IMG/VR virus record: IMGVR_UViG_3300043395_000730
Location: 1-60,875 of that record
From: a virus
DNA length: 60,875 nt
Reading direction: 5' to 3' (one strand)
A program made the position numbers and the translations under genes. Each line of letters starts with the position of its first letter. Positions within the stretch are counted from its first letter, which is position 1. Positions 1-60,875 of this stretch are shown one piece after another. The notes below the pieces were generated by a model. It was not told the origin of the DNA, made no database searches, and worked only from the letters and a program-made list of their open reading frames with translations.

Positions 1-38
1 ATCATCGTTTGTCCTACCTTGTGGACAACACCCTTCAT
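1..38 (-). CDS. DUF3127 protein, N-terminal part (gene crosses the circle junction)
   Basis: ATG at 38-36 on the minus strand begins MKGVVHKVGQT and continues in frame across position 1 into the reading frame ending at 60581. That N-terminus fits the DUF3127 family, which usually opens with a short G-x-V-x-K-V segment followed by S-E-K-F-x-K-R-E. The 11 extra residues make a protein of about 105 residues. The methionine at 60865 is therefore internal, not the start. Because the frame stays open across the junction, the window is a circle cut inside this gene. Confidence 0.85.
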   Translation of the reverse strand, partial: MKGVVHKVGQTM

Positions 39-56
39 TTTAAAACTACTCATACT

Positions 57-296
57 TTATTTGATTTTAATTAATAATTTCAACAGAGCCACTATCTCTG
101 CCCTCGTCCTCACCGTCGTTAGAACCACACTCTGATCGGGCCCTATCCTCTCCATGTCTTGATTTACGAACACAACGACCTCTTTGTCATGTAGGTCGAC
201 AGTTAGGCTTAGTGTTGGCTCGTACTTAAGTTCATATCTGTTACCTGTCAGCTCAACGAAGCCCTGCTCTAGTAACCACTCTTTTGTTATGTCCAT
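57..296 (-). CDS. hypothetical early protein (79 aa)
   Basis: Unrecognised acidic/hydrophobic small protein starting MDITKEWLLEQGF. It overlaps the start side of the YqaJ-type exonuclease gene by 10 nt and is followed 18 nt later by the DUF3127 gene. It is therefore in the recombination/ssDNA-binding part of the leftward early operon. No signal peptide or membrane segment is visible. Confidence 0.7.
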   Translation of the reverse strand: MDITKEWLLEQGFVELTGNRYELKYEPTLSLTVDLHDKEVVVFVNQDMERIGPDQSVVLTTVRTRAEIVALLKLLIKIK

Positions 297-1024
297 CTCT
301 CTCTGTATTTGTTAGCGTATTCAATAGCGATGTCTAACCGCTCGTCTATCTTTTTTATGTCATCAACTGTAAGCTCAACTGGAACTATCACTTGTCGTAA
401 TGAGTCTGGAAGATTGTCCATGTAGTGAAGCTCGTCACCCTCACCCTCTGGTATCAACTCCTCTGGAGTGTTTACAAGCATGTACGCTATGCGACCATAA
501 CGCCAGTGATTACCTGTTGATTTTGTAAGCATAAATAGGTATAACTTTACTTGCCACTCGTACTGCGGATTACGTGCCTTCTCTATGGTCTTTGGAAATG
601 TCTTCTTTGACCATGGAGACTTTATGTCAACAACAATACCATCCCCAGTAATGTCTGGATGCCCCGAAAGTAATCCATCTCTATACGTTAGATGCATGTC
701 AGACTTCTCATGGCTCGTAAAGTTTATACGATTGTACAACTCAATCGCCTCACCCTCAACCATTGTACCCTTTGTCGTCTCACGACTACTGAACGATGGC
801 TTATAACCCCATAACTCTTGCTCTACAGCCTCCTCTATGAGCGTCCTTGCGCCAGCAGATAACTCGTATGGAGCATCCCTCTTTTGTATTAACTCATCTC
901 TTGTTATGGCTTGCTTCTCCGTTAACTTTATCTTCTCCATTAACGAGTCAAGTGTCTCTTGCTGTTTTAACGTCAAACCAGCATCACCCAAAAACAATGG
1001 ATACGCAGACGAACACCTAAACAT
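287..1024 (-). CDS. YqaJ/lambda-exonuclease-type recombinase nuclease
   Basis: A 245-residue PD-(D/E)XK nuclease of the YqaJ-like viral recombinase family. The core reads GHPDITGDGIVVDIKSPW near the middle of the protein, giving the acidic residue and the D-x-K dyad, followed by a Q-x3-Y helix (YEWQVKLYLF). Known members degrade one strand of double-stranded ends for single-strand annealing recombination during phage replication. It overlaps the downstream 79-aa gene and the upstream 157-aa gene by a few bases. Such exonucleases usually work with a single-strand-binding or annealing partner; the adjacent 157-aa protein and the DUF3127 protein are candidates, but this is inference. Confidence 0.85.
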   Translation of the reverse strand: MFRCSSAYPLFLGDAGLTLKQQETLDSLMEKIKLTEKQAITRDELIQKRDAPYELSAGARTLIEEAVEQELWGYKPSFSSRETTKGTMVEGEAIELYNRINFTSHEKSDMHLTYRDGLLSGHPDITGDGIVVDIKSPWSKKTFPKTIEKARNPQYEWQVKLYLFMLTKSTGNHWRYGRIAYMLVNTPEELIPEGEGDELHYMDNLPDSLRQVIVPVELTVDDIKKIDERLDIAIEYANKYRERWT

Positions 1025-1490
1025 CGCTCAATTGTTTTAATTGGTCGTCAGTTAGGCTGTACTGCTTTTGTATCTTCTCAATTGTCGTAGAGCCAGCCTT
1101 TACTGCGTTGACTGCGCTATCAAGCTTATCGTCTGGCAGTTGAGGTAGCTTAGGCAATGGACGTGTGCTGAATCTCAGCGCGTCGACCATGCCTTGAGGA
1201 CTCTTTACCTTCTCGGTTGACAAGACTATCTGCTTGTTTAAGTAGTCGTTAAAGTCGAAAGATCCAAAGAACGTCTCTAGCCTTTTAAAGTTTGATCGGT
1301 TGCAAACCATAGGCTTGTCAAACTCTTTTAACTTTACGAAGACCTTGTCCTCCTTACCCATCTCACCAACAAAGGTGTCTTGGTATATCTTATCGATCGT
1401 TACTAACTTCTGTTCGTACTTCCCATTTACCTCCAAGTCCCATGCTCCGAGGTACTTGTTGTCTTTCATTAAATTTCTCCAGTGTGCCAT
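1017..1490 (-). CDS. conserved phage protein beside YqaJ exonuclease
   Basis: Starts MAHWRNLMKDNKYLGAWDL (157 aa). The family, known to me from Bacteroidota phages, carries a modified beta-rich core (K-Y-L-G-A-x-D, later R-S-N-F-K-R-L and D-A-L-R-F) and commonly lies next to YqaJ nucleases, suggesting a recombination accessory or ssDNA-binding role. I chose the ATG at 1490 because the family motif begins there; an upstream in-frame start at 1502 and an internal one at 1469 are possible. A TAnnTTTGnA-like sequence lies just upstream on the same strand (1498-1507). Confidence 0.75.
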   Translation of the reverse strand: MAHWRNLMKDNKYLGAWDLEVNGKYEQKLVTIDKIYQDTFVGEMGKEDKVFVKLKEFDKPMVCNRSNFKRLETFFGSFDFNDYLNKQIVLSTEKVKSPQGMVDALRFSTRPLPKLPQLPDDKLDSAVNAVKAGSTTIEKIQKQYSLTDDQLKQLSDV

Positions 1491-1494
1491 AATT

Positions 1495-1875
1495 TTATAC
1501 AAATTTATTTAACTTTTGTTTATAATCCAACAGTTTGTCGGAATATTTTTTTATTCGCTTATCTATTGACTCTTTGTCATCAGTGTACTTTATGCAGTGA
1601 TGTAGCCAGTCAATACGCTCCTCAATGGCGTCTATGTTTACCTTTAGACAGCCTACATACCAACCATACTCAGTGAAGTAGTACTCTTGTATATCGTTAA
1701 TCAGCCTGTACTTCTCGCTGTTTGTCATGGTGTCGTGTATGACGATGCGACCGTCCTTCTCATAACGCTCTATCTTTACACCCATGTCAAGATACCATCT
1801 TGTCGTTGGGTTGTCTTCGTCTCCTGTCCAAAACAATGAGACGGTTCTCTCTAACTCTTCCCAAGCCTTTATCAT
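1495..1875 (-). CDS. hypothetical early protein (126 aa)
   Basis: Begins MIKAWEELERTVSLFW and is rich in aromatic and charged residues, ending in a lysine-rich helix. No family recognised. The start codon overlaps the stop of the upstream secreted-protein gene (1872) in an ATGA-type arrangement, which implies translational coupling. Confidence 0.7.
   Translation of the reverse strand: MIKAWEELERTVSLFWTGDEDNPTTRWYLDMGVKIERYEKDGRIVIHDTMTNSEKYRLINDIQEYYFTEYGWYVGCLKVNIDAIEERIDWLHHCIKYTDDKESIDKRIKKYSDKLLDYKQKLNKFV
1498..1507 (-). promoter_or_regulatory. possible -7 promoter element (TAAATTTGTA)
   Basis: Matches the Bacteroidota -7 consensus TAnnTTTGnA on the minus strand, 8-17 nt upstream of the ATG at 1490. 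It lies inside the last codons of the upstream gene (the K-F-V-stop region), so the match could be chance. The same stop-overlapping arrangement occurs at 28917 and 35863 on the plus strand. Confidence 0.35.
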
Positions 1876-2246
1876 GGTAAGTACCCGTAATTTAGTCCGT
1901 CAACTCTAAAGTAGAATGTCTCCTCTTTTCGATGGTGAAACAAGTAGATGTCGTACTTGTTGTTGTCGTTCTCCACAACAGCCATCGTTTTGACGTGGTG
2001 CTTGGTCTCCCAACTATGGAAGAAAGGAACTGGGCTCTTGGAGTTGAATATCATCGTGTCCAAGATGTAGTTGTTGTTAGTTAGAACTATAGTTAAAATT
2101 ACTCGTATGCGTTGTTTTGAGTAGTTACGCATTACACGAGTGTGCTCGTTAACTTTCTTGAAGTTCCTGCTGTCTACCGACCATTGCGCATCGGCAACGA
2201 ACGGTGCGGTCATCAAAGCGACCGTTAGAATAATCGATTTATACAT
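1872..2246 (-). CDS. putative exported protein with signal peptide
   Basis: The ATG at 2246 gives MYKSIILTVALMTAPFVADAQ, a short basic N-terminus, a hydrophobic stretch and an A-D-A-Q cleavage site typical of type I signal peptides; the mature part is about 103 residues. A longer GTG start at 2288 would bury the signal peptide, so I prefer 2246. No family recognised. An exported early protein could modify the host envelope, for example superinfection exclusion, but that is inference only. Confidence 0.7.
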   Translation of the reverse strand: MYKSIILTVALMTAPFVADAQWSVDSRNFKKVNEHTRVMRNYSKQRIRVILTIVLTNNNYILDTMIFNSKSPVPFFHSWETKHHVKTMAVVENDNNKYDIYLFHHRKEETFYFRVDGLNYGYLP

Positions 2247-2320
2247 AAGATTGAAATTAAGAGTAAAAAAATCATAGCGATGTACCACACCACTAAGAAT
2301 AGAATTAATTTAAGTCGCAT
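2225..2320 (-). CDS. possible tiny membrane peptide (31 aa)
   Basis: Encodes MRLKLILFLVVWYIAMIFLL and a short tail, a single hydrophobic span with a basic N-terminus. Its ATG lies within the end of the 54-aa gene and its 3' end overlaps the first 22 nt of the exported-protein gene in another frame. The tight packing favours a real gene, but the length is short and overlaps make it uncertain. Confidence 0.4.
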   Translation of the reverse strand: MRLKLILFLVVWYIAMIFLLLISILCINRLF

Positions 2321-2469
2321 AGATTTATAGGTATTTGGACAACGGACTCCTCGTAACTTATTATTATAACTCCAAGCATAGCTGACAGCATATCTATCGT
2401 CTCGTCTATGTCGCTTGTCGTTACCTTTATAACGTCACCTGTGTCCGTTGTTACGTTATACGTTTTCAT
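2305..2469 (-). CDS. hypothetical early protein (54 aa)
   Basis: Begins MKTYNVTTDTGDVIKVTTSD, a beta-rich start followed by a mixed helix. ATG preceded by an A-rich leader. It fills the space between the 76-aa gene and the exported-protein gene. No family recognised. Confidence 0.6.
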   Translation of the reverse strand: MKTYNVTTDTGDVIKVTTSDIDETIDMLSAMLGVIIISYEESVVQIPINLCDLN

Positions 2470-2510
2470 TTTTAGCTTTTATAACTCGCATGTATAACTC
2501 CCAATTGAAG

Positions 2511-2741
2511 TTAGTCCACCACTGATAGTTTTTCATCTTTTATTTTTTTTATGGTTGCACATATCTCATAGTACTCAAGGTCAAGAGCGCATTCAGACAG
2601 CTCGTCTAACATCCGCTCGAAGCTCTCTCTTTGTCTTGAGTCATAAGCTGACAATAGGACGTCATGCCTATCGTCGGGAGTCATCTCCCTTAACCTCTCC
2701 ATGGTGTCCATGAAGATGTCTTTAAAAATTTGTTCTAGCAT
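2511..2741 (-). CDS. hypothetical early protein (76 aa)
   Basis: Mostly helical, acidic small protein (MLEQIFKDIFMDTMERLREM) with two cysteines near the end. The start overlaps the stop of the upstream 68-aa gene by 7 nt. Function unknown. Confidence 0.65.
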   Translation of the reverse strand: MLEQIFKDIFMDTMERLREMTPDDRHDVLLSAYDSRQRESFERMLDELSECALDLEYYEICATIKKIKDEKLSVVD

Positions 2742-2941
2742 AGTATGATTTTTACATTAGTAAATTTAATTATTATTTCGCCAGTTAGGTTGTCTATCTC
2801 AGACCGATGGGCATATCGTTTGACTAATTGGCTGTCGTACTTGGTGCGTAGTATCAAACGTCCTCCAATGACTTTTGAACTGCTGAACTTTATGTGGCTA
2901 AGACCTAAGTTCTCGATGGTAAATTTTATTATCTCGTTCAT
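2735..2941 (-). CDS. hypothetical early protein (68 aa)
   Basis: The ATG at 2941 overlaps the TGA stop of the PAPS-reductase-like gene (ATGA), which is why I choose it over the longer start at 2965. The protein (MNEIIKFTIENLGLSHIKF) is beta-rich, with no recognised family. Coupled translation with the upstream gene is likely. Confidence 0.65.
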   Translation of the reverse strand: MNEIIKFTIENLGLSHIKFSSSKVIGGRLILRTKYDSQLVKRYAHRSEIDNLTGEIIIKFTNVKIILC

Positions 2942-3675
2942 TTTGTATCGCAAAAAATTCCACATTCATAAGACCGCATACCTCTACCCTTAGCATCCTC
3001 GGGTAACTCGTCAAGAAATATACGTTTGCCTTTATATCTAACTAACCGAACACCTAAACGACGGCTCTGCTCTGCCCTCTCTCTAAATTGTTCGGGATGC
3101 ATTCTCCTCACATGATTCCAATACGTTGGAGATGTAGCCTTTACACAGCCTATGCAGTTGGCGTTGGGATATCCCATCATGTATACCCTAGGTAGGGTTA
3201 TACCTGCACTAGTTATGATGTCAAAACACATCTGCTTTGTTATCCCTTCGTCAATCAATACTGGCAAAACATTAGACCTCTCGTACTTGACAAAACGCTC
3301 ATGCCTGTCTACCTCGTCTGCCGTGAATCCTAACACATGGTAGTCTATGTAGTTTGATTTCTCAAACTCGTACCTAGCTCCCTTCTTTAAGACAAGTGTA
3401 CACGGAGCACCATTTATACCGCTCATGTACTTACGCTTGTCCCATATGTCAACAGCTGATGTTGTGTTGGCTGTGCTGTTGACTGCTTGGATGATTGGTT
3501 GACCTATCCATTTTGATACGTCATCAAGAAATCTTCGGTTGTCAGAGTCCTCCTCGTCAACAGGATTGTTTACGATTAGAATGTTGTGAGTGTCTCCATA
3601 TTTCTCTATTGTCCGTTTTGAAGCTACGGCACTAGCGGCTCCACATGAGAACCATACGACAATTGTTTTTTTCAT
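2938..3675 (-). CDS. PAPS reductase-like PP-loop ATPase
   Basis: 245 residues of the phosphoadenosine-phosphosulfate reductase/PP-loop family. The N-terminal nucleotide-binding loop reads VVWFSCGAASAVAS (S-x-G-x-x-S type), and paired cysteines occur late (NCIGC near residue 170 and ECGIFC at the end), possibly a metal or Fe-S site. Such proteins are common in phages, where their substrate is generally unknown; relatives activate sulfur or adenylate nucleic-acid substrates. It is the first gene leftward of the iteron region at 3677-3964. A true sulfate-assimilation role is unlikely because no partner genes are present. Confidence 0.8.
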   Translation of the reverse strand: MKKTIVVWFSCGAASAVASKRTIEKYGDTHNILIVNNPVDEEDSDNRRFLDDVSKWIGQPIIQAVNSTANTTSAVDIWDKRKYMSGINGAPCTLVLKKGARYEFEKSNYIDYHVLGFTADEVDRHERFVKYERSNVLPVLIDEGITKQMCFDIITSAGITLPRVYMMGYPNANCIGCVKATSPTYWNHVRRMHPEQFRERAEQSRRLGVRLVRYKGKRIFLDELPEDAKGRGMRSYECGIFCDTK

Positions 3676-3676
3676 T

Positions 3677-3964
3677 TTGTGTTAAGTTTTGGGGTTTTGT
3701 GTTGACTTTATTACGACTTTGTGTTAACTTTTTCTAGTGTTTATAAGGAAAGTGTTAACTTTACAACTTTTTTCTATTTTTTAAAAAAAAAGTAATATAT
3801 ATATATAGATATAGTAGTAGTAGTAGTGTAGTATTTTTTTTCTACCAGTACGTACTAAAAGTCGTAAAGTTAACACTAAAATGGTTAATTGACTGATAAT
3901 GTGTAAGTTAGGTCGAAAAAAGTCAACACAAACTTAACATAAAGTCAACACAGGTTAACACAAA
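3677..3964. repeat. iteron region with AT-rich core, candidate replication origin
   Basis: About 280 bases, almost free of genes. The left half holds four forward copies related to TTTGTGTTAACTTT (near 3677, 3695, 3717, 3749). The right half holds inverted copies (AAAGTTAACAC near 3866, AGTCAACACAAA near 3920, AAGTCAACAC near 3942, GTTAACACAAA near 3954). Between them lie a poly-A run, TATATATATATA and a TAG trinucleotide run (3780-3830). Inverted iterons flanking an easily melted core are the usual form of theta-type origins. The last copies run into the 3' end of the neighbouring gene. Confidence 0.65.
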
Positions 3965-4344
3965 TTATCTACGTAATAATTTATGTAGCTCATTCTCTGC
4001 GTGTTAGTGCCTGTTAATTGAAGCGTTGGTAGAGAAGTCACAATCATCGTGTTAGTGTCAACGATTGGTTGGCTGTTAACCATGCCGAAGAATAAGGCTG
4101 ACCGTTTGTCTTTGTGACAAGTCAGAACGGAAAGCTTTAATACCTCCCCATCGAACTCACCGAACAACATGTCGGTCGTCATGCCGTGCTGTCGGATGAA
4201 TGCCCGAACACTTGCTTCGATGTCATCGATCGATAGACAGATGTATTGTTTGGTTTGGTCAAGAGTCGTGTATCTTGACGTGTAGTTTAATTCACTTACC
4301 GAACGTCCTGTTTGGTGTAGTGACTGGCTGAATTGTTTTAGCAT
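3955..4344 (-). CDS. hypothetical early protein (129 aa)
   Basis: Begins MLKQFSQSLHQTGRSVSEL; mixed alpha/beta, no recognised family. The ATG at 4344 is preferred over the TTG at 4356, which would overlap the upstream stop. The end of the gene lies inside the iteron region, so origin and coding sequence overlap by a few bases. Confidence 0.65.
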   Translation of the reverse strand: MLKQFSQSLHQTGRSVSELNYTSRYTTLDQTKQYICLSIDDIEASVRAFIRQHGMTTDMLFGEFDGEVLKLSVLTCHKDKRSALFFGMVNSQPIVDTNTMIVTSLPTLQLTGTNTQRMSYINYYVDNLC

Positions 4345-4349
4345 AATAT

Positions 4350-4841
4350 TTAACAATATGTTTGACGTTTTGTGTTTTCATGTTGACCGAAATATAGTTC
4401 TTCGTAAATTACGTATCCTTCTCCATATCGGTCTGTACCTATTTCTACTTCATCTTCTTTTAGATTTGTTGCACTTAGTGTGTGATAGTACCAACCTCCC
4501 TCTTCGCTACCTCCGTAGTTTTGTATTTTTAGATAGATTGTTTTTAAGTACTCCTCGGTAGTATTTATTTTGAAGATTCTCTTGATGTCTTCTAAGTCTT
4601 TTTCATTCTTTATGATAATTAAATGTTCAATATCTATTGAAAAGTATTTTGATACATCACCTGTTCCATTCCATTGCTCAATGTCTTCATTGTATAATCT
4701 AAATACTTCTGATGAATCAATTAGGTATGTTTCATTGTTACCTTGTTCAGTTATTATATAAGACTCATTAATTGTTCTCCAACGGTCATACTCATCGTCA
4801 TAATACTTGTATGACACTTTCTTTAAAAAATATTTTTCCAT
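4350..4841 (-). CDS. hypothetical early protein (163 aa)
   Basis: Acidic, tyrosine-rich protein (MEKYFLKKVSYKYYDDEYDRW), with repeated beta-type segments and a C-terminal G-E-G-Y-V-I-Y strand. No family recognised. Sits in the run of small early genes between the origin candidate and the hammerhead cluster. Confidence 0.65.
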   Translation of the reverse strand: MEKYFLKKVSYKYYDDEYDRWRTINESYIITEQGNNETYLIDSSEVFRLYNEDIEQWNGTGDVSKYFSIDIEHLIIIKNEKDLEDIKRIFKINTTEEYLKTIYLKIQNYGGSEEGGWYYHTLSATNLKEDEVEIGTDRYGEGYVIYEELYFGQHENTKRQTYC

Positions 4842-4854
4842 GGCTTAATTATTA

Positions 4855-5070
4855 TTACATTTCTATTCCGTACTCTATTGCTCTCATTTCATCTATGTCA
4901 CCATCCTTGGTTAATATCCCGACCTCTATTAGTCGGGATGCCATCCGTCCGTAATGACCTTGTAGCGACCATGCACTACCATTTTTTACAAGTTCAGCGA
5001 ACATGTATACCATCTCAGCACCATCAAGCATCCCGCTCTCGTATGCAATTATTCTATCTATTGTATCCAT
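4855..5070 (-). CDS. hypothetical early protein (71 aa)
   Basis: Begins MDTIDRIIAYESGMLDGAEM and contains LVKNGSAWSLQGHYGRMASRLIEVGILTKDGDI-type sequence, which resembles small phage proteins with a helix pair that I know only as conserved and uncharacterised. The start lies 4 nt after the stop of the 93-aa gene. Confidence 0.7.
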   Translation of the reverse strand: MDTIDRIIAYESGMLDGAEMVYMFAELVKNGSAWSLQGHYGRMASRLIEVGILTKDGDIDEMRAIEYGIEM

Positions 5071-5074
5071 TTTA

Positions 5075-5356
5075 TTAGTTATTATATTCGTTACCTTCTG
5101 CGTCGTACCACTCGTCCTCGTCTATTTCTTCCCACTCGGTGTAGTAGTAGTACTCCTCGTTGTAGAAGTACTCAAATATGTCCTCGTCTTCCGTTAGGTC
5201 TGCTGAACGATTGCCGTTGCAGTCTACCCAATCAAGTCCTTTTAAGTGTTCTAATAGGTGTTCATTTGTGCTGAAGTATAGTTCTCCATCACCTACCACA
5301 TATCCTTCGTTCATGCCACGTCCTGTAGCATCGCAACGTCTTGCAAATTTTTCCAT
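5075..5356 (-). CDS. hypothetical acidic protein (93 aa)
   Basis: N-terminal half CDATGRGMNEGYVVGDGELYF with two Cys; C-terminal half very acidic and tyrosine-rich (D-E-D-I-F-E-Y-F-Y-N-E-E then a YYYY run). The C-x(n)-G-M-x-E-G-Y pattern is seen in a conserved phage family of unknown role. Leader ends with the recurring TAGAAACCATG motif. Strong negative charge could suggest a nucleic-acid mimic, but this is speculative. Confidence 0.65.
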   Translation of the reverse strand: MEKFARRCDATGRGMNEGYVVGDGELYFSTNEHLLEHLKGLDWVDCNGNRSADLTEDEDIFEYFYNEEYYYYTEWEEIDEDEWYDAEGNEYNN

Positions 5357-5361
5357 GGTTT

Positions 5362-5484
5362 CTAAATTATTTCTATTGATAATACGTCATAACCCTCGTA
5401 TGACATTAAACTCATTACCTTTCCTTCGTTCCAAGCTTGTACGTAAAACACGCCTTGCTTGGTTGTTACAATGTATTTATTCAT
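5362..5484 (-). CDS. hypothetical protein (40 aa)
   Basis: ATG preceded by TAGAAATC; encodes MNKYIVTTKQGVFYVQAWNE and a short tail ending in I-E-I-I. Likely a single small beta domain. It fills the gap between two other early genes with short spacings and has the same leader motif as its neighbours, which supports it despite its size. Confidence 0.6.
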   Translation of the reverse strand: MNKYIVTTKQGVFYVQAWNEGKVMSLMSYEGYDVLSIEII

Positions 5485-5496
5485 GATTTCTAGTTA

Positions 5497-5844
5497 TTAA
5501 AATGTTGTATCGGGACTTGAATATCCGTAATTCTCTTTATCTTTAATCTCGTATTCTTGGTTTTCTCTTATAAAGAAAACAAATCCATTTTGTAGTTCAA
5601 TCAATCTGCCACGCTCAACTAATATAACATGGTTGGTATTTATAACTAAGTCTCTTTTATTAATTGTTTTGATACTCATAAAATTTGAATCTAAATTTAG
5701 ATTTTGTTTGGTAAAAAAGATATCCGTTTGATTTTGCGAAGTTATCCCCGTTACTGGCATAAATATAGTTATCTTACTAACATTATTGTGCTCATTTACT
5801 TTTAAGTTTTCCATTACTTTTGATTCTACTCTAATTACTCTCAT
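5497..5844 (-). CDS. hypothetical early protein (115 aa)
   Basis: MRVIRVESKVMENLKVNEHN then beta-rich sequence (V-I-L-V-E-R-G-R-L-I-E-L-Q). No recognised family. Leader has the recurring TAGAAATCATG motif. Lower GC look than the replication genes. Confidence 0.6.
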   Translation of the reverse strand: MRVIRVESKVMENLKVNEHNNVSKITIFMPVTGITSQNQTDIFFTKQNLNLDSNFMSIKTINKRDLVINTNHVILVERGRLIELQNGFVFFIRENQEYEIKDKENYGYSSPDTTF

Positions 5845-5856
5845 GATTTCTAGTTG

Positions 5857-6063
5857 TTAAATTGAACATTTGTTTATCTCTCCTAAGTAGAAGTCATACC
5901 AATCGTTAAATCGGTCTTGTATCTCTTCGGTATATGTTAACACTTCAGCGTTTATGTCTTGGTACATATCATCCTCATTGTTGATGATATCTCCCGACTC
6001 TTGAAATGTTCTGATATGAGCTAACTCACTAGCTAACTCAAGCACGTTGATTGTTGTTTCCAT
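5857..6063 (-). CDS. hypothetical early protein (68 aa)
   Basis: METTINVLELASELAHIRTF, an acidic helical protein ending in K-C-S-I. Start preceded by TAGAAACCATG. Lies 5 nt downstream of the 70-aa gene. Function unknown. Confidence 0.6.
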   Translation of the reverse strand: METTINVLELASELAHIRTFQESGDIINNEDDMYQDINAEVLTYTEEIQDRFNDWYDFYLGEINKCSI

Positions 6064-6068
6064 GGTTT

Positions 6069-6281
6069 CTATTTTTCAGTTAAATTTTCACATGTAGCGT
6101 AGTCATATATCTGCTCAAATATTTTCTCTACTATGTATTCATTTGTTAGCGCATCGTATAAAATACCTTGAGCTGTTTCGTCATTACATTCAAATCTATC
6201 TTGAACGTCTTGAATTGTCCATAAGTTATCTACAAAATAACCTGCATCTCTTAATACTTGTTTTGCTTGTTGTACTGTCAT
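6069..6281 (-). CDS. conserved small phage protein (70 aa)
   Basis: MTVQQAKQVLRDAGYFVDNLW then I-x-D-V-x-D-x-F-x-C-N-D-E-x-A-Q, a pattern I know from a widespread but uncharacterised small phage/Bacteroidota family (x-L-x-x-x-G-Y-x-V-x-N-L-W-x-I-x-D-V). It is the first gene after hammerhead ribozyme 1, whose predicted cleavage would leave a 24-nt leader before its ATG. Confidence 0.75.
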   Translation of the reverse strand: MTVQQAKQVLRDAGYFVDNLWTIQDVQDRFECNDETAQGILYDALTNEYIVEKIFEQIYDYATCENLTEK

Positions 6282-6299
6282 GATTTCTATTTTTTAAAT

Positions 6300-6356
6300 G
6301 GTTAAGACGGCACTTTGCCAGTGCCGTTTCGGTCAGTTAGACCTCGTCAGTTAACC
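6300..6356 (-). ncRNA. hammerhead ribozyme 1 (type I)
   Basis: On the minus strand the 57-nt element reads: stem I GGTTAA/TTAACC; core CTGACGA; stem II GGTC/GACC with a 5-nt loop; core GAA; stem III ACGGCACT/AGTGCCGT with a 5-nt loop; cleavage triplet GTC. Every invariant hammerhead nucleotide (C3 U4 G5 A6 N G8 A9, G12 A13 A14, A15.1-U16.1, H17) is present. Cleavage is predicted between the bases opposite 6306 and 6305. The ends lie in stem I, so it is type I. The 5' half is also the last codons (R-L-T-D-E-V-stop) of the upstream gene. Confidence 0.92.
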
Positions 6357-6567
6357 TTGATTTCTTGAACCTAATCAAGTGACCTTCTTGGTAGTTTAAA
6401 AGGTCGTCTATCCTATCTCTTGGTATGGTAATCTTACCATGGATTGGATGGTTGATTTCGTTGATGCCAACGAATTGCTTGTTGCGAATCAATTGCTCTC
6501 GAACTGATAGTCGTCTTGTAGTTCCACTCGTCTCGTTGAAACCTACGTTTATTTTACCTGTTTTCAT
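6337..6567 (-). CDS. hypothetical basic protein (76 aa), 3' end inside a hammerhead
   Basis: MKTGKINVGFNETSGTTRRL, then R-E-Q-L-I-R-N-K-Q-F-V-G and a beta hairpin (HGKITIPRDRI). Basic and compact. I choose ATG 6567 rather than the TTG at 6594 because a hairpin (GTGCG/CGCAC) and a leader ending TTTTAACCATATG precede it. The last six codons and the stop are part of hammerhead ribozyme 1, so the coding end and the ribozyme core constrain each other. Confidence 0.65.
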   Translation of the reverse strand: MKTGKINVGFNETSGTTRRLSVREQLIRNKQFVGINEINHPIHGKITIPRDRIDDLLNYQEGHLIRFKKSRLTDEV

Positions 6568-6617
6568 ATGGTTAAAATTAATGTGCGTTACCAAGTCGCA
6601 CCCCTTGTTTTGTTATT

Positions 6618-6893
6618 TTACGCGAAAATCTCGCCTTTCATCTTTTTATACATAAAGCATTTCTCAAATCTTGAAGGAATCAAATTAAATAAATCAATTC
6701 TCTCTTGCTTCATCTCGTTTCCAAATCTCGCCATCAAGCGTTGATGCCAATTTTCTTGAGTTTCTTTTGACCTATTAAACGGATTTCCTTCCTCTGCAAA
6801 CTTAGAGCAATACTTGTAATAAACATCAGAGTAGATGTAACCTTGAATGTCCATCATATTTGATGCGTTTTCGATTTTTTCTATTGTTTTCAT
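6618..6893 (-). CDS. hypothetical early protein (91 aa)
   Basis: MKTIEKIENASNMMDIQGYI; helical, charged protein ending K-M-K-G-E-I-F-A. Leader carries TAGAAATCATG. No family recognised. Confidence 0.65.
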   Translation of the reverse strand: MKTIEKIENASNMMDIQGYIYSDVYYKYCSKFAEEGNPFNRSKETQENWHQRLMARFGNEMKQERIDLFNLIPSRFEKCFMYKKMKGEIFA

Positions 6894-6898
6894 GATTT

Positions 6899-7039
6899 CT
6901 ATTTATTATATACCTCATCCAATTGGTAGCCGTAACGCTTCTGCATGTAAGCTACATAGTTATTAAAATGTTGTTCGTTCTCAAAGTCCTTCGTAATGAT
7001 TATCTGCTCTCTACGATGGTTAAAAAATACTAGTATCAT
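6899..7039 (-). CDS. hypothetical small protein (46 aa)
   Basis: MILVFFNHRREQIIITKDFE then helical tail with Q-K-R-Y-G-Y-Q-L-D-E-V. The ATG overlaps the TGA of the upstream 36-aa gene (ATGA), and its TAG stop is part of the leader motif of the next gene. Start-stop coupling on both sides supports it as real. Confidence 0.65.
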   Translation of the reverse strand: MILVFFNHRREQIIITKDFENEQHFNNYVAYMQKRYGYQLDEVYNK

Positions 7040-7146
7040 CGCGCTCTGAATGGAATTAATAATCTCTTAGTCTTAACTAATGTTCCGTTTAGAAAGAATC
7101 CCCATACCTCGAAGTTCCCCTCAATTCTTAAAATTTTTGTGCTCAT
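7036..7146 (-). CDS. hypothetical small protein (36 aa)
   Basis: MSTKILRIEGNFEVWGFFLN then a basic tail ending F-R-A-R. It is the first gene after hammerhead 2; predicted cleavage would leave a 23-nt leader. Translationally coupled to the following 46-aa gene. Confidence 0.6.
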   Translation of the reverse strand: MSTKILRIEGNFEVWGFFLNGTLVKTKRLLIPFRAR

Positions 7147-7163
7147 GGTTATTAAATTAAATT

Positions 7164-7222
7164 GGTTAAGACGCGTACTGGCAAAGTCCGCGTTTCGTCC
7201 ATTAAGGACTCGTCAGTTAACC
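7164..7222 (-). ncRNA. hammerhead ribozyme 2 (type I)
   Basis: Minus strand: stem I GGTTAA/TTAACC; core CTGACGA; stem II GTCC/GGAC with loop TTAAT; core GAA; stem III ACGCG/CGCGT continuing, after a G-A mismatch, into ACT/AGT with a 5-nt loop; cleavage triplet GTC. Predicted cut between bases opposite 7170 and 7169. Stems II and III differ in sequence from ribozymes 1 and 3 but keep pairing, which is covariation support. Its first G is the last base of the upstream gene's TAG stop. Confidence 0.92.
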
Positions 7223-7548
7223 TAGTAAAAGTATCCTTGATACTCACATCTTGAAGGCTCTTCATTTCTCCATGTCCACTCGTCTGAGTTTTCAACGATA
7301 TTTGGGAATATCCAATCACCATTGCTGAATGATATCTTTATCCCTTCATCTCGTGTTGATTTGCCGTTCATCTCAGCTACTAACTCGTAATAGTCCTTAC
7401 CCCCAAAATCACCATATCCGTTGTACTCATGCTCTACCCAAGTGTTTCCCTTGTTGTCCATTAGTACTACCTTCATAGTGTCCATTGAAGAATGAATGTT
7501 AGCAATTGACTTGTTTGTGTCTTGTGTTTTAAAACTAAAGAATCCCAT
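7222..7548 (-). CDS. hypothetical early protein (108 aa)
   Basis: MGFFSFKTQDTNKSIANIHS; contains V-V-L-M-D-N-K-G-N-x-W-V-E-H-E-Y-N-G-Y-G-x-F-G-G-K-D-Y-Y, a pattern seen in uncharacterised phage/bacterial proteins that start with F-S-x-x-T-x-D-T-x-x-S-I. The stop codon abuts hammerhead 2. Lies 5 nt after the 126-aa gene. Confidence 0.7.
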   Translation of the reverse strand: MGFFSFKTQDTNKSIANIHSSMDTMKVVLMDNKGNTWVEHEYNGYGDFGGKDYYELVAEMNGKSTRDEGIKISFSNGDWIFPNIVENSDEWTWRNEEPSRCEYQGYFY

Positions 7549-7553
7549 GACGT

Positions 7554-7934
7554 TTAAATTTTAAAGATTTTTACCCCGTTAGTTACTATTAAATCGAATG
7601 TTTGTTTATCTACGTTACTTCCGTTCAAAGAGAAGAATGGGTTTACTCTTGGATTGTAAGATATCTCGTCTCCGTTCACATTAGACAACTCAACAATCTC
7701 GTATCTCTCACAAGATATCCAAGCACATCTCTCCTTGTGTATCTCACCCTTGTTAATCTTCTCAGCTCTTGTGCTAGAATTGTGTAAGTAGCATCCGTAC
7801 ATAACAATCATATGAGTAGAAGGGTTAACCAAGATATCTTTGCTACCCGATTTTATTTTAGACTTGCTTTCCAATTCGTGTATCTGCAAAAAGCCTTTGT
7901 TTACTGCTCCTAAATTTCTTCTTACTCCAAACAT
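7554..7934 (-). CDS. hypothetical early protein (126 aa)
   Basis: MFGVRRNLGAVNKGFLQIHE; beta-rich, with three cysteines (MYGCYL, ERCAWISCERYEIVEL). No recognised family. First gene after hammerhead 3; predicted cleavage would give a 24-nt leader that contains the TAGAACTCATG variant of the recurring start motif. Confidence 0.7.
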   Translation of the reverse strand: MFGVRRNLGAVNKGFLQIHELESKSKIKSGSKDILVNPSTHMIVMYGCYLHNSSTRAEKINKGEIHKERCAWISCERYEIVELSNVNGDEISYNPRVNPFFSLNGSNVDKQTFDLIVTNGVKIFKI

Positions 7935-7952
7935 GAGTTCTAAATTTTAAAT

Positions 7953-8009
7953 GGTTAAGACGACATCTTTTGAATGTCGTTTCGACTATTGAAGTCTCAT
8001 CAGTTAACC
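7953..8009 (-). ncRNA. hammerhead ribozyme 3 (type I)
   Basis: Minus strand: stem I GGTTAA/TTAACC; fully canonical core CTGATGA; stem II GACT/AGTC with loop TCAAT; core GAA; stem III ACGACAT/ATGTCGT with a 7-nt loop; cleavage triplet GTC. Predicted cut between bases opposite 7959 and 7958. Core identical to ribozymes 1 and 2 except the variable N7; both other stems are different sequences that still pair. Its first G is shared with the TAG stop of the upstream 37-aa gene. Confidence 0.93.
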
Positions 8010-8122
8010 TAAATGTAAATCGGTGGAACGTGCCCTGTTACGAGTTGATAGATGGCATATGAAATACCGAATATAACTCCAAACGCTAAACTGCTTGTCC
8101 AAACTGCAAATACTACTTTCAT
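8009..8122 (-). CDS. small single-span membrane protein (37 aa)
   Basis: MKVVFAVWTSSLAFGVIFGI continuing S-Y-A-I-Y-Q-L-V-T-G: one hydrophobic span of about 20 residues with a short polar tail (G-H-V-P-P-I-Y-I). It is the promoter-proximal gene of the leftward block. Preceded by a three-way-junction leader and followed directly by hammerhead 3, which overlaps its stop codon. Possibly an early envelope-directed peptide; function unknown. Confidence 0.65.
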   Translation of the reverse strand: MKVVFAVWTSSLAFGVIFGISYAIYQLVTGHVPPIYI

Positions 8123-8145
8123 GGCTATAAATTTAAATGGTTAGT

Positions 8146-8192
8146 GCCGTGCTGAGTTTCGCTCTCAGTAAATGACTCATAGTCAACACGGC
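8146..8192 (-). ncRNA. three-way-junction RNA leader
   Basis: Stem GCCGTG/CACGGC (8146-8151 with 8187-8192) closes a junction holding two hairpins: CTGAG/CTCAG (8152-8156 with 8164-8168, loop contains GCGAAA on the minus strand) and TGACT/AGTCA (8173-8177 with 8181-8185). It is followed, in minus-strand order, by CTAACCATTTAA, nearly the leader released by the hammerheads. It lies in the same place relative to the next gene, yet the hammerhead core CTGANGA is absent. It may be a decayed or different processing element. Confidence 0.6.
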
Positions 8193-8199
8193 TAAGTTT

Positions 8200-8580
8200 T
8201 TTTTCTTGGTGGAAGTATGGTTTAACGCGCTATACCAAAAACGAATACCGAATCACCCTCGGTAGGGGGCACTACCACCCTCAGATTTTTCGCGTCCTTC
8301 CTTTGGTTATGAATTTTCACGGCTTTTTCGACTTCTTGACTTTGAGTATGGCGCATCACTGCGGTTTATCTCTGCTTCAATCTCCTGTAAGCTTCAGTGC
8401 CGATATTAATACCCTCGGAGGGGGAGTGGCTCTTTGCTCAACGGGTCAGCCTATCCCGTGCGGTGTATTTTATAGTGCTATCGCTTTCGCACCTCGCTTT
8501 ATTAGACTCGCGGTCTCAGTCCAACTATGTGACCACGTTTGGTCGTTGATTCTGAAACAAAGTAACGGCAACTGATTGGA
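8200..8580 (-). ncRNA. large structured RNA candidate at the head of the early transcript
   Basis: No convincing gene, but many perfect local hairpins: GGTAG/CTACC (near 8262-8277), CGCA-GTGA-TGCG with a GNRA-type loop on the minus strand (near 8353-8364), ACGGG/CCCGT (near 8441-8459), GTGC/GCAC around GCGAAAGC (near 8477-8494), GACC/GGTC (near 8530-8545). The unpaired stretches are purine-rich on the minus strand and the tetraloops are GNRA-like there, so I assign minus. Local base composition is more GC-rich than neighbours. I do not recognise the family; RNase P, tmRNA and 6S signatures are not visible. Confidence 0.5.
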
Positions 8581-8601
8581 TTAATAACAAACTTTTTGCT
8601 A

Positions 8602-8655
8602 TACGTTTTTAAAAATACGTGTTTATACGTATAAGGATCTAAGTGTTTATACGTA
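8602..8655. repeat. TACGT repeat cluster, possible operator or promoter region
   Basis: Four TACGT copies (8602, 8616, 8626, 8650), including two exact 13-nt copies of GTGTTTATACGTA at 8619-8631 and 8643-8655. Lies upstream of the structured RNA in the divergent control region, a suitable place for a regulator binding site of early transcription. Confidence 0.5.
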
Positions 8656-8816
8656 GTGATGACACAATGAGAGAGCTAGTTTATGACTGGCAAAACCTTA
8701 TTGGTATTTGGATTGATGTGAATAACATATAAATTGCAATAAATTCATTTGGGGATTTGTTTACATAGGTGTTCCAACCCCTACCCTCCAATCAATCGCT
8801 CTGAAACGTAGAACGG

Positions 8817-9000
8817 ACGGTCGATTGGTCGATTGGTCTGCAGTTCTATTTAACATAATACATGTTATAGTACAAGTTGTGTGGGCAAATTTAAGGGTGG
8901 ATGAATTGGTCTCAGATAATAACCACCACCCCACCCCTACGCACAAGCACACCCACCCCTACACACGTGCGCGTAGCGTACATGCAGGCAGGCAGGCAGG
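8817..9000. repeat. low-complexity C-rich and GCAG-repeat DNA
   Basis: Contains tandem GGTCGATT (from 8819), two imperfect copies of CCCACCCCTACRCAC (about 8930 and 8951) separated by CA-rich sequence, and four or more GCAG units at about 8983-9000. Short frames here have simple-repeat peptide content and no homology I recognise, so I treat them as non-coding. Strand asymmetry (C-rich on plus) is unlike the rest of the genome. Confidence 0.55.
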
Positions 9001-9022
9001 TCGCTAGGCAAAAAGCCAAAAA

Positions 9023-9109
9023 GTCCGACCGAACTTTCCAAAATGCATACCCCCATGTCGATTTTCAAGTCGTTTCGGTCGATCGGGCTGGAGCGCCAGA
9101 TGGGGGTAT
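9023..9109 (+). ncRNA. pseudoknotted leader RNA of the late block
   Basis: Helix A: 9026-9033 (CGACCGAA) pairs with 9074-9081 (TTCGGTCG). Helix B: 9047-9056 (ATACCCCCAT) pairs with 9100-9109 (ATGGGGGTAT). The two helices interleave, so they form a pseudoknot. A hairpin CTGG-AGCG-CCAG (9088-9099) abuts helix B and a 3-bp stem CGA/TCG lies at 9059-9061/9070-9072. This order of helices equals that of HDV-like ribozymes, but the essential P1.1 pairs are not evident. It ends 36 nt before the first late gene. Confidence 0.5.
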
Positions 9110-9145
9110 TACCCAAAAATTCAGTATATTTACCAAAAAATATAT

Positions 9146-9391
9146 ATGCCTGGCAAAAGAAAGATAGTTATAAAGGACAACACGTATATCAGTGACGGTA
9201 AGGGTGGTAAGGTAAAGGCTCCTTGGATGGCTGGTGACATTGACGTTACCAAGACGATAACAACACCTAGGAAGACCAAAACAATCAGAGACTACTCATA
9301 CACTGATGCTGGTGTCAAGAAAACATTCCGAGACGTCACGGTAGTAAAAAAGGGTAAAACAGTCAAACAAAAAACAATTAGCCGTGGTTAA
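9146..9391 (+). CDS. small basic protein, first late gene (81 aa)
   Basis: MPGKRKIVIKDNTYISDGKG and further lysine/threonine-rich sequence; strongly basic. No recognised family, but it heads a run of eight or more small basic proteins. Such proteins in Bacteroidota phages are likely packaged or DNA-associated (inference). The region just upstream contains TATATTTACC, a poor match to the -7 promoter element. Confidence 0.7.
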   Translation: MPGKRKIVIKDNTYISDGKGGKVKAPWMAGDIDVTKTITTPRKTKTIRDYSYTDAGVKKTFRDVTVVKKGKTVKQKTISRG

Positions 9392-9497
9392 AAAACACAT
9401 CAAACGGAAGAACACGATCAAGAAGAACTTGGATCTAATAAAAAAGAATTCATTATCTTTACAAAAAATAAAGTCATGCCAAACGATAAAAAAATAA
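9384..9497 (+). CDS. possible basic peptide (37 aa, GTG start)
   Basis: GTG at 9384 overlaps the preceding stop and opens a lysine-rich frame (VVKKHIKRKNTIKKN) that runs past the next start codon. No ATG, so doubtful; it may simply be a basic-looking intergenic frame. Confidence 0.25.
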   Translation: MVKKHIKRKNTIKKNLDLIKKNSLSLQKIKSCQTIKK

Positions 9498-9727
9498 AGA
9501 CGAAAACCGTAGAACATTCTACAGCTAATAAGTTTGTAGCGGTTCCTAATCCATTCAGAACTATTAAAAAAACTCCTTCTGGTTTGCCTACAAGGTTTTA
9601 TAATGAGGTTCCAGTTAAAACAACAACAACTGTTTTTAAAGACGGTACTGTAAAAGTAAAAACAAACAAACGCATTGATCCAAATAATCCTAACGTTATA
9701 AATAATAAGAGGTGGATGAAAGGATGA
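9476..9727 (+). CDS. small basic protein (83 aa)
   Basis: MPNDKKIKTKTVEHSTANKF, rich in K, T and P with F-Y-N-E-V-P-V-K-T-T-T near the middle, related in style to its 81-aa neighbour (both have threonine/lysine beta-like repeats and PN/R-rich turns). Role unknown; likely part of the basic virion-protein cluster. Confidence 0.65.
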   Translation: MPNDKKIKTKTVEHSTANKFVAVPNPFRTIKKTPSGLPTRFYNEVPVKTTTTVFKDGTVKVKTNKRIDPNNPNVINNKRWMKG

Positions 9728-9858
9728 CAGTAATCCTACAGTTTAGTATACCTTACGGCCTTAATGTTGGTTTTGAGTATTACAAGGCTGAGGAAGGTTT
9801 AGACAATGAGCTTCACCTAAATTTGTTAATTTTTAAAATTATGTTATTATGGCATTAA
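9724..9858 (+). CDS. hypothetical small protein (44 aa)
   Basis: ATG overlaps the previous TGA (ATGA). Encodes MTVILQFSIPYGLNVGFEYY then a hydrophobic C-terminal part ending M-L-L-W-H. The amphipathic beta pattern and coupling to both neighbours (overlap of 10 nt with the next gene) suggest a real small gene of unknown function. Confidence 0.5.
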   Translation: MTVILQFSIPYGLNVGFEYYKAEEGLDNELHLNLLIFKIMLLWH

Positions 9859-10937
9859 AAAGAGCACCAAAGGACGTAGATCCGATAACTGGAGCTAGGA
9901 TAGCTTCAAAATCACTATATGGCAAGAAGGCTGGAAATGAGACCATATCATCATGGCCAGATGTTAGGAATATGTATAAATCTGGTAAGCTAAAGATAGA
10001 GAATCTAAAGAACTACGACAAGCCAGTAATTGACTACATCACTGGGAAAACAGATAAGATAAGTGACGTTGAGTACGATGAGCCTAGAATGTATACATCT
10101 AAAACAGCGGCAGGTGGTAGTAAAATTGATGTTCGTTTTGACTATAAGCCAGGTGGTAGTTTTTACAAAAAAGCATATGCTGCTGAGGGTAAAAACAGAC
10201 CAAAAGAGTCTGAAGGAATGGAGAGACAGTACTATGCTGGAATGGCTAGTGGTAAGATGGGTAGTTTCGGTAGTGGGGGATCTCGTTATAAAAACCCTAC
10301 TATTGACGTACCTACAGTTAAAAAGTCAGATCCAAGAGAGGACATTGGAAGAATGCCTACACTTAAGGCTAACAAAATAACTCGTAAACCAAACTTGGTA
10401 GAAAGACAGAAAGAAGAAGAGTGGACGGCCCCTTCAAAAAGAACTCCAAGAGGCGGTGAGACTGGAGCAAAATCAATAACATATTTTAAAAATAAAGGTC
10501 AAAGAGGCTACACATATGGCAAGGAGCAAAAGATGGCTGCTGCTTATTATGGTATGGGTCAAGGTGAGGGTACTGACGTTGCTAGGTATAAGAGTCCAGG
10601 AGAGCTATCTGAATACAGAAAAGAACTGAAGGGATATATAAAGGAATCAAGATCAGACAGAAAAGAAAAAACTTTGCCTGCTGAGAAGAGAGAAATTACA
10701 AAAATGATAAAATTGTATAAAGAGGAAGGCAAGCAAGCAAAACTCGGACAGAAATACATAGAGTCTCTTCCTCAAGGCCAAAGATATATGGGTGTTCGTA
10801 CATCAGATGTCAAGAGAGGTGGAAGTTTAGAGGATGTTAAAACGTCAATAAAGCCAAAGAAACCAATAAGGTTTTTCACAACAGAGGCAGTGCAGGGTGC
10901 TACAGCACAAGACTTGAAGAAAAAAACCAAAAAATAG
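9849..10937 (+). CDS. large basic, low-complexity protein (362 aa)
   Basis: MALKRAPKDVDPITGARIAS; rich in K, R, G, S and T across its length with repeated G-G-S and T-Y-G-K-E elements, few hydrophobic residues, and a lysine-run C-terminus. Likely intrinsically disordered and nucleic-acid-binding (inference from composition). Followed directly by a strong terminator, which makes the four leading genes a separate transcription unit ahead of groEL. Confidence 0.7.
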   Translation: MALKRAPKDVDPITGARIASKSLYGKKAGNETISSWPDVRNMYKSGKLKIENLKNYDKPVIDYITGKTDKISDVEYDEPRMYTSKTAAGGSKIDVRFDYKPGGSFYKKAYAAEGKNRPKESEGMERQYYAGMASGKMGSFGSGGSRYKNPTIDVPTVKKSDPREDIGRMPTLKANKITRKPNLVERQKEEEWTAPSKRTPRGGETGAKSITYFKNKGQRGYTYGKEQKMAAAYYGMGQGEGTDVARYKSPGELSEYRKELKGYIKESRSDRKEKTLPAEKREITKMIKLYKEEGKQAKLGQKYIESLPQGQRYMGVRTSDVKRGGSLEDVKTSIKPKKPIRFFTTEAVQGATAQDLKKKTKK

Positions 10938-10945
10938 ATAAAACA

Positions 10946-10967
10946 GCCCTCCAATCGGAGGGTTTTT
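10946..10967 (+). terminator. rho-independent terminator
   Basis: Perfect stem CCCTCC/GGAGGG with loop AATC followed by six T. Separates the basic-protein unit from groEL-groES. Confidence 0.9.
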
Positions 10968-10980
10968 TGTTATTTATTAT

Positions 10981-10990
10981 TATATTTGTG
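10981..10990 (+). promoter_or_regulatory. -7 promoter element upstream of groEL
   Basis: TATATTTGTG, one mismatch to TAnnTTTGnA, just after the terminator and 16 nt before the groEL ATG. Confidence 0.6.
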
Positions 10991-11005
10991 TCAAAATATA
11001 ATAAA

Positions 11006-12574
11006 ATGGTAGTAAAACATGTTCATTTAGGCCAAGAAGGCCAACAAAAGCTCAAAAAAGGCATCAAGACGATCGCTGGAGCAGTCAAAAGTACATTAGG
11101 TGCGCGAGGGCGCACGGTACTAATAGAGTCAGAGCACCATGTGGGTGGTATAACAGTAACAAAGGACGGTGTAACGGTCGCTAAGTCGATAAACTTGTTT
11201 GATCCGACTGAGAACTTGGCTGTTATTATGATGCGCCAGGCTGCTGAGAAGACAGCAACGGTTGCTGGTGACGGTACAACCACATCTATAGTATTGGCTG
11301 AGGCTCTTATCAACTCTTCTGACGTACACTTATCTGACACAGACAACGTGACTGAGGTTATAAGAGAGATAAACGACCTAACAAAGGACGTTGTGGCGTA
11401 TTTAGACAAGAAAAGTAAAAAGGTAAAGGGTAAAAAGTTGGTTGATGTAGCCACTATAAGCGCAAACAACGACAGAGAGATCGGTAAGATGATCGCTAGT
11501 GCGTTCAACGAGGTTGACGTTGTTACTGTTGAGAACAGTATGACAAGCAACACATATGTCGAGATAATAAAAGGTATGAAGATCGACCGTGGAATGACGT
11601 CACCTTACTTTATCACAGACCAAAAGAAGCAAGAGTGTGTTCTTGACAACCCATACGTGTTGATATGCGATCACGAGATAAATAACTTGATATCTATCGA
11701 GAGTATATTAAAGCACTGCGTTATGAACCAAAAGCCGTTATTGATTATTGGTACGTTAGGCCAGAACGCTATGAACACATTAAACTTAAACGTGGCTAAG
11801 GGGCAGATCAAGGCGTGTAACATTCAGCCACCATCGTTTGGGTACCGCACAAAGGACCTTATGGAGGACATAGCTATCGCTACAGGCGGTACGTTCTTCT
11901 CTGAGTCTACTGGTGACGATTTGTCATTAATAACTGTAGCTGACCTAGGTCGTGCGAACCGTATTGTTGTGAGTAAGGGTATGACGGTATTTATGCCAAA
12001 CGCTGAGAGGGCTGATGCTATCGACACACAAGTTAGTCAGCTAAAGGACTCTAGATCTGAGATGTCATCCGACAAGGAGTTGCTTGACTTTACGAACGAG
12101 CGTATTGCAAACCTATCTGGCGGTGTTGGTGTTATATATGTTGGTGCCTTAAGTGACATTGAGCAGAAGGAGAAGAGAGATCGTATTGACGACGCTGTGT
12201 GTGCTGTAACTGCTGCACTAGAGGAGGGTATACTTCCAGGTGGAGGTATAGCGCTAGTTGACGCTGCATCATTCACACTACGTGGAGACAGTACTGCTTG
12301 TAAGATAATGCGTGACACTGTGATCGCTCCGTTCTATCAGATATTAATTAACGCAGGTAAGGACCCAGAGGAGATAAAGGCTAATATGTTGCCAATAGAG
12401 AACGAGGGGTATGACGTTAAGAACGAGCAGTACGGTGACATGTTAAAGCTTGGCATCATTGATCCAGCGAAAGTTACAAAGAACGCACTGTTAAACGCAG
12501 TGTCTGTAGCTACTACTATAATGAGCACAAATGCAATAATAACAAATGTAAGAGCAGATGAGAGTATTAAATAA
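11006..12574 (+). CDS. groEL: GroEL-type 60 kDa chaperonin, phage-encoded
   Basis: 522 residues from the ATG at 11006 (MVVKHVHLGQEGQQKLKKG); the upstream ATG-like extension is rejected because the promoter lies inside it. Chaperonin signatures are intact: T-L-G-A-R-G near the N-terminus, V-A-G-D-G-T-T-T (catalytic Asp near residue 87), S-G-G-V-G-V-I-Y-V-G-A, and R-I-D-D-A-V-C-A-V-x-A-A-x-E-E-G-I-L-P-G-G-G with the Asp equivalent to E. coli D398. Slightly shorter than the bacterial length of about 545, lacking a Gly-Met-rich tail. It would form an ATP-driven folding ring for phage or host proteins, with the co-chaperonin encoded next. Confidence 0.95.
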   Translation: MVVKHVHLGQEGQQKLKKGIKTIAGAVKSTLGARGRTVLIESEHHVGGITVTKDGVTVAKSINLFDPTENLAVIMMRQAAEKTATVAGDGTTTSIVLAEALINSSDVHLSDTDNVTEVIREINDLTKDVVAYLDKKSKKVKGKKLVDVATISANNDREIGKMIASAFNEVDVVTVENSMTSNTYVEIIKGMKIDRGMTSPYFITDQKKQECVLDNPYVLICDHEINNLISIESILKHCVMNQKPLLIIGTLGQNAMNTLNLNVAKGQIKACNIQPPSFGYRTKDLMEDIAIATGGTFFSESTGDDLSLITVADLGRANRIVVSKGMTVFMPNAERADAIDTQVSQLKDSRSEMSSDKELLDFTNERIANLSGGVGVIYVGALSDIEQKEKRDRIDDAVCAVTAALEEGILPGGGIALVDAASFTLRGDSTACKIMRDTVIAPFYQILINAGKDPEEIKANMLPIENEGYDVKNEQYGDMLKLGIIDPAKVTKNALLNAVSVATTIMSTNAIITNVRADESIK

Positions 12575-12821
12575 ATTCCTACTAGTAAAGAGACAGCAAG
12601 ACAGCAACAACATGTCAACGACTGGTTTCATGTATGGAGCTGACGATATGAGGGAGTTACGGTACCAAAAGGCTACCGTAATCTCTTTCGGTCAAAATGT
12701 AAGCGGTGTTGAAGAGAGCAGTGAGATACTGTTCGACAAGGTAGCTGGACATGACGTATTGATAGACAACGAGAGGTTAACTGTCATTCAAGAAAAGGAC
12801 GTTGTTTGCGTTCTTCGTTAA
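12558..12821 (+). CDS. groES: GroES-like co-chaperonin
   Basis: 87 residues overlapping groEL by 17 nt. Matches the GroES pattern: V-L-N-K-F-L-L-V-K-R at the start, a mobile-loop region (S-T-T-G-F-M-Y-G), K-A-T-V-I-S-F-G, I-L-F-D-K-V-A-G-H-D-V, and L-T-V-I-Q-E-K-D-V-V-C-V-L at the end. Forms the lid of the GroEL cage in the known system. Translational coupling implies matched expression. The 3' end overlaps an antisense gene by 38 nt. Confidence 0.85.
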   Translation: MRVLNKFLLVKRQQDSNNMSTTGFMYGADDMRELRYQKATVISFGQNVSGVEESSEILFDKVAGHDVLIDNERLTVIQEKDVVCVLR

Positions 12822-13278
12822 CCTTAGTTATAGCCTTAGCCAGAGTCTTCTGATGGAATGGTGCGTTTTCTCTGAAAACTCTATTTCGTCTAGGTGACTC
12901 TGGTATTGGTTCAAGACCTAACATCTTTTTATATATACCGTTTATCATCTTCTTACTTTTATGTGTAAGGTTGTACACATTACTTTGACCCCAGTCTCTT
13001 TTCATCCATAGCTGTATCATACCATTTTCCTCTAGACGTCTTAACATGTTGGCATCCCAGCTCATATAGTTAAGTTGTTCGTACAGTTCTGCCCTTGTAA
13101 ATAGTTTCTTTGAGTACAGTACTAACAGTACTTCAAGCTCAATACTTGACTTTAGATCGTAGTTCACGACGGCCCATCTTTTGATCACTGGCCAGTACTT
13201 CATAAACTCAAATTCAGAGATTACACCTTGATATCTAATCTTTTTTCTCTTGTGGTGTTTGTAAATCTTTCGTTTCAT
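12784..13278 (-). CDS. winged-helix DNA-binding protein (antisense in late block)
   Basis: 164 residues, very basic at the N-terminus (MKRKIYKHHKRKKIRYQG). The middle (S-I-E-L-E-V-L-L-V-L-Y-S-K-K-L-F-T-R-A-E-L-Y-E-Q, then L-R-R-L-E-E-N-G-M-I) has the layout of a MarR-like winged helix: sensor helices, recognition helix, then wing (V-Y-N-L-T-H-K-S-K). A similar gene is commonly seen near structural genes of Bacteroidota phages. It is the only leftward gene inside the rightward block, overlaps groES tail to tail, and is divergent from 13305; likely a transcription regulator. Confidence 0.75.
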   Translation of the reverse strand: MKRKIYKHHKRKKIRYQGVISEFEFMKYWPVIKRWAVVNYDLKSSIELEVLLVLYSKKLFTRAELYEQLNYMSWDANMLRRLEENGMIQLWMKRDWGQSNVYNLTHKSKKMINGIYKKMLGLEPIPESPRRNRVFRENAPFHQKTLAKAITKVNEERKQRPFLE

Positions 13279-13283
13279 TTTAT

Positions 13284-13293
13284 TATATTTGTA
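13284..13293 (+). promoter_or_regulatory. -7 promoter element (TATATTTGTA)
   Basis: Exact TAnnTTTGnA match 11 nt upstream of the ATG at 13305. On the opposite strand TAACTTTGTT overlaps nearby (13294-13303), giving a possible back-to-back promoter for the antisense winged-helix gene. Confidence 0.65.
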
Positions 13294-13304
13294 AAAACAA
13301 AGTT

Positions 13305-13448
13305 ATGAAAAAGATCGTAGAAAAAAAGACTGGCGAAAAATACGCTAGCAAAGCTGCAAAGATGAAGCACGAGAAGTCTGAGTCTAAAAAAGAGATGATC
13401 AAGGAGTACGGCATGAAGGCCGCTATGAAGAAGATCTCTAAAAAATAA
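13305..13448 (+). CDS. small lysine-rich helical protein (47 aa)
   Basis: MKKIVEKKTGEKYASKAAKM continuing with H-E-K-S-E-S-K-K-E-M-I-K and ending K-K-I-S-K-K; almost entirely charged and helical. Preceded by a good promoter. Similar short K/E-rich peptides are common in Bacteroidota phages; role unknown, possibly DNA- or capsid-associated. Confidence 0.7.
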   Translation: MKKIVEKKTGEKYASKAAKMKHEKSESKKEMIKEYGMKAAMKKISKK

Positions 13449-13449
13449 A

Positions 13450-13668
13450 ATGGCTATAGTAATTGCTGACGGAGAAAAGCACAGGATATACAAAAAGACC
13501 AATAAAATTGGGAAAGGAAATCCTGGTGATATAATGGTAAACCATCCAACCAAAGACAAGGGTAAATGGGATACTATTAATTTAACTAGAATTGCGGATG
13601 TAAAAACCGTAAAACAAGGAATCGCAGCAACAAAAAAATGGCACAAAGAACATCCGTATAAAAAATAA
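13450..13668 (+). CDS. small basic protein (72 aa)
   Basis: MAIVIADGEKHRIYKKTNKI, then G-D-I-M-V-N-H-P-T-K-D-K-G-K-W-D-T-I-N-L-T, and a helix ending K-W-H-K-E-H-P-Y-K-K. Compact with a beta then helix layout; the H-P-T-K-x-x-G-x-W-D-T-I-N-L-T pattern is recurrent in phage small proteins I cannot name. Starts 1 nt after the previous stop. Confidence 0.7.
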   Translation: MAIVIADGEKHRIYKKTNKIGKGNPGDIMVNHPTKDKGKWDTINLTRIADVKTVKQGIAATKKWHKEHPYKK

Positions 13669-13672
13669 AGTC

Positions 13673-14428
13673 ATGCCAGGAGATAAAACATGGAAACCAG
13701 GGAAAGTAGTAAGACCTACATTAAGTAAGTCTGATATGGCTACCGTTAAAAAAGAAGTATCTAAAGCAAAACCAGTTGCTGCTAAAAAACCAGTAGCAAA
13801 AAAACAATCAACATCTAGTTTTGCAGATAGAGCTGCTGCTGTTGAAAAATCAAACAAAGCAAAAGGTATTGCAAATATAGCTACCGAAGCTCCAAGCACA
13901 GGAGTTCCATCTTCAGTTAGAGATATGCAAAGAATGGGAAGGACAGCGAAAGAACTAAACATAAAACCAAAAGAAGGTATGGGTGTTATTGAATATATAG
14001 CTCCAACTGGAGTAGGATCTTCAGCCGCTTCTGTTTTTAAAGGATTAGCTTCTGAGCCTGTTGTTAGTGCCACAAAGGCTGCACTAGAAACTCCTCTTCC
14101 TTTAGGTAGAGCTGTGACAAGTGCTACATCTGGAGCTCTTACACCTTCTAATATTATTTCTACATATATAAAGGCTTCTAGTATTAAAAACCTAGCGGAT
14201 CCTAATTCAGATACTAGAAAATCAGTAAATAAAGCTTTAAAAAATCCAACATTAGATAATGTTGTAAAAGCTGGAGTTAACACTGGAATCGACTTAGCTG
14301 GTGCTGGAATTACTCCAAAGTCAAGTAAGTATGTTTTAAAGGGTACTAAATATGGTGCTAAAGCAAGACCTTTACTTACAAAAGCCGCTGTACTTGGGAA
14401 TGATTTTTTTAATAAAATAAATAAATGA
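13673..14428 (+). CDS. hypothetical basic/alanine-rich protein (251 aa)
   Basis: N-terminal third is Lys/Ala-rich and likely disordered (V-A-A-K-K-P-V-A-K-K), followed by Ala/Gly helical segments (A-P-T-G-V-G-S-S-A-A-S-V-F-K-G) and a C-terminal K-G-T-K-Y-G-A-K-A repeat-like part. Resembles internal capsid or ejected proteins by composition only. Overlaps the next start by 4 nt. Confidence 0.65.
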   Translation: MPGDKTWKPGKVVRPTLSKSDMATVKKEVSKAKPVAAKKPVAKKQSTSSFADRAAAVEKSNKAKGIANIATEAPSTGVPSSVRDMQRMGRTAKELNIKPKEGMGVIEYIAPTGVGSSAASVFKGLASEPVVSATKAALETPLPLGRAVTSATSGALTPSNIISTYIKASSIKNLADPNSDTRKSVNKALKNPTLDNVVKAGVNTGIDLAGAGITPKSSKYVLKGTKYGAKARPLLTKAAVLGNDFFNKINK

Positions 14429-14724
14429 AAGACCCAAGATTAGAAAGAGCTGGAGTTGAGGGGTTTAACAAACCAAAAAGAACCCCCAGCCATCCAACCA
14501 AAAGTCATATCGTTGTAGCCAAAGAAGGCGATCAGATTAAAACGATACGCTTTGGACAGCAAGGAGTAAAGACCAATCAAACAGTCGGTCAACGTGAGGC
14601 TTTTAAGAGCCGTCACGCAAAGAACATCGCTAAGGGCAAGATGTCTGCCGCTTGGTGGGCTGATAAGGTTAAATGGTCTCCAAGTAAAACTAGTAGCCCA
14701 AGTACAAAATGGAAAAAGGGGTAG
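14425..14724 (+). CDS. conserved small basic phage protein (99 aa)
   Basis: Carries the very recognisable string KRTPSHPTKSHIVVAKEG followed by I-K-T-I-R-F-G-Q-Q-G-V and F-K-S-R-H-A-K-N-I-A-K-G-K-M-S-A-A-W-W-A-D-K-V-K-W. This family is widespread in tailed phages and marine viral sequences next to structural genes and remains of unknown function; it is thought to be nucleic-acid associated by charge. Overlaps both neighbours. Confidence 0.85.
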   Translation: MKDPRLERAGVEGFNKPKRTPSHPTKSHIVVAKEGDQIKTIRFGQQGVKTNQTVGQREAFKSRHAKNIAKGKMSAAWWADKVKWSPSKTSSPSTKWKKG

Positions 14725-15104
14725 CTAAAAAATCCAATCCAGCGTTATGGAGTCGCATTGTGTCAAGCGTTAAGTCGGGCACAAAGGGCGGTGATGCAGG
14801 CCAATGGTCAGCTCGCAAGGCCCAATTGGCTGTTTCTAAGTATAAAGAGGCTGGCGGTAAATATATCGGTAAAAAGTCAGATTCAAACAGCCTGTCAAAA
14901 TGGACAAAGCAAGAGTGGGGAACAAAGAGTGGTAAACCAAGCAAGGATACTGGTGAGCGATACCTACCTAAGAAGGCAATCGCTGCATTAACTAATGCAG
15001 AATACGCAGCCACTACAAGAGCAAAGCGTAAGGGTGGAGGTACTGGATCGGTTGTCAATCAACCTAAAAGTATTGCTAATAAAGTTAAAAAATATAGAGA
15101 TTAA
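14709..15104 (+). CDS. DUF5872-type basic protein (131 aa)
   Basis: N-terminal half is a lysine/alanine/tryptophan helix region (A-L-W-S-R-I-V-S-S-V-K). C-terminal half has S-L-S-K-W-T-K-Q-E-W-G-T-K-S-G, E-R-Y-L-P-K-K-A-I-A-A-L and A-T-T-R-A-K-R-K-G-G-G, the hallmark of the DUF5872 family found in phages and large eukaryotic viruses. Presumed virion- or DNA-associated; not proven. Confidence 0.8.
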   Translation: MEKGVAKKSNPALWSRIVSSVKSGTKGGDAGQWSARKAQLAVSKYKEAGGKYIGKKSDSNSLSKWTKQEWGTKSGKPSKDTGERYLPKKAIAALTNAEYAATTRAKRKGGGTGSVVNQPKSIANKVKKYRD

Positions 15105-15364
15105 TGGGAACAAGTAAAACATCAAGATACTACGCAGCGAATCCAAAGGCCGCTGAGAAGAGGCGAGAATACCAGCGTGAGCTTAACGCTACTCATGAGC
15201 AAAAGAAATATAGAGCAGAGCACACAAAGGAGAGGAGAAGCAGAGATATTGACGGTAAGGGCGGTATGGATGTTAGTAAGAAAAAAAATGGTAAATTTGT
15301 ACTTGAAAGTCCATCGATCAATAGGGGTCGTAATGGAGCTAACGGTAAAAGCACAAAAAAATAA
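15104..15364 (+). CDS. small basic protein (86 aa)
   Basis: MGTSKTSRYYAANPKAAEKR with the pattern S-R-Y-Y-A-x-N-P-x-A-A-x-K-R-R-x-Y-Q, known from many phage genomes, and a G/K-rich tail (D-G-K-G-G-M-D-V-S-K). Overlaps the previous stop by one base. Part of the basic-protein run. Confidence 0.8.
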   Translation: MGTSKTSRYYAANPKAAEKRREYQRELNATHEQKKYRAEHTKERRSRDIDGKGGMDVSKKKNGKFVLESPSINRGRNGANGKSTKK

Positions 15365-15367
15365 GAA

Positions 15368-15643
15368 ATGGCAAACTTAAAACTACAAACCAGCAGAGCT
15401 GCTGTTGTTACACCAAGTAATACGGTGAATATCCCATACCCAGGTGATGCGACTGCTTCGCCAAACACTGCACAATGGCCTTGTGTTCTATACGTAGGTA
15501 CAGGTGGTATATTGCGTATTATGACAGCAGACGGTGATGACGTTACGTTACAAAATGTTCCAAACGGTTCATTCATTCCGATACAAGTGATCAGAGTGTT
15601 TTCATCTACAACAACAGCTACTAACATTATTGCTCTTTGGTAA
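15368..15643 (+). CDS. conserved small structural-type protein (91 aa)
   Basis: MANLKLQTSRAAVVTPSNTV then N-I-P-Y-P-G-D-A-T and V-L-Y-V-G-T-G-G-I-L-R-I-M-T-A-D-G-D-D-V-T-L-Q-N-V-P-N-G-S-F-I-P-I-Q-V-I-R-V. All-beta; the Y-V-G-T-G-G-x-L and G-x-F-x-P-x-Q-V-x-R-V-x-x-T pattern belongs to a common phage family usually regarded as a virion decoration or fibre-base component. Confidence 0.75.
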   Translation: MANLKLQTSRAAVVTPSNTVNIPYPGDATASPNTAQWPCVLYVGTGGILRIMTADGDDVTLQNVPNGSFIPIQVIRVFSSTTTATNIIALW

Positions 15644-15670
15644 TATGTTAATAGGTATAGCTATAAAAAT

Positions 15671-16108
15671 ATGAGAATAATTGCATGTATATTGCTTTTA
15701 TTGTTCTCTTGTAGTCCAAAACAACGGTTCAATAGGTTGATCAAGAATCATCCTTATCTGTTAACTACTGACACCTTAATAATAAAGGATACCATCAGAG
15801 ATACCATCAGAATAACAATCCCAGAGGTAAGGGTAGACACCGTTGTAAAGGTAGATCAGTTGTATGATACTGTCACCATAATAAAAGATCGTTTAAAGGT
15901 TAAGGTATGGAGGGTTGACGATAAGGTATACATAAACGGAAAGTGTGACACTGTGTTTATCGAAAAGCCATACGAGAAGATCATAGAGAGGAAGATACCA
16001 GTAAAATATTATGAAAAAAACAACAAGATGTGGGTATATAGAGTACTAGGCATCTTGTTTATATTTTTAGTTATTTACATAATATATTCTTCAAGAAATG
16101 AAAATTAA
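15671..16108 (+). CDS. putative unimolecular spanin (u-spanin)
   Basis: 145 residues. N-terminus MRIIACILLLLFSCSPKQR is a lipoprotein signal with lipobox L-F-S-C (Cys 14), anchoring to the outer membrane. A long periplasmic beta/coil domain follows (repeated D-T-I-R-D-T-I-R-I-T and D-T-V-V-K-V-D). The C-terminus (about 121-140, V-L-G-I-L-F-I-F-L-V-I-Y-I-I) is a single transmembrane helix. A lipobox plus C-terminal helix in one protein next to holin and amidase defines the u-spanin type that fuses inner and outer membranes at lysis. Start follows an A-rich leader. Confidence 0.8.
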   Translation: MRIIACILLLLFSCSPKQRFNRLIKNHPYLLTTDTLIIKDTIRDTIRITIPEVRVDTVVKVDQLYDTVTIIKDRLKVKVWRVDDKVYINGKCDTVFIEKPYEKIIERKIPVKYYEKNNKMWVYRVLGILFIFLVIYIIYSSRNEN

Positions 16109-16520
16109 GATATTACTAGCATCATTACTAGCTGTAATAAGTCCTGTAAAACCTATGATCTACATAGCGATATTTGCGATACTACTGGACACAATGTTTG
16201 GCATCTGGCGAAGCGTTAAAAAGAACGGATGGGTATCCATAAAGAGCAGAAAGTTATCTCATACTATAAGTAAGTCTGTTCTTTACTCTGGAGCGATTGT
16301 TTTTGTGTTCTTGATAGAGAAGTACATAGCGGCTGATTTAGTGGCTGAGTTTATCTCTGTTGAGCTTATAATGACAAAAGTTGTAGCTCTTGGATGTGTG
16401 TTTGTAGAGATATTGTCAATCAATGAAAACTATGAAGCCGTAACAGGCAAGAACATTATAAAGTCTCTTAGAGCATTTGTATTAAGAGCTAAAGAAGAAG
16501 CTAATAAAATCAAAGAATAA
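16098..16520 (+). CDS. holin (phage holin 4-like family)
   Basis: 140 residues with about three membrane segments: residues 5-32 (L-A-S-L-L-A-V-I then M-I-Y-I-A-I-F-A-I-L-L-D-T-M-F-G-I-W), about 60-76 and about 88-106. The D-x-M-F-G-I-x-R-x-x-K pattern after the second hydrophobic segment is typical of the holin 4/toxin-secretion holin family. Overlaps u-spanin by 11 nt and touches the amidase, forming a lysis cassette. Confidence 0.85.
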   Translation: MKIKILLASLLAVISPVKPMIYIAIFAILLDTMFGIWRSVKKNGWVSIKSRKLSHTISKSVLYSGAIVFVFLIEKYIAADLVAEFISVELIMTKVVALGCVFVEILSINENYEAVTGKNIIKSLRAFVLRAKEEANKIKE

Positions 16521-17161
16521 TGGACACGACTAAAATAGTTCAACAGCGTTTACCCGAATCGCAGTTTATTAACGAAAACACGGATAAAAAACAAATCTAT
16601 TTACATCATACAGCGGGGAATAAAAACCCTATTGCTACAATTAAAGGTTGGGAGGCTAACAAAGAACGTGTAGCTACTGCTTTTGTAATAGGTTACGAGG
16701 GTACGATAGCACAAGCGTTTAGTTCAAGAGAATGGGCGTGGCACTTAGGCGTAAAAGATAGTGTATTTAAAGGTCAAGGACTACCTTATAAGAACTTAGA
16801 TAAATATTCAATAGGAATAGAGTTAACTAACTGGGCGTACTTAGTAGAAAAAGGTGGTAAGTATTATAACTATGTAGGTGGTGTAGTAGACACGTCAGAG
16901 GTTACTTGGTTAGAGAAACCATTTAAGAACCATAAAACGTGGCATAAGTATAGCGACAAACAAATTGAATCGTTACGTGAGTTGTTAGTTTACTTAGGTA
17001 AGACTTACGGAATATCTTTAAAGTATAACGATGACATCTTTTCGTTAAACACACGAGCATTAAAAGGGGAAAACGGTCTATACACCCATAACTCTGTTAG
17101 AGTAGATAAGTCAGATGTATATCCTTGTCCGAGATTAATAAATATGTTAAAGTCGTTATGA
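16520..17161 (+). CDS. N-acetylmuramoyl-L-alanine amidase (endolysin)
   Basis: 213 residues, amidase_2/PGRP-like fold. Zinc-site features: Y-L-H-H-T-A-G near residue 29, then S-S-R-E-W-A-W-H-L-G-V, S-I-G-I-E-L-T-N-W and the late T-H-N-S-V-R-V-D-K-S-D-V-Y-P-C-P. Cuts the bond between muramic acid and the stem peptide. No signal peptide, so it depends on the adjacent holin. No separate cell-wall-binding domain is visible. Confidence 0.92.
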   Translation: MDTTKIVQQRLPESQFINENTDKKQIYLHHTAGNKNPIATIKGWEANKERVATAFVIGYEGTIAQAFSSREWAWHLGVKDSVFKGQGLPYKNLDKYSIGIELTNWAYLVEKGGKYYNYVGGVVDTSEVTWLEKPFKNHKTWHKYSDKQIESLRELLVYLGKTYGISLKYNDDIFSLNTRALKGENGLYTHNSVRVDKSDVYPCPRLINMLKSL

Positions 17162-17295
17162 AAAAACAAAAAGAAGCATCGTCATTTATAGCAAGACCAA
17201 AGGTAAGTAGACCAGGAGTTCATGCTAAGACAAAGAGCTCTAAGATCAAGACCAGTAGGCTGTATAAGAAGAGATCAAGAGGTCAAGGAAAATAA
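17158..17295 (+). CDS. tiny basic protein after endolysin (45 aa)
   Basis: ATG overlaps the amidase TGA (ATGA). MKKQKEASSFIARPKVSRPG then V-H-A-K-T-K-S-S-K-I-K-T-S-R-L-Y-K-K-R-S-R-G-Q-G-K. The R-P-G-V-H-A-K-x-K-x-S-x-x-K and Y-x-K-x-x-R-G-Q-G pattern is very common in Bacteroidota phages and often missed because of its length. Role unknown; may bind DNA in the virion. Confidence 0.8.
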   Translation: MKKQKEASSFIARPKVSRPGVHAKTKSSKIKTSRLYKKRSRGQGK

Positions 17296-17296
17296 C

Positions 17297-17306
17297 TATA
17301 TTTGTA
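17297..17306 (+). promoter_or_regulatory. -7 promoter element (TATATTTGTA), near-leaderless
   Basis: Exact consensus ending 3 bases before the ATG at 17309. A start site a few bases downstream of the element would fall at or in the start codon, implying a leaderless or nearly leaderless mRNA. Confidence 0.65.
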
Positions 17307-17308
17307 TT

Positions 17309-17710
17309 ATGAAAGTAAATAATTATAACGTAGTAGCACCAAATGTAAATTGTACTGTATTTGGAACTGATGAAAATAACAATCAAGTAAATTTTAATGT
17401 TCAAAATTTATTAGAATTAAACGCTTCACCAGAGATAGTATCAACAAATACTTTGACATCATATACTATCACGGAAACAAATACATATTTTACAGGTACA
17501 ACTGGAGCTTCTTTTGCTATAACATTACCTGCATCTAATTCAAATTTAAATGGAGCTAAATATGTTATAATGTCTACTGATCCTAGAGCTACAGTTACTT
17601 GGATAAGTTCTGGAGCATCAATAGTTGGAGCACCAGCTTCATTATCATCTAACACACCAGTATGTTTGCAGTATAATCACTCTGACGCAACCTGGTACAT
17701 ATCTATGTAA
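17309..17710 (+). CDS. fibre or decoration-type protein (133 aa)
   Basis: True start is the ATG right after the promoter (MKVNNYNVVAPNVNCTVFGT), not the upstream frame opening that overlaps the basic protein. Serine/threonine/asparagine-rich beta sequence with F-A-I-T-L-P-A-S-N and T-W-I-S-S-G-A motifs typical of phage fibre tip or neck beta domains. Downstream neighbour is a larger fibre protein. Confidence 0.7.
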   Translation: MKVNNYNVVAPNVNCTVFGTDENNNQVNFNVQNLLELNASPEIVSTNTLTSYTITETNTYFTGTTGASFAITLPASNSNLNGAKYVIMSTDPRATVTWISSGASIVGAPASLSSNTPVCLQYNHSDATWYISM

Positions 17711-17712
17711 TT

Positions 17713-18825
17713 ATGTCGATACCATCTGGAACCAAATTCATAGGGATAGCTCCAGGAGTAGACACTGTTGAAAAGAAGTCTACCCAAGCTAACAGCCCTT
17801 CTAACGTATATACTATTGAGGATATACAAGATGGTAGCGTTCCAGATACACGTACTATTACTATTAATGGTACAACACAAGACCTAAGCGCTAATAGAAG
17901 CTGGACTATATCTACAGGCATCACAGTAGGCACAACAGCAGTAACATCAGGAACAGATGGTAGAGTATTCTTCCAAGCAGGTGGTGTAGTACAGCAAGAT
18001 GCTGCGTTCTTTTGGGATAACACTAATAAAAGACTTGGAGTCGGTGCAACACCTTCAACAAGTGTAAGACTTGATGTAAGAGCACAAGGAGCATTATCTA
18101 CTGATGTAGCATTTAGGGTTAGGAATAGTGCTGATACAGCCAACATAATGACTGTTCTTGGAACATCTGATGTATATATCGGTGCAACAATTACTCAAGC
18201 AGGTCAAGGTCATTTATTTAATATTAGACAAGGTGGAGCAACATCAATTCCATTTGCTTACTTTGATAATAACTCTTATAATTTTGATGTAGATAGATTC
18301 TGTAATATTAAACTTGGTTTTGGTCTAATAGCCAGTAACTCAACACAAAGCCTTGCCTTAGGATTAGGAACAATTCCAAGTTCAAGAAACTATCAACAAA
18401 CAGTAGGATTTTTAACGGCAATTTCTCAAGGTACAAATGACAGTGGATTTGTTATGTCAGGTGCAGATACAGCAGGAAATAACTCACTTTATTATAATTA
18501 CTATGGCAGAAACATCGTATTAGGAGGAACAACACAAGGCACAGGAACAAGAAAAATTGTACTAAATAATGGAACAGCTCCTTCAACAAATTTAACTGAT
18601 GCGTTTCAAGTATATTCAGCCGACATTACAGCTGGAAATGCAGCACCACATTTTAGAACTGAGAATGGTAACATAGTTAAGATATATCAAGAAACAACAG
18701 GCGTAGGTTCTGCAACTTTTGTAAGTGGTGGAGGTGGTACTAATATGAAAACAGATGACACCTTTGATGGATACACTTTACAACAAATAGTTAAGGCATT
18801 AAGGAATTTAGGTATCTTAGCATAA
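17713..18825 (+). CDS. putative tail fibre / receptor-binding protein
   Basis: 370 residues. N-terminal attachment-like segment with T-I-T-I-N-G-T-T-Q-D-L-S-A-N-R-S-W-T-I, a motif repeated in many Bacteroidota phage and tail-fibre proteins; then V-F-F-Q-A-G-G-V-V-Q-Q-D-A-A-F-F-W-D-N-T-N-K-R-L-G-V-G-A-T-P, which resembles host-recognition fibre shafts. C-terminus has a G-G-G-G-T-N-M-K and a final helix (L-Q-Q-I-V-K-A-L-R-N-L), perhaps a trimerisation tail. Likely determines host range (inference). Confidence 0.75.
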   Translation: MSIPSGTKFIGIAPGVDTVEKKSTQANSPSNVYTIEDIQDGSVPDTRTITINGTTQDLSANRSWTISTGITVGTTAVTSGTDGRVFFQAGGVVQQDAAFFWDNTNKRLGVGATPSTSVRLDVRAQGALSTDVAFRVRNSADTANIMTVLGTSDVYIGATITQAGQGHLFNIRQGGATSIPFAYFDNNSYNFDVDRFCNIKLGFGLIASNSTQSLALGLGTIPSSRNYQQTVGFLTAISQGTNDSGFVMSGADTAGNNSLYYNYYGRNIVLGGTTQGTGTRKIVLNNGTAPSTNLTDAFQVYSADITAGNAAPHFRTENGNIVKIYQETTGVGSATFVSGGGGTNMKTDDTFDGYTLQQIVKALRNLGILA

Positions 18826-18836
18826 AAAATAAAATT

Positions 18837-19151
18837 ATGGCATTAATTATCAAAGCAACAGAAGAAAAAAAGATTACAATCTCAGGAACAGGTATTGAGT
18901 TACCAGAGGTTTATGGTAGAATCAGATTCTTAGGAGATTTCTCAGGAACTACTATTCAAGGTGAGGTGGCTACATTTGCAAATTATCAAACATTTACAGA
19001 AGGTAAAATGCTTTATACTGATGTACCTGTAGGAAGTTATCAATCTGAATTAGAACAAGGCGAAGTACAATCTTTGGAAACAGCTCACAAATATGCTAAG
19101 ATAGCTTATGAGCAAATGGGTTATGAAGTGATTATTGATATGACATTATAA
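18837..19151 (+). CDS. conserved virion-associated protein (104 aa)
   Basis: MALIIKATEEKKITISGTGI, then L-P-E-V-Y-G-R-I-R-F, and a C-terminal helix A-H-K-Y-A-K-I-A-Y-E-Q-M-G-Y-E. This family is common just downstream of fibre genes in Bacteroidota phages; likely a small beta sandwich of the tail or fibre complex. Confidence 0.65.
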   Translation: MALIIKATEEKKITISGTGIELPEVYGRIRFLGDFSGTTIQGEVATFANYQTFTEGKMLYTDVPVGSYQSELEQGEVQSLETAHKYAKIAYEQMGYEVIIDMTL

Positions 19152-19158
19152 TAATCAT

Positions 19159-19168
19159 TATATTTGTA
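19159..19168 (+). promoter_or_regulatory. -7 promoter element (TATATTTGTA)
   Basis: Exact consensus 18 nt upstream of the ATG at 19187; drives the packaging/head unit. Confidence 0.7.
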
Positions 19169-19186
19169 CTATAAAATTTAATTAAA

Positions 19187-19423
19187 ATGAAAAAATTAGA
19201 AGAACAAGATCTCAACAGATTGGTTGAGCTGAACAGAAGGTACAGAGACCTTAAGTTCGAAGTGGCTGATATCGAACTAACATTCGAACGTCTAAAAAGC
19301 CAAAAACTAACAGTAATGACAGAGCTTGAAATCGCAGTGCAAGAATTTTCTTCATTCCAGAAGGACGTTCAAGAAAGATATGGCGCAAGCAATATTAATC
19401 TATTAACAGGTGAATATAATTAG
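19187..19423 (+). CDS. coiled-coil small protein (78 aa)
   Basis: MKKLEEQDLNRLVELNRRYR; one long amphipathic helix predicted (L-x-x-L-x-x-L spacing) followed by a short Gly/Asn tail (G-A-S-N-I-N-L-L-T-G-E-Y-N). First gene of the packaging unit. The helical hairpin style and position are compatible with, but do not prove, a small terminase or chaperone role. Confidence 0.65.
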   Translation: MKKLEEQDLNRLVELNRRYRDLKFEVADIELTFERLKSQKLTVMTELEIAVQEFSSFQKDVQERYGASNINLLTGEYN

Positions 19424-19628
19424 AAAAATATCAGTTGGGCCAGACTACATGAAGTGCATGCACTACACGGTAGGTCAAAGGGTCTTAAACAGCGAGTATA
19501 CGATCTATGCTATCAAGCTTGGTACCGAAGGGTACCAGGTTTGGATAGAGAGAGAAGGAGAGATCATATGCTGGAAGCAATTTTCTAATACAATGCCAGT
19601 ATCAGTAGAATACAAAATAGATTTTTAA
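19410..19628 (+). CDS. hypothetical small protein (59-72 aa)
   Basis: Either GTG 19410 (overlapping the previous stop by 14 nt) or ATG 19449 starts this frame. The core YTVGQRVLNSEYTIYAIKLG then G-Y-Q-V-W-I-E-R-E-G-E-I is a compact beta domain of SH3 or KOW appearance. Function unknown. Confidence 0.6.
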   Translation: MNIIRKISVGPDYMKCMHYTVGQRVLNSEYTIYAIKLGTEGYQVWIEREGEIICWKQFSNTMPVSVEYKIDF

Positions 19629-19629
19629 T

Positions 19630-20190
19630 ATGAAGTCGCCATATTGCTTTATCATCAAAGCTGTTGATGGGAGGCGATATGATAACATCAGAAATTACGA
19701 AGGTAAAGAGTTTATCATAAGTTCATCCCAGGAAGATCATAAGGTAGCAAACAGATTCGCTACCGTTATATCAACACCTATATATTACAACGGTCCAATA
19801 GAACCAGGCGACATTGTTGTCGTCCATCATAACGTGTTTAAATTTTATTACGACATGAAGGGCAGACAAAAAAGCAGTTGGCATCACTTGACTGACGATC
19901 TGTTTATCGTAGAGACCGATCAAGTATATCTGTATTCCAGAGATGGAGGCAGATGGGCTGCTCCGTCACCATTTTGTTTCATTAGGCCAATACCTTCTGA
20001 AGACAAAATATTCAGCTCGACATCTGGGCTTGAAGAACTATGGGGTGAGTTGGTATTTAAGAACGAAGAAATGACAGAAGTCACCGAGGGTGACATCGTA
20101 TCATTTACTCCAGAGAGTGAGTATGAGTTCAGAATAAATGAAGAAGTTCTTTACAGAATGTACAATAGGAATATATGTCTAAAAAAATAG
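19630..20190 (+). CDS. hypothetical beta-rich protein (186 aa)
   Basis: MKSPYCFIIKAVDGRRYDNI; repeated beta segments with I-E-P-G-D-I-V-V-V-H-H-N-V-F and G-D-I-V-S-F-T-P-E-S-E-Y-E-F. The I-E-P-G-D-x-V-x-V-H-H-x-x-F pattern is also seen in head-to-tail or virion proteins of related phages with no proven role. Located just before the terminase genes. Confidence 0.65.
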   Translation: MKSPYCFIIKAVDGRRYDNIRNYEGKEFIISSSQEDHKVANRFATVISTPIYYNGPIEPGDIVVVHHNVFKFYYDMKGRQKSSWHHLTDDLFIVETDQVYLYSRDGGRWAAPSPFCFIRPIPSEDKIFSSTSGLEELWGELVFKNEEMTEVTEGDIVSFTPESEYEFRINEEVLYRMYNRNICLKK

Positions 20191-20441
20191 AGATACTAGA
20201 GGCCGCTAAGGTGGCTATAGATGAACTAATAAAGGTATTGAGAGAACCCATCATAACGAGATCAGAGGATGACATATCTGCTGACAAATTAAAGAATGCT
20301 GCATCTGCAAAGAGACTTGCATTTGAGGACGCTCTTAGTATGTTACAAAAGATAGAGCAAGAGGAGAACGCTGAGTCACCAAAGGCAGAGGTTACTCTTG
20401 GTAATAAGGGATTCGCTGAAGGTAGGGTTAAGAAGAAATAA
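20175..20441 (+). CDS. hypothetical protein upstream of TerL (88 aa), possible small terminase
   Basis: MSKKIEILEAAKVAIDELIK; helical with an S-A-D-K-L-K-N-A-A-S-A-K-R-L-A-F-E-D-A segment and a basic tail. Position 2 nt before the large terminase suggests TerS or a packaging accessory protein, but no helix-turn-helix is obvious. It overlaps the preceding gene by 16 nt. Confidence 0.6.
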   Translation: MSKKIEILEAAKVAIDELIKVLREPIITRSEDDISADKLKNAASAKRLAFEDALSMLQKIEQEENAESPKAEVTLGNKGFAEGRVKKK

Positions 20442-20443
20442 AA

Positions 20444-22660
20444 ATGGAGCTTTACACACTAGTTACCGATCACATACATAAGACTGCATTCATAACAAAG
20501 AACGCAAAGAAGTCTTGGACATATGGTTATCACCCCGAGTATGACATCGTGGTGATATCAAGAGATGGTACTATAGGTGAGATATATGACATCAATGGAA
20601 TAAAAATAGCTATACCTTCAGAACCAAAATCCCTATCAAAGAAAGATAACAAGTGGGTAGCAGAGGAATATCCATCCGAACTTCAGAAGATAAAGACTGT
20701 ATTTGACTGGAACAGAAAGGACAACACATTTAAATCAAAATATGTAGACTACATAGAGCAAGAGTTTGACAGAAGGGATTACGGTCATTGGTTTATAAAT
20801 AACGGTAAACCAACCTATATAACTGGAACACACTACATGTATTTACAATGGACAAAGATAGATATCGGTCTTCCAGAATTTAGGGAATCAAACAGAATAT
20901 TCTACATATACTGGGAAGCATGCAAGGCTGACAATAGATCTTTTGGTATGTGTTACCTAAAGAACAGACGTTCTGGTTTCTCGTTTATGTCTTCTGCCGA
21001 GGTGTGTAATACCGCAACATTAGCAAAAGATTCAAGGGTTGGTATACTGTCAAAGACTGGTAGTGATGCTAAGAAGATGTTTACCGATAAGGTTGTTCCT
21101 ATTGTTAGGAATTATCCTTTCTTCTTTAAACCAATACAGGACGGTATGGATAACCCGAAGACTGAACTAGCCTTTAGGGTTCCAGCAAGTAAGATCACTA
21201 GGAGAAATATGGATGAAGAAAAGACCGAAGATATTGAAGGTCTTGACACAACTATTGACTGGAAGAATACTGCTGACAACAGCTACGATGGTGAGAAATT
21301 GCTAATGCTTGTGCACGATGAAAGCGGAAAATGGGAAAAGCCTGAGAATATATTAAATAACTGGAGAGTAACAAAAACGTGTCTACGTTTAGGTGCAAGG
21401 GTTGTAGGTAAGTGTATGATGGGGTCAACATCAAACGCTCTACCAAAAGGCGGTCAGAATTTTAAGGATTTATACTATGATAGCAGTACATCCAAACGAT
21501 CAGCCAATAATCAAACAAAGAGTGGCCTGTATTCATTGTTCATTCCTATGGAGTGGAATGTTGAGGGATATATAGATGAATTTGGATGGCCAGTACTAAC
21601 GGATCCTAAAAAGGCAGTGAAAGGTATAGATGGAGAGATGATAACGCAAGGCGTTATTACTTGGTGGGAGAACGAGGTAGCTGCACTCAAGTCTGATGCT
21701 GATGCATTAAATGAGTTCTATAGACAGTACCCAAGAACTGAGTCACATGCATTTAGAGATGAATCTAAGCATTCTTTATTTAACCTAACCAAGATCTACC
21801 AACAGATAGATTACAACGACTCACTTATAAAAGAAAAGTTTTTGACAAGAGGTTATTTTCATTGGAAAAACGGAGAGAAAGACACAGAGGTAATATGGAC
21901 TCCAGATCCGAAGGGAAGGTTCATTGTATCTTGGATACCTAGTCAAGAAATGCGTAACAGAAAAATAATAAGAAATGGTAAATTTTATCCAGGTAATGAG
22001 AGCCTTGGTGCTTTTGGGTGTGACCCTTATGATATCTCTGGTGTTGTTGGTGGGGGTGGCTCTAACGGTGCTCTTCATGGCGTTACTACGTTTCATATGG
22101 AACAAAATGTGCCGTGTAACGAATTCTTTTTGGAGTACATAGCTAGACCTCAGACAGCTGAGATATTTTTCGAGGATGTTCTAATGGCATGTGTGTTTTA
22201 TGGTATGCCTATACTTGCTGAGAACAATAAGGCTAGATTGTTGTATCATTTTAAGAATAGAGGCTACAGAGCATACTCTATGAACAGGCCAGACAAACAG
22301 ATGTCAAAACTATCTAAAACTGAGATAGAGATAGGCGGTATACCTAACTCATCAGAAGATGTTCGTCAAGCACACGCCTCTGTAATCAATACATATATCG
22401 AGGAGCACGTAGGTTTTGATAATGAGGGTACTTATAGAGAGCAAGGTGTTATCGGGTCTATGTATTTCAACAGAACTTTAGAGGATTGGGCTAGGTTCAA
22501 CATAACAGACAGAACAAAACACGATGCCACGATTAGTTCTGGTTTAGCCCTTATGGCTATTAAGAGATATATGTTTATACCAGAGAGAAAAGAATCAAAA
22601 ATAAGTATTAAATTTGTAAAATACGATAATCGTGGAAGCAGAAGCGAAATAATAAAATAA
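20444..22660 (+). CDS. terL: terminase large subunit
   Basis: 738 residues, the DNA packaging motor. ATPase part: Walker A-like K-N-R-R-S-G-F-S-F near residue 175, Walker B L-L-M-L-V-H-D-E near residue 286. Nuclease part (RNase H-like): G-A-F-G-C-D-P-Y-D-I near residue 524, L-A-E-N-N-K near 590, and a late D-A-T-I-S-S-G-L-A. This variant with K-N-R-R-S-G is typical of crAss-like and related Bacteroidota podoviruses. Ends at the ATG of the portal (TAATGG overlap). Confidence 0.92.
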   Translation: MELYTLVTDHIHKTAFITKNAKKSWTYGYHPEYDIVVISRDGTIGEIYDINGIKIAIPSEPKSLSKKDNKWVAEEYPSELQKIKTVFDWNRKDNTFKSKYVDYIEQEFDRRDYGHWFINNGKPTYITGTHYMYLQWTKIDIGLPEFRESNRIFYIYWEACKADNRSFGMCYLKNRRSGFSFMSSAEVCNTATLAKDSRVGILSKTGSDAKKMFTDKVVPIVRNYPFFFKPIQDGMDNPKTELAFRVPASKITRRNMDEEKTEDIEGLDTTIDWKNTADNSYDGEKLLMLVHDESGKWEKPENILNNWRVTKTCLRLGARVVGKCMMGSTSNALPKGGQNFKDLYYDSSTSKRSANNQTKSGLYSLFIPMEWNVEGYIDEFGWPVLTDPKKAVKGIDGEMITQGVITWWENEVAALKSDADALNEFYRQYPRTESHAFRDESKHSLFNLTKIYQQIDYNDSLIKEKFLTRGYFHWKNGEKDTEVIWTPDPKGRFIVSWIPSQEMRNRKIIRNGKFYPGNESLGAFGCDPYDISGVVGGGGSNGALHGVTTFHMEQNVPCNEFFLEYIARPQTAEIFFEDVLMACVFYGMPILAENNKARLLYHFKNRGYRAYSMNRPDKQMSKLSKTEIEIGGIPNSSEDVRQAHASVINTYIEEHVGFDNEGTYREQGVIGSMYFNRTLEDWARFNITDRTKHDATISSGLALMAIKRYMFIPERKESKISIKFVKYDNRGSRSEIIK

Positions 22661-25092
22661 TGGAGAAAAAACCATCAGTTATAATTTACCCAGGTCAATT
22701 TCCCAATGCGTTGGTCCCAGATGAGGAGAAACAAACCATTGAATACGGCCTACGGGTCGGAAAGGCTATAGAGGGTGAATGGTTTAAGAGAAAAAACAAC
22801 ACATGTCGATTTTACGATCAATGGGGAGAGTATCATCGGCTGAGGTTATATGCTCGTGGTGAACAGCCAGTACAAAAATATAAAGATGAGTTAGCTATAA
22901 ATGGCGACATGTCTATGCTTAATTTAGACTGGACTCCAATTCCTATTATACCTAAGTTCGTTGATATCGTTGTTAACGGTATGAATGACAGGCTTTTTAA
23001 AATAAAGGCCGAAGCTCAAGACGTTATGTCTGCTGAAAGAAAGAGTTTGTTTCAAGATATGATAGAGGCTGATATGGTCGCTAAAGACTTCCTTGAGTTA
23101 ACAAAAGAAGAGTACGGTATAGATGCCTATAACGTAGACCCAGAAGAACTTCCACAGAACGATGAGGAGTTGTCATTGTACATGCAGATGAAATACAAGC
23201 CGTCAATAGAGATAGCCGAAGAGGTTGCTATTGATACTGTATTAAAAATGAATGACTACCTTGAGTTAAAGAGATTGTTTGACTATGACATGACAACACT
23301 TGGTGTTGGCGTTATGAGGCACACATTCTTGATTAATAATGGTGTTAAGATTGACTACGTAGATCCAGCTAACTGGATCCACAGTTATACAGAGAAGCCA
23401 GACTTCTCGGACTGTTATTATTTCGGAGAGGTTAAACAGGTACACTATACTGAGCTATTAAAAATAAATCCAAACCTAACAAAAGAAGAACTACAAGAGA
23501 TTAAGAACGCTAGTTCTGCTTGGTATGATTATTTCCCTATCATTAGACAGTATCAAGATGACGCATTTTTAAATGAAGTTGTTACACTGTTGTATTTTAA
23601 CTATAAGACTGACATGCGTTTTGTATGGAAGAAAAAATTGTTAGAAAATGGTGGCGAGAGAGTAATAAGAAAAGACGGAAACTTCAATCCTCCTATTGAG
23701 GAAGGAATGATGTTCGAAAGAGTAGAAGCTGTAAGGGACGCATGGTATGAAGGTATATTGGTAGGAGGTACCAATATATTAGTCAAATGGGAACTGATGA
23801 AGAATATGGTGCGCCCTAAGTCTGCTACGCAAAAAGCGTTGCCTAATTATGTTGCCTATGCACCTAGGATGTATAAAGGAAACATAGAATCTCTTGTGAG
23901 AAGAATGATACCTTTTGCTGATCAGATACAGCTAACACATTTAAAGTTACAGCAGGTTATGGCTCGCGTCGTTCCAGACGGTGTGTTCATAGATGCTGAC
24001 GGTATAAACGAAGTCGATCTAGGTACTGGCGCTGCTTACAATCCAGAGGATGCGTTAAAGCTATATTTCCAGACTGGTAGTGTTATCGGTAGAAGCTACA
24101 CACAAGATGGTGAGTTTAATAACGCAAGAGTTCCTATACAAGAACTAAGTTCAAACAGTGGTCAATCTAAAATGGCCGCATTGATAAATGTATATAATTA
24201 CAATCTGAACATGATCAGAGATGTGACAGGTATCAACGAGGCAAGAGATGCCTCTACCCCTAGTCCAGACGCTCTTGTTGGTGTTCAGAAACTAGCTGCA
24301 CTAAACAGCAACACAGCCACTAGACACATACTTACCGCTGGTTTAAACGTAACAAAAAGAATGGCTGAATGTATATCAATAAGAATAGCTGACATACTTG
24401 AATATGCTGACTTCGCTGAAGATTTTGCGATGCAGATAGGAAAGTACAATGTAGCTATACTTGAGGATATAAAAGATTTATATTTACACAACTTCGGTAT
24501 TTTTATTGAGCTAGCTCCAGATGAAGAAGAAAAGCAACGCCTTGAGGCAAATATTCAAATCGCACTTCAGCAACAAACCATTGATCTGGAAGATGCTATT
24601 GATATTAGAATGGTTAGCAATATTAAGTTGGCTAATGAGCTACTTAAGATGAAGAGAAAGAGAAGGATAGAACAGCAACAAAAACAAAAGGAGATGGAGT
24701 TTAGAATGCAAATGCAGTCAAACATTCAGTCTCAACAAGCTGCTGCTGAATCAAAAGCTCAACTTGTTCAGATGGAAGCTCAAGCCAAAATACAGTTACG
24801 TCAAGCAGAGATGCAATTTGCTGTACAACAGTTACAAGCAGAGGCAGATCTTAAGCGTCAGTTGATGGATCAAGAGTTCCAATACAACATGCAATTAAAA
24901 GGCATGGAGGCAGAGCAATTGAAAAAGAGAGAGGAAGATAAGGAGAAGGCTAAAGACAAACGTATTGATATACAAGCTAGCAGACAGTCTGAACTTATTA
25001 ACCAAAGAAAAAATAATTTACCACCTATGGATTTCGAATCAAACGAAGATTCATTAGATGGTTTTGATTTGGATTCATTTGAACCTAGATAA
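22660..25092 (+). CDS. portal protein with long coiled-coil tail
   Basis: 810 residues. The central part has portal-style helices and P-D-G-V-F-I-D-A-D-G-I-N-E-V plus N-M-I-R-D-V-T-G-I-N-E-A-R-D-A-S-T-P, the latter a standard portal motif (T-G-I/N-x-A-x-x-A). From about residue 667 to 775 a Gln/Glu/Lys-rich coiled coil extends the protein, then an acidic D/E/F tail. Forms the dodecameric DNA gate at the capsid vertex. The long coil is typical of crAss-like and related portals. Confidence 0.9.
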   Translation: MEKKPSVIIYPGQFPNALVPDEEKQTIEYGLRVGKAIEGEWFKRKNNTCRFYDQWGEYHRLRLYARGEQPVQKYKDELAINGDMSMLNLDWTPIPIIPKFVDIVVNGMNDRLFKIKAEAQDVMSAERKSLFQDMIEADMVAKDFLELTKEEYGIDAYNVDPEELPQNDEELSLYMQMKYKPSIEIAEEVAIDTVLKMNDYLELKRLFDYDMTTLGVGVMRHTFLINNGVKIDYVDPANWIHSYTEKPDFSDCYYFGEVKQVHYTELLKINPNLTKEELQEIKNASSAWYDYFPIIRQYQDDAFLNEVVTLLYFNYKTDMRFVWKKKLLENGGERVIRKDGNFNPPIEEGMMFERVEAVRDAWYEGILVGGTNILVKWELMKNMVRPKSATQKALPNYVAYAPRMYKGNIESLVRRMIPFADQIQLTHLKLQQVMARVVPDGVFIDADGINEVDLGTGAAYNPEDALKLYFQTGSVIGRSYTQDGEFNNARVPIQELSSNSGQSKMAALINVYNYNLNMIRDVTGINEARDASTPSPDALVGVQKLAALNSNTATRHILTAGLNVTKRMAECISIRIADILEYADFAEDFAMQIGKYNVAILEDIKDLYLHNFGIFIELAPDEEEKQRLEANIQIALQQQTIDLEDAIDIRMVSNIKLANELLKMKRKRRIEQQQKQKEMEFRMQMQSNIQSQQAAAESKAQLVQMEAQAKIQLRQAEMQFAVQQLQAEADLKRQLMDQEFQYNMQLKGMEAEQLKKREEDKEKAKDKRIDIQASRQSELINQRKNNLPPMDFESNEDSLDGFDLDSFEPR

Positions 25093-25093
25093 T

Positions 25094-25309
25094 ATGAGAA
25101 ATAGTAAAATAAAAGTAAAACCTTTTGCTTCTGGTGTATCTTCACCAGGATCTGGTTATGATATTAATGCTGGAGCATCAGCATCAAGAGGACCTTTGTC
25201 TGTATCCACTTCTATGTCTAAAGGATCTGAGTATCCTGCTGAATTTAATATTGAGGCTAGTGTATACGTACCTATAACTAAAAAGGTTAAGCATAAAACT
25301 AAATTATAG
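25094..25309 (+). CDS. small conserved protein after portal (71 aa)
   Basis: ATG at 25094 (the upstream frame extension overlaps the portal end). MRNSKIKVKPFASGVSSPGS then beta-rich A-S-A-S-R-G-P-L-S-V-S-T-S. Possibly a small virion component; unidentified. Confidence 0.6.
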   Translation: MRNSKIKVKPFASGVSSPGSGYDINAGASASRGPLSVSTSMSKGSEYPAEFNIEASVYVPITKKVKHKTKL

Positions 25310-25322
25310 CTTTTCCAAAAAA

Positions 25323-25455
25323 TGAATAGCCGCCAAAATTGGAAAAATTCATGCATTTTGGCGAATTATAAAAATATTATATATTTAATCGGATTTTAAT
25401 CGATTATCTATTGTTTGAATAGCAGCCAAAATACCAAAAAATCTTTGGTTTGGCT
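25323..25455. repeat. duplicated inverted-repeat element in intergenic region
   Basis: Two copies of TGAATAGC(C/A)GCCAAAAT at 25323-25339 and 25416-25432. Each leads into an inverted repeat: CGCCAAAA/TTTTGGCG (25331-25338 with 25356-25363) and AGCCAAA/TTTGGCT (25424-25430 with 25449-25455). No gene in 25310-25565. Could be protein-binding sites or hairpins controlling the scaffold-capsid unit; no clear T-run follows. Confidence 0.55.
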
Positions 25456-25537
25456 CCCATTAAAAGATTAATATATTAGTCATTTTGTATGTATTTATAT
25501 GTTTTTGCATAATATATTAGCTATAAAATATAATTAT

Positions 25538-25547
25538 TATCTTTGTA
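25538..25547 (+). promoter_or_regulatory. -7 promoter element for scaffold/capsid unit
   Basis: TATCTTTGTA, exact consensus, 18 nt upstream of the scaffold ATG. Confidence 0.7.
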
Positions 25548-25565
25548 AAAAATAAATTAAATAAA

Positions 25566-26651
25566 ATGGAAGGAGAATTTAAAGTAAGAGCCGTTGAATT
25601 CGAAGAGAAGTCAAAGGTTGAAATTGAAGAGCAACTATTAAAGGAGCACGAGGATAAGTTAAAAGAAGAGCAAACTGGAACGCCAGAACAAACTTCTACA
25701 GAACCAACTCCTACTCCAGAGATTGATGATAACATCGTTCTTTCACATATTAAGACAAGGTACAACAAAGAGATCAGCTCTTTGGATGATTTATTCGAAC
25801 AGAGAAATCAGAACGAAGAACTTCCAGAAGATGTAGCTGCATTTCTTAAGTACAAAAAAGAGACTGGAAGAAACATCGATGACTTTATTAAATTAAATAA
25901 AGACTATTCGAATGTTGATCCAGACACGCTACTTTTTGAGTTCTATAAAGAACAAAACCCAGACCTAGATCCAGATGATGTTAAATTTGAGATAGGTCTT
26001 AAGTTTGGTTACGATGAGGACCTTGATGACGAAAAAGAAATCAAGCAAAAAAAATTAGCGTTTAAAAAAGAACTTACTAAAGCTAAGAAACATTTCGATG
26101 AGCAGAAGGAGCAATATAAAATGCCGCTTGAGTCAAGGGCTACATTTGTCCCAGATGAAGAAAAGGAATCATACGAAAGCTTTAAGAGTTATAGAGAAAC
26201 CGCTTCTAAACATGAGGAGGAGCAAGCGAAACGGTCGAAGTTTTTTGCTGACAAAACTTCTGAATTGTTTTCTGATAAATTCGAAGGTTTCGGATTCAAT
26301 ATCGATGAAAGCAATAAGATGGTATATAAACCAGCAGATGCTAATACCCTTATTAAGGAACAGTCAAACATTATGGACTTTATATCAAAGTTTTTAAATG
26401 AAGATGGTTACCTTAAGGACGCTGAGGCCTTTCATAAAGCTATAGCAGTGGCAAACAACCCAGACAAATTTGCTAAGTACTTTTATGAAAAAGGAAAAGC
26501 AGAGGCTGTAGGTGATATTGCTAAAGAGTCTAAAAATATTGATATGACTCGAACGGCACCGACACCGACACCAAAACAGGGTACACAGGTCAGAGTTATA
26601 GATGAAGAACGCGGTAATAGATTAATTATTAGAAAACCGTTTAAAAACTAA
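25566..26651 (+). CDS. capsid scaffold-type protein
   Basis: 361 residues, acidic and helical (MEGEFKVRAVEFEEKSKVEI), with a Thr/Pro-rich linker (about 38-55) and long charged helices. Sits immediately ahead of the major capsid protein, the usual place for scaffold. C-terminal segment after about 300 is basic (R-V-I-D-E-E-R-G-N-R-L-I-I-R-K-P-F-K-N), a common MCP-interaction tail. Assignment rests on composition and position, not on a recognised domain. Confidence 0.75.
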   Translation: MEGEFKVRAVEFEEKSKVEIEEQLLKEHEDKLKEEQTGTPEQTSTEPTPTPEIDDNIVLSHIKTRYNKEISSLDDLFEQRNQNEELPEDVAAFLKYKKETGRNIDDFIKLNKDYSNVDPDTLLFEFYKEQNPDLDPDDVKFEIGLKFGYDEDLDDEKEIKQKKLAFKKELTKAKKHFDEQKEQYKMPLESRATFVPDEEKESYESFKSYRETASKHEEEQAKRSKFFADKTSELFSDKFEGFGFNIDESNKMVYKPADANTLIKEQSNIMDFISKFLNEDGYLKDAEAFHKAIAVANNPDKFAKYFYEKGKAEAVGDIAKESKNIDMTRTAPTPTPKQGTQVRVIDEERGNRLIIRKPFKN

Positions 26652-26656
26652 AAAAA

Positions 26657-28084
26657 ATGGCTGGTACATTACAAGCGAGTCCTGGTGTAGCAATTACACC
26701 TAGCTCAGTGAAGGCTACGTTGCCTTCAAACTACATTACAAACTTTGATTTCTTGAATCAGTATCTTCCTGATACTTACGAGCAAGAATTCGAGCGTTAT
26801 GGAAACCGATCTATCGCATCTTTCTTGCGTATGGTTGGTGCTGAACTTCCTTCAAACTCTGACTTGATTAAGTGGGCAGAGCAAGGACGTTTGCATACTA
26901 AATACACTGGATTAACATTTGGTGCTATTTCTTCTGGAACTCAAGTTTTCACATTGCCTTCTGGTAGCTGTAACTTTAGAGTAAACCAAACAGTATTCCT
27001 ATCTTCACAGCAAGTTTCAGCTGAGTCAGCAAAAGCTATCATTACTAATGTTACAACTTCTACTTTTACTGTAGCTTACTATGATAATGCTTTTAATTCT
27101 ACTTCACCTTTTAGTGGTTCAACAACAGCTGTAACAGCATTTGTTTACGGTTCTGAATTTGCTAAAGGAACAAGTGGAATGGCTGGATCATTGGAAGCTC
27201 AAGATTTATTCTTTGACGTTAAACCAATCATCATCAAAGACAACTACACTGTATCTGGTTCTGATATGGCTCAAGTTGGATGGGTTGAAGTTACTACTGA
27301 GAATGGTGCTACAGGTTATTTGTGGTACATGAAATCAGAGCATGAAACTCGTTTACGTTTCGAAGATTACCTTGAAATGGCAATGGTAGAAGGTGTTCCT
27401 GCTGAGTCTACTTCTGGTGCGGCTTCTTGGACAGGATTAATTCCTACTCCAGTTGTAGCTCCAGCAACTACTGGTTCTGCTGGTACAAAAGGATTGTTCT
27501 ACGAAATCGAAGACAGAGGAAATGTATGGGCTGGTGGTAATCCATCTGCATTGTCTGATTTTGATACTATCGTGCAACGTCTTGACAAGCAAGGAGCTAT
27601 CGCTGAGAACGTATTGTTCTTAAACCGTCAATTCTCTTTCGATATCGACGATATGTTGGCTGCACAAAACTCTTACGGAGTTGGTGGTACATCTTACGGA
27701 TTGTTCGATAACAGCGAAGATATGGCGTTAAACCTTGGATTCACTGGATTCAGAAGAGGTTATGAGTTCTACAAGACTGACTGGAAATACCTTAACGATG
27801 CTACTCTTCGTGGTGGTTTAGTTGGTGGTGCAGTTAACGGAGTTCTTGTTCCTGCTGGTACAATGAGTGTATACGATCAAGTTCTTGGTAAAAATGCTCG
27901 TCGTCCGTTCTTACACGTTCGATACAGAGCTTCTGAAACTGAGAATCGTCGTTACAAGACTTGGATGACTGGTAGTGCAGGTGGTGCAGCTACAAGCGAC
28001 CTAGATGCAATGCAAGTTAACTTCTTGTCTGAAAGAGCACTTTGTACTCTTGGAGCTAACAACTTCTTTATCTTCAAAGGATAA
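26657..28084 (+). CDS. major capsid protein
   Basis: 475 residues, HK97-fold type by context and composition. Contains Y-L-P-D-T-Y-E-Q-E-F-E-R-Y-G-N-R-S-I-A-S-F-L-R and a late H-V-R-Y-R-A-S-E-T-E-N-R-R-Y-K-T-W, strings matching major capsid proteins of crAss-like and related Bacteroidota phages as I know them. Bounded by its own terminator downstream, consistent with high expression. Confidence 0.88.
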   Translation: MAGTLQASPGVAITPSSVKATLPSNYITNFDFLNQYLPDTYEQEFERYGNRSIASFLRMVGAELPSNSDLIKWAEQGRLHTKYTGLTFGAISSGTQVFTLPSGSCNFRVNQTVFLSSQQVSAESAKAIITNVTTSTFTVAYYDNAFNSTSPFSGSTTAVTAFVYGSEFAKGTSGMAGSLEAQDLFFDVKPIIIKDNYTVSGSDMAQVGWVEVTTENGATGYLWYMKSEHETRLRFEDYLEMAMVEGVPAESTSGAASWTGLIPTPVVAPATTGSAGTKGLFYEIEDRGNVWAGGNPSALSDFDTIVQRLDKQGAIAENVLFLNRQFSFDIDDMLAAQNSYGVGGTSYGLFDNSEDMALNLGFTGFRRGYEFYKTDWKYLNDATLRGGLVGGAVNGVLVPAGTMSVYDQVLGKNARRPFLHVRYRASETENRRYKTWMTGSAGGAATSDLDAMQVNFLSERALCTLGANNFFIFKG

Positions 28085-28094
28085 GAATAACTAC

Positions 28095-28129
28095 AGAGAG
28101 GGGTGTTAGTGCCCCTCTCTATTTTTTTT
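28095..28129 (+). terminator. rho-independent terminator after capsid gene
   Basis: Nine-pair stem AGAGAGGGG/CCCCTCTCT with an 8-nt loop, followed by A and eight T. Confidence 0.92.
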
Positions 28130-28151
28130 GAAACAATTTAAATTATATACA

Positions 28152-28916
28152 ATGGAAACAAAAATCAAACTAGCAAAGCTAGAGTCGAAAGACAGAACTT
28201 ATTTATTAAAAAGTAATGGAGCCCCATTAACTTATTTTTTACCATCAAAAGATACTCCACGTAGGAGATTACTTCATTTTGATGAAGAAACCAACACAAA
28301 TCACCCATTAAGATACGCAAGAAACTCAAACACACCATTTCAAGAGGATCAAGATCAAAATGTAATTCTTGAGCCAGTAGTGTTTGAAGATGGTGTTTTA
28401 ATAGTTCCAAAAACAAATCCAGTACTACAATTATTCTTACATTACCATCCAGGTAATGGTACTGAGTTTTATGAATTTGACAATGAGAAAGACGCTCAAC
28501 AAGACGTTAAAGATATTAATATGGAGATCGATGCGTTGTTGCTTGCAAGAGAGCTTGACATTACAAGTTTAGAAGCAATTGCTCGATTAGTATTAGGTAA
28601 GGACGTATCTACTATGACTTCTTCTGAAATCAAAAGAGATATGTTGTTATTTGCTAAAAGATATCCATCCGACTTCTTAGACGCAGCAGACGATCCAATG
28701 TTAAAGATAAATAACATTGCATCAAGAGCTATATCTGACGGATATTTAACATTTAGAGGAGGTAAAGACATTCATTACAACTTAAAAGAAAATAAGAAGA
28801 GATTATTAAGCGTTCCATATGGTGAAAACCATATATACGTATTAGCTTCTTACTTACAATCTGAAGAGGGTATGGAACTGTATAAATTCCTTGAAGATAA
28901 AATGTCAGAAAAATAG
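28152..28916 (+). CDS. conserved protein downstream of MCP (254 aa)
   Basis: ATG at 28152 (METKIKLAKLESKDRTYLLK) chosen because the upstream start lies in the terminator tail. Contains L-L-H-F-D-E-E-T-N-T-N-H-P-L-R-Y-A-R-N-x-N-T-P-F and V-F-E-D-G-V-L-I-V-P-K, a conserved pattern right after the capsid gene in Bacteroidota podoviruses. Helical C-terminal half. Perhaps a head-completion or vertex protein; function not known. Confidence 0.7.
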   Translation: METKIKLAKLESKDRTYLLKSNGAPLTYFLPSKDTPRRRLLHFDEETNTNHPLRYARNSNTPFQEDQDQNVILEPVVFEDGVLIVPKTNPVLQLFLHYHPGNGTEFYEFDNEKDAQQDVKDINMEIDALLLARELDITSLEAIARLVLGKDVSTMTSSEIKRDMLLFAKRYPSDFLDAADDPMLKINNIASRAISDGYLTFRGGKDIHYNLKENKKRLLSVPYGENHIYVLASYLQSEEGMELYKFLEDKMSEK

Positions 28917-28926
28917 TATATTTGTA
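28917..28926 (+). promoter_or_regulatory. -7 promoter element (TATATTTGTA)
   Basis: Exact consensus directly after the stop of the previous gene, 25 nt before the ATG at 28952. Confidence 0.7.
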
Positions 28927-28951
28927 CTGTTAATATTTAAAACGTTTTAAA

Positions 28952-29272
28952 ATGAACAGAAAGTTTTTACAATTTACGATCGGAGCAGCTAACGCACTTC
29001 CAAAGGCTTTGATTTCAGCTAATGCTGAATATCTAATTACTATGCCTTCTACATCAACATTAGTGTTGACTATTTTAGGTGGTGTTGCTACTGCTGATGT
29101 TATCACCATTACATTTACTACTGCTGATGCTACTTATGCATCTCACTATGCAGTTGTTAATGCTTTGGCTAATGCTAATAGTGCATCTTCTAATCCAGAT
29201 GCTATTATTGTTCCAGCATTGCCTTTGGTTGGTGCTACACAGCAACTGATTACGTCTGTAGCTATTGCATAA
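28952..29272 (+). CDS. small virion-type protein (106 aa)
   Basis: MNRKFLQFTIGAANALPKAL, low-complexity Ala/Thr/Val beta sequence with I-T-I-T-F-T-T-A-D-A-T-Y. Own promoter and terminator imply strong separate expression, as for a capsid decoration protein (inference). Confidence 0.65.
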   Translation: MNRKFLQFTIGAANALPKALISANAEYLITMPSTSTLVLTILGGVATADVITITFTTADATYASHYAVVNALANANSASSNPDAIIVPALPLVGATQQLITSVAIA

Positions 29273-29296
29273 CAAGACGTTACTCCTACTAGAAAG

Positions 29297-29320
29297 GGCA
29301 CTCAAAAGAGTGCCTTTTTT
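29297..29320 (+). terminator. rho-independent terminator
   Basis: Seven-pair stem GGCACTC/GAGTGCC with loop AAAA, followed by T6 and then TATTTA. Confidence 0.92.
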
Positions 29321-29324
29321 TATT

Positions 29325-29334
29325 TATCTTTGTA
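29325..29334 (+). promoter_or_regulatory. -7 promoter element (TATCTTTGTA), near-leaderless
   Basis: Exact consensus ending 3 nt before the ATG at 29338 and right after a terminator; transcripts may start at or within the start codon. Confidence 0.65.
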
Positions 29335-29337
29335 AAT

Positions 29338-30033
29338 ATGATAAACGAAGTTAGAAATACCGTTCTGTCTATATTAAGTAAAGACAATCGAGGATACATA
29401 ACGCCATTTGAGTTCAACCTGTATGCAAAGCAAGCACAGCTTGAGATATTTACAAACTACATGGAACAGTATTCAGATGCGTTCTTAAAGAGTATTGCTA
29501 GAGGATACGGTGAAGGATATTCAGATGTTCCTAAAAATATAGCTGAGTCACTTGACATATTTTACACGTCAGCAAACTTAACTGGAACTCTAAATGTCTT
29601 TACTGCTCCATCTGACTATTATTTCTTAGAGAAAATTGTTTACAATAACACAGAAGTAGAGAAAGTGTCACATAGGAAGATATTAAACCTATTGGCTTCT
29701 AATCTAACATCGCCTAGTGTTTCTTACCCAGTATACACATTCTCTGGTTCTGATATCACTGTATACCCTAACACAATAATATCTGGCGTAACAGCTCATT
29801 ATTTAAGACTGCCGTTAGACCCAAAGTGGACATATGTAGCTATGGCTGCTGGAGATTCAGATCCATTGTTTAATCCATCTGCTGGTGACTATCAAGATTT
29901 TGAGTTGCCAGGAGAGGAGTTTCCATTGTTGGTTGTTAAGATATTAGCGTACTGTGGTGTAAGTATAAGAGAGAATGATGTCGTACAGATAGCAAAAGCG
30001 CAAGAAATGCAAGACATTCAACAAAACCAATAA
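29338..30033 (+). CDS. connector / ring protein 1-like
   Basis: 231 residues (MINEVRNTVLSILSKDNRGY). N-terminal helical part with G-Y-I-T-P-x-E-F-N-L-Y-A-K-Q-A-Q-x-E-I-F, then a beta middle with Y-P-V-Y-T-F-S-G-S-D-I-T-V-Y-P and Y-L-R-L-P-L-D-P-K-W-T-Y. These are strings of the ring/head-tail adaptor proteins of crAss-like phages. Expected to sit between portal and tail. Confidence 0.8.
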   Translation: MINEVRNTVLSILSKDNRGYITPFEFNLYAKQAQLEIFTNYMEQYSDAFLKSIARGYGEGYSDVPKNIAESLDIFYTSANLTGTLNVFTAPSDYYFLEKIVYNNTEVEKVSHRKILNLLASNLTSPSVSYPVYTFSGSDITVYPNTIISGVTAHYLRLPLDPKWTYVAMAAGDSDPLFNPSAGDYQDFELPGEEFPLLVVKILAYCGVSIRENDVVQIAKAQEMQDIQQNQ

Positions 30034-30036
30034 CAG

Positions 30037-30945
30037 ATGGGATATATTACTAATTACCAATACTACACAAATAACGGAGTCATCCCAACAGACGTAAACT
30101 GGGGGTCTTATCAATATGTAAGCTTGGCTGATGTTGTTAACAACTTCATGCTTATGTACGTAGGTAACGATAAATTAGTCAACAATGTAGACCGATATAA
30201 CGTCTTGTTTCACGCTAAGAGAGCTGTACAAGAGCTTAATTATGACGCATTAAAAAACATAAAGGTTATAGAGCTTGAGATAGGTGATGACTTGAAGATG
30301 GTTATGCCTCCAGACTATGTTAACTATGTAAGGATATCTATGTTAAAGAACGGCATACTGTTCCCACTTGTTGAGAACAGAACGCCTATGTCTGCTACTG
30401 CTTATTTACAGGATAACAACTTAGACATCATATTTGACGTAAACGGTGAGATCGTTACAGGTACATCTAAGCTTGATATATTAAGACAAGACAAACAGTT
30501 GTATACTGGTATGGGGCCGTATCAAGGTCAGTACGGATGGTACTGGGATGGTGATTGGTATTTTGGCTACAACTTTGGTAAAAGGTTTGGCCTTGAGACT
30601 GATGAGGCTAACGTAAACCCGAAATTTTATATAAACAAGGCAGCTGGTGTTATTGATTTTTCTAGCGGTGTAGAGAATCAGTTAATTGTTTTTGAATACA
30701 TATCTGATGGTATGGAAAACGGTGATGACTCTCTTATCACAATCAACAAATTAGCTGAAGAGTATTTGTATGCTTATATCAAATGGGCATTATTAAACAA
30801 TAAGTACGGAATACAAGAGTACATTATAAATAGACTTAGAAAGGAAAAAACATCTGTCCTTAGAAACACTAAGATCAGATTAAGCAACTTACATCCATCA
30901 AGATTATTAATGCCTTTGAGAGGTAGAGATAAACAAATAAAATGA
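30037..30945 (+). CDS. connector / ring protein 2-like
   Basis: 302 residues. Y-Q-Y-V-S-L-A-D-V-V-N-N-F-M-L-M-Y-V-G-N-D-K-L-V-N-N and F-H-A-K-R-A-V-Q-E-L-N-Y-D-A are close to a well-known crAss-like phage structural protein (head-tail ring). Short intergenic distance to ring 1 and a 4-nt overlap with the muzzle gene indicate one operon. Late aromatic patch (Y-G-W-Y-W-D-G-D-W-Y-F-G-Y-N-F-G) is probably surface or stacking. Confidence 0.85.
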   Translation: MGYITNYQYYTNNGVIPTDVNWGSYQYVSLADVVNNFMLMYVGNDKLVNNVDRYNVLFHAKRAVQELNYDALKNIKVIELEIGDDLKMVMPPDYVNYVRISMLKNGILFPLVENRTPMSATAYLQDNNLDIIFDVNGEIVTGTSKLDILRQDKQLYTGMGPYQGQYGWYWDGDWYFGYNFGKRFGLETDEANVNPKFYINKAAGVIDFSSGVENQLIVFEYISDGMENGDDSLITINKLAEEYLYAYIKWALLNNKYGIQEYIINRLRKEKTSVLRNTKIRLSNLHPSRLLMPLRGRDKQIK

Positions 30946-33900
30946 TAAAACTAGATAAGACTTTTATTGCTGGAAAGATGAACAAGGATATAGACGAACG
31001 TCTTATCCCAGATGGAGAATACTTGGATGCGTTAAACGTAACTATAGATACTTCTCAAGGTTCTACTATTGGAGCCGTTCAGAATTCAAGAGGTAACGAT
31101 AAAATGTCTGATATAGCAGCAGTTACTGGTTTATCTGTTGTTAACGCAAGAGCTATAGGTGCTGTAGCGTATGAGGCTCAAAACCTTATATATTGGCTTG
31201 TTACTAGTGATAACTTTGATGCTATATTTGAGTACAATCAATTGACCGATGTAACAACCAAGGTACTATTAAGTACTACAGGTCAGTTGAACTTTAATAA
31301 GAACTACTGCGTTACTGGTATAAACTACATACCTGCATTTGGCGATCTAGGACCATTTTTATTTTGGTCTGATGGTCTTAATCCACCAAGGAGAATAAAT
31401 ATCGCCAGAGCGAAATCCTGGTCTGATGATGATCCTAGAATTGATCTTGATATACAAGTAATATTACGTCCTCCTTTGAACGCTCCTAAGATATATTTAA
31501 AGACTGACGGAGATCCAGAAACGACAAACAACATAGAAAGAAAGTTTTTATATTTTGCTTATCGTTACAAATATGTAGATAATCAATATAGCTCTTTATC
31601 ACCATTTTCTGGTGTAGCATTCCAAGGGGATACGTTCTTTTTTGATTTTGATACTGGGGATAATACTGGTATGAAAAACGTATTCAATAAGGTTGACTTA
31701 ACATTTGATACTGGTAATCAGTTTGTTAAAGAAATACAGGTTGTGTTTTATGATACATCTGGATTAAATACGTATGTAATAGACAATTATAACAAAGGAG
31801 AGATAGGTTTATCTGATAATGTTGTTTACACCATAGAATTTTCAAACAATAAAATATACGGACCATTAGATGTATCTCAAATAACTAGACTTTTTGATAA
31901 TGTTCCTTTGTTAGCTAAATGTCAAAACGTAATAGGGAATAGATTGGTTTATGGTAACTACACTCAGTTTAGAGACCTAAGAGATGCGTTTAATCAAGAC
32001 ATATTGATTGACTATAGTGTTGAGGTTGTTTCAGATTTAATATCTGGAACATCTGCCACAAGGACATTTAGATCTGATAGAGATTATGAGGTTGGTCTTG
32101 TTTATACAGACGAGTATGGAAGAATGACTACAGTTCTAACAACAGAAAATAATTCTGTATATATCCCATCAACGAAGTCAGATTATCAAAATTCTATTCG
32201 TGTAACATTAAACAATCAAGCACCTAGCTGGGCCACTAATTTTAGGTTTGTATTAAAACAACCTACTGGCGAATATTATAATATATTTCCAAGAACTTTT
32301 TTTATAGATGGTAATTATAGATATTTTTTAATAAACGAATCAGACAGAGATAAGATAATAGTAGGCGAATATATAATATTTAAGACTGCTAGTTTTACAG
32401 CTACTCATGTTAATACTAAGTTTAAGATACTTGAGTTAGAATATAAACAAGCTTCATTCCTTACTTCAGCTCCAGAAGGTTTGTATTTTAAAATTAAGAC
32501 AGATGGATCTTCATTTTTAAATGACGGATCTACATATACAGCATATGACGCATCTACTGGTAGAGGGCCAAAAAATACAATATCTTTCGAAACAGATACT
32601 GTAAGTCCAGTAAAAAATAAATATTCGTATGTTCTGCCTATTCCAGTTTTCTATGATGTAAGTGGAGATAATACTATACAAAGTACTTTTCCTTCATTAT
32701 TAGCAAATACAGTTACCGCAAATACTGATAGTAGAATTGCTGTGAGGATATTAAGTTCAACATCATATGAATGCACTAGAGATATAGATCTATCAACGGC
32801 TACTTGGTTGGGGCCTTTTACAATACCTTCTGCATTGTCAGATACTATACAATTTGGGACAGGAGGTACGTCTGATTATGTAGAATTAGGTATAAGATGG
32901 GATGCAGATACAGGGTATACCACTGGAGATGTTTTTATATTTAATGTTAGAGGGTATAACACTATAGGCGGTGTAAATGGATATACAGGAACAAATCTAG
33001 ATCCAGGATCAATAAAAGGTTTATATAATAATAATAATGTTATTGATATGCCTAAACCAGATTATGGTGGTGCTGCATTAGTAAATTTTGATTCACCTAT
33101 ATATCCATACGCTGAGATAACTATAAAAATAGTAAGAGATGGAGTACCAGCAAGTTCTGACAGACAAATTACAAATACGTTTACTCCTAATGGAAATTAT
33201 TACAAAAATTTAGAGGAATGGTTTTGGGCAAGTGGGGAATATATTAATTTTGATCAACTTGATCAATCAAATACTTTAATAAATAGTGCTGAATACGTTA
33301 CGTTTAGAAACGGATCAGGGTATAGTCAAAATGGATATCCAGGAGATAGTAACTATATTATTTCTGGTGGTGGTACACTTTATATGATAATAAGAGGTTT
33401 TGGAACAGGAAATTTAACAAAAAGAAACGAAATAACAGTAGAATTAACTGTAAAACAATCTCCAGGAAGACCTAAATTATCAGCTGAAACAGTACCAACT
33501 AAAACAGATAATGATATTTATTACGAGTTAAGTAAGACTTACAGAATAGAAAATGGGCTACATAAAGTGTCTTGGGTTTATTCTGATTTTACTGATGGGT
33601 CTACTGTATTTCCATCTATTCCAGAGGTAGCAGGATTAACTGTTTTAGGTCCTTTAGATCCTAACAATCCTTTATCTACTGACGCTATACATTCATTTAA
33701 TGTAGGAGAGAACATATATGTAAAAAGCGACAACCCATCAATAGGCCCAGCAGACGGATACTATAATATAGTGTACGTTACAGATTACGCTATAGTTATA
33801 GATCTACCATTCCCTGGAGCAGGTGGTCCGATTGGCGGTAAGGTATATTATAATGTAGACGAGCAAGACCAAACAACACTTATTCCGTTAGTTATAGACA

Positions 33901-34847
33901 TCAACCATCCAACATCACAGAACTCAGATTTTAATGCATTTGCGTTCGGTAATGGTGTTGAGTCAAATAGAATTTTAGATGCGTTCTTACAACCTCAAAT
34001 GCGGTACAGCCAAAGGGCTTTGACCACCATTGAGGACTACAAGCAACAAAAGAAAGAGACGTCTTTAACATATAGCGGTGTATACGTTGGAGCTACCCAG
34101 TTAAATAAGCTGAACGAGTTTAACTTATCTACAGCTAATTTTAAGAATTTAGATGTTACGTATGGTCCAATACAAAAGCTATACGCTAGAGATACCGATC
34201 TATTGGTATTACATCAAGACAAAATAACAAGCGTCCTATACGGTAAGAACTTATTGGTTGATGCTGTTGGTGGTGGCCAAGTGGCATCTGTTCCAGAAGT
34301 ACTAGGAAATCAAGTAGCCCATCCATCTGAGTATGGTATAAGTAACAACCCAGAGAGTTTTGCAAGACACTCCAACATATTGTTCTTTGCTGATGCTCGT
34401 AGAGGAGCTGTGTTACAGATGATAAATGACGAGGTTATAGAGATATCTGATAGTGGTATGAAGAACTACTTTAGAGATACGATGAAAGACAATCCAAACA
34501 CACAAAAGTTAGGATGTTTTGATCCGTTTAACAATCAGTACGTCATATCATTTAACGATCAATCTGTCAATCCTTGCGATTTATCTATAGCTCCAACGAT
34601 ATCTGTAACTAGTGCAGCTGACAAGACATTGTTTTTGTTTACCATAACATCAAACACGTCATGGACACTTTCGTCAAATCAGTCTTGGTTGACGTTACCC
34701 ATATTATCTGGTTTTGGAAATGAGGATATATACGGATCAGTCGAATTAAACGATGGAGAGATGTTTAGATCAGCTAATATTACCATTACATACTGTGGTA
34801 AACTAGAGAAAGAATTTACATTATTACAATTAGCAATACCGACATAA
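30942..34847 (+). CDS. muzzle/tail stabilisation protein with C-terminal BACON domain
   Basis: 1301 residues. N-terminus has F-I-A-G-K-M-N-K-D-I-D-E-R-L-I-P-D-G-E-Y-L-D-A-L-N-V, the hallmark of the crAss-like stabilisation/muzzle protein. From about residue 1207 onward the sequence follows a BACON-domain layout: F-T-I-T-S-N-T-S-W-T-L, N-Q-S-W-L-T-L, S-G-F-G, N-D-G-E-M-F-R-S-A-N-I-T-I, L-L-Q. BACON modules are carbohydrate- or mucin-associated in Bacteroidota and occur in crAss tail proteins. Begins inside the stop of the ring gene. Confidence 0.88.
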   Translation: MIKLDKTFIAGKMNKDIDERLIPDGEYLDALNVTIDTSQGSTIGAVQNSRGNDKMSDIAAVTGLSVVNARAIGAVAYEAQNLIYWLVTSDNFDAIFEYNQLTDVTTKVLLSTTGQLNFNKNYCVTGINYIPAFGDLGPFLFWSDGLNPPRRINIARAKSWSDDDPRIDLDIQVILRPPLNAPKIYLKTDGDPETTNNIERKFLYFAYRYKYVDNQYSSLSPFSGVAFQGDTFFFDFDTGDNTGMKNVFNKVDLTFDTGNQFVKEIQVVFYDTSGLNTYVIDNYNKGEIGLSDNVVYTIEFSNNKIYGPLDVSQITRLFDNVPLLAKCQNVIGNRLVYGNYTQFRDLRDAFNQDILIDYSVEVVSDLISGTSATRTFRSDRDYEVGLVYTDEYGRMTTVLTTENNSVYIPSTKSDYQNSIRVTLNNQAPSWATNFRFVLKQPTGEYYNIFPRTFFIDGNYRYFLINESDRDKIIVGEYIIFKTASFTATHVNTKFKILELEYKQASFLTSAPEGLYFKIKTDGSSFLNDGSTYTAYDASTGRGPKNTISFETDTVSPVKNKYSYVLPIPVFYDVSGDNTIQSTFPSLLANTVTANTDSRIAVRILSSTSYECTRDIDLSTATWLGPFTIPSALSDTIQFGTGGTSDYVELGIRWDADTGYTTGDVFIFNVRGYNTIGGVNGYTGTNLDPGSIKGLYNNNNVIDMPKPDYGGAALVNFDSPIYPYAEITIKIVRDGVPASSDRQITNTFTPNGNYYKNLEEWFWASGEYINFDQLDQSNTLINSAEYVTFRNGSGYSQNGYPGDSNYIISGGGTLYMIIRGFGTGNLTKRNEITVELTVKQSPGRPKLSAETVPTKTDNDIYYELSKTYRIENGLHKVSWVYSDFTDGSTVFPSIPEVAGLTVLGPLDPNNPLSTDAIHSFNVGENIYVKSDNPSIGPADGYYNIVYVTDYAIVIDLPFPGAGGPIGGKVYYNVDEQDQTTLIPLVIDINHPTSQNSDFNAFAFGNGVESNRILDAFLQPQMRYSQRALTTIEDYKQQKKETSLTYSGVYVGATQLNKLNEFNLSTANFKNLDVTYGPIQKLYARDTDLLVLHQDKITSVLYGKNLLVDAVGGGQVASVPEVLGNQVAHPSEYGISNNPESFARHSNILFFADARRGAVLQMINDEVIEISDSGMKNYFRDTMKDNPNTQKLGCFDPFNNQYVISFNDQSVNPCDLSIAPTISVTSAADKTLFLFTITSNTSWTLSSNQSWLTLPILSGFGNEDIYGSVELNDGEMFRSANITITYCGKLEKEFTLLQLAIPT

Positions 34848-34848
34848 T

Positions 34849-35865
34849 ATGTGCAACTGCATAAAAATAACATACGTAGACGGAAAAGGAAATGTGGTAA
34901 CATTTGAAACTATTTTAATTGAAGGTGAAACTGGTAATTATTATAATTTCTCTGCACTTGGCGATGATTTCTTTATATATCAACTTAAAGAAGGATGGTC
35001 TCTTGAAAATAAAGATGGTAAGGTAATAGGAGAGATCGGAACTCTTGACTGTCCTTTAGGTCAGTTTGACTTGATTGAGAACGACTACTTTTTAAGTTTT
35101 ATTGTAGAGAAATGTGATAGTAACTACAAGACGATAACATATTCTACTGTAAGTCAAGGATGGAATTCATTCTGGTCGTTTAATCCAGATTGGATGACTG
35201 AGCTTAACAATGTGTTTTATACTATGAAGGACGGTGATCTTTGGAGACATAATACTAATCTAACTAGAAATAATTTCTACGGTGTTCAATACAACTCAAC
35301 TATAAAGACCATATTTAATGCCAGTCCTTTAGACAATAAGGTATTTAAGAATTTATCTATAAACAGTAATGAGCCTTGGACTGCATACATAGACACTAAT
35401 CTACAGACAGCTGAGACTCCATATACTTATTTTGTTGAGAAGGAAGGTTTCTGGTTTGCTTATATAAGACGTCAAGACAATACGATATCTATAAAATCAC
35501 TTTCAACTCAAGGTATTGGTGAGGTTGATACAGCTACTAGCCCTACGCCTACTACTGGAATAGTGACATTTCTAAACAATATAGATAAGACATCTATAAG
35601 TATTGGTGATAAGCTTTACAAAAATTCATCAGGTACTTTATTTTTCTTGGGTGATATAGTGTCATACTCAGATAATAGCATAGATATTGACATAACTTTT
35701 GGTGCGTTGCCATCAATTGGTGACTTTATAATAGCTGTTAAAAACTCACAGGTTGAGTCTTATGGCGTTCGTGGTGTATACATGAATGTTGAGCTTGAGA
35801 ACGATAGTACTGACGAGGTGGAATTATTTTCACTAAGTAGTACATCATTCAAAAGTTTTCAGTAA
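34849..35865 (+). CDS. second half-type muzzle protein (338 aa)
   Basis: Starts one base after the BACON-bearing gene. Contains G-W-N-S-F-W-S-F-N-P-D-W-M-T-E-L-N-N-x-F-Y-T-M-K-D-G-D-L-W-R-H and R-N-N-F-Y-G-V-Q-Y, strings that in other crAss-like phages occur inside the single long muzzle protein. So the muzzle appears to be encoded by two genes here. Two cysteines at the start (M-C-N-C). Alternatively an independent tail nozzle protein that shares a repeat. Confidence 0.7.
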   Translation: MCNCIKITYVDGKGNVVTFETILIEGETGNYYNFSALGDDFFIYQLKEGWSLENKDGKVIGEIGTLDCPLGQFDLIENDYFLSFIVEKCDSNYKTITYSTVSQGWNSFWSFNPDWMTELNNVFYTMKDGDLWRHNTNLTRNNFYGVQYNSTIKTIFNASPLDNKVFKNLSINSNEPWTAYIDTNLQTAETPYTYFVEKEGFWFAYIRRQDNTISIKSLSTQGIGEVDTATSPTPTTGIVTFLNNIDKTSISIGDKLYKNSSGTLFFLGDIVSYSDNSIDIDITFGALPSIGDFIIAVKNSQVESYGVRGVYMNVELENDSTDEVELFSLSSTSFKSFQ

Positions 35866-35872
35866 ATTTGTA
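35863..35872 (+). promoter_or_regulatory. -7 promoter element (TAAATTTGTA)
   Basis: Exact consensus beginning at the stop codon of the preceding gene, 15 nt before the ATG at 35888. Confidence 0.6.
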
Positions 35873-35887
35873 TAAAACGTATTAGTT

Positions 35888-36505
35888 ATGATTCCTCAGT
35901 TAGCATTATACGCTCTGGGTGCTGGAGCTAACGCTGTACAAGCGTTCCAAGCTCAAAAGAATATGAGAAAGGCACAAGAAGCGGCAAACAAAGCCTATCA
36001 AGAAATGAAGGCGATAAAAGAAATAAATCCGTTCAAACAAGTTCAAGTTCCTACATTAGGTAGTCAACTAGCTCAACAATCATTGGATAGAGCCACTATG
36101 GGTGCATTAAGTACATTACAGAGTACTGGGGCTGAAGGCGCTATTGGTGGAGTTGGTAATGTATTACAGGCTGGTAATGAGCAAAGACTTGGTTTAGCAG
36201 CTCAAGCTGATGAGGCTCAATTCAAAAGAGATGCTATGCAAGCTGAGGCTGAGGCTGGTATCCAAGCTAGAGAGGCTGAGAGAAAATTCATGATTGGACA
36301 AAATGAAGCACAAAGCGCTCAGTTTAGAAGAGCTGATGCTGAAGCAAACAGAAATGCTGCTGTAATGGGTATAGCTGGATCATTTAATGATGCATTTGGT
36401 CTTATGGGTAATTATTTTAAAGAGAATCCAGGAGCAGGTTGGATGCAAATGTTTAAATCTAAACCATTTATGCCTACTGTAACGGAAAATAAAGACAAAC
36501 AATAA
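35888..36505 (+). CDS. cargo / internal virion protein (205 aa)
   Basis: MIPQLALYALGAGANAVQAF (hydrophobic N-terminus) followed by Ala/Gln/Glu helices (A-E-A-E-A-G-I-Q-A-R-E-A-E-R-K-F) and a Gly-rich S-T-G-A-E-G-A-I-G-G-V-G segment. This resembles ejected core proteins of podoviruses (T7 gp14-like style) and crAss cargo proteins. Stop and next start overlap (TAATGG). Confidence 0.7.
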   Translation: MIPQLALYALGAGANAVQAFQAQKNMRKAQEAANKAYQEMKAIKEINPFKQVQVPTLGSQLAQQSLDRATMGALSTLQSTGAEGAIGGVGNVLQAGNEQRLGLAAQADEAQFKRDAMQAEAEAGIQAREAERKFMIGQNEAQSAQFRRADAEANRNAAVMGIAGSFNDAFGLMGNYFKENPGAGWMQMFKSKPFMPTVTENKDKQ

Positions 36506-38127
36506 TGGCAACTAGAAACGACTACTTTGGATATATACCATCAGAGACTAGGATCGACTGGGGTAAAATGACAGGTAATATTGCCAAAACACTAACTGAT
36601 AATTATACTGGAAGACAAAAAGTTTTAGATGAACTAGATCAACTCAAAACAACCAATGATGCTCTTGTAACAAACACAGAGAGAGGTAAAACTCAAGCTC
36701 TAAATGAGCTTATTCATTATGGTTCTGATGATGCCAAGATGAAAATGCTTGAGTGGAATAAAGCTCTAAAGAGAGGTGAGATAAATGCAAGAGAATACAG
36801 GAACAGAATGAACAATCTGACTGAAAATTGGAAGGCTTTTGCTAACAATATGAAAACATTCGATACAAGAATGCAAGACATTATGGCAAGACAACAGCCA
36901 GATGACAAGGGCAATATTGCTGGTTCTGGTTTTGAAGCTGCGGTCAATCAAAAAATAGCTTCGTTAGGTGACTTAAGAAATAAAAAAATAACGATAGACA
37001 AAGAAAGCGGAAAGGTATACTTGGGTTCATTAGACCCTAATACTGGCCAATACGATCCAAATACATTGATTGACGCTATGTCTATTGGAAATGTGTCAAA
37101 TATGTTAGATAATAGAGTAAATCTTTTAGATCTTACAAGCAATATAGCTAAATCATTTGCTGATTACTCAAGAGCTGACGCCAGGGGAAATGTAAGCGAT
37201 CCTAGAAATAATAAAGATATGATGGCAGCAAAGAATAACTTTATTAATGGTGTCTTATCAAACAATAGAATGGTTACAAGTATATTAGTTGATAATACAG
37301 ATGATGATTATGATATTTATTTTACAGGTGATGAAAAAAAAGATAAAATAAATAGTATGATTTCTGCTGAAAACCAAGCGAGATTACAGACAAGATTATA
37401 TACAAATGAACAAATAGATAAAAAAATAGCTGACTACAAAAAGAAAAATCCTAAAGCTAAAGCTGATAAAATAGAAGCTGAAAGAGAAAGGTTAAGTGAT
37501 ATGACGAAGCCTGCAATGACTGAAGCTGAGATTCAAATATTTTTAAAAGAAGCAGAGGCTAAATTAATCAAAGCAGAGCTTGATGAAAATGGTGTATATC
37601 AGCCAGTACCTACTCAAGAACAAATTGATGCCGCTAGAAAAACTATTGATTCTAGTATAATGTCTCAAGTATCTAGTAGTAAGACAGTAAACGCCCCAGT
37701 CACTAGATCATCTGGTGGTAGTATAGGTGGCTCATCTAAAGGAGAAGGAGCACCTAAGACTGAATTATATAAACATGTAATTACTTCATTTAATGATTTT
37801 TCTAATGAAGGTGCTACTGCATTAGCTGCTTTAACTGAAACTCCAGAAAAATATATATTCCAAGTAAATAAAACTAGAGATGGATGGGATATTTATCAAC
37901 GAGGTAAGGTTGACGAGTTTGGTAATGTATCAGGAAATACTCTTATTTTATCAACTAAAGACCCTAAAAAATTAGCCCCTCTTCTTGGATTTGCTACTGG
38001 TACGGGTACAAAATCATCTACAGCATTTGATGAATGGGAAGAAGCTAGGATAGCTTTAATGGGAGGAGGATCTACAAATAATAAGAACGCAAATTCAGCA
38101 GGTGATGACATATTTAAACCAAAATAA
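36505..38127 (+). CDS. internal virion/ejected-type protein (540 aa)
   Basis: MATRNDYFGYIPSETRIDWG; long charged helices, Lys/Glu/Asn-rich, with a Ser/Gly linker (S-S-G-G-S-I-G-G-S-S-K-G) about residue 410-420 and a C-terminal beta domain. No enzyme motif seen. Lies between the cargo protein and the giant protein, as in ejected-protein operons (inference). Confidence 0.65.
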   Translation: MATRNDYFGYIPSETRIDWGKMTGNIAKTLTDNYTGRQKVLDELDQLKTTNDALVTNTERGKTQALNELIHYGSDDAKMKMLEWNKALKRGEINAREYRNRMNNLTENWKAFANNMKTFDTRMQDIMARQQPDDKGNIAGSGFEAAVNQKIASLGDLRNKKITIDKESGKVYLGSLDPNTGQYDPNTLIDAMSIGNVSNMLDNRVNLLDLTSNIAKSFADYSRADARGNVSDPRNNKDMMAAKNNFINGVLSNNRMVTSILVDNTDDDYDIYFTGDEKKDKINSMISAENQARLQTRLYTNEQIDKKIADYKKKNPKAKADKIEAERERLSDMTKPAMTEAEIQIFLKEAEAKLIKAELDENGVYQPVPTQEQIDAARKTIDSSIMSQVSSSKTVNAPVTRSSGGSIGGSSKGEGAPKTELYKHVITSFNDFSNEGATALAALTETPEKYIFQVNKTRDGWDIYQRGKVDEFGNVSGNTLILSTKDPKKLAPLLGFATGTGTKSSTAFDEWEEARIALMGGGSTNNKNANSAGDDIFKPK

Positions 38128-41100
38128 ATGAACGATAAATTACAACAACTTTATAATCTATACAAGAGTAAAGGTTTAATTAATACTACAGATTTTAATA
38201 CATTCGCTTCTGCAAACAGTCAGCAAATCCAACAACTATATAATCTTGGAAAGAAAAATGGCCTGTTTAATACTACAGATCTTAATACATTTAGTTCTGC
38301 ATTTAGTCCTCAACAAAAATGGAGACAAGTAACTGAGAAGGAAAGTGCAGGTAGATTGAATTACAGAAAAGATGATTTCAGAACTTGGGACATAGTAGAA
38401 GAGACTCAGAAGGGAATGACCAAGGAGGAGAGAAAGAAAACTGGGTTTGATTATACGCCAGAACAAATAGCTGCTGGTAAAAAAGCTGTTGCTATGGAAG
38501 AGGCTCCAGTTATTGAATACTCTGACCTTAAACTGAGAAGAGGTAAGGATGGCGTTTTCTACAAGGTAGAAGGTAATAATTGGTACGAGGTGGCATTTCC
38601 TAGAGATATGTCAAAAAATATTATAAACGAAAGTGTAGTAAGTCTTGAGGGCTCTGATCTTTATAAAATAAATGATCCTAAAAAAGTAGAGAGCTTAAAC
38701 ATTGAGTTTGGCGAAAAAGTAAAATTACCTAATGCTGGTTTTGATACCGATCAAAAATTAATCAAGTCTGGCATAGATACAAAAATACCATCTGTTCTAA
38801 ACAAAGCAGTCAAACCAGAGGATGATCCGTATGATGTTTTTGGAGGATGGGACGATAATACTAGAGGTCTTAGATTTAGAAAGGACGATTATTCTAATGT
38901 TTGGCTGCAAATCAAACCAGGTGTTGATTCAGGATGGTCTGTAGTTACAGAAACCATGGCTAAAGAATTAAACAAGCGTTATGGTGGTAAGTATGGTTCT
39001 GTGCCTAAACAAGCTGAGAACTTGACTGATTACCAGATATTAAACAAGACGTACGGACAAGAAGGTGGTTCTGGAGTCTTAAAAAGAGAACTACTTCCAG
39101 ATGGAGAGCCTACTTTTGGACTTCCGAAATCAGTAGAGAATGCAGGTTGGTTTCAAACACTTTACCCTCAGACAATGATGGGTCAAGTTGTAAATGCTCA
39201 AGAGGCGAGAAGAAGAGGTATGACATCTTTTGATGACAAGGTACATAGATTCGTATCGAATAATAATATAGCTAGACTTGAAGAAGAAGAGGCTGTAAAA
39301 ATGCTTACAAATGAGTTCGGTAGATATGGTTTTGAGTTTATAGAATCTGGAGTTAATGACGAGATGATCGTAAGAACAAAAGATGGCTTACGTGAAGTAG
39401 TAATAAATCTTGATACTGATGATCTAGGAGAAAATATAAGACTTCAAGATTTCTTAATAGTTAATATGGACCCATCTGCTTACGAGGCAGGTGATCAAAA
39501 ATACGCAGAGCTTATAAATAGAGACAGACGTCTCATTTATTCTAATAATGGTAGCAACAGTGCATCTCTTTATAAAGACCTAAAAGAGTTATTTAACGAT
39601 GAGGACTATAAAATATGGGCTCAAAATTTACCTTACGGTGAACTAGAACAAGAGGTAAACTATAGGATAGGTGAGTATAGAAGCTTAATGAATAAACCTG
39701 GAGTTAATAGCTCTGAAGTATTTAAAGATATGGAGACGTTTAAAAAATCTCCTATGTATCAACAATATCAAAAAAATAAGAAAGAGGCATTTGAGCTCGA
39801 AAGAATGAAAATGCAGTCACTGTATGATGAAGTTAGATTAGATCCAGGACAAAATTCAAGAGCTAGACAAAAGGTTAGAATGTTCTTGTCTGATAAATAT
39901 TTAGACAAAGCAAAAACTGAGTACAATGCAATGCTAAATGATATCAATCAGTCTGCTAAATTTTTAAAGACTAGATATGATGAATATCATAATGAACTTC
40001 AGAAATTAAACACGTCAAACTTAACGCCAGAACAAATAAGAGTTAAGAAAGAACAACTTGACAAAATGGCGTTACAGCTGGATGTAGATCGATCTAACTT
40101 AATTAGAAGACAAAAGGCCGTTACAACTGAAGCCAAGCAGCTTGAGTATTTAACAGGTAAGTATGTTGTTGACGTGGCTAAAGAAGGTGGATTTATTGGT
40201 GGGTTGATGAATAGCTTCTCAGACGGTATATCAAAAATGATAAAGACAGGAGATGTTGTTGGAAGGTTGCAAGCAGAGACAAAGGGTTCTCAGATTGCAG
40301 ACAACATGACAGAAGAGGAAAAGAGATACTATAAAACAAAAGGATATTCATTAGAAGAGATTAAAATAGCAGAGGCTAATAAAGCTTGGAAGGAATCAAA
40401 AGAAGATCTTTCTAACAGGATGAAGTCCGCTATTGGTGATCTAGCTACAACTAAACAGTACCAACAGTCTGAAGATAGAGGTATTGTTAGTAAAGCATTG
40501 TTTGGTCTTGCAGAATCTCTTCCAGCAATGGCTACATCATTTATTAATCCATACGTTGGTTTTGGATCATTGTCAGCTCAAGCATATTCATCTTTAGAGG
40601 ATGAGATGTTAAATGATCCAGATTTTGAAACAACGTCACTTACAGAGATGAACTTAATAGCATTACCATATGCTATGGCTATGGGAGCCTTGGAAAAGAT
40701 TGGTCTTAGTTCAGCTATGTCTAAAAACCCTCTTGCTAAGTCTCTTATAATGAAGTCTATACAAGGGGCTGTTAAAAAGACAACAGGTAAAGGATCAGCA
40801 GAACTTTTACAAAATGTACTAGACAAAGAGATCAAGTCGAATATGGCTAAGTTTGGAATAAGGATAGTCGGTGGTGCACTAACCGAGGCTGAAACTGGGG
40901 CTACTCAGTCATTGGTACTTGATATTGGATATAAGAGCTTGATCAACGAAATAAAAAAAGACGATAGACTAGCAAGCGAACTAACTGGAGGTGAGTTTTT
41001 TGATACCCCAGATAGCTTTATGGATGGTCTAAAGATGGTTATAGAGGATGGTATAGCTGAAGGTATTGGCGGTATGGTTATGAGTGGATTTGGATCTATG

Positions 41101-44100
41101 TCTCAAAAGGTTATAAATGGAAATATATCTCTTTATGATAATGAAGATGTTGATTTTTTAAAAACTGTTTCAACTGACAACGAGCTAAGAAAGATGATTG
41201 TGATAAAACTTAAGAGCGATATGCTTACTGGTAAAATTACAAAGTCTGAAGCTGAGAAACAATTGAACGCTCTTGATAAGGTTGGTGCTATATTTAATGC
41301 TATGCCTGACAACCTAAGTGTTGAGGACCAAGTTAAGTCTGTAAACCTTATGTCTGAAAAGCAAAGACTTGAAAAAGAAATTGACGGCAAGGATCAATCT
41401 CTTGTTGCCGCTCAAAAGGAAAGAATAACAGAGATTGATAACGAACTACAAAAAATTAGTAAAGATGCCTTTCAAAAGCAAGCAACAGGTGAAGTTCCTG
41501 TACAGCCAGAAGCCAGAGTTGGCGAAGAAGTGGAGGGAAGAAAACCCGAAACAAAACTTGAAGAAGTTACCAAAAAAGGTCAAGAAGGTGTAGTACAAAC
41601 ACAAGTTCCTAGAAAAAAAGGTTGGCAAAATAGTGTTGTTAAAAAAGAAGAATCAACTACTCCATCTGGAGATAAAGTAACTACATATAAGGCTTATGCT
41701 GTAAATGAAAATGGCAAAGAGACTAATATGGGAACAGGTATCTTAACTACTATAGGAGAAATTGCACCTTTAGTAAAAGGAACTGAAGGTGAATTAATGT
41801 TTTATGATGAAGATGGTAATTTAAAAGAAGATCCTAATGCTGAACTTTATATAACAAAAACAATAGAGGGAACCAATCAAGATGGAAGCTATCAACAGAG
41901 GGTTACAGTAGTTGCTAAAGGAGATTTAGAATTTAATGGAAGGATACAAGCTGATTTTACTACAAATAAAAATGTTGTAGTAGGCGAATCATCTTATAAA
42001 TCTAATTTAACAACTAAACAACAACAAGAAGTAACAATAGATAAACCTGTTATTGCTACAAATACAACGGCCGAACTTGATAGAGTTAAGTCTGTTGATA
42101 TGGAGACTGAAGATGGTGCTACGTTTAATATAGACGGAACTAAGTACGAAGGTGGTGGTTTGGTTGTTCCTATTGTTAGTGAGAACACTACTGTTGAGGA
42201 GATCACTCCAGAGATGATATCTGACTTTGTTGAAAAACATTCAAGCAAAATTGGAGATCAAAATACAGTTAAGGTTGGTATATATAAATTCCCTAACAGT
42301 AACAAGGTATCGATAGACCTAAATATCGTTGCTCCAGAGTCATCAAGACAGCAAGCCATTGAGTTTGCAAAAGCTGCTGATCAAGAGTCTCTGTTTGATT
42401 TATCTACATTTGAGAATGTAAAGACTGGCGGTACTGGAGTTAATCCTACACAATTTACTGACGAACAATTTAAAGAGATAGCTAAAGCTCTTAACGAAGG
42501 AAGAACTCCTAGTTTTGCAGCACCTACGCAACAAAACCTAGTAACACTTGAGAATGTAGAAGAGGTTGCAGACAAAAGAACAGCCACTGCCATTAAGTTG
42601 GTATTGAACGCTCTTCCTGACGTTAAGATATATATTCACAAGACAAACGAAGAGTACTCTGCCGCAATAGGTGAAGAGGCTGAAGCTGGAGACAGAGGAG
42701 CATACGATACACAAGAAGGAGCTATACACATTAATTTAGCAGCTGGAGGTAACGCTCAAACTGTTTTCCATGAGGCTATCCACCATGCATTACTAAAGAA
42801 AGGTATGGACAGTGGAGCTATACTTGATTTGGCTAATGGTCTTAATAGAATAATTACTGACAAGAAGTTAAAGAAAAGGTTAAGTGATTTCATATCTCAA
42901 TATGAAACATCTGACCAAGCTGAAGAGTATTTGTCAGAACTAGGGGCCATAATGGCTGAAGCTGAGATCGAACTAACTACAACAAAGTTCAATCAGTTTA
43001 AAGCGCTTATCGCTAGAATATTCCAAAAGTTAGGACTACCTAAATCTATGGTTCCTTTCTTGAATGCTATGAATTCAGAGAACGCTGTTGACTTTATTAA
43101 TAGTTTGACTAAATCTTTGAGGACTGGTGAAAACATAATGACTGACGGTTTTCAATCAACTATTAATCCAACTAACAAAATAAAGAAACAGGTTGAAGTT
43201 AAAGAAGGATATAAGCTTTCTTATGTTAAACAGTCTGATATAATAGATATACAATCATTAATATCTGACATTGCTTCAAATGATCAAAATGTTTGGTTCT
43301 GGGTTGCTGATCAACTTGGTAGAGGATTTGTTGAGGATGATGTTATAGATGGAAAACACTATTTAGATGCTGGGCCTTCATTTGCTCTTGATCCTAAAAA
43401 TAGAGAGAGAGGTATAATATGGGCGTCTGGAGCTAATCCAAGGACACTTCAAAATAATATAAATAAAAGTGATTATATATTCATTATAAGTGGATCGCCT
43501 CAAAAATCAAAGTTATTTAATAAGACCGTATCAAATCTAGTAAGATCTAGAATAGAAAAAAGTGTTGATTTCGATACATTTAAAAAATCACTTATAGAGG
43601 CTAATGCTCCAAAAGATATAACGTCAATACTTGAAAAATATAACAGTTATGATGATTTATTTAATGGTCCAGATAGAAAAGCATTTTTAATAGCTATAGG
43701 CAATCAAGCAAATAAGAAGGCTACTAAATCTAAACAATTACTTGAATCATATAATGCTTTTGTTGATTATGATTCATTGAGAGATGATTTCTATAGAGAG
43801 AATGGATTTGAAATGGGTGATATAATGCTTGTATTGAAGCCTACAGGTGTTGGTGAAAAATCAGATCATTCGACATATGAGAATAATATTTTAGGTGAAG
43901 TTGTAGGTGTTCCAGATTCTATAATAAATTCTTATGATATCCTTCCAGAAGAAACTAGAAATAAATACAAAGAAGATATAAGCAGAGTTCAACAACAACA
44001 AGTTGTGGCTCCTTATGGTATGGGTGTTAGTAAAGTTAAAAAACACAAAGGTGAAAAAATAACTGCACCAGTAGCTGGAAACAAGTTGTTCAATGAGCCT

Positions 44101-47100
44101 TTAAAGGATGCTGAAAATATAGCTAGATCTTACATGCAATCTATCGGTATGGAATACGTGCCAGTAGAAAAGATAACAAAACTAGATGAAGATCTTTCAA
44201 AAAGAATATCTGACGCTTACGATCAGATGGAAAATAATCCAAACGATCCGAAGGTAAAGGCTGCTTATGAGGCTATGGCTAAGGAAACATTAGATCAGTA
44301 TGACGCTATAGTTAAAGAAGGCTACAATGTTGAGATAAATAATAACGAGCCTTACTCCAACTCTGAGGCTATGATAAAAGACCTTAAGGATAATAAGAGG
44401 ATGAAAATATTCTCTACAGAATCTGGTTTTGGAGATGAGCCTATAACTGAAGAGCAGAGATCTGAAAATTTATTATTAAAAGACTCTGGAAGAAAGGATG
44501 TAAATGGTGAGACTTTATTGATCAATGACGTGTTTAGATTTGTGCATGACTTCTTTGGTCACGCCAAACTAGGCAACAGTTTTGGTCCAGTAGGAGAAGA
44601 GAATGCTTGGAGAGTTCACTCTGAGATGTATTCTCCAGAAGCTAGAAAGGCTATGACATCTGAGACAAGAGGTCAAAATAGCTGGGTTAATTTTAGTGGT
44701 GTAAATGACGCTGCATTCAAGAAGAGAGATAAGGCTAGAGAACTTCGTAAAGAAGGTAAGACAGAAGAGGCTGATAGATTGGTAGGTGAGGTATATGAGG
44801 AGATGAAATTTGCCGATCAAAAGGTTGGCATATTGCCAGATTTTGCTATTGAAGAGGGGACTAGGTTTAAAAAACAGAAAGATAATACTGGATATAGATC
44901 TGGGGATTTAATAAAAAAAGCAGAAACTAAAGATAAATTCGAAGGAAGTGATAGAAGCACTGGTCATTTTGGCACTGGATTTTATTTTTTTGGAACTAAA
45001 AACCAAGCAGATCAATATGGTGAACGAGCTACAAGTACTATTGATTTAGATGGATATAATTTAGCAAAAGGAACTATTGAACTTCATGATTTATTAAAAG
45101 ATATCAATAACAATTCTATAGGTAAAAATAAAAATATAGATAAATTAAAATCTAGAATTGAAAATTTATTAAATTACCTAGGTAAATCAGAAGTTACCAA
45201 ATTAAGTCGCGATTATTCTGAACTAGAATTTAAATCTTATGTTCAAAGTGAAATAAATCAAAAAAATAAAATAGAATCAATAATAAATGAAATAAATAAT
45301 AATAATGTTGATTCTCCATCAACAGTAGTTATGAAATCGTTGGGATTTGATGGTGTAGATTCAAGAGGTACAGATTTAGATAATGCTCAATATGGAAGTG
45401 TAGTATATTCAATAAAACAATTCAAAAAACAAAAACCAACATCCAAACAAGAGGCCATCCAAAAGGCCAAGGATAAGTACGAACTGTCTGTAGAGAAGAG
45501 AGGTAATTCTCACGAGCAAGGCGTAGCCGCTGCTCTTGGTGACTTGCAAAAGTCTAATTGGTTTGCAAACGCTGACGATACAGCTAGAGAAGATGCAGTT
45601 AGAGAGATCAAGGCTTTCTTTGGTGAGAAGATTAAGAAGGCTCCATCTGTTGCTAAGATTTTAGGTAAACCAAAACCAGAGACGCAAACAAAAACCGTTG
45701 ATGCCTTACGAAAAGAATTCTTTACTGCTTGGAACAAAGCGTCAAGAGAAGCAAAGGCCGATCTAAATTCCAAAAGAAAAGCCATCGGAGCTATCATCAA
45801 GTCAATGGTCCGATCTGGCAAAATAACTACCAAACAAGCAGCCGTTATAACAGACAGGGCTAGCAGTATAAATCTTGAGAACCCAGTAATTGTACAAAGA
45901 TTCTTGGACTACGTTAGTAAGGTATTTGCTGACGCTAACTATCAAGAGAAGTTAAGCAACGCTTTCTCTACTAGAAAAGCGATAAGAAGATTAACTAAGT
46001 CAAACAACCAAGCAGAGGTTATAGGGATGGCTAAGGCATTCCTAAATATAGACCCATCAATGGTTGAAGACATAGACACATACAACGAGATAGCTGAGTC
46101 AATCAAAAATGCTATGGCTCCATCTGTTGTAAGAGGAGAGCAAGTTAAGTTCAAGCAACCAGCCAATATAGCTGACGTGAATGAATACACGATGGAAGAG
46201 CTGTCAAAACAAGAGGAAATTAAAAAGGACCAATTGTTGGCTGAGTATGACTACCTTAAGGATGCTGGTTTGATATCTAAAGACATGACTCTAAATGAGA
46301 TAAGAAAGATCATAGAGGATATGAAGTCTACAGATACTGATATCAACGATGACGTTAAAGACTTTGTTGAGAGAAGACTAGATATGATGCTTGGTATTGT
46401 AGAGTCTATTATTAGAACTGGAGTCAATCCAATCACTGGAGAACCTATGGAGATATCTGATAAAAACAAAGATATCCTAAAAGCTATAATGAAGATGGAT
46501 CTAAAAGAACTTGATACAAGAAGCTTGATCTATCTATCTGAATCTGTAGATAACTTCCTAAATAACGGAATAACAAGCGGTCTTGAGGCTAATGTACAGT
46601 CATATGTTGGAGCTATGAAAGTTAAGGCTCTTGTAAATGCTGGCGTTAAATCTGTTGGTATAAAAACAAAAGCTTCTAAGATAGCATCTACTGAAATACT
46701 TAGCATACCTTTATTATTTGAAAAATTATTTAGAGGTACTACTATTGGTACTAGAATAATGAGTGATATGGGATTGTTGGATATGGTTAACGGCAAAAAT
46801 AAAGCTGAACTTATATACAACAAAATACTTGAATCGTACACAAAGCAAGATTTCTACGGAAAGGACTTTATGACTCAACAGAACATCATAGAAAGAGGTA
46901 TGCTTGCATATCTTATGAGAAATGTTAATGGTGATAACGCTCAAGTTAAAGCAGAACTAAACAGGAGAATTGACGCTATATCTGAGAGTATTAAACAACT
47001 AAAAGAAGGAAATAGCGATGAGCAGAAACTAGCTGAAATGTATGAGAATGCATTCTCTAAGTTAAAAGTAAATTCTAGAGACATTGATATCATAAGAGCT

Positions 47101-49236
47101 AACTCATCTAAGTCAAACAGAGAAGCTGTTGACTGGTGGGTAGATCAATGGAAACAACACTATACAGATTTATATGATGTCAGTTTGTCTGTTTACAACA
47201 CTATGTTAAGTAGTGATATAAACTATACTCCAGATAAAATGAAGCTTATGTCTTCTAAGTCACAAGATGATGACATAACTAGCTCGGATAGCGGATTTGT
47301 ATCATCTCTTGGGTACACAGATACAAAAAAAGCTGGTGTGTTGATGGAAAATGTTAGAAAGAAACCAAAGAATAGATACGTTGATCTAAACTTTGATATG
47401 AATAACGCTAACTCATTAAGAAATGCACTTGTTGACATAAATACAGCTGCCGCTATTAGACAAGTAAAAGGCTTCATGGACTCTAATAACTTTGATAAAT
47501 TAGCTGGAGATGAGTCTTCATTGATAAAGTCAAGAGTGAACTCTTACGTGAAAAGAATGAAGGGTAAGAGGATGATACCTAGAAGTAGCGCTGATGACAT
47601 TATGAAGTATTTTAATGCAATAGCTAAGGCTGGTACCATTAGAGCTCTAGGTGGAGTTGGTTCTGCGATTAAGCAGTTCTCTCCTGTAATAAATACATTG
47701 CTAAATGCAGGTAGATTTACAAGTTTAACTCCTAACAGTAATGCTTGGATCGACAGACTTGGCATGCCTATATCTAACCGTGGTATAAAATCAGAAGCTA
47801 ATATTGATACTATAGACAAGAGGGTTAACGTTTTGGCTGATTCAGCTGTGGGTAAAGTTTATGATGGTGTGGGTAAGATAGGTGACATGTGGTTGAAGGC
47901 ATTAATACAATCGCCAGATGCTTATGTAGCAAGGTCTTCATTTATTACTTACTACTTAAAGAGTTTAAGGGACCAAGGTCTTAGCACTAAGATAGATTGG
48001 AACAACCACGAGGTAAATAAAAAGGCAGCTGAATACGCTCAAATGCAAGTTGACAGACAACAGAACGTGTCTGATCCTTTACTAACTGGAGAATTATTTG
48101 CAACTGAAGATGCTACTAAAAAAATGATCACGAAGCTTTTCATGCCATTTACATCATTTGTTTGGAACCAGAGAGCTAGGATGATAAATGATATGCAAAT
48201 ATTAGGATCTAAAGTATCATCAAAGGAAGATAAGATAATAGCTATGAGATCACTAGCTGCTCTTCCAGCAGAGATTGTAGTATTTAACTTATTAGGTGCA
48301 GCAATAAGAAAAACAATAGACGCTATAACAAATTACTTCTACGGAGAAGATGATGATGAAGAGGAAGAAGTATTGTTCTATGTGTTTGGAATGAAAGTCA
48401 CTGAAGATGATGTTAAGGAATTTAAGATGCCTATCAAAAACTTATTGGTGGATTTATTCTCACCTCTTCCTGGCCTAACAGATGAATTCTTAGTTACTGG
48501 ATTTAATAATCTATTTGAAATGTACCCACTAGTTGGTGACGATGAGATAGCAGAGTTGGTTAAGGCTGAAAATGATATGAGAATAGCCAATGGAGATAAA
48601 GTAATGACAGAAAAACAAGAGGCAGAATTTATTGAAGAGGAGAAGAAAAAGAGAACATTCCAACTGTATGAAAATATGGAATCTACTGGATGGGAAAGAT
48701 ATATACCTGGTGCTCCAGGAGTTGCATTAAAAACATATAGCGAATTAAAAGACGCTATAGACTTAGCAATGACTGGCAAATATGAAGATGAGTATCAAGG
48801 AAGAAAATCAACAAAATATATATCAGAGGAAGATAGGAAAAAAGTTGCTTACGGATTATTCTTCCAAATACCACAAGCTTTAGGATTGTTGCCTCGTGAG
48901 GCTGGTCAGATTCCAAATAAAGGTATACGTAACATTAAAAAGAGATCGTATACAGAGAATCAGAAAACAAAGATGGAAGAGGTTGAAAAATTGACTAATC
49001 GTCCTATCGGTAAAATTGAGAAAGTATTAATTAGTAAAAACTCAGATCCTAAGAAGATTGCTATGGAAATGAAAATGATAGATAAGCTTGGAGGATTTGA
49101 TGAAAAACAGGAAGCTGAGTACGCAAAGCTTAGAAGATCAATTAGTAAACCTAATATAAGATTTGCTCAAATGATTAAGGGAGGAATGACGGCAGAGGAT
49201 ATAATAAGAAGAATTGCCGAGATAAGAAAAAGATAA
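38128..49236 (+). CDS. giant polyvalent virion protein (3702 aa)
   Basis: Residues 1-60 hold two copies of a Q-Q-L-Y-N-L-x-K-x-x-G-L-x-N-T-T-D repeat. Helical regions follow. Near 1548 is H-E-A-I-H, a zincin HExxH metallopeptidase motif in F-H-E-A-I-H-H-A-L. Near 2140 is R-F-V-H-D-F-F-G-H-A-K-L-G-N-S-F, a hallmark of large polyvalent phage proteins. Near 2278 G-H-F-G-T-G-F-Y-F-F-G-T-K-N-Q-A-D-Q-Y-G resembles ADP-ribosyltransferase-type folds. The C-terminal third is helical with an S-F-V-W-N-Q-R-A-R-M region and a hydrophobic stretch near 3385. No RNA-polymerase D-x-D-x-D motif was found. Probably packaged and ejected, with several enzymatic modules. Confidence 0.85.
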   Translation: MNDKLQQLYNLYKSKGLINTTDFNTFASANSQQIQQLYNLGKKNGLFNTTDLNTFSSAFSPQQKWRQVTEKESAGRLNYRKDDFRTWDIVEETQKGMTKEERKKTGFDYTPEQIAAGKKAVAMEEAPVIEYSDLKLRRGKDGVFYKVEGNNWYEVAFPRDMSKNIINESVVSLEGSDLYKINDPKKVESLNIEFGEKVKLPNAGFDTDQKLIKSGIDTKIPSVLNKAVKPEDDPYDVFGGWDDNTRGLRFRKDDYSNVWLQIKPGVDSGWSVVTETMAKELNKRYGGKYGSVPKQAENLTDYQILNKTYGQEGGSGVLKRELLPDGEPTFGLPKSVENAGWFQTLYPQTMMGQVVNAQEARRRGMTSFDDKVHRFVSNNNIARLEEEEAVKMLTNEFGRYGFEFIESGVNDEMIVRTKDGLREVVINLDTDDLGENIRLQDFLIVNMDPSAYEAGDQKYAELINRDRRLIYSNNGSNSASLYKDLKELFNDEDYKIWAQNLPYGELEQEVNYRIGEYRSLMNKPGVNSSEVFKDMETFKKSPMYQQYQKNKKEAFELERMKMQSLYDEVRLDPGQNSRARQKVRMFLSDKYLDKAKTEYNAMLNDINQSAKFLKTRYDEYHNELQKLNTSNLTPEQIRVKKEQLDKMALQLDVDRSNLIRRQKAVTTEAKQLEYLTGKYVVDVAKEGGFIGGLMNSFSDGISKMIKTGDVVGRLQAETKGSQIADNMTEEEKRYYKTKGYSLEEIKIAEANKAWKESKEDLSNRMKSAIGDLATTKQYQQSEDRGIVSKALFGLAESLPAMATSFINPYVGFGSLSAQAYSSLEDEMLNDPDFETTSLTEMNLIALPYAMAMGALEKIGLSSAMSKNPLAKSLIMKSIQGAVKKTTGKGSAELLQNVLDKEIKSNMAKFGIRIVGGALTEAETGATQSLVLDIGYKSLINEIKKDDRLASELTGGEFFDTPDSFMDGLKMVIEDGIAEGIGGMVMSGFGSMSQKVINGNISLYDNEDVDFLKTVSTDNELRKMIVIKLKSDMLTGKITKSEAEKQLNALDKVGAIFNAMPDNLSVEDQVKSVNLMSEKQRLEKEIDGKDQSLVAAQKERITEIDNELQKISKDAFQKQATGEVPVQPEARVGEEVEGRKPETKLEEVTKKGQEGVVQTQVPRKKGWQNSVVKKEESTTPSGDKVTTYKAYAVNENGKETNMGTGILTTIGEIAPLVKGTEGELMFYDEDGNLKEDPNAELYITKTIEGTNQDGSYQQRVTVVAKGDLEFNGRIQADFTTNKNVVVGESSYKSNLTTKQQQEVTIDKPVIATNTTAELDRVKSVDMETEDGATFNIDGTKYEGGGLVVPIVSENTTVEEITPEMISDFVEKHSSKIGDQNTVKVGIYKFPNSNKVSIDLNIVAPESSRQQAIEFAKAADQESLFDLSTFENVKTGGTGVNPTQFTDEQFKEIAKALNEGRTPSFAAPTQQNLVTLENVEEVADKRTATAIKLVLNALPDVKIYIHKTNEEYSAAIGEEAEAGDRGAYDTQEGAIHINLAAGGNAQTVFHEAIHHALLKKGMDSGAILDLANGLNRIITDKKLKKRLSDFISQYETSDQAEEYLSELGAIMAEAEIELTTTKFNQFKALIARIFQKLGLPKSMVPFLNAMNSENAVDFINSLTKSLRTGENIMTDGFQSTINPTNKIKKQVEVKEGYKLSYVKQSDIIDIQSLISDIASNDQNVWFWVADQLGRGFVEDDVIDGKHYLDAGPSFALDPKNRERGIIWASGANPRTLQNNINKSDYIFIISGSPQKSKLFNKTVSNLVRSRIEKSVDFDTFKKSLIEANAPKDITSILEKYNSYDDLFNGPDRKAFLIAIGNQANKKATKSKQLLESYNAFVDYDSLRDDFYRENGFEMGDIMLVLKPTGVGEKSDHSTYENNILGEVVGVPDSIINSYDILPEETRNKYKEDISRVQQQQVVAPYGMGVSKVKKHKGEKITAPVAGNKLFNEPLKDAENIARSYMQSIGMEYVPVEKITKLDEDLSKRISDAYDQMENNPNDPKVKAAYEAMAKETLDQYDAIVKEGYNVEINNNEPYSNSEAMIKDLKDNKRMKIFSTESGFGDEPITEEQRSENLLLKDSGRKDVNGETLLINDVFRFVHDFFGHAKLGNSFGPVGEENAWRVHSEMYSPEARKAMTSETRGQNSWVNFSGVNDAAFKKRDKARELRKEGKTEEADRLVGEVYEEMKFADQKVGILPDFAIEEGTRFKKQKDNTGYRSGDLIKKAETKDKFEGSDRSTGHFGTGFYFFGTKNQADQYGERATSTIDLDGYNLAKGTIELHDLLKDINNNSIGKNKNIDKLKSRIENLLNYLGKSEVTKLSRDYSELEFKSYVQSEINQKNKIESIINEINNNNVDSPSTVVMKSLGFDGVDSRGTDLDNAQYGSVVYSIKQFKKQKPTSKQEAIQKAKDKYELSVEKRGNSHEQGVAAALGDLQKSNWFANADDTAREDAVREIKAFFGEKIKKAPSVAKILGKPKPETQTKTVDALRKEFFTAWNKASREAKADLNSKRKAIGAIIKSMVRSGKITTKQAAVITDRASSINLENPVIVQRFLDYVSKVFADANYQEKLSNAFSTRKAIRRLTKSNNQAEVIGMAKAFLNIDPSMVEDIDTYNEIAESIKNAMAPSVVRGEQVKFKQPANIADVNEYTMEELSKQEEIKKDQLLAEYDYLKDAGLISKDMTLNEIRKIIEDMKSTDTDINDDVKDFVERRLDMMLGIVESIIRTGVNPITGEPMEISDKNKDILKAIMKMDLKELDTRSLIYLSESVDNFLNNGITSGLEANVQSYVGAMKVKALVNAGVKSVGIKTKASKIASTEILSIPLLFEKLFRGTTIGTRIMSDMGLLDMVNGKNKAELIYNKILESYTKQDFYGKDFMTQQNIIERGMLAYLMRNVNGDNAQVKAELNRRIDAISESIKQLKEGNSDEQKLAEMYENAFSKLKVNSRDIDIIRANSSKSNREAVDWWVDQWKQHYTDLYDVSLSVYNTMLSSDINYTPDKMKLMSSKSQDDDITSSDSGFVSSLGYTDTKKAGVLMENVRKKPKNRYVDLNFDMNNANSLRNALVDINTAAAIRQVKGFMDSNNFDKLAGDESSLIKSRVNSYVKRMKGKRMIPRSSADDIMKYFNAIAKAGTIRALGGVGSAIKQFSPVINTLLNAGRFTSLTPNSNAWIDRLGMPISNRGIKSEANIDTIDKRVNVLADSAVGKVYDGVGKIGDMWLKALIQSPDAYVARSSFITYYLKSLRDQGLSTKIDWNNHEVNKKAAEYAQMQVDRQQNVSDPLLTGELFATEDATKKMITKLFMPFTSFVWNQRARMINDMQILGSKVSSKEDKIIAMRSLAALPAEIVVFNLLGAAIRKTIDAITNYFYGEDDDEEEEVLFYVFGMKVTEDDVKEFKMPIKNLLVDLFSPLPGLTDEFLVTGFNNLFEMYPLVGDDEIAELVKAENDMRIANGDKVMTEKQEAEFIEEEKKKRTFQLYENMESTGWERYIPGAPGVALKTYSELKDAIDLAMTGKYEDEYQGRKSTKYISEEDRKKVAYGLFFQIPQALGLLPREAGQIPNKGIRNIKKRSYTENQKTKMEEVEKLTNRPIGKIEKVLISKNSDPKKIAMEMKMIDKLGGFDEKQEAEYAKLRRSISKPNIRFAQMIKGGMTAEDIIRRIAEIRKR

Positions 49237-49238
49237 TT

Positions 49239-49256
49239 ATTATTTTTTAAAATAAT
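49239..49256. terminator. AT-rich palindrome at convergent gene junction
   Basis: ATTATTTT/AAAATAAT separated by TT lies between the converging giant-protein gene and the leftward 54-aa gene (overlapping the end of the latter). All-AT stem, so it is a weak terminator at best. Confidence 0.3.
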
Positions 49257-49404
49257 CAAGAGCTACTCCGTAACAATAGTTTAGCTTATCTAAATCTGAC
49301 TGAATAAGAAAAGGGTGGTATCGTAATTCGATATGCACCCTTACTCTTTTTTTCTCGTAGATATAATTCTCTACAACAGCTATCATTTCTTCAACTCTTA
49401 TCAT
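49240..49404 (-). CDS. hypothetical small protein (54 aa), last early gene
   Basis: MIRVEEMIAVVENYIYEKKR then V-H-I-E-L-R-Y-H-P. Start overlaps the stop of the phosphoesterase gene (TAATG). Ends 3 nt from the convergent giant gene. Function unknown. Confidence 0.65.
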   Translation of the reverse strand: MIRVEEMIAVVENYIYEKKRVRVHIELRYHPFLIQSDLDKLNYCYGVALDYFKK

Positions 49405-50519
49405 TAAAATAAATGTGTTAACCTAGCAACTTGGCCATATTTAGGATGATGTATAAATGCCTCTACTGCTTTCGGGGCGTGTTGATAAGCATTACGGTGG
49501 TGCCAAGAATCAGTGCCAGAAGGACTCCTTAAGGTTTCCACACATACAGACATGTAATCTTTAGCTGTTTTATGGTGAACATGATGACCATATATATACC
49601 TATGTTTACAATTAGCCCAATCTGTAGGTGCTTCATGAGCCATTAATAATGGCAAATCTTGTGCTTTAGCACCGTCCATATGTGTGGAACCTATTAAATT
49701 ATCCCCATACACTGTGTATTTGCGATGGGACATATCGTTGTTAAATGTAACCTGTTTGCATTTAGAGAACCATGCCTCAATGCACTGTAACAACATAAAA
49801 CCAGACATGTAGTCATGATTGCTTGGATTATAAACAACCTCAACGTCAGCAACAGACATAAGTCTTTCTATTATATCGATCAATAGTTTTTTAGCCATAA
49901 CGAAGTTATCGTACCACATACCGTCAGTATCTTGAAGTGTTCCGCTTGTAGTTGTCTTTTTTGGGTTGTCTACATGTAGAATGTCATTGCCAGCTATGAA
50001 TATTATTTTATCAATATTAAATGGCTTCGACTTAGATAGTATGCCCTCAAGTCCAGTCAACACTCTTTGAACTGCTATCTGGCTGTTGTAATCTTCTCCA
50101 GTTTCAAACTTTGAGCATATCTTGCCTATGTGTATGTCAGCTGGATCGAACACTAGGCAGTGAGGCTCAGATATTGAGTTGTTACGAGCGATCTTAGCGT
50201 ACTTTGGACTCCATGTCTTTATCTCGTTAACCAGATCAGATATAAACTCCTTAGGATCAAAATCTGACCCTCCATTTACGTTTATACTGTAGTGCTTACC
50301 CTTGTACCAATAGTGTTTAACTTTTGACTCATCTATCCCTACTCTTTCACACTCATCAATAAGCCCTCTGTTTTTAATGTGGTAAGATACAGCCTTTCTT
50401 AATGTTTCTAAATTATCAAAGGCATCTGGTTCTTCTTCAAAGATTATTTTAGCTATCTCTGTTCTGTTTTGAGTTACGTTGTCGTAAAGATCAAAAATTC
50501 TATTCCGATTGTATTTCAT
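49404..50519 (-). CDS. calcineurin-like metallophosphoesterase
   Basis: 371 residues. N-terminal helix-turn-helix-like part (about 1-50, T-E-I-A-K-I-I-F-E-E-E). Metal-site motifs: D-x-H (F-D-P-A-D-I-H-I-G near residue 126), G-N-D (I-F-I-A-G-N-D-I-L-H-V-D), S-N-H-D (N-P-S-N-H-D-Y) and a G-H-H-V-H-H near residue 305. Family members hydrolyse phosphodiester or monoester bonds with two metals; relatives include DNA nucleases of the SbcD/Mre11 type and phage phosphatases. Probably nucleic-acid processing. Also resembles phage-replication helper phosphoesterases. Confidence 0.85.
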   Translation of the reverse strand: MKYNRNRIFDLYDNVTQNRTEIAKIIFEEEPDAFDNLETLRKAVSYHIKNRGLIDECERVGIDESKVKHYWYKGKHYSINVNGGSDFDPKEFISDLVNEIKTWSPKYAKIARNNSISEPHCLVFDPADIHIGKICSKFETGEDYNSQIAVQRVLTGLEGILSKSKPFNIDKIIFIAGNDILHVDNPKKTTTSGTLQDTDGMWYDNFVMAKKLLIDIIERLMSVADVEVVYNPSNHDYMSGFMLLQCIEAWFSKCKQVTFNNDMSHRKYTVYGDNLIGSTHMDGAKAQDLPLLMAHEAPTDWANCKHRYIYGHHVHHKTAKDYMSVCVETLRSPSGTDSWHHRNAYQHAPKAVEAFIHHPKYGQVARLTHLF

Positions 50520-50670
50520 GTGTTTTAAGAAGGTCTTTAAGTACTTTAATTAGATTTTCTATATTTGATTTCATTGACTTATAGTCAGCATCTGTAAGAT
50601 CTTCATATATGGAGTCAGTAAGATCGTTTATCTCTCTCATGACTCCGTTTATATAGTTAATGTGTTCCAT
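50500..50670 (-). CDS. hypothetical helical protein (56 aa)
   Basis: MEHINYINGVMREINDLTDS, helical hairpin or coiled coil, ending K-T-H-E-I-Q-S-E. Overlaps the phosphoesterase start by 20 nt. Possible antitoxin-like or regulatory mini-protein, but no evidence beyond size. Confidence 0.6.
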   Translation of the reverse strand: MEHINYINGVMREINDLTDSIYEDLTDADYKSMKSNIENLIKVLKDLLKTHEIQSE

Positions 50671-50715
50671 TGACGCATCAAATATAATTCATTCTAATCA
50701 AAGAAATGTAAATTG

Positions 50716-50949
50716 TTAATAATTAATGTTTGACATATATTTAAGAACGTCCATACTGTAGGTCACTCTATATTTACTTGGGTCCTTTACCTTTAGATAT
50801 TTTTTAGTAAAATTTTCATCTAAGGGTTTTAGGTTTTCGTCAAGAGCTACTGGTATTTTTGTCTCTTCTTTTATTATGATACCCAGTCTACTTGTGTTAG
50901 ATAAGGGCACCGCCTTTATGATAACATTTACACAATAAACTCCTCTCAT
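50716..50949 (-). CDS. hypothetical protein (77 aa)
   Basis: MRGVYCVNVIIKAVPLSNTS; small beta-rich protein. Start overlaps the previous stop. Unrecognised. Confidence 0.6.
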   Translation of the reverse strand: MRGVYCVNVIIKAVPLSNTSRLGIIIKEETKIPVALDENLKPLDENFTKKYLKVKDPSKYRVTYSMDVLKYMSNINY

Positions 50950-51368
50950 CTCGATACCCCAACTATTGATTCTGGATTTTCTTCACAAGCGTCTAAATAA
51001 TTTTGTGTAAAATTTAAAAGACCTTCATATGATCCCCATCCGTTTTCTGGGTTGTACTTCTTGAACTTTTTTGGATTATCACGAAGTTTAGATAACCCTT
51101 CTTTTATATACGGTATGATATCTTTAGCTCGTATTTCTTGCTTATCTTCAAACTCGTGTTCCGCATTATGGTCTTCCTCTGGAATATTGTAACCATCAAT
51201 AAGCCTATGAGGTCTCCATAAAGCCTCATACAATCCAGCCTTATCAGCCATCTCATTTAAGTTGTGAGTTATGTTTGCGGAATATAATGTCTCATATTCT
51301 ATTTCATGAGTCTTGAACTCATCATAACTTACCCATTTTTTTCTTGTTAAATATACATCTAAGCTCAT
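50946..51368 (-). CDS. conserved phage protein (140 aa)
   Basis: Begins MSLDVYLTRKKWVSYDEFKT and has Y-S-A-N-I-T-H-N-L-N-E-M-A-D-K-A-G-L-Y-E-A-L-W-R-P, R-A-K-D-I-I-P-Y-I-K-E-G-L and N-P-E-N-G-W-G-S-Y-E. This exact style of protein is very common in tailed phages, uncharacterised. Start overlaps the upstream stop (ATGA). Confidence 0.85.
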   Translation of the reverse strand: MSLDVYLTRKKWVSYDEFKTHEIEYETLYSANITHNLNEMADKAGLYEALWRPHRLIDGYNIPEEDHNAEHEFEDKQEIRAKDIIPYIKEGLSKLRDNPKKFKKYNPENGWGSYEGLLNFTQNYLDACEENPESIVGVSR

Positions 51369-51622
51369 CTATTAAATTTTAATCCCCACATTAAACCTAT
51401 CATTGACATTTGACGTTCTGCCAGTTTAGAATTCATTCTAAATTTTTTTCTTAAATACTTTTCGCCCCAAGATTTCCACTCATCATATTGAGCTTCAGTC
51501 ATGGTCCAATTTGTATACCAATCGTCCTTTCTGTCTTTTATGTCATCGTATGTTACGTCATGACCTGCTATTTTAAACATCTCATTGATCATGTCGATAA
51601 CCATTTGATCTTTTTTATCCAT
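51365..51622 (-). CDS. hypothetical protein (85 aa), paralogue of 58489-58770
   Basis: MDKKDQMVIDMINEMFKIAG then D-D-W-Y-T-N-W-T-M-T-E-A-Q-Y-D-E-W-K-S-W-G-E-K-Y-L-R-K-K-F-R and a M-W-G-L-K-F end. The same layout recurs in the 93-aa protein at 58489, so this is a repeated family in the early region. Confidence 0.7.
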   Translation of the reverse strand: MDKKDQMVIDMINEMFKIAGHDVTYDDIKDRKDDWYTNWTMTEAQYDEWKSWGEKYLRKKFRMNSKLAERQMSMIGLMWGLKFNR

Positions 51623-52176
51623 TTTTCTCTAAGTATTAATTCGTAATAGTTTATTCTTTCACCTTGTCCGTTTTTATATGACGTCCATATCTGTGGAAAG
51701 TCTTTTATACATTCTTCAATTCTTTCTCTCTTTGACTTGGTCTTATCTGTGTAGTATTCATAATATATCCAAGATCCCCAGTAATGATATTGCTCACAAG
51801 CACTTACAGACACAACGATCTGCCATTTAAAAAAAACAAAAGACAGTCCTGGCGCATATTCAAAACGTATGTCAGTACTTCTCCATTTGGTTTTCCATCC
51901 AAGATTCCAGAAGTTAAATCCGAACTTCTTTGGAACAGCTACTCTTGATTTCAAGTTCCTTTGATATAAAGCTTCGTATGTAGGCTTGTACTTGCTTGGC
52001 GCCTTCCATTCATCAAGTTCTCTAACAGCCTCTTCATGGGCCATTTTCTTTGACATCTTTACCCACTTACGAGGGTAAAAATATGGAGTACCCATAGCAA
52101 TTTTACCACAATACCAATTCAACTTGAACGGCTTAAATGGAGACCATAAGGACTTTATAAATCTCAAGTCTATCAT
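51589..52176 (-). CDS. hypothetical aromatic-rich protein (195 aa)
   Basis: MIDLRFIKSLWSPFKPFKLN with many Trp/Tyr residues (W-G-S-W-I-Y-Y-E-Y-Y-T-D-K-T-K-S-K-R-E-R). S-T-D-I-R-F-E-Y-A-P-G-L-S-F-V-F-F-K-W-Q-I resembles an uncharacterised Bacteroidota-phage family. Overlaps both neighbours. Confidence 0.65.
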   Translation of the reverse strand: MIDLRFIKSLWSPFKPFKLNWYCGKIAMGTPYFYPRKWVKMSKKMAHEEAVRELDEWKAPSKYKPTYEALYQRNLKSRVAVPKKFGFNFWNLGWKTKWRSTDIRFEYAPGLSFVFFKWQIVVSVSACEQYHYWGSWIYYEYYTDKTKSKRERIEECIKDFPQIWTSYKNGQGERINYYELILREKWIKKIKWLST

Positions 52177-52454
52177 AAGTTCCTAAGCCAATCGTTAAAC
52201 GCAACACCAAGATCATTGATCTGTTGATAGAATGCCATCAACTCTTTGTCGTCCTCTCCAGCGATCTGTCTGTATAGATTGTCGCTGTTTCTTTCGACCT
52301 CTTTGATGAAGTCATTACCAAACATCTTTACTCTCTTGCTATATACCTTCGGGTATATCTCCTTGATGTCCTCCATATAGTCCATCATTACTGGTAAAAT
52401 ACTTACCAAGGCTGCCATCTTTTTCTCGTTCGTGATAGATTTCTTTTTCTCCAT
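52173..52454 (-). CDS. hypothetical helical protein (93 aa)
   Basis: MEKKKSITNEKKMAALVSIL, helical throughout with a D-W-L-R-N-L end. Overlaps the 129-aa frame by 116 nt, which is unusual; see that entry. The start/stop coupling with the 195-aa gene (ATGA) favours this frame. Confidence 0.6.
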   Translation of the reverse strand: MEKKKSITNEKKMAALVSILPVMMDYMEDIKEIYPKVYSKRVKMFGNDFIKEVERNSDNLYRQIAGEDDKELMAFYQQINDLGVAFNDWLRNL

Positions 52455-52728
52455 AACTTAAATTTTCGTAATTATATTCTATTGTATTTAACATCTCTTC
52501 CTCTGACAGGAAGTCATCTGCTTTCTTGTAGCCAAACTCACCCTTCGTATCGTGAGATGGGCCTATTGCTCGAGTTACGTTGTGTATAAAAAAATGCCAT
52601 GATATGTTGTACTTGTTTGGCAGGTTTTCAATTAGTTCGCCATTTATTATGTCTCTCTTTATTTGGTGTCTAAGATCAATCAACCTCGATAAATCCTTCA
52701 CCGCTGTAATACGTCGCCTTAATGCCAT
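52339..52728 (-). CDS. hypothetical protein (129 aa), long overlap with next gene
   Basis: Frame overlaps VRR-NUC by 53 nt at the start and the 93-aa gene by 116 nt at the end. The middle part (K-F-I-I-N-G-type region: Y-N-I-S-W-H-F-F-I-H-N-V-T-R-A-I-G-P) looks coding. A TTG start at about 52683, overlapping the VRR-NUC stop, would shorten the first overlap. Unusual but plausible in a dense phage. Confidence 0.5.
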   Translation of the reverse strand: MALRRRITAVKDLSRLIDLRHQIKRDIINGELIENLPNKYNISWHFFIHNVTRAIGPSHDTKGEFGYKKADDFLSEEEMLNTIEYNYENLSYGEKEIYHEREKDGSLGKYFTSNDGLYGGHQGDIPEGI

Positions 52729-52939
52729 GTGATTTTAGTTCTTTTATCCTATAAACTTGTAGAGGCCTAGGCTTATGTCCAGGCCTCTTTACCTCAACAA
52801 AGAAAGCACTACAGTCCTTTGGCAATGCCAATAGGTCTGGTATACCATTCTTATTTGTCATAATTAATTTTATGACATAATACCCCTCACTCTCAAGTTG
52901 CTTGATTAGTTTTGTTTGTATCTGCTGTTCTGTTGCCAA
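52676..52939 (-). CDS. VRR-NUC domain nuclease
   Basis: 87 residues. Full small VRR-NUC fold: E-Q-Q-I-Q-T-K-L-I-K at start, N-G-I-P-D-L-L-A-L (catalytic Asp), F-F-V-E-V-K-R-P-G (E-x-K), L-Q-V-Y-R-I-K-E-L and G-I-K-A-T-Y-Y-S. Family is Holliday-junction or DNA-structure specific endonuclease in phages and FAN1-like proteins. Position between replication genes fits recombination or replication-intermediate cleavage. Confidence 0.88.
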   Translation of the reverse strand: MATEQQIQTKLIKQLESEGYYVIKLIMTNKNGIPDLLALPKDCSAFFVEVKRPGHKPRPLQVYRIKELKSHGIKATYYSGEGFIEVD

Positions 52940-53153
52940 ATGTCGTATAGTATTTGTTAAGATGCGGTGTTACCTTTTGAAGATCAGCAAACTTAATGAA
53001 TTTTAAATTACTATCCAAGACTTCAATTGAATTTATTATTATTTTTCCATCAATAAATTCATAGTCGCTTACATTTAACACTAGTTGTTCTGGCGTTTCA
53101 AGATCGAAAGTCTCTACCAACTTTGCGATCATTGGATCATTTAATATTTTCAT
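52893..53153 (-). CDS. hypothetical protein (86 aa)
   Basis: MKILNDPMIAKLVETFDLET; mixed alpha-beta, overlaps the VRR-NUC gene by 47 nt. Unrecognised. Confidence 0.6.
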   Translation of the reverse strand: MKILNDPMIAKLVETFDLETPEQLVLNVSDYEFIDGKIIINSIEVLDSNLKFIKFADLQKVTPHLNKYYTTFGNRTADTNKTNQAT

Positions 53154-53201
53154 TGTCTTATAAGGGAAAAATATATGTTGTTTTGTTCTTTTTATTACAA
53201 G

Positions 53202-53342
53202 TTATTCAGAAAAATCAATTTTTAATTGCTTCATGTTTTCAAGTAACATTCGCTCTAACTCTCGCTCTGCTTCAAGTTTAAATCTTTTTAACTTCTTCAT
53301 ATCCAGTTCGATATCCTTGATCAATTGGATTTGGGCTTTAAT
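53202..53342 (-). CDS. small coiled-coil protein with non-ATG start
   Basis: Frame I-K-A-Q-I-Q-L-I-K-D-I-E-L-D-M-K-K-L-K-R-F-K then E-R-E-L-E-R-M-L-L-E-N-M-K-Q-L-K, a single coiled coil of about 46 residues. It has no ATG at its beginning: ATT overlaps the stop of the helicase gene (53342), or TTG at 53324 is used. Heptad pattern and packing in the operon suggest it is real. Confidence 0.45.
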   Translation of the reverse strand: MKAQIQLIKDIELDMKKLKRFKLEAERELERMLLENMKQLKIDFSE

Positions 53343-54588
53343 TTTTGTTTACATAGTCTTTCTTAAAAATGTTTACTGTAAACTTCTTTTTTGCTTTTAC
53401 TGTCTCATATATCTTGTCTTCTATACCTCCTTCAGAAAATATCCAATACACCTTATTGAATTTTCTTGACATTGTAGTCATGCGATCTCTGGCCTGCCAA
53501 TAACTTGTAGCGCTGAAGTCAATGTTATAAAACACAACATAGTCAGCATTTTTTAAGGATATACCCTCACGTCCAGACACTATTTGTAAGGCTATTACCT
53601 TAAAGTCTCCATTGTCAAAATCATTAAGTTCAGTGGTCAATTCATCGCCAAATACTTGTTTAAGTGCATTAAGCTCCTCTTTAAACTTATAGAATACTCC
53701 GATCTTTAATGTCGCAAATTGCGACTTTATAAACTCAGCTTTTGTGGTGTCAATAACCATACTGTTACCGCTCTCAAATTTCACGGTACCACTACATAAC
53801 TGATGTATTTTTTGCATAAGTTTTACTGGCGTGTCGGCCAATATGACTTCGTCCTTACCTTCAACAACTAGATCACGCTCTAATTTTTTTATTATGTTTT
53901 TTATGGTATCGCTCATCGCGATATGCAATATCTCTTCCTCTATCTCAGTAGAGAATCCAGCCTGCTTTTGTTGGAAGGTTATCATATACTCAGAAACGGC
54001 AGACATTATCTTCTGCTCTATACCCTTGTCGTACTCATTTATAAGTATGCCGTTTATATTCCGTTGATACTTATTGACATAGTCATCGGCCCATCTATAA
54101 AAATTAACGTAGTGTTTGAAAGGACTGTATGCACTCACCCAAAACTGATGATATATCTGACTGTATGACTCTGGGCTTGGTGTTCCAGATAGGAAGATCA
54201 TTGGCTTGAATGCAAACATCTGCTTATACATCTTTGTGTGTATCCCTGGCTTTGGAAATGCCCCAAACCTATGATGCTCATCGTGTATGATTAGATCGTA
54301 GTTATTATCCTCTAGCTTATGCATAGACTCGTCATTTATCACAGTAATATCAAAGTGTTCCGAGAAACCGAAATCTCTATAGTCGTTCTCTATTGACTTT
54401 ATAGCCTTCTTCTTTGTTAGGAATAAAACTCTTTTAGATCCGTATAACCTAGCTATCTCAAGTGATGTTGCTGTCTTGCCAGTCCTTACTTCCATAGCAA
54501 GATATACTATGTTTTTATTCGAGAGTATCTGATTCGCTCTCTGTGCTATCTCTGACTGATAGTCTCTTAAGTTCATTGTAGATTTCAT
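53338..54588 (-). CDS. SNF2/DEAD-type superfamily 2 ATPase (helicase-like)
   Basis: 416 residues. Motif I E-V-R-T-G-K-T near residue 35, motif II I-I-H-D-E-H-H-R (D-E-x-H) near residue 98, motif III S-G-T-P-S-P-E-S, and C-terminal motifs V-V-F-Y-N-I-D-F-S-A-T-S-Y-W-Q-A-R-D-R-M-T-T. SF2 translocases of this short type are common in Bacteroidota phages and may remodel DNA during replication or counter host proteins. Overlaps the 96-aa gene by 74 nt. Confidence 0.88.
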   Translation of the reverse strand: MKSTMNLRDYQSEIAQRANQILSNKNIVYLAMEVRTGKTATSLEIARLYGSKRVLFLTKKKAIKSIENDYRDFGFSEHFDITVINDESMHKLEDNNYDLIIHDEHHRFGAFPKPGIHTKMYKQMFAFKPMIFLSGTPSPESYSQIYHQFWVSAYSPFKHYVNFYRWADDYVNKYQRNINGILINEYDKGIEQKIMSAVSEYMITFQQKQAGFSTEIEEEILHIAMSDTIKNIIKKLERDLVVEGKDEVILADTPVKLMQKIHQLCSGTVKFESGNSMVIDTTKAEFIKSQFATLKIGVFYKFKEELNALKQVFGDELTTELNDFDNGDFKVIALQIVSGREGISLKNADYVVFYNIDFSATSYWQARDRMTTMSRKFNKVYWIFSEGGIEDKIYETVKAKKKFTVNIFKKDYVNKN

Positions 54589-54805
54589 TTAATTCGTTTT
54601 GATGTTTAGAACGTAATAGCTCCTTGATAGAATAATATGGCCTATAGTTAAGTCTGTCTACGCTACCAGACAAGAAGTCATGCGTCATTGTATAGTCTTC
54701 GTACATCTCTGTAAGCTCTGCATGTCTCCTTGTGCTGTTAGCTGTAACGCTCAATAGCTTGCCTATTGCACCTATTTTTTCTTTAAGTTTTGCTATTGCG
54801 CTCAT
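54515..54805 (-). CDS. hypothetical helical protein (96 aa)
   Basis: MSAIAKLKEKIGAIGKLLSV; charged helices with R-R-H-A-E-L-T-E-M-Y and an acidic C-terminal tail (E-S-E-S-D-T-L-E). The acidic tail is encoded in the overlap with the helicase gene. Unrecognised. Confidence 0.6.
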   Translation of the reverse strand: MSAIAKLKEKIGAIGKLLSVTANSTRRHAELTEMYEDYTMTHDFLSGSVDRLNYRPYYSIKELLRSKHQNELNEIYNELKRLSVRDSTESESDTLE

Positions 54806-54808
54806 AAT

Positions 54809-57157
54809 TTAAAAGTTTAACCTACTTTGCTCATTCTGCTTTATCTTAAATTCTACATTCTTACCATTTGCTCCACGAGTAATCTCTGGCTTCATTCCGT
54901 ACTGATATTCACCGAATGAATCTAACCATCTGTAGAACTTTATCTGCGATATCTTGTACCTACCATAGTTACCAAAGTCTGGATACTCGGAAACAAATGA
55001 GTTATATAGAGTATTCCCAAGTGTCGGCATGTTAGCTTTTGTACCCATGTTATCCTTGGATGTACACCACTCCCAAAAGTCAGCACTTGTTTCAGCAATA
55101 AATTTACGAGTTTTTAAATTCTTGAACTCACTTTGCATCAAACCTTTATTTAGATACAACTGTAGGTTTGATATCATGTAGTTGTCAAAGCGTATCCACT
55201 CGTCATCATTCCAGTCTGTAAATAACATATGGCCGAACTCACTCTCTGGCGTGTAGTTCTTTGAGTAGTGCTGTTTGAACTCTAGGTCCCACTTACGTCT
55301 CTCAAATGAATTACCAGCTCCTCTGATGGCATAGTTTGTAGTTATGACAATCTTTGGAGAGTCCTCGAACTCTAGCTTAATCTCATCCTTGTTTTTCTTC
55401 TCAAGTGTTATACCCTCAGTAATTACTGAGAACAATCTCTCAAAGTCAAAGTGACGAGCGACATCATCAAACACCAACACCTGCGTGTCAACCTGTACAC
55501 GTTGATATGGGAATGACTTCTGAAAGCTGAATCCCTTTCCGTCTATTATCACCATCTTCTTCATGTGGCTGATAGACTTTACGAATATACCCTTACCAGT
55601 ACCTCCCTCTGGGTTGTCACTGATCACCTCGTCATTAAGTATTATCGCAGGAGCATAGCTTGCAGGCTTATGCGAATGCATCAAATAACCAATTGTCGAC
55701 TCAACAGAACGCTGTCTATCTGGCGTGTCACCAGCTATGTTGTTGATGAATCTCTTGTACTCACAATCATCAAATGATGATATGTTAAAGTTACGCTGTA
55801 TCTTCTGCTTCTCCCACACATAACCAGATAGGTCTTTGTAGTCTATCATGTCAATTCTTGACTTCGACACCCTAACAGCGCAGTTTAGGTAATATAGGTA
55901 TGCTACATCTGGGGTGTCTTTAATGAAGTCAGCATCGATCTTAGAGACATAGTTTAGGAATGTCTCTTGGAAGAACTTAGTGTTGATCGCAAAGAAGTTG
56001 TACACCGACATGTCATTACGATCGTATAAGTACTTGAGAACGAAGTCTTTAATTACATCTTCGTTTACATCACTGATCGTATTGTCAACCACTCTAACAA
56101 ATACAAAATTCATAGACGTTGGTGGATAGTATTTATAGAAACCGCTCCTCTCTAAAAAACGTCTGAAGAGGTGTGGCACTAGGTCTATCTTACCCTTACT
56201 GCTCTTGGTCCAAAAGTCTTCATCACTGTCTGGAACTTGGTCGGTACTTATGGCGTACTTGTCCACAACTTGTTCTACAGGAATACCCATCTTTATGTCA
56301 TTCTTTATAGACGTCTCCTTCTCTTTGTCCTCAAAGTATTTTGTATTGAACTGCTGTACGTTCTTATAAGCGCTGTATATGATGGTTGGTATCTCTCTAG
56401 ACATTGATCCATCTACGTCGTGCTCATGAAGTACTGCCATAGCGTCCTCTTTATTTATGCCATACTCATTTAGTGCTGATGCTAGTATGAATAAGTTATT
56501 GTTACGCTGTCCTGGCACCATGCCGTGATTTTTGTTCCACCATAAGTTAAGTCTACGAACTATCTCTTGGTGATCCTCAACAACAAACATAACAGACTTA
56601 CGTTCTACTGGAACCTCAACATCACCCTCTATCTGAGTCCATATTGAAGACAGCTCGTTTACGTATATGTCTGGATCGTATGACTCATAACAAACCCTTG
56701 ATATGTTGCGCGACGTGGTGTCAAACTGTGGGATGTTATAGTACGTCTTTAGTGCGTTAAAGTAGTGCTTATGATGCATTGGATTTTTTGGTATCCTCAC
56801 AAGAACCTTTAACCCATCGCCAGAAGGTGACAAGAAACACGCATATGTGTAGTCATCGCTCTCTACTTTTTTCCGAAAGTTAGATAGATGTACATCATCG
56901 TCAAACCCATCGAAGTCTATACATATTAGACCGCTATGATTTATGCAAGCAGTGTCTGCACGTTTTGAGAACTGACCAGAGAAACATATCGCTGGAAGTA
57001 ATTTCTTCTTCTCGTTGCGTTTGTTTTTGTCTGTCTCAAATCTAACGTCAGTAACCAACTGCATAGATTTACCATCGCGTATCCTTGAGATAGCTACGGA
57101 TACATCTACGTGGTAAGGTGATGATGTGTCGTTGATTGATTTAAAGTATGTTATCAT
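54809..57157 (-). CDS. primase-helicase: BT4734/VirE-N-like primase plus D5-like SF3 helicase
   Basis: 782 residues. N-terminal AEP-related domain: C-I-N-H-S-G-L-I-C-I-D-F-D-G-F (Asp 81 and 83), L-S-P-S-G-D-G-L-K-V-L-V (near 110). Middle helical part includes P-G-Q-R-N-N-N-L-F-I-L-A-S-A-L-N. C-terminal helicase: Walker A E-G-G-T-G-K-G near residue 520, Walker B Q-V-L-V-F-D-D-V, motif C K-I-V-I-T-T-N-Y, arginine finger F-E-R-R-K-W-D. Combines primer synthesis and unwinding; the main replication initiator of the genome. VirE-N primases are typical of Bacteroidota mobile elements. Confidence 0.92.
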   Translation of the reverse strand: MITYFKSINDTSSPYHVDVSVAISRIRDGKSMQLVTDVRFETDKNKRNEKKKLLPAICFSGQFSKRADTACINHSGLICIDFDGFDDDVHLSNFRKKVESDDYTYACFLSPSGDGLKVLVRIPKNPMHHKHYFNALKTYYNIPQFDTTSRNISRVCYESYDPDIYVNELSSIWTQIEGDVEVPVERKSVMFVVEDHQEIVRRLNLWWNKNHGMVPGQRNNNLFILASALNEYGINKEDAMAVLHEHDVDGSMSREIPTIIYSAYKNVQQFNTKYFEDKEKETSIKNDIKMGIPVEQVVDKYAISTDQVPDSDEDFWTKSSKGKIDLVPHLFRRFLERSGFYKYYPPTSMNFVFVRVVDNTISDVNEDVIKDFVLKYLYDRNDMSVYNFFAINTKFFQETFLNYVSKIDADFIKDTPDVAYLYYLNCAVRVSKSRIDMIDYKDLSGYVWEKQKIQRNFNISSFDDCEYKRFINNIAGDTPDRQRSVESTIGYLMHSHKPASYAPAIILNDEVISDNPEGGTGKGIFVKSISHMKKMVIIDGKGFSFQKSFPYQRVQVDTQVLVFDDVARHFDFERLFSVITEGITLEKKNKDEIKLEFEDSPKIVITTNYAIRGAGNSFERRKWDLEFKQHYSKNYTPESEFGHMLFTDWNDDEWIRFDNYMISNLQLYLNKGLMQSEFKNLKTRKFIAETSADFWEWCTSKDNMGTKANMPTLGNTLYNSFVSEYPDFGNYGRYKISQIKFYRWLDSFGEYQYGMKPEITRGANGKNVEFKIKQNEQSRLNF

Positions 57158-57395
57158 ATTCCTTTATGTCGTTTAAAAGTATTTTGTCATTAACTGATAA
57201 TAGGTATTCATATTTGTTGATCCAATAGTGGACCGCACTGTGGTCCCGATTGAACAACTGGCCTATCTCCTTTAATGTAAAACCTGCCCTTCTCAACTGA
57301 ACATAAAGGTGTGCTCTCTTGTGAACGAGATGCTGTTTTCTTGATGGTGAACTTAGGTCGTCCCTATCAATGATCGATTGGATTGTTGATTTCAT
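57141..57395 (-). CDS. DnaA domain IV-like DNA-binding protein
   Basis: 84 residues. The helix-turn-helix T-L-K-E-I-G-Q-L-F-N-R-D-H-S-A-V-H-Y-W-I-N matches the DnaA C-terminal domain signature (G-x-x-F-x-x-R-D-H-S-T-V), without the ATPase domain. Preceded by a basic helix (R-K-Q-H-L-V-H-K-R-A-H). May recognise an origin box or act as a transcription regulator. Overlaps the primase-helicase start by 17 nt. Confidence 0.85.
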   Translation of the reverse strand: MKSTIQSIIDRDDLSSPSRKQHLVHKRAHLYVQLRRAGFTLKEIGQLFNRDHSAVHYWINKYEYLLSVNDKILLNDIKEYDNIL

Positions 57396-57756
57396 GTCTG
57401 TATTTAATTTCTTTTTTTAATAATTCAAGGTGCCATTCTGCACCACCATATTCAAGTATTGCTTGGATGTGATCGTCTGTTAGCTGTGCGATCGGTATCC
57501 ATGTAAGAGGTTGTTTGCCATCAATTCCACGGCTACCCCGTGTGGCAAACTGACGTACAAGCTCAAAGTCATCGTCATCATTTATAGCATACGCATGTAT
57601 CTTTTTCATGTCTTTTGCTCCGTATTTTTGGTAGTACGAACCACCATCCACTGAAGCATCGTTAGGACATCCGCATCTTTTGAAGTCATGTACGTGTCGG
57701 CTTACTAGTGTTTTCAAACACTGTAGGCATGTCACTGAGTTATATACTATCGCCAT
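57367..57756 (-). CDS. cysteine/histidine-rich conserved phage protein (129 aa)
   Basis: N-terminus has T-C-L-Q-C-L-K-T-L-V-S-R-H-V-H-D-F-K-R-C-G-C-P-N-D-A-S-V-D-G-G: C-x-x-C then H-x-H-D-F-x-x-C-x-C, a zinc-ribbon-like family common in phages (H-D-F-x-x-C-x-C-x-x-x-x-V-D-G-G). The C-terminal half is appended helical sequence. Function unknown. Confidence 0.8.
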   Translation of the reverse strand: MAIVYNSVTCLQCLKTLVSRHVHDFKRCGCPNDASVDGGSYYQKYGAKDMKKIHAYAINDDDDFELVRQFATRGSRGIDGKQPLTWIPIAQLTDDHIQAILEYGGAEWHLELLKKEIKYRHEINNPIDH

Positions 57757-57925
57757 TTAGTTCTTCTAATACATCAAGATGATAATCTAAATACAATGGG
57801 TTAACTACTTTACACATAAGCTCTACTGCTTTGATGGCTGATCTTCTGGCATGTTCTGGACTCATGTCGTGACTGATGCTTAAAAAATCTTCATATATTT
57901 CTGTTGCCTTTTCTTTTGGTGTCAT
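57740..57925 (-). CDS. hypothetical protein (61 aa)
   Basis: MTPKEKATEIYEDFLSISHD; helical, with a pattern (K-A-x-E-I-Y-x-x-F-x-x-x-H-D-x-x-x-E-x-A-R-x-x-A-I-K) common to short phage and Flavobacteriia proteins. Coupled to both neighbours. Confidence 0.7.
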   Translation of the reverse strand: MTPKEKATEIYEDFLSISHDMSPEHARRSAIKAVELMCKVVNPLYLDYHLDVLEELNGDSI

Positions 57926-57999
57926 GATAGTAAGTATTTAATTAATTCAAATGCTCCGATACCTGCCAACGGAAGCAGTATTCTTTCTAAGTTTTTCAT
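57922..57999 (-). CDS. tiny membrane peptide (25 aa)
   Basis: MKNLERILLPLAGIGAFELI then K-Y-L-L-S: one short hydrophobic segment. ATG lies just after the previous stop and the TGA overlaps the next ATG (ATGA). Coupling on both sides supports it although it is far below usual gene-calling limits. Confidence 0.5.
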   Translation of the reverse strand: MKNLERILLPLAGIGAFELIKYLLS

Positions 58000-58000
58000 C

Positions 58001-58210
58001 TTATTCTGATTTAAAGGTTTCATTGTAGTATTTTTCAAATTCAAATAATTCTCCATTAAAACCATCTTGAAAAGCTGCTTTATAAATTAAAATCATCTGC
58101 TCCTTTTCCATTTCTTTGGCTTGTTCAAACCATTCTTGTATTTTATCATAACTACATAAGTCAGGATAATTTAACCAAGTATCTTGTAACCATTCTACTG
58201 CTGTTTTCAT
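58001..58210 (-). CDS. hypothetical protein (69 aa), paralogue of 59205-59426
   Basis: MKTAVEWLQDTWLNYPDLCS, ending N-E-T-F-K-S-E. K-E-M-E-K-E-Q-M-I in the middle and the T-A-V-E-W-L start are shared with the 59205-59426 gene and with a common Bacteroidota/phage small-protein family. Function unknown. Confidence 0.75.
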   Translation of the reverse strand: MKTAVEWLQDTWLNYPDLCSYDKIQEWFEQAKEMEKEQMILIYKAAFQDGFNGELFEFEKYYNETFKSE

Positions 58211-58307
58211 AATTATTTTTATTTTATGTTTATTATATTATACTGTTGTATTTAAATTATACTTTAATGTCTATTTTATTGTGCGAAAAACTTGACAAAT
58301 ATCAGTT

Positions 58308-58363
58308 TATAACCTTAAATACTTTTTACAAAGTAAGCCTATAACCTTAAATACTTTTTACAA
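58308..58363. repeat. tandem 24-bp direct repeat, 32-bp period
   Basis: TATAACCTTAAATACTTTTTACAA is... present twice, at 58308-58331 and 58340-58363 (written here as two pieces: TATAACCTTAAATAC and TTTTTACAA). The right copy includes the last codons and stop of the neighbouring gene, so the left copy is a duplicate of a gene end. Confidence 0.85.
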
Positions 58364-58502
58364 GTTCTACTTTATGTATAATCTTTTCCCACACATCAGC
58401 TTTCTTTTTAGCATCTTCAGGTGAGTTAGCTTGTACTATTTTGTAACTTAGTTCCTTCTTACTTCCGTAAGTGAACCAAATCCATACTTTATAAGTCTTC
58501 AT
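58347..58502 (-). CDS. hypothetical protein (51 aa)
   Basis: MKTYKVWIWFTYGSKKELSY then V-Q-A-N-S-P-E-D-A-K-K-K-A. The pattern of a beta hairpin followed by A-x-S-P-E-D-A-K resembles small bacterial/phage proteins. ATG overlaps the preceding gene's end by 14 nt. Its 3' end is duplicated downstream. Confidence 0.65.
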   Translation of the reverse strand: MKTYKVWIWFTYGSKKELSYKIVQANSPEDAKKKADVWEKIIHKVELVKSI

Positions 58503-58770
58503 TGCCTTGTTGAATAGGAACTTTTAAACCATAAGATAAATCAAACCACCCCCACGCTTTTATCGTATGCGCTTTCGTGTATCTAAATTGCTCTTGTGCT
58601 TCTTTTAACCACCACTCTTTGAATTCTACGTACTTTTCGTAGCTTATTTCATTCGAATACCAATTTTCCTCTTTTTCGTACAGGTCGGTTGGTAGGTTAG
58701 CCATTTGTAACTGCTTTTTAATAGCAGCCAAAACGAAGGCGTCATTTGTTGGATATTTTCTTTTTCTCAT
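58489..58770 (-). CDS. hypothetical protein (93 aa), paralogue of 51365-51622
   Basis: MRKRKYPTNDAFVLAAIKKQ; shares E-N-W-Y-S-N-x-x-x-x-x-Y-x-E-F-K-E-W-W-x-K-E-A-Q and a late Y-G-L-K-V-P with the 85-aa protein at 51365. Function unknown. Overlaps neighbours on both sides. Confidence 0.7.
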   Translation of the reverse strand: MRKRKYPTNDAFVLAAIKKQLQMANLPTDLYEKEENWYSNEISYEKYVEFKEWWLKEAQEQFRYTKAHTIKAWGWFDLSYGLKVPIQQGNEDL

Positions 58771-58900
58771 ATCTAAAAACTTTTTGTTTAGTGTCTATAT
58801 TTATCGTGTATTCTTTAGCCTTACATACTGCTAAATACAATTCAAAGTTGAAATTCCCGTTTCTTTTCCAGTATTCAATTTGTTTAAGTAGTGTCATCAT
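58742..58900 (-). CDS. hypothetical basic protein (52 aa)
   Basis: MMTLLKQIEYWKRNGNFNFE, helical with a lysine-rich tail. The ATG overlaps the stop of the 103-aa gene (ATGATGA) and the end overlaps the 93-aa gene by 29 nt. Supported by coupling rather than homology. Confidence 0.55.
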   Translation of the reverse strand: MMTLLKQIEYWKRNGNFNFELYLAVCKAKEYTINIDTKQKVFRYEKKKISNK

Positions 58901-59208
58901 ATCCAATAGTTTAAATAGTCGTTGTCATAATCCTCTAAAAACACGGATGGATTCGTCTTTTGGTAGCTAATTAACTCCTCTTCTAAGTAGTCTAACATAG
59001 CATCCGAAATAACGAATTTAGTAATAGGTTCTACTTCACTCCAACACTCCGACTGCACTATTCTTTCAAGTACGACTTCATTACTATACGCGTCAAGTCC
59101 GTATTCAGCTACTACGTAAAATGTCAATCCGTCGTCTTCCCAATTAAAGGTAACTTGCTGTTCATTATGTAAAAAGCTGTGTTCTATATAAAAATTTTCT
59201 AAGTTCAT
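58897..59208 (-). CDS. hypothetical acidic protein (103 aa)
   Basis: MNLENFYIEHSFLHNEQQVT; acidic, beta-rich, with W-E-D-D-G-L-T-F-Y-V-V-A-E-Y. ATG overlaps the stop of the 73-aa gene. Unrecognised. Confidence 0.65.
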   Translation of the reverse strand: MNLENFYIEHSFLHNEQQVTFNWEDDGLTFYVVAEYGLDAYSNEVVLERIVQSECWSEVEPITKFVISDAMLDYLEEELISYQKTNPSVFLEDYDNDYLNYWI

Positions 59209-59426
59209 TTTCTTATTGTTATTCCGTTAAACTTCTCGTTATAATAATCTTCACCTGTATAAGTATATTCGTAATTAGTTACACCACTTGAATTTCGCTT
59301 CTTGTTTCCGTGCGCTTCAATTATTTGCTCTTTCTCCATTTGTTTTGCTTTATCAATATCTCCTTTTGTAAACTTCCCTAAATTATTGAAAAGTTGTTGC
59401 TCTAACCATTCTACTGCTGTTTTTAT
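59205..59426 (-). CDS. hypothetical protein (73 aa) with ATA start, paralogue of 58001-58210
   Basis: Frame reads I-K-T-A-V-E-W-L-E-Q-Q-L, exactly parallel to M-K-T-A-V-E-W-L in its paralogue, but the initiation codon is ATA instead of ATG, overlapping the upstream TAA (ATAA). K-Q-M-E-K-E-Q-I-I is also shared. Either a rare ATA start with translational coupling, or a mutated start with internal initiation at the later ATG (residue 30). Confidence 0.6.
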   Translation of the reverse strand: MKTAVEWLEQQLFNNLGKFTKGDIDKAKQMEKEQIIEAHGNKKRNSSGVTNYEYTYTGEDYYNEKFNGITIRK

Positions 59427-59779
59427 AACATTTGTTTTATTTTTTCTAGATATAAACTTAAATCCATAGCCTCCTGCTTGGCATGCTCAACCCATTCCTT
59501 TATCGTTAAGTCATTACGATCTAAATTCGTATTGTACTTAGCCATCCCAACAGCCGATCGATCTCTCAATTGATTGACCAGTGACTCGACAATACTATCT
59601 GACTTTATAAATTCAGAATTGTTGTACCATCTGGTTGTCTGATTGCCAAGCTGATTGATACCTGTTAACCAACAGCCGTGCTCCTTAGCGTCCTCAACGC
59701 TCACCACCTCATACCTATCGAAGTAGCGCTTGTCATCAACTAACTTGATGACGTAAACTTTTTCTCCTTGTTTGTACAT
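59423..59779 (-). CDS. conserved phage protein with C-terminal phosphohydrolase-like helix bundle
   Basis: ATG 59779 gives MYKQGEKVYVIKLVDDKRYF; an SH3-like N-terminal part (about 1-55) is fused to L-R-D-R-S-A-V-G-M-A-K-Y-N-T-N-L-D-R-N-D-L-T-I-K-E-W-V-E-H-A-K-Q-E-A-M-D-L-S-L-Y-L. The R-x-x-x-G-x-x-K-Y-x-x-x-L-x-R-x-D-L-x-x-x-E-W-x-x-H-x-x-E-E-x-x-D pattern is common in phages and resembles MazG/dATPase-type helical hydrolases. Upstream codons to 59818 are not needed. Confidence 0.75.
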   Translation of the reverse strand: MYKQGEKVYVIKLVDDKRYFDRYEVVSVEDAKEHGCWLTGINQLGNQTTRWYNNSEFIKSDSIVESLVNQLRDRSAVGMAKYNTNLDRNDLTIKEWVEHAKQEAMDLSLYLEKIKQML

Positions 59780-59833
59780 ATCTTTTGATTTAAAAAAAGA
59801 CAGACTGACCACACCCATCTGCCTAGAGTTTTT

Positions 59834-59876
59834 ACCTATGTGGAGGCTAACCTCAGAACCCTAACTGCTGTCCACC
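59834..59876. ncRNA. hairpin element beside tRNA-like RNA
   Basis: GTGGA (about 59840) pairs with TCCAC about 30 nt later, and a small GAGG-CTAA-CCTC hairpin (about 59842-59853) lies within the same stretch, an alternative to the outer stem. No ORF of note. Could be the 3' end signal of the RNA island on the minus strand. Confidence 0.35.
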
Positions 59877-59889
59877 ATGAACAAATTTG

Positions 59890-60016
59890 TTGTCAGGACA
59901 GGATTCGAACCTGTATCTATGATGGGATTTCTCCTAAGTATGAGGTGTGCTTACGATTATATTTTCAAATCTTTATCACTCCATCCTATAGCGTCTACCA
60001 ATTCCGCCACCTGACT
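59890..60016 (-). tRNA. tRNA-Leu-like element with abnormal anticodon region
   Basis: On the minus strand: acceptor GTCAGG/CCTGAC (6 of 7 pairs, first pair A-A mismatched), D-arm G-C-G-G-A-A-T-T-G-G-T-A-G-A-C-G-C of leucine type, T-arm ACAGG-TTCGAAT-CCTGT, discriminator A. A normal anticodon arm is missing: the 76 nt between D-arm and T-arm are about 42 nt too long and no 5-bp/7-nt-loop with T33 fits. Instead CTAT and GATGG pair with CCATC and ATAG to make a long helix with a bulge. It is a pseudo-tRNA, an intron-like insertion, or a tRNA-like RNA. Confidence 0.6.
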
Positions 60017-60020
60017 ATAA

Positions 60021-60236
60021 AATAACCCCTAGCAGTGGCTATTGATCAGATAGTCTTACTAGGGGGTTGTATCAGTTATAAGGACACGTCCAATTTCCCG
60101 ATACAGAGAAGGCCATACAAGTGAGCTGATCTAACGGTAAGCTCGATGGCACTGGGCCTGTGGCTATCTCACCACAGGGGGGCGTGTAGCAGGCTCCGCT
60201 CCCTGCTCGGTGCTTGTACTTTGCACTATTAAGCGT
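60021..60236 (-). ncRNA. multi-hairpin structured RNA candidate
   Basis: Gene-free 216 nt with many exact pairings: CCTGTGG/CCACAGG (60157-60177 region), AGCAGG/CCTGCT (60188-60207), GAGC/GCTC (60123-60144), TGTATC/GATACA (60068-60106) enclosing GGAC/GTCC, and a 9-bp AACCCC(C)TAG/CTAGGGGTT (about 60024-60067) that is followed by T-rich sequence on the minus strand and may be a terminator. Located directly 5' of the tRNA-like element on the minus strand. No known family recognised. Confidence 0.5.
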
Positions 60237-60578
60237 TTAGGTTAATGTTAACAAGTATAATGTCTCGTTAACTAGACCTATCATCTCATCCATTATGTTC
60301 TGCAAGTCAGATGGATAGTTAGGTCTCTCTTCCTCAAGAGTTTTTTGCATCATCTTTAAATGACTGATCGAATCTTCGTTCTTTGATTCTGGTATAACTA
60401 TCGGAAGTCTTTTGTTTCTACCGAAATATTTCTCAGTAAATGAGTCTGTAAGATCAAGTATCCCATCATAGTAAGACGCTAAAGCCTTGTGCTCTGCGTA
60501 AGATGTTGTCTGTAAGTGTGCGATGTGCATTATGTCTCTACTCTGAAACAACATGCCTATTAGTTTATTTGCTGTCAT
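60237..60578 (-). CDS. hypothetical helical protein (113 aa)
   Basis: MTANKLIGMLFQSRDIMHIA; helical, with H-L-Q-T-T-S-Y-A-E-H-K-A-L-A-S-Y-Y-D-G-I-L-D-L-T-D, resembling the Dps/ferritin-like helix pattern of the DUF5856 type of small phage proteins. H-x(n)-H-x-x-x-x-Y-Y-x-x-x-x-D may bind metal. Immediately downstream of the DUF3127 gene. Confidence 0.7.
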   Translation of the reverse strand: MTANKLIGMLFQSRDIMHIAHLQTTSYAEHKALASYYDGILDLTDSFTEKYFGRNKRLPIVIPESKNEDSISHLKMMQKTLEEERPNYPSDLQNIMDEMIGLVNETLYLLTLT

Positions 60579-60580
60579 AA

Positions 60581-60875
60581 TTAAAAAGGTAATGCGTCAT
60601 CTTGTTTAATCTCTGCTTGCTTTGGAGCCTCTCCCTCAATCTTCCAACCTTGTAAGGTGTTGAAGTACTTAACGTCACCTGCTGGCGATGTCCACTCTCT
60701 ACCTCTCAGATTGAACGACAGCTCGATCTCTTGGCCTTCCATCACGTTGTCAAGTAAACTCGTCTTGTCTTGAGTGAACTCAAAGCTTACGTACTGAGGA
60801 TACTTGTCGTCGCTGTTGTCAACCATGACAAGCTCACGTTTTGAGAACTTCTCGCTCACAATCATCGTTTGTCCT
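60581..60875 (-). CDS. DUF3127 protein, main part
   Basis: Continues from the start at 38 across the circle join. S-E-K-F-S-K-R-E-L-V-M-V, Y-P-Q-Y-V-S-F-E-F-T-Q-D-K, G-Q-E-I-E-L-S-F-N-L-R-G-R-E-W and K-Y-F-N-T-L-Q-G-W-K-I-E are the DUF3127 hallmarks; the C-terminal tail is acidic and ends D-D-A-L-P-F, as in SSB proteins. DUF3127 proteins are OB-fold-type and probably bind single-stranded DNA in Bacteroidota. Neighbours YqaJ, so an annealing/ssDNA-protection role is likely. Positions 60861-60875 repeat 1-15. Confidence 0.88.
   Translation of the reverse strand, partial: GQTMIVSEKFSKRELVMVDNSDDKYPQYVSFEFTQDKTSLLDNVMEGQEIELSFNLRGREWTSPAGDVKYFNTLQGWKIEGEAPKQAEIKQDDALPF

Follow-up and report, generated by a model that had tools for sequence, protein, structure and literature searches.

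Compact type I hammerheads at stop-start boundaries of phage operons

Three type I hammerheads stand at gene boundaries on one strand of a phage contig, within 1.7 kb of each other, and belong to a rigid, compact family that is abundant in viral contigs. We observed the motifs, the fold, the covariation, the fixed geometry and the one-strand placement between stop and start codons and, judging from the sequences, these elements are probably active compact type I hammerheads that punctuate phage polycistrons by self-cleavage. Both the arrangement and its proposed role have been known since 2011, when a study (PMC3088659) described hammerhead clusters that could cut phage transcripts down to mRNAs the size of genes or operons, and a sequence-only reading that took such a system to be undescribed was mistaken on that point. 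What is new, as far as the open literature shows, is that the form is rigid and compact and abounds in viral contigs, that its fit between stop and start codons has been measured, that a cultured flavophage carries it, and that Rfam 15 does not report it. The role of hammerheads in bacteria and phages has been described as an open question (PMC6155905), and our search of mainly open-access papers found nothing relevant on hammerheads of Bacteroidota, of Flavobacterium or of crAss-like phages. With a common family of constant geometry and placement that a cultured phage, elemoA (MT497017), also carries, the 2011 mRNA-processing proposal becomes directly testable. The family also exposes a gap in Rfam 15, which leaves perfect hammerheads of phage contigs unannotated.

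The window, meaning the whole stretch analysed, is an IMG/VR virus contig of 60,875 bases. We scanned both of its strands for any type I hammerhead (CUGANGA, stem II, GAA, stem III, UH, stem I) and found exactly three motifs, all on the minus strand and at the positions that the sequence-only reading had named (HHR1 to HHR3; Table 1). The chance expectation is 0.005 motifs per shuffled window (200 shuffles, dinucleotide model), and 1.1 Mb of phage loci, shuffled three times, yielded no motif. On the minus strand each element has the layout 6 bp-CUGANGA-stem II-GAA-stem III-C^-6 bp, with 6/4/8, 6/4/5 and 6/4/8 contiguous pairs in stems I/II/III of HHR1, HHR2 and HHR3, respectively. The invariant core (C3 U4 G5 A6 N7 G8 A9, G12 A13 A14, A15.1-U16.1, H17) is complete in all three, and the topology is that of type I, stems II and III being closed by loops and stem I open. 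As had been noted from the sequence, stem I is identical throughout (GGUUAA/UUAACC), while stems II and III vary in sequence and keep their pairing.

Folding and homology searches agree with the scanner. For the isolated elements both the minimum free energy (MFE) structure and the centroid are the hammerhead fold (z -3.1, -2.1 and -4.2); with natural flanks the MFE structure keeps the full hammerhead in 3/3 elements, and the centroid keeps it intact in elements 2 and 3 and lacks one stem I pair in element 1. A covariance model built from 40 copies of other phages, with the window elements left out (R1), scored all three above 60 bits (E about 1e-12), and the next-best match within the window reached 13.4 bits. 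In the Rfam check that the earlier reading had proposed, Rfam 15 reported no hammerhead in the window at gathering cut-offs. Hammerhead_1 (RF00163) has the same open stem I topology and invariant core, yet gave no match at E 0.001 in the record and did not reach its curated cut-off of 34 bits. The nearest sub-threshold family, RAGATH-1-hammerhead (RF03152), has a helix order and core identical to those of the window elements; in its Rfam model, however, stem I has 5 bp and a hairpin lies upstream, and the elements score 25–29 bits against its cut-off of 56.3 (27.0 and 25.4 bits for two of them, 25.4–28.6 bits overall). HHR1 to HHR3 are confirmed as canonical type I hammerheads. Hammerheads cut after H17, leaving a 2',3'-cyclic phosphate and a 5'-OH, and from their sequences self-cleavage by the three predicted ribozymes is very likely; the 5'-OH ends predicted from the C17 positions are those the earlier reading had given.

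Table 1. Features of the hammerhead array, in the order of leftward transcription.
Feature	Position	Strand	Detail	Support
HHR1, type I hammerhead	7953..8009	-	predicted cut after C 7959, 5'-OH end 7958	R1 63.7 bits, fold
HHR2, type I hammerhead	7164..7222	-	predicted cut after C 7170, 5'-OH end 7169	R1 61.5 bits, fold
HHR3, type I hammerhead	6300..6356	-	predicted cut after C 6306, 5'-OH end 6305	R1 60.8 bits, fold
37-aa ORF upstream of HHR1	8009..8122	-	G of UAG stop is first base of HHR1	
Predicted post-cleavage HHR1 leader, 24 nt, A/U-rich	7935..7958	-	first 6 nt are 3' strand of stem I	
126-aa ORF	7554..7934	-	leads HHR1-HHR2 segment	
108-aa ORF upstream of HHR2	7222..7548	-	G of UAG stop is first base of HHR2	
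Predicted post-cleavage HHR2 leader, 23 nt	7147..7169	-		
36-aa ORF downstream of HHR2	7036..7146	-		
46-aa ORF, HHR2-HHR3 segment	6899..7039	-		
91-aa ORF, HHR2-HHR3 segment	6618..6893	-		
85-aa ORF, TTG start (in-frame ATG at 6567)	6337..6594	-	last codons and UAA stop within HHR3	
Predicted post-cleavage HHR3 leader, 24 nt	6282..6305	-		
70-aa ORF downstream of HHR3	6069..6281	-	common phage protein family	

The location at gene boundaries also holds: HHR1 and HHR2 each begin on the G of the preceding ORF's UAG stop, stem II of HHR3 contains the end of the ORF that precedes it, and the next ATG follows the cleavage site by 24, 23 and 24 nt. The earlier expectation of gene-sized pieces needs revision, as the two predicted internal pieces are short operons, one of 789 nt (7958–7170) with 2 ORFs (126 and 108 aa) and one of 864 nt (7169–6306) with 4 ORFs (36, 46, 91 and 85 aa); cutting into short pieces as such is probable. 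Most gene boundaries of the window's operon are without a ribozyme, and this counts against the punctuation reading.

That the transcript is early, another element of the earlier reading, is drawn from gene layout only. At its left end the contig has leftward genes that start beyond a long stretch lacking any clear gene (about 8122–8900), and the leftward genes of the opposite end encode, among others, an exonuclease, a helicase and a primase-like protein; with leftward genes at both ends, an early operon running leftward is plausible, provided that the genome is circularly permuted. We found no terminal repeat of at least 20 bases in the record. Its terminase relatives are phages of Flavobacterium (Elemovirus), Cellulophaga, Tenacibaculum and Maribacter, and in MW202828, the nearest named relative by terminase (67% identity), we found no hammerhead, which likewise counts against punctuation. 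Sigma-70 promoters near the array were fewer than in shuffles and are uninformative. The region 8122–8900 (minus strand), which lies upstream of the array and comprises about 700 nt with no clear gene, holds no Rfam family over cut-off, and the stability of 8122–8580 (minus strand) does not exceed that of shuffles (z -0.47). Among the window proteins scanned, a part of the total, none is an RNA end enzyme (kinase or ligase).

We searched IMG/VR with a pattern carrying the window's stem I, which returned at least 119 stretches, and with one in which stem I was unconstrained and loop II partly fixed, which returned at least 120. Among the matches listed, 104 of 111 stem-I-free copies in newly fetched loci have a 6-bp stem I, in many different sequences, so that identity of stem I marks one group and not the class. 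A special sequence function for the identical stem I is rejected as a general rule, as the stem I of other phages varies, even within one genome; its similarity is 0.65 between copies of the same genome and 0.50 between copies of different genomes. Pooling gave at least 274 non-redundant copies among the matches listed, chosen for an intact core, in which stem I has exactly 6 contiguous pairs in 266/274 and stem II 4 pairs in 250/274, loop II in the rigid form being 5 nt on a 4-bp stem II. In the same pooled matches stem I has a G-C pair at its distal end in 95% and an A-U pair at its proximal end in 95% (91% and 90%, respectively, among the matches listed of the stem-I-free set). Covariation among the 40 phage copies is strong: 640/640 pair cells (100%) are standard, 13 of 16 pairs changed on both sides, and the covariation score is 0.808, against 0.145 for shuffled and at most 0.10 for slid alignments. 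The rows of this alignment were picked by structure, and the 104/111 from the stem-I-free search is the less biased figure. The three helices round the core are kept by compensatory change.

Stem I is also framed in a constant way. Among the matches listed, an A stands on both sides of it in 255 of the 270 copies with enough flank, and no distal helix extends it in the family. The -1 A is not merely part of stop codons, since it is present in 141/146 copies listed with the stop inside the ribozyme. Loop II, in the listed matches of the set where it was not fixed, is mostly U-N-A-N-U; with the flanking A's, this suggests a contact in which the stem I region may dock on loop II, the kind of tertiary contact associated with fast cleavage in type I hammerheads. 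Stem III loops range from 11 to 59 nt and have no conserved ligand-binding part (among the matches listed).

The placement between neighboring genes is fixed as well. Among the matches listed, an ATG-started ORF begins no more than 120 nt past the cleavage site in 257/265 copies, compared with 74/265 for an ATG within 120 nt on the opposite strand; the ATG lies within 50 nt in 243/265, against 31% of random same-strand positions, and the distance has a median of 24 nt (IQR 22–28) for ORFs of at least 30 codons. On the other side, where the upstream ORF was assigned mechanically as the longest open frame, its stop falls inside the ribozyme in 116 of 225 listed cases (42 of these at the core UGA), overlaps the first base or bases in 33/225 and lies 0–10 nt before in 56/225. 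None of the 62 multi-copy loci listed is of mixed strand (0/62), and successive sites are a median of 538 nt apart. We searched 69 distinct IMG/VR records whole, all selected for holding a copy; many have 2–7 copies, most within a few kb, and single copies are also common. The leaders are A-rich (52% A, among the matches listed). Shine-Dalgarno-like words occur in 22/118 leaders of the GGUUAA set and 71/107 of the other set, again among the matches listed, and with such words in both sets the design is not restricted to hosts lacking them.

The genes that follow are mostly unrelated small orphans. Among the matches listed, 201 downstream proteins fall into 169 clusters with a median of 83 aa, and a scan of 76 of them gave few family matches, an anti-restriction protein and an ArdC-type domain among them; anti-restriction matches are too few for a claim of enrichment, and ardA adjoining hammerheads was noted by Perreault et al. 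(PMC3088659). We found no defense-system proteins downstream of hammerheads and no relatives of the 126-aa protein. The 70-aa gene has 87 IMG/VR relatives; in the 80 loci examined a hammerhead stands directly before the relative in 0/80 and within about 3 kb in 5/80, which indicates that no single cut is needed for this gene. A tie to one gene family is rejected, given unrelated downstream proteins and relatives of the 70-aa gene without an adjacent hammerhead.

In bacterial genomes the family is rare. Across about 85,000 bacterial and archaeal species, 2 contigs, each from a metagenome bin, carry the GGUUAA form, and R1 matched 3/299 Pseudomonadota genomes, the starting bin included. CAIYZI010000179.1 (binned as a beta proteobacterium) and QYPT01000005.1 (binned as a Streptomycetaceae bacterium) carry arrays of 2 and 4 such hammerheads, respectively, and are possibly mis-binned phage contigs. 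Among named phages, Flavobacterium phage elemoA_7-9A, a distant relative of the window virus, has one R1 copy (MT497017:17287-17350, 55.6 bits) near the start of a small-gene operon that runs on to genes for ERF and an exonuclease; the next ATG follows the predicted cut by 28 nt. The public elemoA record places an antisense 'hypothetical protein' (MT497017:17275-17382) over the ribozyme, which is probably a spurious gene call that fills the gap between genes. The pelagiphages HTVC019P, Jormungand, HTVC131P and HTVC022P have one R1 copy each (42–48 bits), upstream of MarR and integrase genes and without the 24-nt spacing where the sequence was read; no integrase gene was seen near the window copies. 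Blast matches in Psychrobacter, Streptomyces, Vibrio 1.030.O and Gordonia phages had no R1 match and were taken as chance.

If the elements act as their form indicates, the leftward polycistronic transcript, in a phage of Flavobacterium-like hosts, would be cut during transcription. The upstream mRNA would then end with the ribozyme itself right after the stop codon, so that its 3' end would be rich in hairpins and bear a 2',3'-cyclic phosphate, and the downstream mRNA would start with a 5'-OH, followed by about 24 nt of unstructured, A/U-rich leader up to the ATG. Such ends would be poor substrates for nucleases that require a 5'-phosphate or a free 3' end, and the likely benefit would be to place small accessory genes on short mRNAs with their own stability and translation. 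We infer cleavage in cells, the chemistry of the ends, which is standard for hammerheads, and any effect on mRNA stability or translation; as a precedent, tandem arrays of the phage type are active in vitro, and one of them also cleaves in E. coli (PMC3088659). A trailing ribosome could unfold the ribozyme, as the upstream ORF often enters it. We put forward a more specific scheme, widespread among phages, tentatively, as a possible but doubtful extension: a hammerhead of roughly 58 nt may fill the stop-to-start gap, supply or overlap the stop, form the 3' end and set a 5'-OH leader of about 24 nt, near one ribosome footprint, coupling cleavage and translation at the boundaries of small accessory genes that are mostly orphan and sometimes anti-restriction.

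Several other accounts of the same placement were weighed. The frequent stop inside the ribozyme, where a terminating ribosome would cover the core, would fit a regulated switch in which a ribosome entering from the upstream ORF, or a ligand, decides cutting, and cleavage would report on, or control, how the gene pair is translated. The overlap may, however, merely reflect tight packing and the UGA that is always in the core, the stem III loops offer no conserved ligand-binding part, and the start codon and its leader are not covered by the ribozyme; with stem I ending about 18 nt upstream of the ATG, this is not a simple masking switch, and we consider regulation of this kind unlikely. Unrelated downstream proteins, the variable presence of hammerheads among phages with related genes, and the greater likeness of stem I within a genome than between genomes would each suit selfish or recombination elements, short conserved boundaries that move accessory cassettes between phages and for which cleavage is of little use. 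Yet all three stems show compensatory change and the core is invariant, which points to selection for the RNA fold, and DNA recombination alone would not need such a fold; copies of the same genome differ in stems II and III, and shared sequence is limited to the ribozyme and the flanking A's, making this origin quite improbable.

Segments of a few hundred nucleotides lie between tandem type I copies, and pairs of such copies might excise RNA that is then circularized, as in retrozymes and viroid-like RNAs (PMC4918200, PMC7761336), which likewise carry tandem hammerheads in one transcript. The window array, in contrast, has protein-coding segments between its copies and no retroelement or circular RNA features: the segments hold ordinary phage operon genes, single copies are common, and spliced or circular products of such arrays were sought and none found (PMC3088659), so that excision is very improbable here. 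Punctuation by self-cleavage is closest to the clusters of Perreault et al. (PMC3088659), which likewise have several same-strand hammerheads, type I included, at phage gene boundaries with no constant gene identity, and for which cutting into operon- or gene-length mRNAs was proposed. Unlike those prophage clusters, the window family occurs in viral contigs and is nearly absent from bacterial genomes, has a rigid geometry (a 6-bp stem I between two A's, a 4-bp stem II and a 5-nt loop), and has had its stop-start codon fit measured.

Other features of the window are of separate interest. A tRNA-like element at 59890–60016 (minus strand; 34.3 bits, over the Rfam cut-off) has a typical 5' part and T arm, and its 127-nt span is too long for an ordinary tRNA and drew no ARAGORN call; it is possibly an interrupted tRNA or a tRNA-like structure. 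The leftward operon includes a phosphoadenosine phosphosulfate reductase-like gene at 2938–3675 (minus strand; phrog_424). On the plus strand, a phage GroEL (Cpn60) is followed by GroES (Cpn10) at 10967–12821, a pair also annotated in MW202828, and a single ORF of 3702 aa (38128–49236) occupies about 18% of the contig.

Follow-up and report, generated by a model that had tools for sequence, protein, structure and literature searches.

A phage GroEL/GroES pair with degenerate ring-ring contacts, a roofless lid and a Cpn20-like companion protein in a Bacteroidota podovirus lineage

The viral DNA analysed here (IMG/VR record IMGVR_UViG_3300043395_000730, 60,875 bases, referred to in its entirety as the window) encodes a GroEL in which the ATPase core is fully conserved but the residues that join the two rings of E. 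coli GroEL have degenerated throughout its phage family, and a GroES, encoded by an overlapping gene, that lacks the roof hairpin. We lean, with modest confidence, towards reading these genes as a group I chaperonin system of the phage's own, with a single-ring GroEL, a cognate roofless GroES, virion proteins as substrates and a tandem GroES-fold protein as a probable Cpn20-like lid. Phage-encoded GroEL is as such an already known kind, as GroEL is reported from 36 putative genomes of Bacteroidetes phages (PMC5332604) and the chaperonin cpn10 is described as a core gene of the Pervagoviridae (PMC8776804). New are the decay of the inter-ring contacts, the altered groove together with a roofless lid, and the second co-chaperonin-like protein. 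In the literature searched, which included few subscription journals, decayed ring contacts combined with a cognate roofless lid were not found described, nor was a tandem GroES protein in phages, a search on the latter subject yielding only a review on chloroplasts. The features concerned are the following.

10947..10968, + strand: hairpin and T run in the sequence, probable terminator of the gene before, separating it from groEL/groES
10981..10988, + strand: TATATTTG, a match to TAnnTTTG, 17 nt before the groEL ATG
11006..12574, + strand: groEL, group I chaperonin of 522 aa (open reading frame, Pfam, phrog), no GGM tail, degenerate ring-ring contacts
12558..12821, + strand: groES, co-chaperonin of 87 aa (open reading frame, Pfam, phrog, fold), no roof hairpin, mobile-loop FMY
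19630..20190, + strand: Cpn20-like protein of 186 aa (phrog, model, fold match), two GroES-like domains, the N-terminal one by fold only
20444..22660, + strand: terminase large subunit (phrog_6681, E 1.4e-174), used as co-occurrence marker
26657..28084, + strand: virion structural protein of 475 aa (phrog_13704, E 1.7e-107), major capsid candidate by position
38128..49236, + strand: giant protein of 3702 aa (open reading frame)

The groEL frame starts with the ATG at 11006 and overlaps groES by 17 nt, and the preliminary description of a phage-encoded GroEL and GroES pair is borne out by the profile scores. GroEL matches Pfam Cpn60_TCP1 (E 4.3e-52, residues 23-514) and phrog_5725 ‘chaperonin groEL’ (E 9.7e-129), and GroES matches Pfam Cpn10 above the cut-off (E 1.1e-7) as well as phrog_3188 ‘co-chaperonin GroES’. 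The GroEL is indeed short and devoid of a Gly-Met tail, as had been noted, being 26 residues shorter than that of E. coli, mostly through loss of the tail. Hairpins with T runs are visible upstream of many related groEL genes too. The motif TAnnTTTG, the -7 element of Bacteroidota promoters, is found no more than 60 nt before groEL in 73 of the 75 related loci, as compared with 6% of shuffled upstream sequences, and in 71 of the loci its distance from the start codon is 15-18 nt. The upstream hairpin and T run, combined with this motif before groEL, suggest that the pair probably constitutes its own transcription unit. The promoter-like motif TTATATTTG is also present in additional exact copies elsewhere in the window, at 13283 (+), 19158 (+) and 50679 (-).

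A scan of viral contigs recovered 272 GroEL relatives, the best 80 of which are 59-97% identical to the window protein. The overlapping groES is retained at 78 of these 80 loci, the other two ending at a contig edge. When the search instead starts from the terminase (44 of 80 terminase loci, on records of at least 9 kb), groEL is found in 12 of the 44 records, most of the others being short; it is present in all six records that extend 16 kb or more beyond the terminase on its upstream side, in nine of 13 that extend 10 kb or more and in none of 11 with less than 4 kb. In this phage group groEL appears to be stably maintained, and four comparisons of the window with close relatives (dN 0.017-0.062 versus dS 0.52-0.99) indicate purifying selection and rule out a pseudogene. 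The earlier statement that few phages encode a GroEL and fewer a pair thus needs a qualification: it stands overall, as GroEL matches occur in 262 of 50,697 records of a phage collection, partly bacterial contaminants (60 of the 262, spread across the ranking, were inspected by listing), but within this group the pair is stable, and it is known in elemo phages. By GroEL the nearest named phages are the podovirus ctfjg026 (MW202828), at 48.5% identity, and the elemo phages of Flavobacterium, at 40.2%; both have a groES and a giant structural open reading frame as well.

Functional sites of GroEL were compared between a family set of 76 sequences (75 full-length members of the 80 loci plus the window, with L070, L077, L078, L080 and L081 cut by contig ends) and a cellular set of 44 (43 of 80 cellular loci plus E. 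coli). The ATPase residues T30, G32, K51, D52, G53, G86-T91, D398 and G414-G416 (E. coli numbering), and with them D87, GDGTTT and GGG, are kept in 76 of 76 family members, with an entropy at these sites of 0.01 bits, whereas a Gly-Gly-Met-type tail occurs in none of the 76 as against 42 of the 44 cellular sequences. In E. coli the rings are reported to touch through K105-A109, R452-E461, S463 and V464, and also through K105-D435 (PMC5941174, PMC7174398, PMC5575113, PMC3326522, PMC2741606). Ranked by gain of entropy among 509 sites, in 22 non-redundant family members relative to the 44 cellular GroELs, these positions come 2nd (435), 7th (452), 8th (463), 21st (109), 26th (105), 46th (464) and 113th (461, a site occupied by D or N that has stayed rather constant among the members). 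When seven equatorial sites were drawn at random, none of 20,000 draws attained the observed mean gain, be it against the 44 cellular or against 19 Bacteroidota sequences, at similar mean identities within the groups (0.69, 0.66 and 0.75). Both inter-ring salt bridges together are found in 0 of 76 family members versus 40 of 44 cellular GroELs, and the window itself has V105, D109, G435, Y452, D461, E463 and E464. The host-derived GroEL of phage SJC03 keeps K105/D435 and K452/E461. The preliminary description had both ATPase and contact motifs kept; this is correct for the former but only in part for the latter, as two radical changes are fixed at the apical site and the ring-ring contacts have not been retained. 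Judged by these alignments the E. coli inter-ring contact residues have lost constraint in the family, from which a single-ring chaperonin is predicted; a quadruple change at 452, 461, 463 and 464 is described as the classical route to a single-ring E. coli GroEL.

Among the apical residues checked (Y199, Y203, F204, L234, L237, L259, V263 and V264), two have been replaced in all 76 family GroELs, by L234E and V263N. F204 is likewise kept in all, position 237 is I or L, position 259 is L, M or V, and Y199 and V264 vary. L234, L237 and V263 are reported to be part of the substrate site, the first two also touching GroES (PMC7289027), and a single-ring GroEL is described as stuck with normal GroES but working once lid binding is weakened (PMC5575113). 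L234E would fit such a weakened lid binding, and could even weaken it too far. The predicted fold of the window GroES resembles 1wnr, a Cpn10 (Z 11.9, rmsd 2.0, 76 residues), with residues 16-25, the mobile loop, modelled at pLDDT below 50. This loop carries a G and the tripeptide LLL, LIL, LIM, LLM or FMY in 78 of 79 GroES sequences, one row falling outside the pattern and FMY marking the close group of the window, and the loop segment is one to three residues longer than in E. coli. The roof segment, on the other hand, has 10 residues in 79 of 79 sequences as against 19 in E. coli, nine thus being missing. T4 gp31 is also reported to be without roof loops and to enable folding of a 56-kDa capsid protein (PMC6318259), and the roof hairpin is accordingly no strict requirement for a GroES/Cpn10. 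FMY loops co-occur with M199 and with M or L at 259 in GroEL, a co-variation of lid loop and groove that was dropped as a claim since it is confounded with kinship.

The product of 19630-20190 (186 aa), encoded directly upstream of the terminase, matches phrog_13932 ‘co-chaperonin GroES’ and no Pfam family above the cut-off. A model built from 51 aligned sequences (of 71 homologues) reached a mean pLDDT of 90.1 and a pTM of 0.82, and its best PDB match is chain R of 7ekq, ‘Cpn20 co-chaperonin subunit’ of Chlamydomonas (Foldseek E 1.9e-5; by VIA-align Z 10.4, rmsd 4.1, 159 residues, over residues 1-186). Residues 108-186 align to GroES structures at Z 8-10, and the C-terminal half matches the GroES profile at E 2.5e-7 (score 42.0 versus at most 14.6 in 60 column shuffles). 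For the N-terminal half the profile match is weak (E 0.0044, 20 columns, score 20.4 versus a best of 15.8 in 60 shuffles), and a comparison of the two halves with each other does not rise above shuffles (18.8 versus a best shuffle of 19.5), the N-terminal half as modelled being GroES-like by fold only. Matches to quinone oxidoreductases and alcohol dehydrogenases (Z 4-6) were taken as reflecting the shared GroES-like barrel only. The chloroplast Cpn20 is described as two GroES domains in tandem that form seven-domain rings with the one-domain type (PMC5780408). A homologue of the tandem gene is present at 69 of 80 terminase loci; of the 11 loci that lack it, only one has over 700 bases of sequence before the terminase. 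In the phage collection the protein occurs in 77 records (68 elemo, seven Cellulophaga, MW202828 and Panino), and these groups, when the lists are compared at group level, are also among the GroEL matches.

The tandem protein probably represents an additional lid subunit of the Cpn20 type or a derivative of one. It is also quite possible, if somewhat less probable, that it has become a structural or packaging protein no longer acting with GroEL: its gene adjoins the terminase within the structural module, the C-terminal domain is without a clear mobile-loop tripeptide, and the invariant residues H66, N68 and F70 are not GroES-like. Against this, the fold match to Cpn20 spans the full protein and the gene travels with groEL, being found in 19 of 20 near-full-length groEL records (one lacks it) and in 12 of 12 groEL-positive terminase records. 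Conversely, groEL is present in 11 of 15 records of at least 36 kb chosen by the tandem gene, and missing from the other four. Two further observations concern proteins of this type. The near-invariant segment VHHNVF (residues 65-70) of the N-terminal domain is foreign to GroES and might bind a metal or a partner. The Flavobacterium phage MaF61 encodes a 187-aa ‘putative chaperonin’ right before a divergent phage GroEL (L178, 912-1475), of a size expected for a double GroES; membership of this protein (ORF64) in the tandem family is unsupported (hhalign E 0.022).

In the proposed mechanism GroEL and GroES would be co-expressed from a single transcription unit under a promoter of its own, and the phage GroEL would bind and hydrolyse ATP and be capped by its own GroES. 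It would most likely work as a single seven-subunit ring, in which a second ring may be dispensable for ejection of the lid because the groove changes L234E and V263N should weaken lid binding. The roofless lid, as in T4 gp31, could provide a bulky substrate with additional space or with an opening; virion proteins near the size limit, the capsid protein first, are the most likely substrates, and the tandem double-GroES protein would probably serve as a second Cpn20-like lid subunit or be derived from one. A more far-reaching version, in which a natural single-ring GroEL, the cognate roofless GroES and the tandem co-chaperonin form mixed seven-domain lid rings in a three-part machine dedicated to virion assembly, strikes us as rather unlikely.

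The main rival is an ordinary double-ring GroEL/GroES with swapped contacts, which would simply supply extra folding capacity or stand in for a host chaperonin that is shut down during infection. One ring is not proven by the absence of the E. coli contacts, as a new interface may be formed by other residues, and the conserved ATPase core and overall family match would suit a conventional machine. Human mitochondrial Hsp60, reported to be without those salt bridges and yet to form double rings in part of its cycle, illustrates that the interface tolerates change. It also speaks against a single ring that position 461 varies little and that the published single-ring phage chaperonins considered here are reported to work without a co-chaperonin, in contrast to this pair. 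However, the contact sites vary widely inside the family (1.2-3.4 bits) rather than being fixed to new residues, unlike what a re-made interface would be expected to show, and neither salt bridge is present in 59 of 76 members (0 of 44 in the cellular set). This makes the double-ring alternative a less probable, if serious, contender, and the single ring remains the reading that we prefer.

As to the role of such a single-ring system, folding of virion proteins of capsid-subunit size is most likely, and independence from the host chaperonin, as previously proposed, is plausible. By analogy with T4 gp31 capsid folding is the better guess, and the 475-aa virion protein (26657-28084), by position the likely capsid protein, may be considered a better substrate candidate than the giant protein. 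Folding of the latter, the other substrate that the preliminary description had put forward, is improbable. Giant open reading frames do co-occur in relatives (3694 aa in elemoB, 3859 aa in MW202828), and a homologous stretch was found in 20 of 30 chosen related records searched with the first 1000 of the 3702 residues, but in related phages such co-occurrence may reflect shared ancestry. Moreover, a 56-kDa protein is already slightly above the size of the GroEL-GroES cage (PMC6318259), and a protein of about 400 kDa can therefore not be enclosed; the giant protein is not supported as a substrate.

Host DNA contamination, a concern raised earlier, or a host gene recently taken up by the phage, has next to no probability left: the gene is host-like and some groEL matches in the phage collection are bacterial contigs, but the closest cellular GroEL (best of 80 cellular loci) is only 42% identical, far below the phage relatives given above, and in the phylogeny the family and other podoviruses of Bacteroidota are set off from every cellular GroEL sampled. 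In the unrooted tree (46 rows) the window, 12 relatives, MW202828, elemoB and Panino are split from all 25 cellular GroELs with a support of 99/97, the join of elemoB and Panino being an uncertain long-branch pair that is not relied on. Jumbo-phage rows, included in a first tree, gave very long branches and were left out of a second, the trees using 30 and 24 of the 43 cellular loci. The window GroEL is 37% identical to that of E. coli over 528 columns. The GroEL of Bacteroides phage SJC03 is nested in cellular Bacteroidales and those of Vibrio phages fall beside gammaproteobacteria; these placements indicate that groEL has been captured by phages more than once, and the lineage of the window is one of long standing separation. 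Some records seem to be misfiled. CAKLQH020000021.1 (L167, ‘Acinetobacter phage MD-2021a’) has groES-groEL among bacterial genes, such as a lipid kinase gene and dgkA, as well as a GroEL grouping with gammaproteobacteria, and is probably a bacterial contig filed as phage, while a Candidatus Rokubacteria contig (L209) with a GroEL grouping with Flavobacteriaceae is probably misbinned. In IMGVR_UViG_3300042465_004246 groEL is split over both contig ends (L265/L081), and that genome is therefore circular or circularly permuted; exact end repeats of 20-200 bases were searched for in the 60,875-base window and none were found.

The single-ring group I cycle with a lid has so far been pursued through engineered E. 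coli mutants and mitochondrial Hsp60. The phage family offers natural single-ring candidates with cognate lids, which have retained the ATPase, the lid and its pairing with GroEL alongside decayed ring-ring contacts; if this interpretation is true, a textbook machine would here exist in an unusual natural form. Should a tandem double-GroES occur outside plastids and apicoplasts, a small phage system would in turn allow tests of how an even number of lid domains can sit on a seven-fold ring. A concrete hypothesis on the retention of groEL by these podoviruses of Bacteroidota is also provided.

Among known systems, the elemo phages and MW202828 share with the window the overlapping or adjacent groEL-groES, the terminase-side GroES-like protein, the giant structural open reading frame and podovirus genomes of 60 kb. 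They differ in that their GroEL is only 40-48% identical and that the elemo pair is oriented opposite to the terminase. The phages EL, OBP and AR9 likewise encode group I-like chaperonins, those of OBP and AR9 being reported as single rings and that of EL as splitting into single rings with ATP (PMC7185714, PMC5934643, PMC9598537). However, these are jumbo phages, the EL protein is about 25% like GroEL, and activity is reported to proceed without a co-chaperonin, whereas the window has an adjoining groES, whose presence at 78 of 80 loci argues against a function of that type here. Like T4 with gp31 and gp23, as described, the window phage has a lid without roof loops and with a somewhat longer mobile loop, but T4 uses the GroEL of its host while the window encodes the barrel too. 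Human Hsp60/Hsp10 is similar in that the GroEL inter-ring salt bridges are absent and single rings of Hsp60 are reported active; it differs in being cellular, in keeping other ring-ring contacts and in forming footballs. Finally, the chloroplast Cpn10/Cpn20 set is described as combining one single-domain and one two-domain GroES-type protein, as the window would by predicted fold, although the similarity in sequence is restricted to the C-terminal domain of the tandem protein, which belongs to a phage instead of a plastid and for which binding to GroEL and a part in mixed lid rings are predictions.
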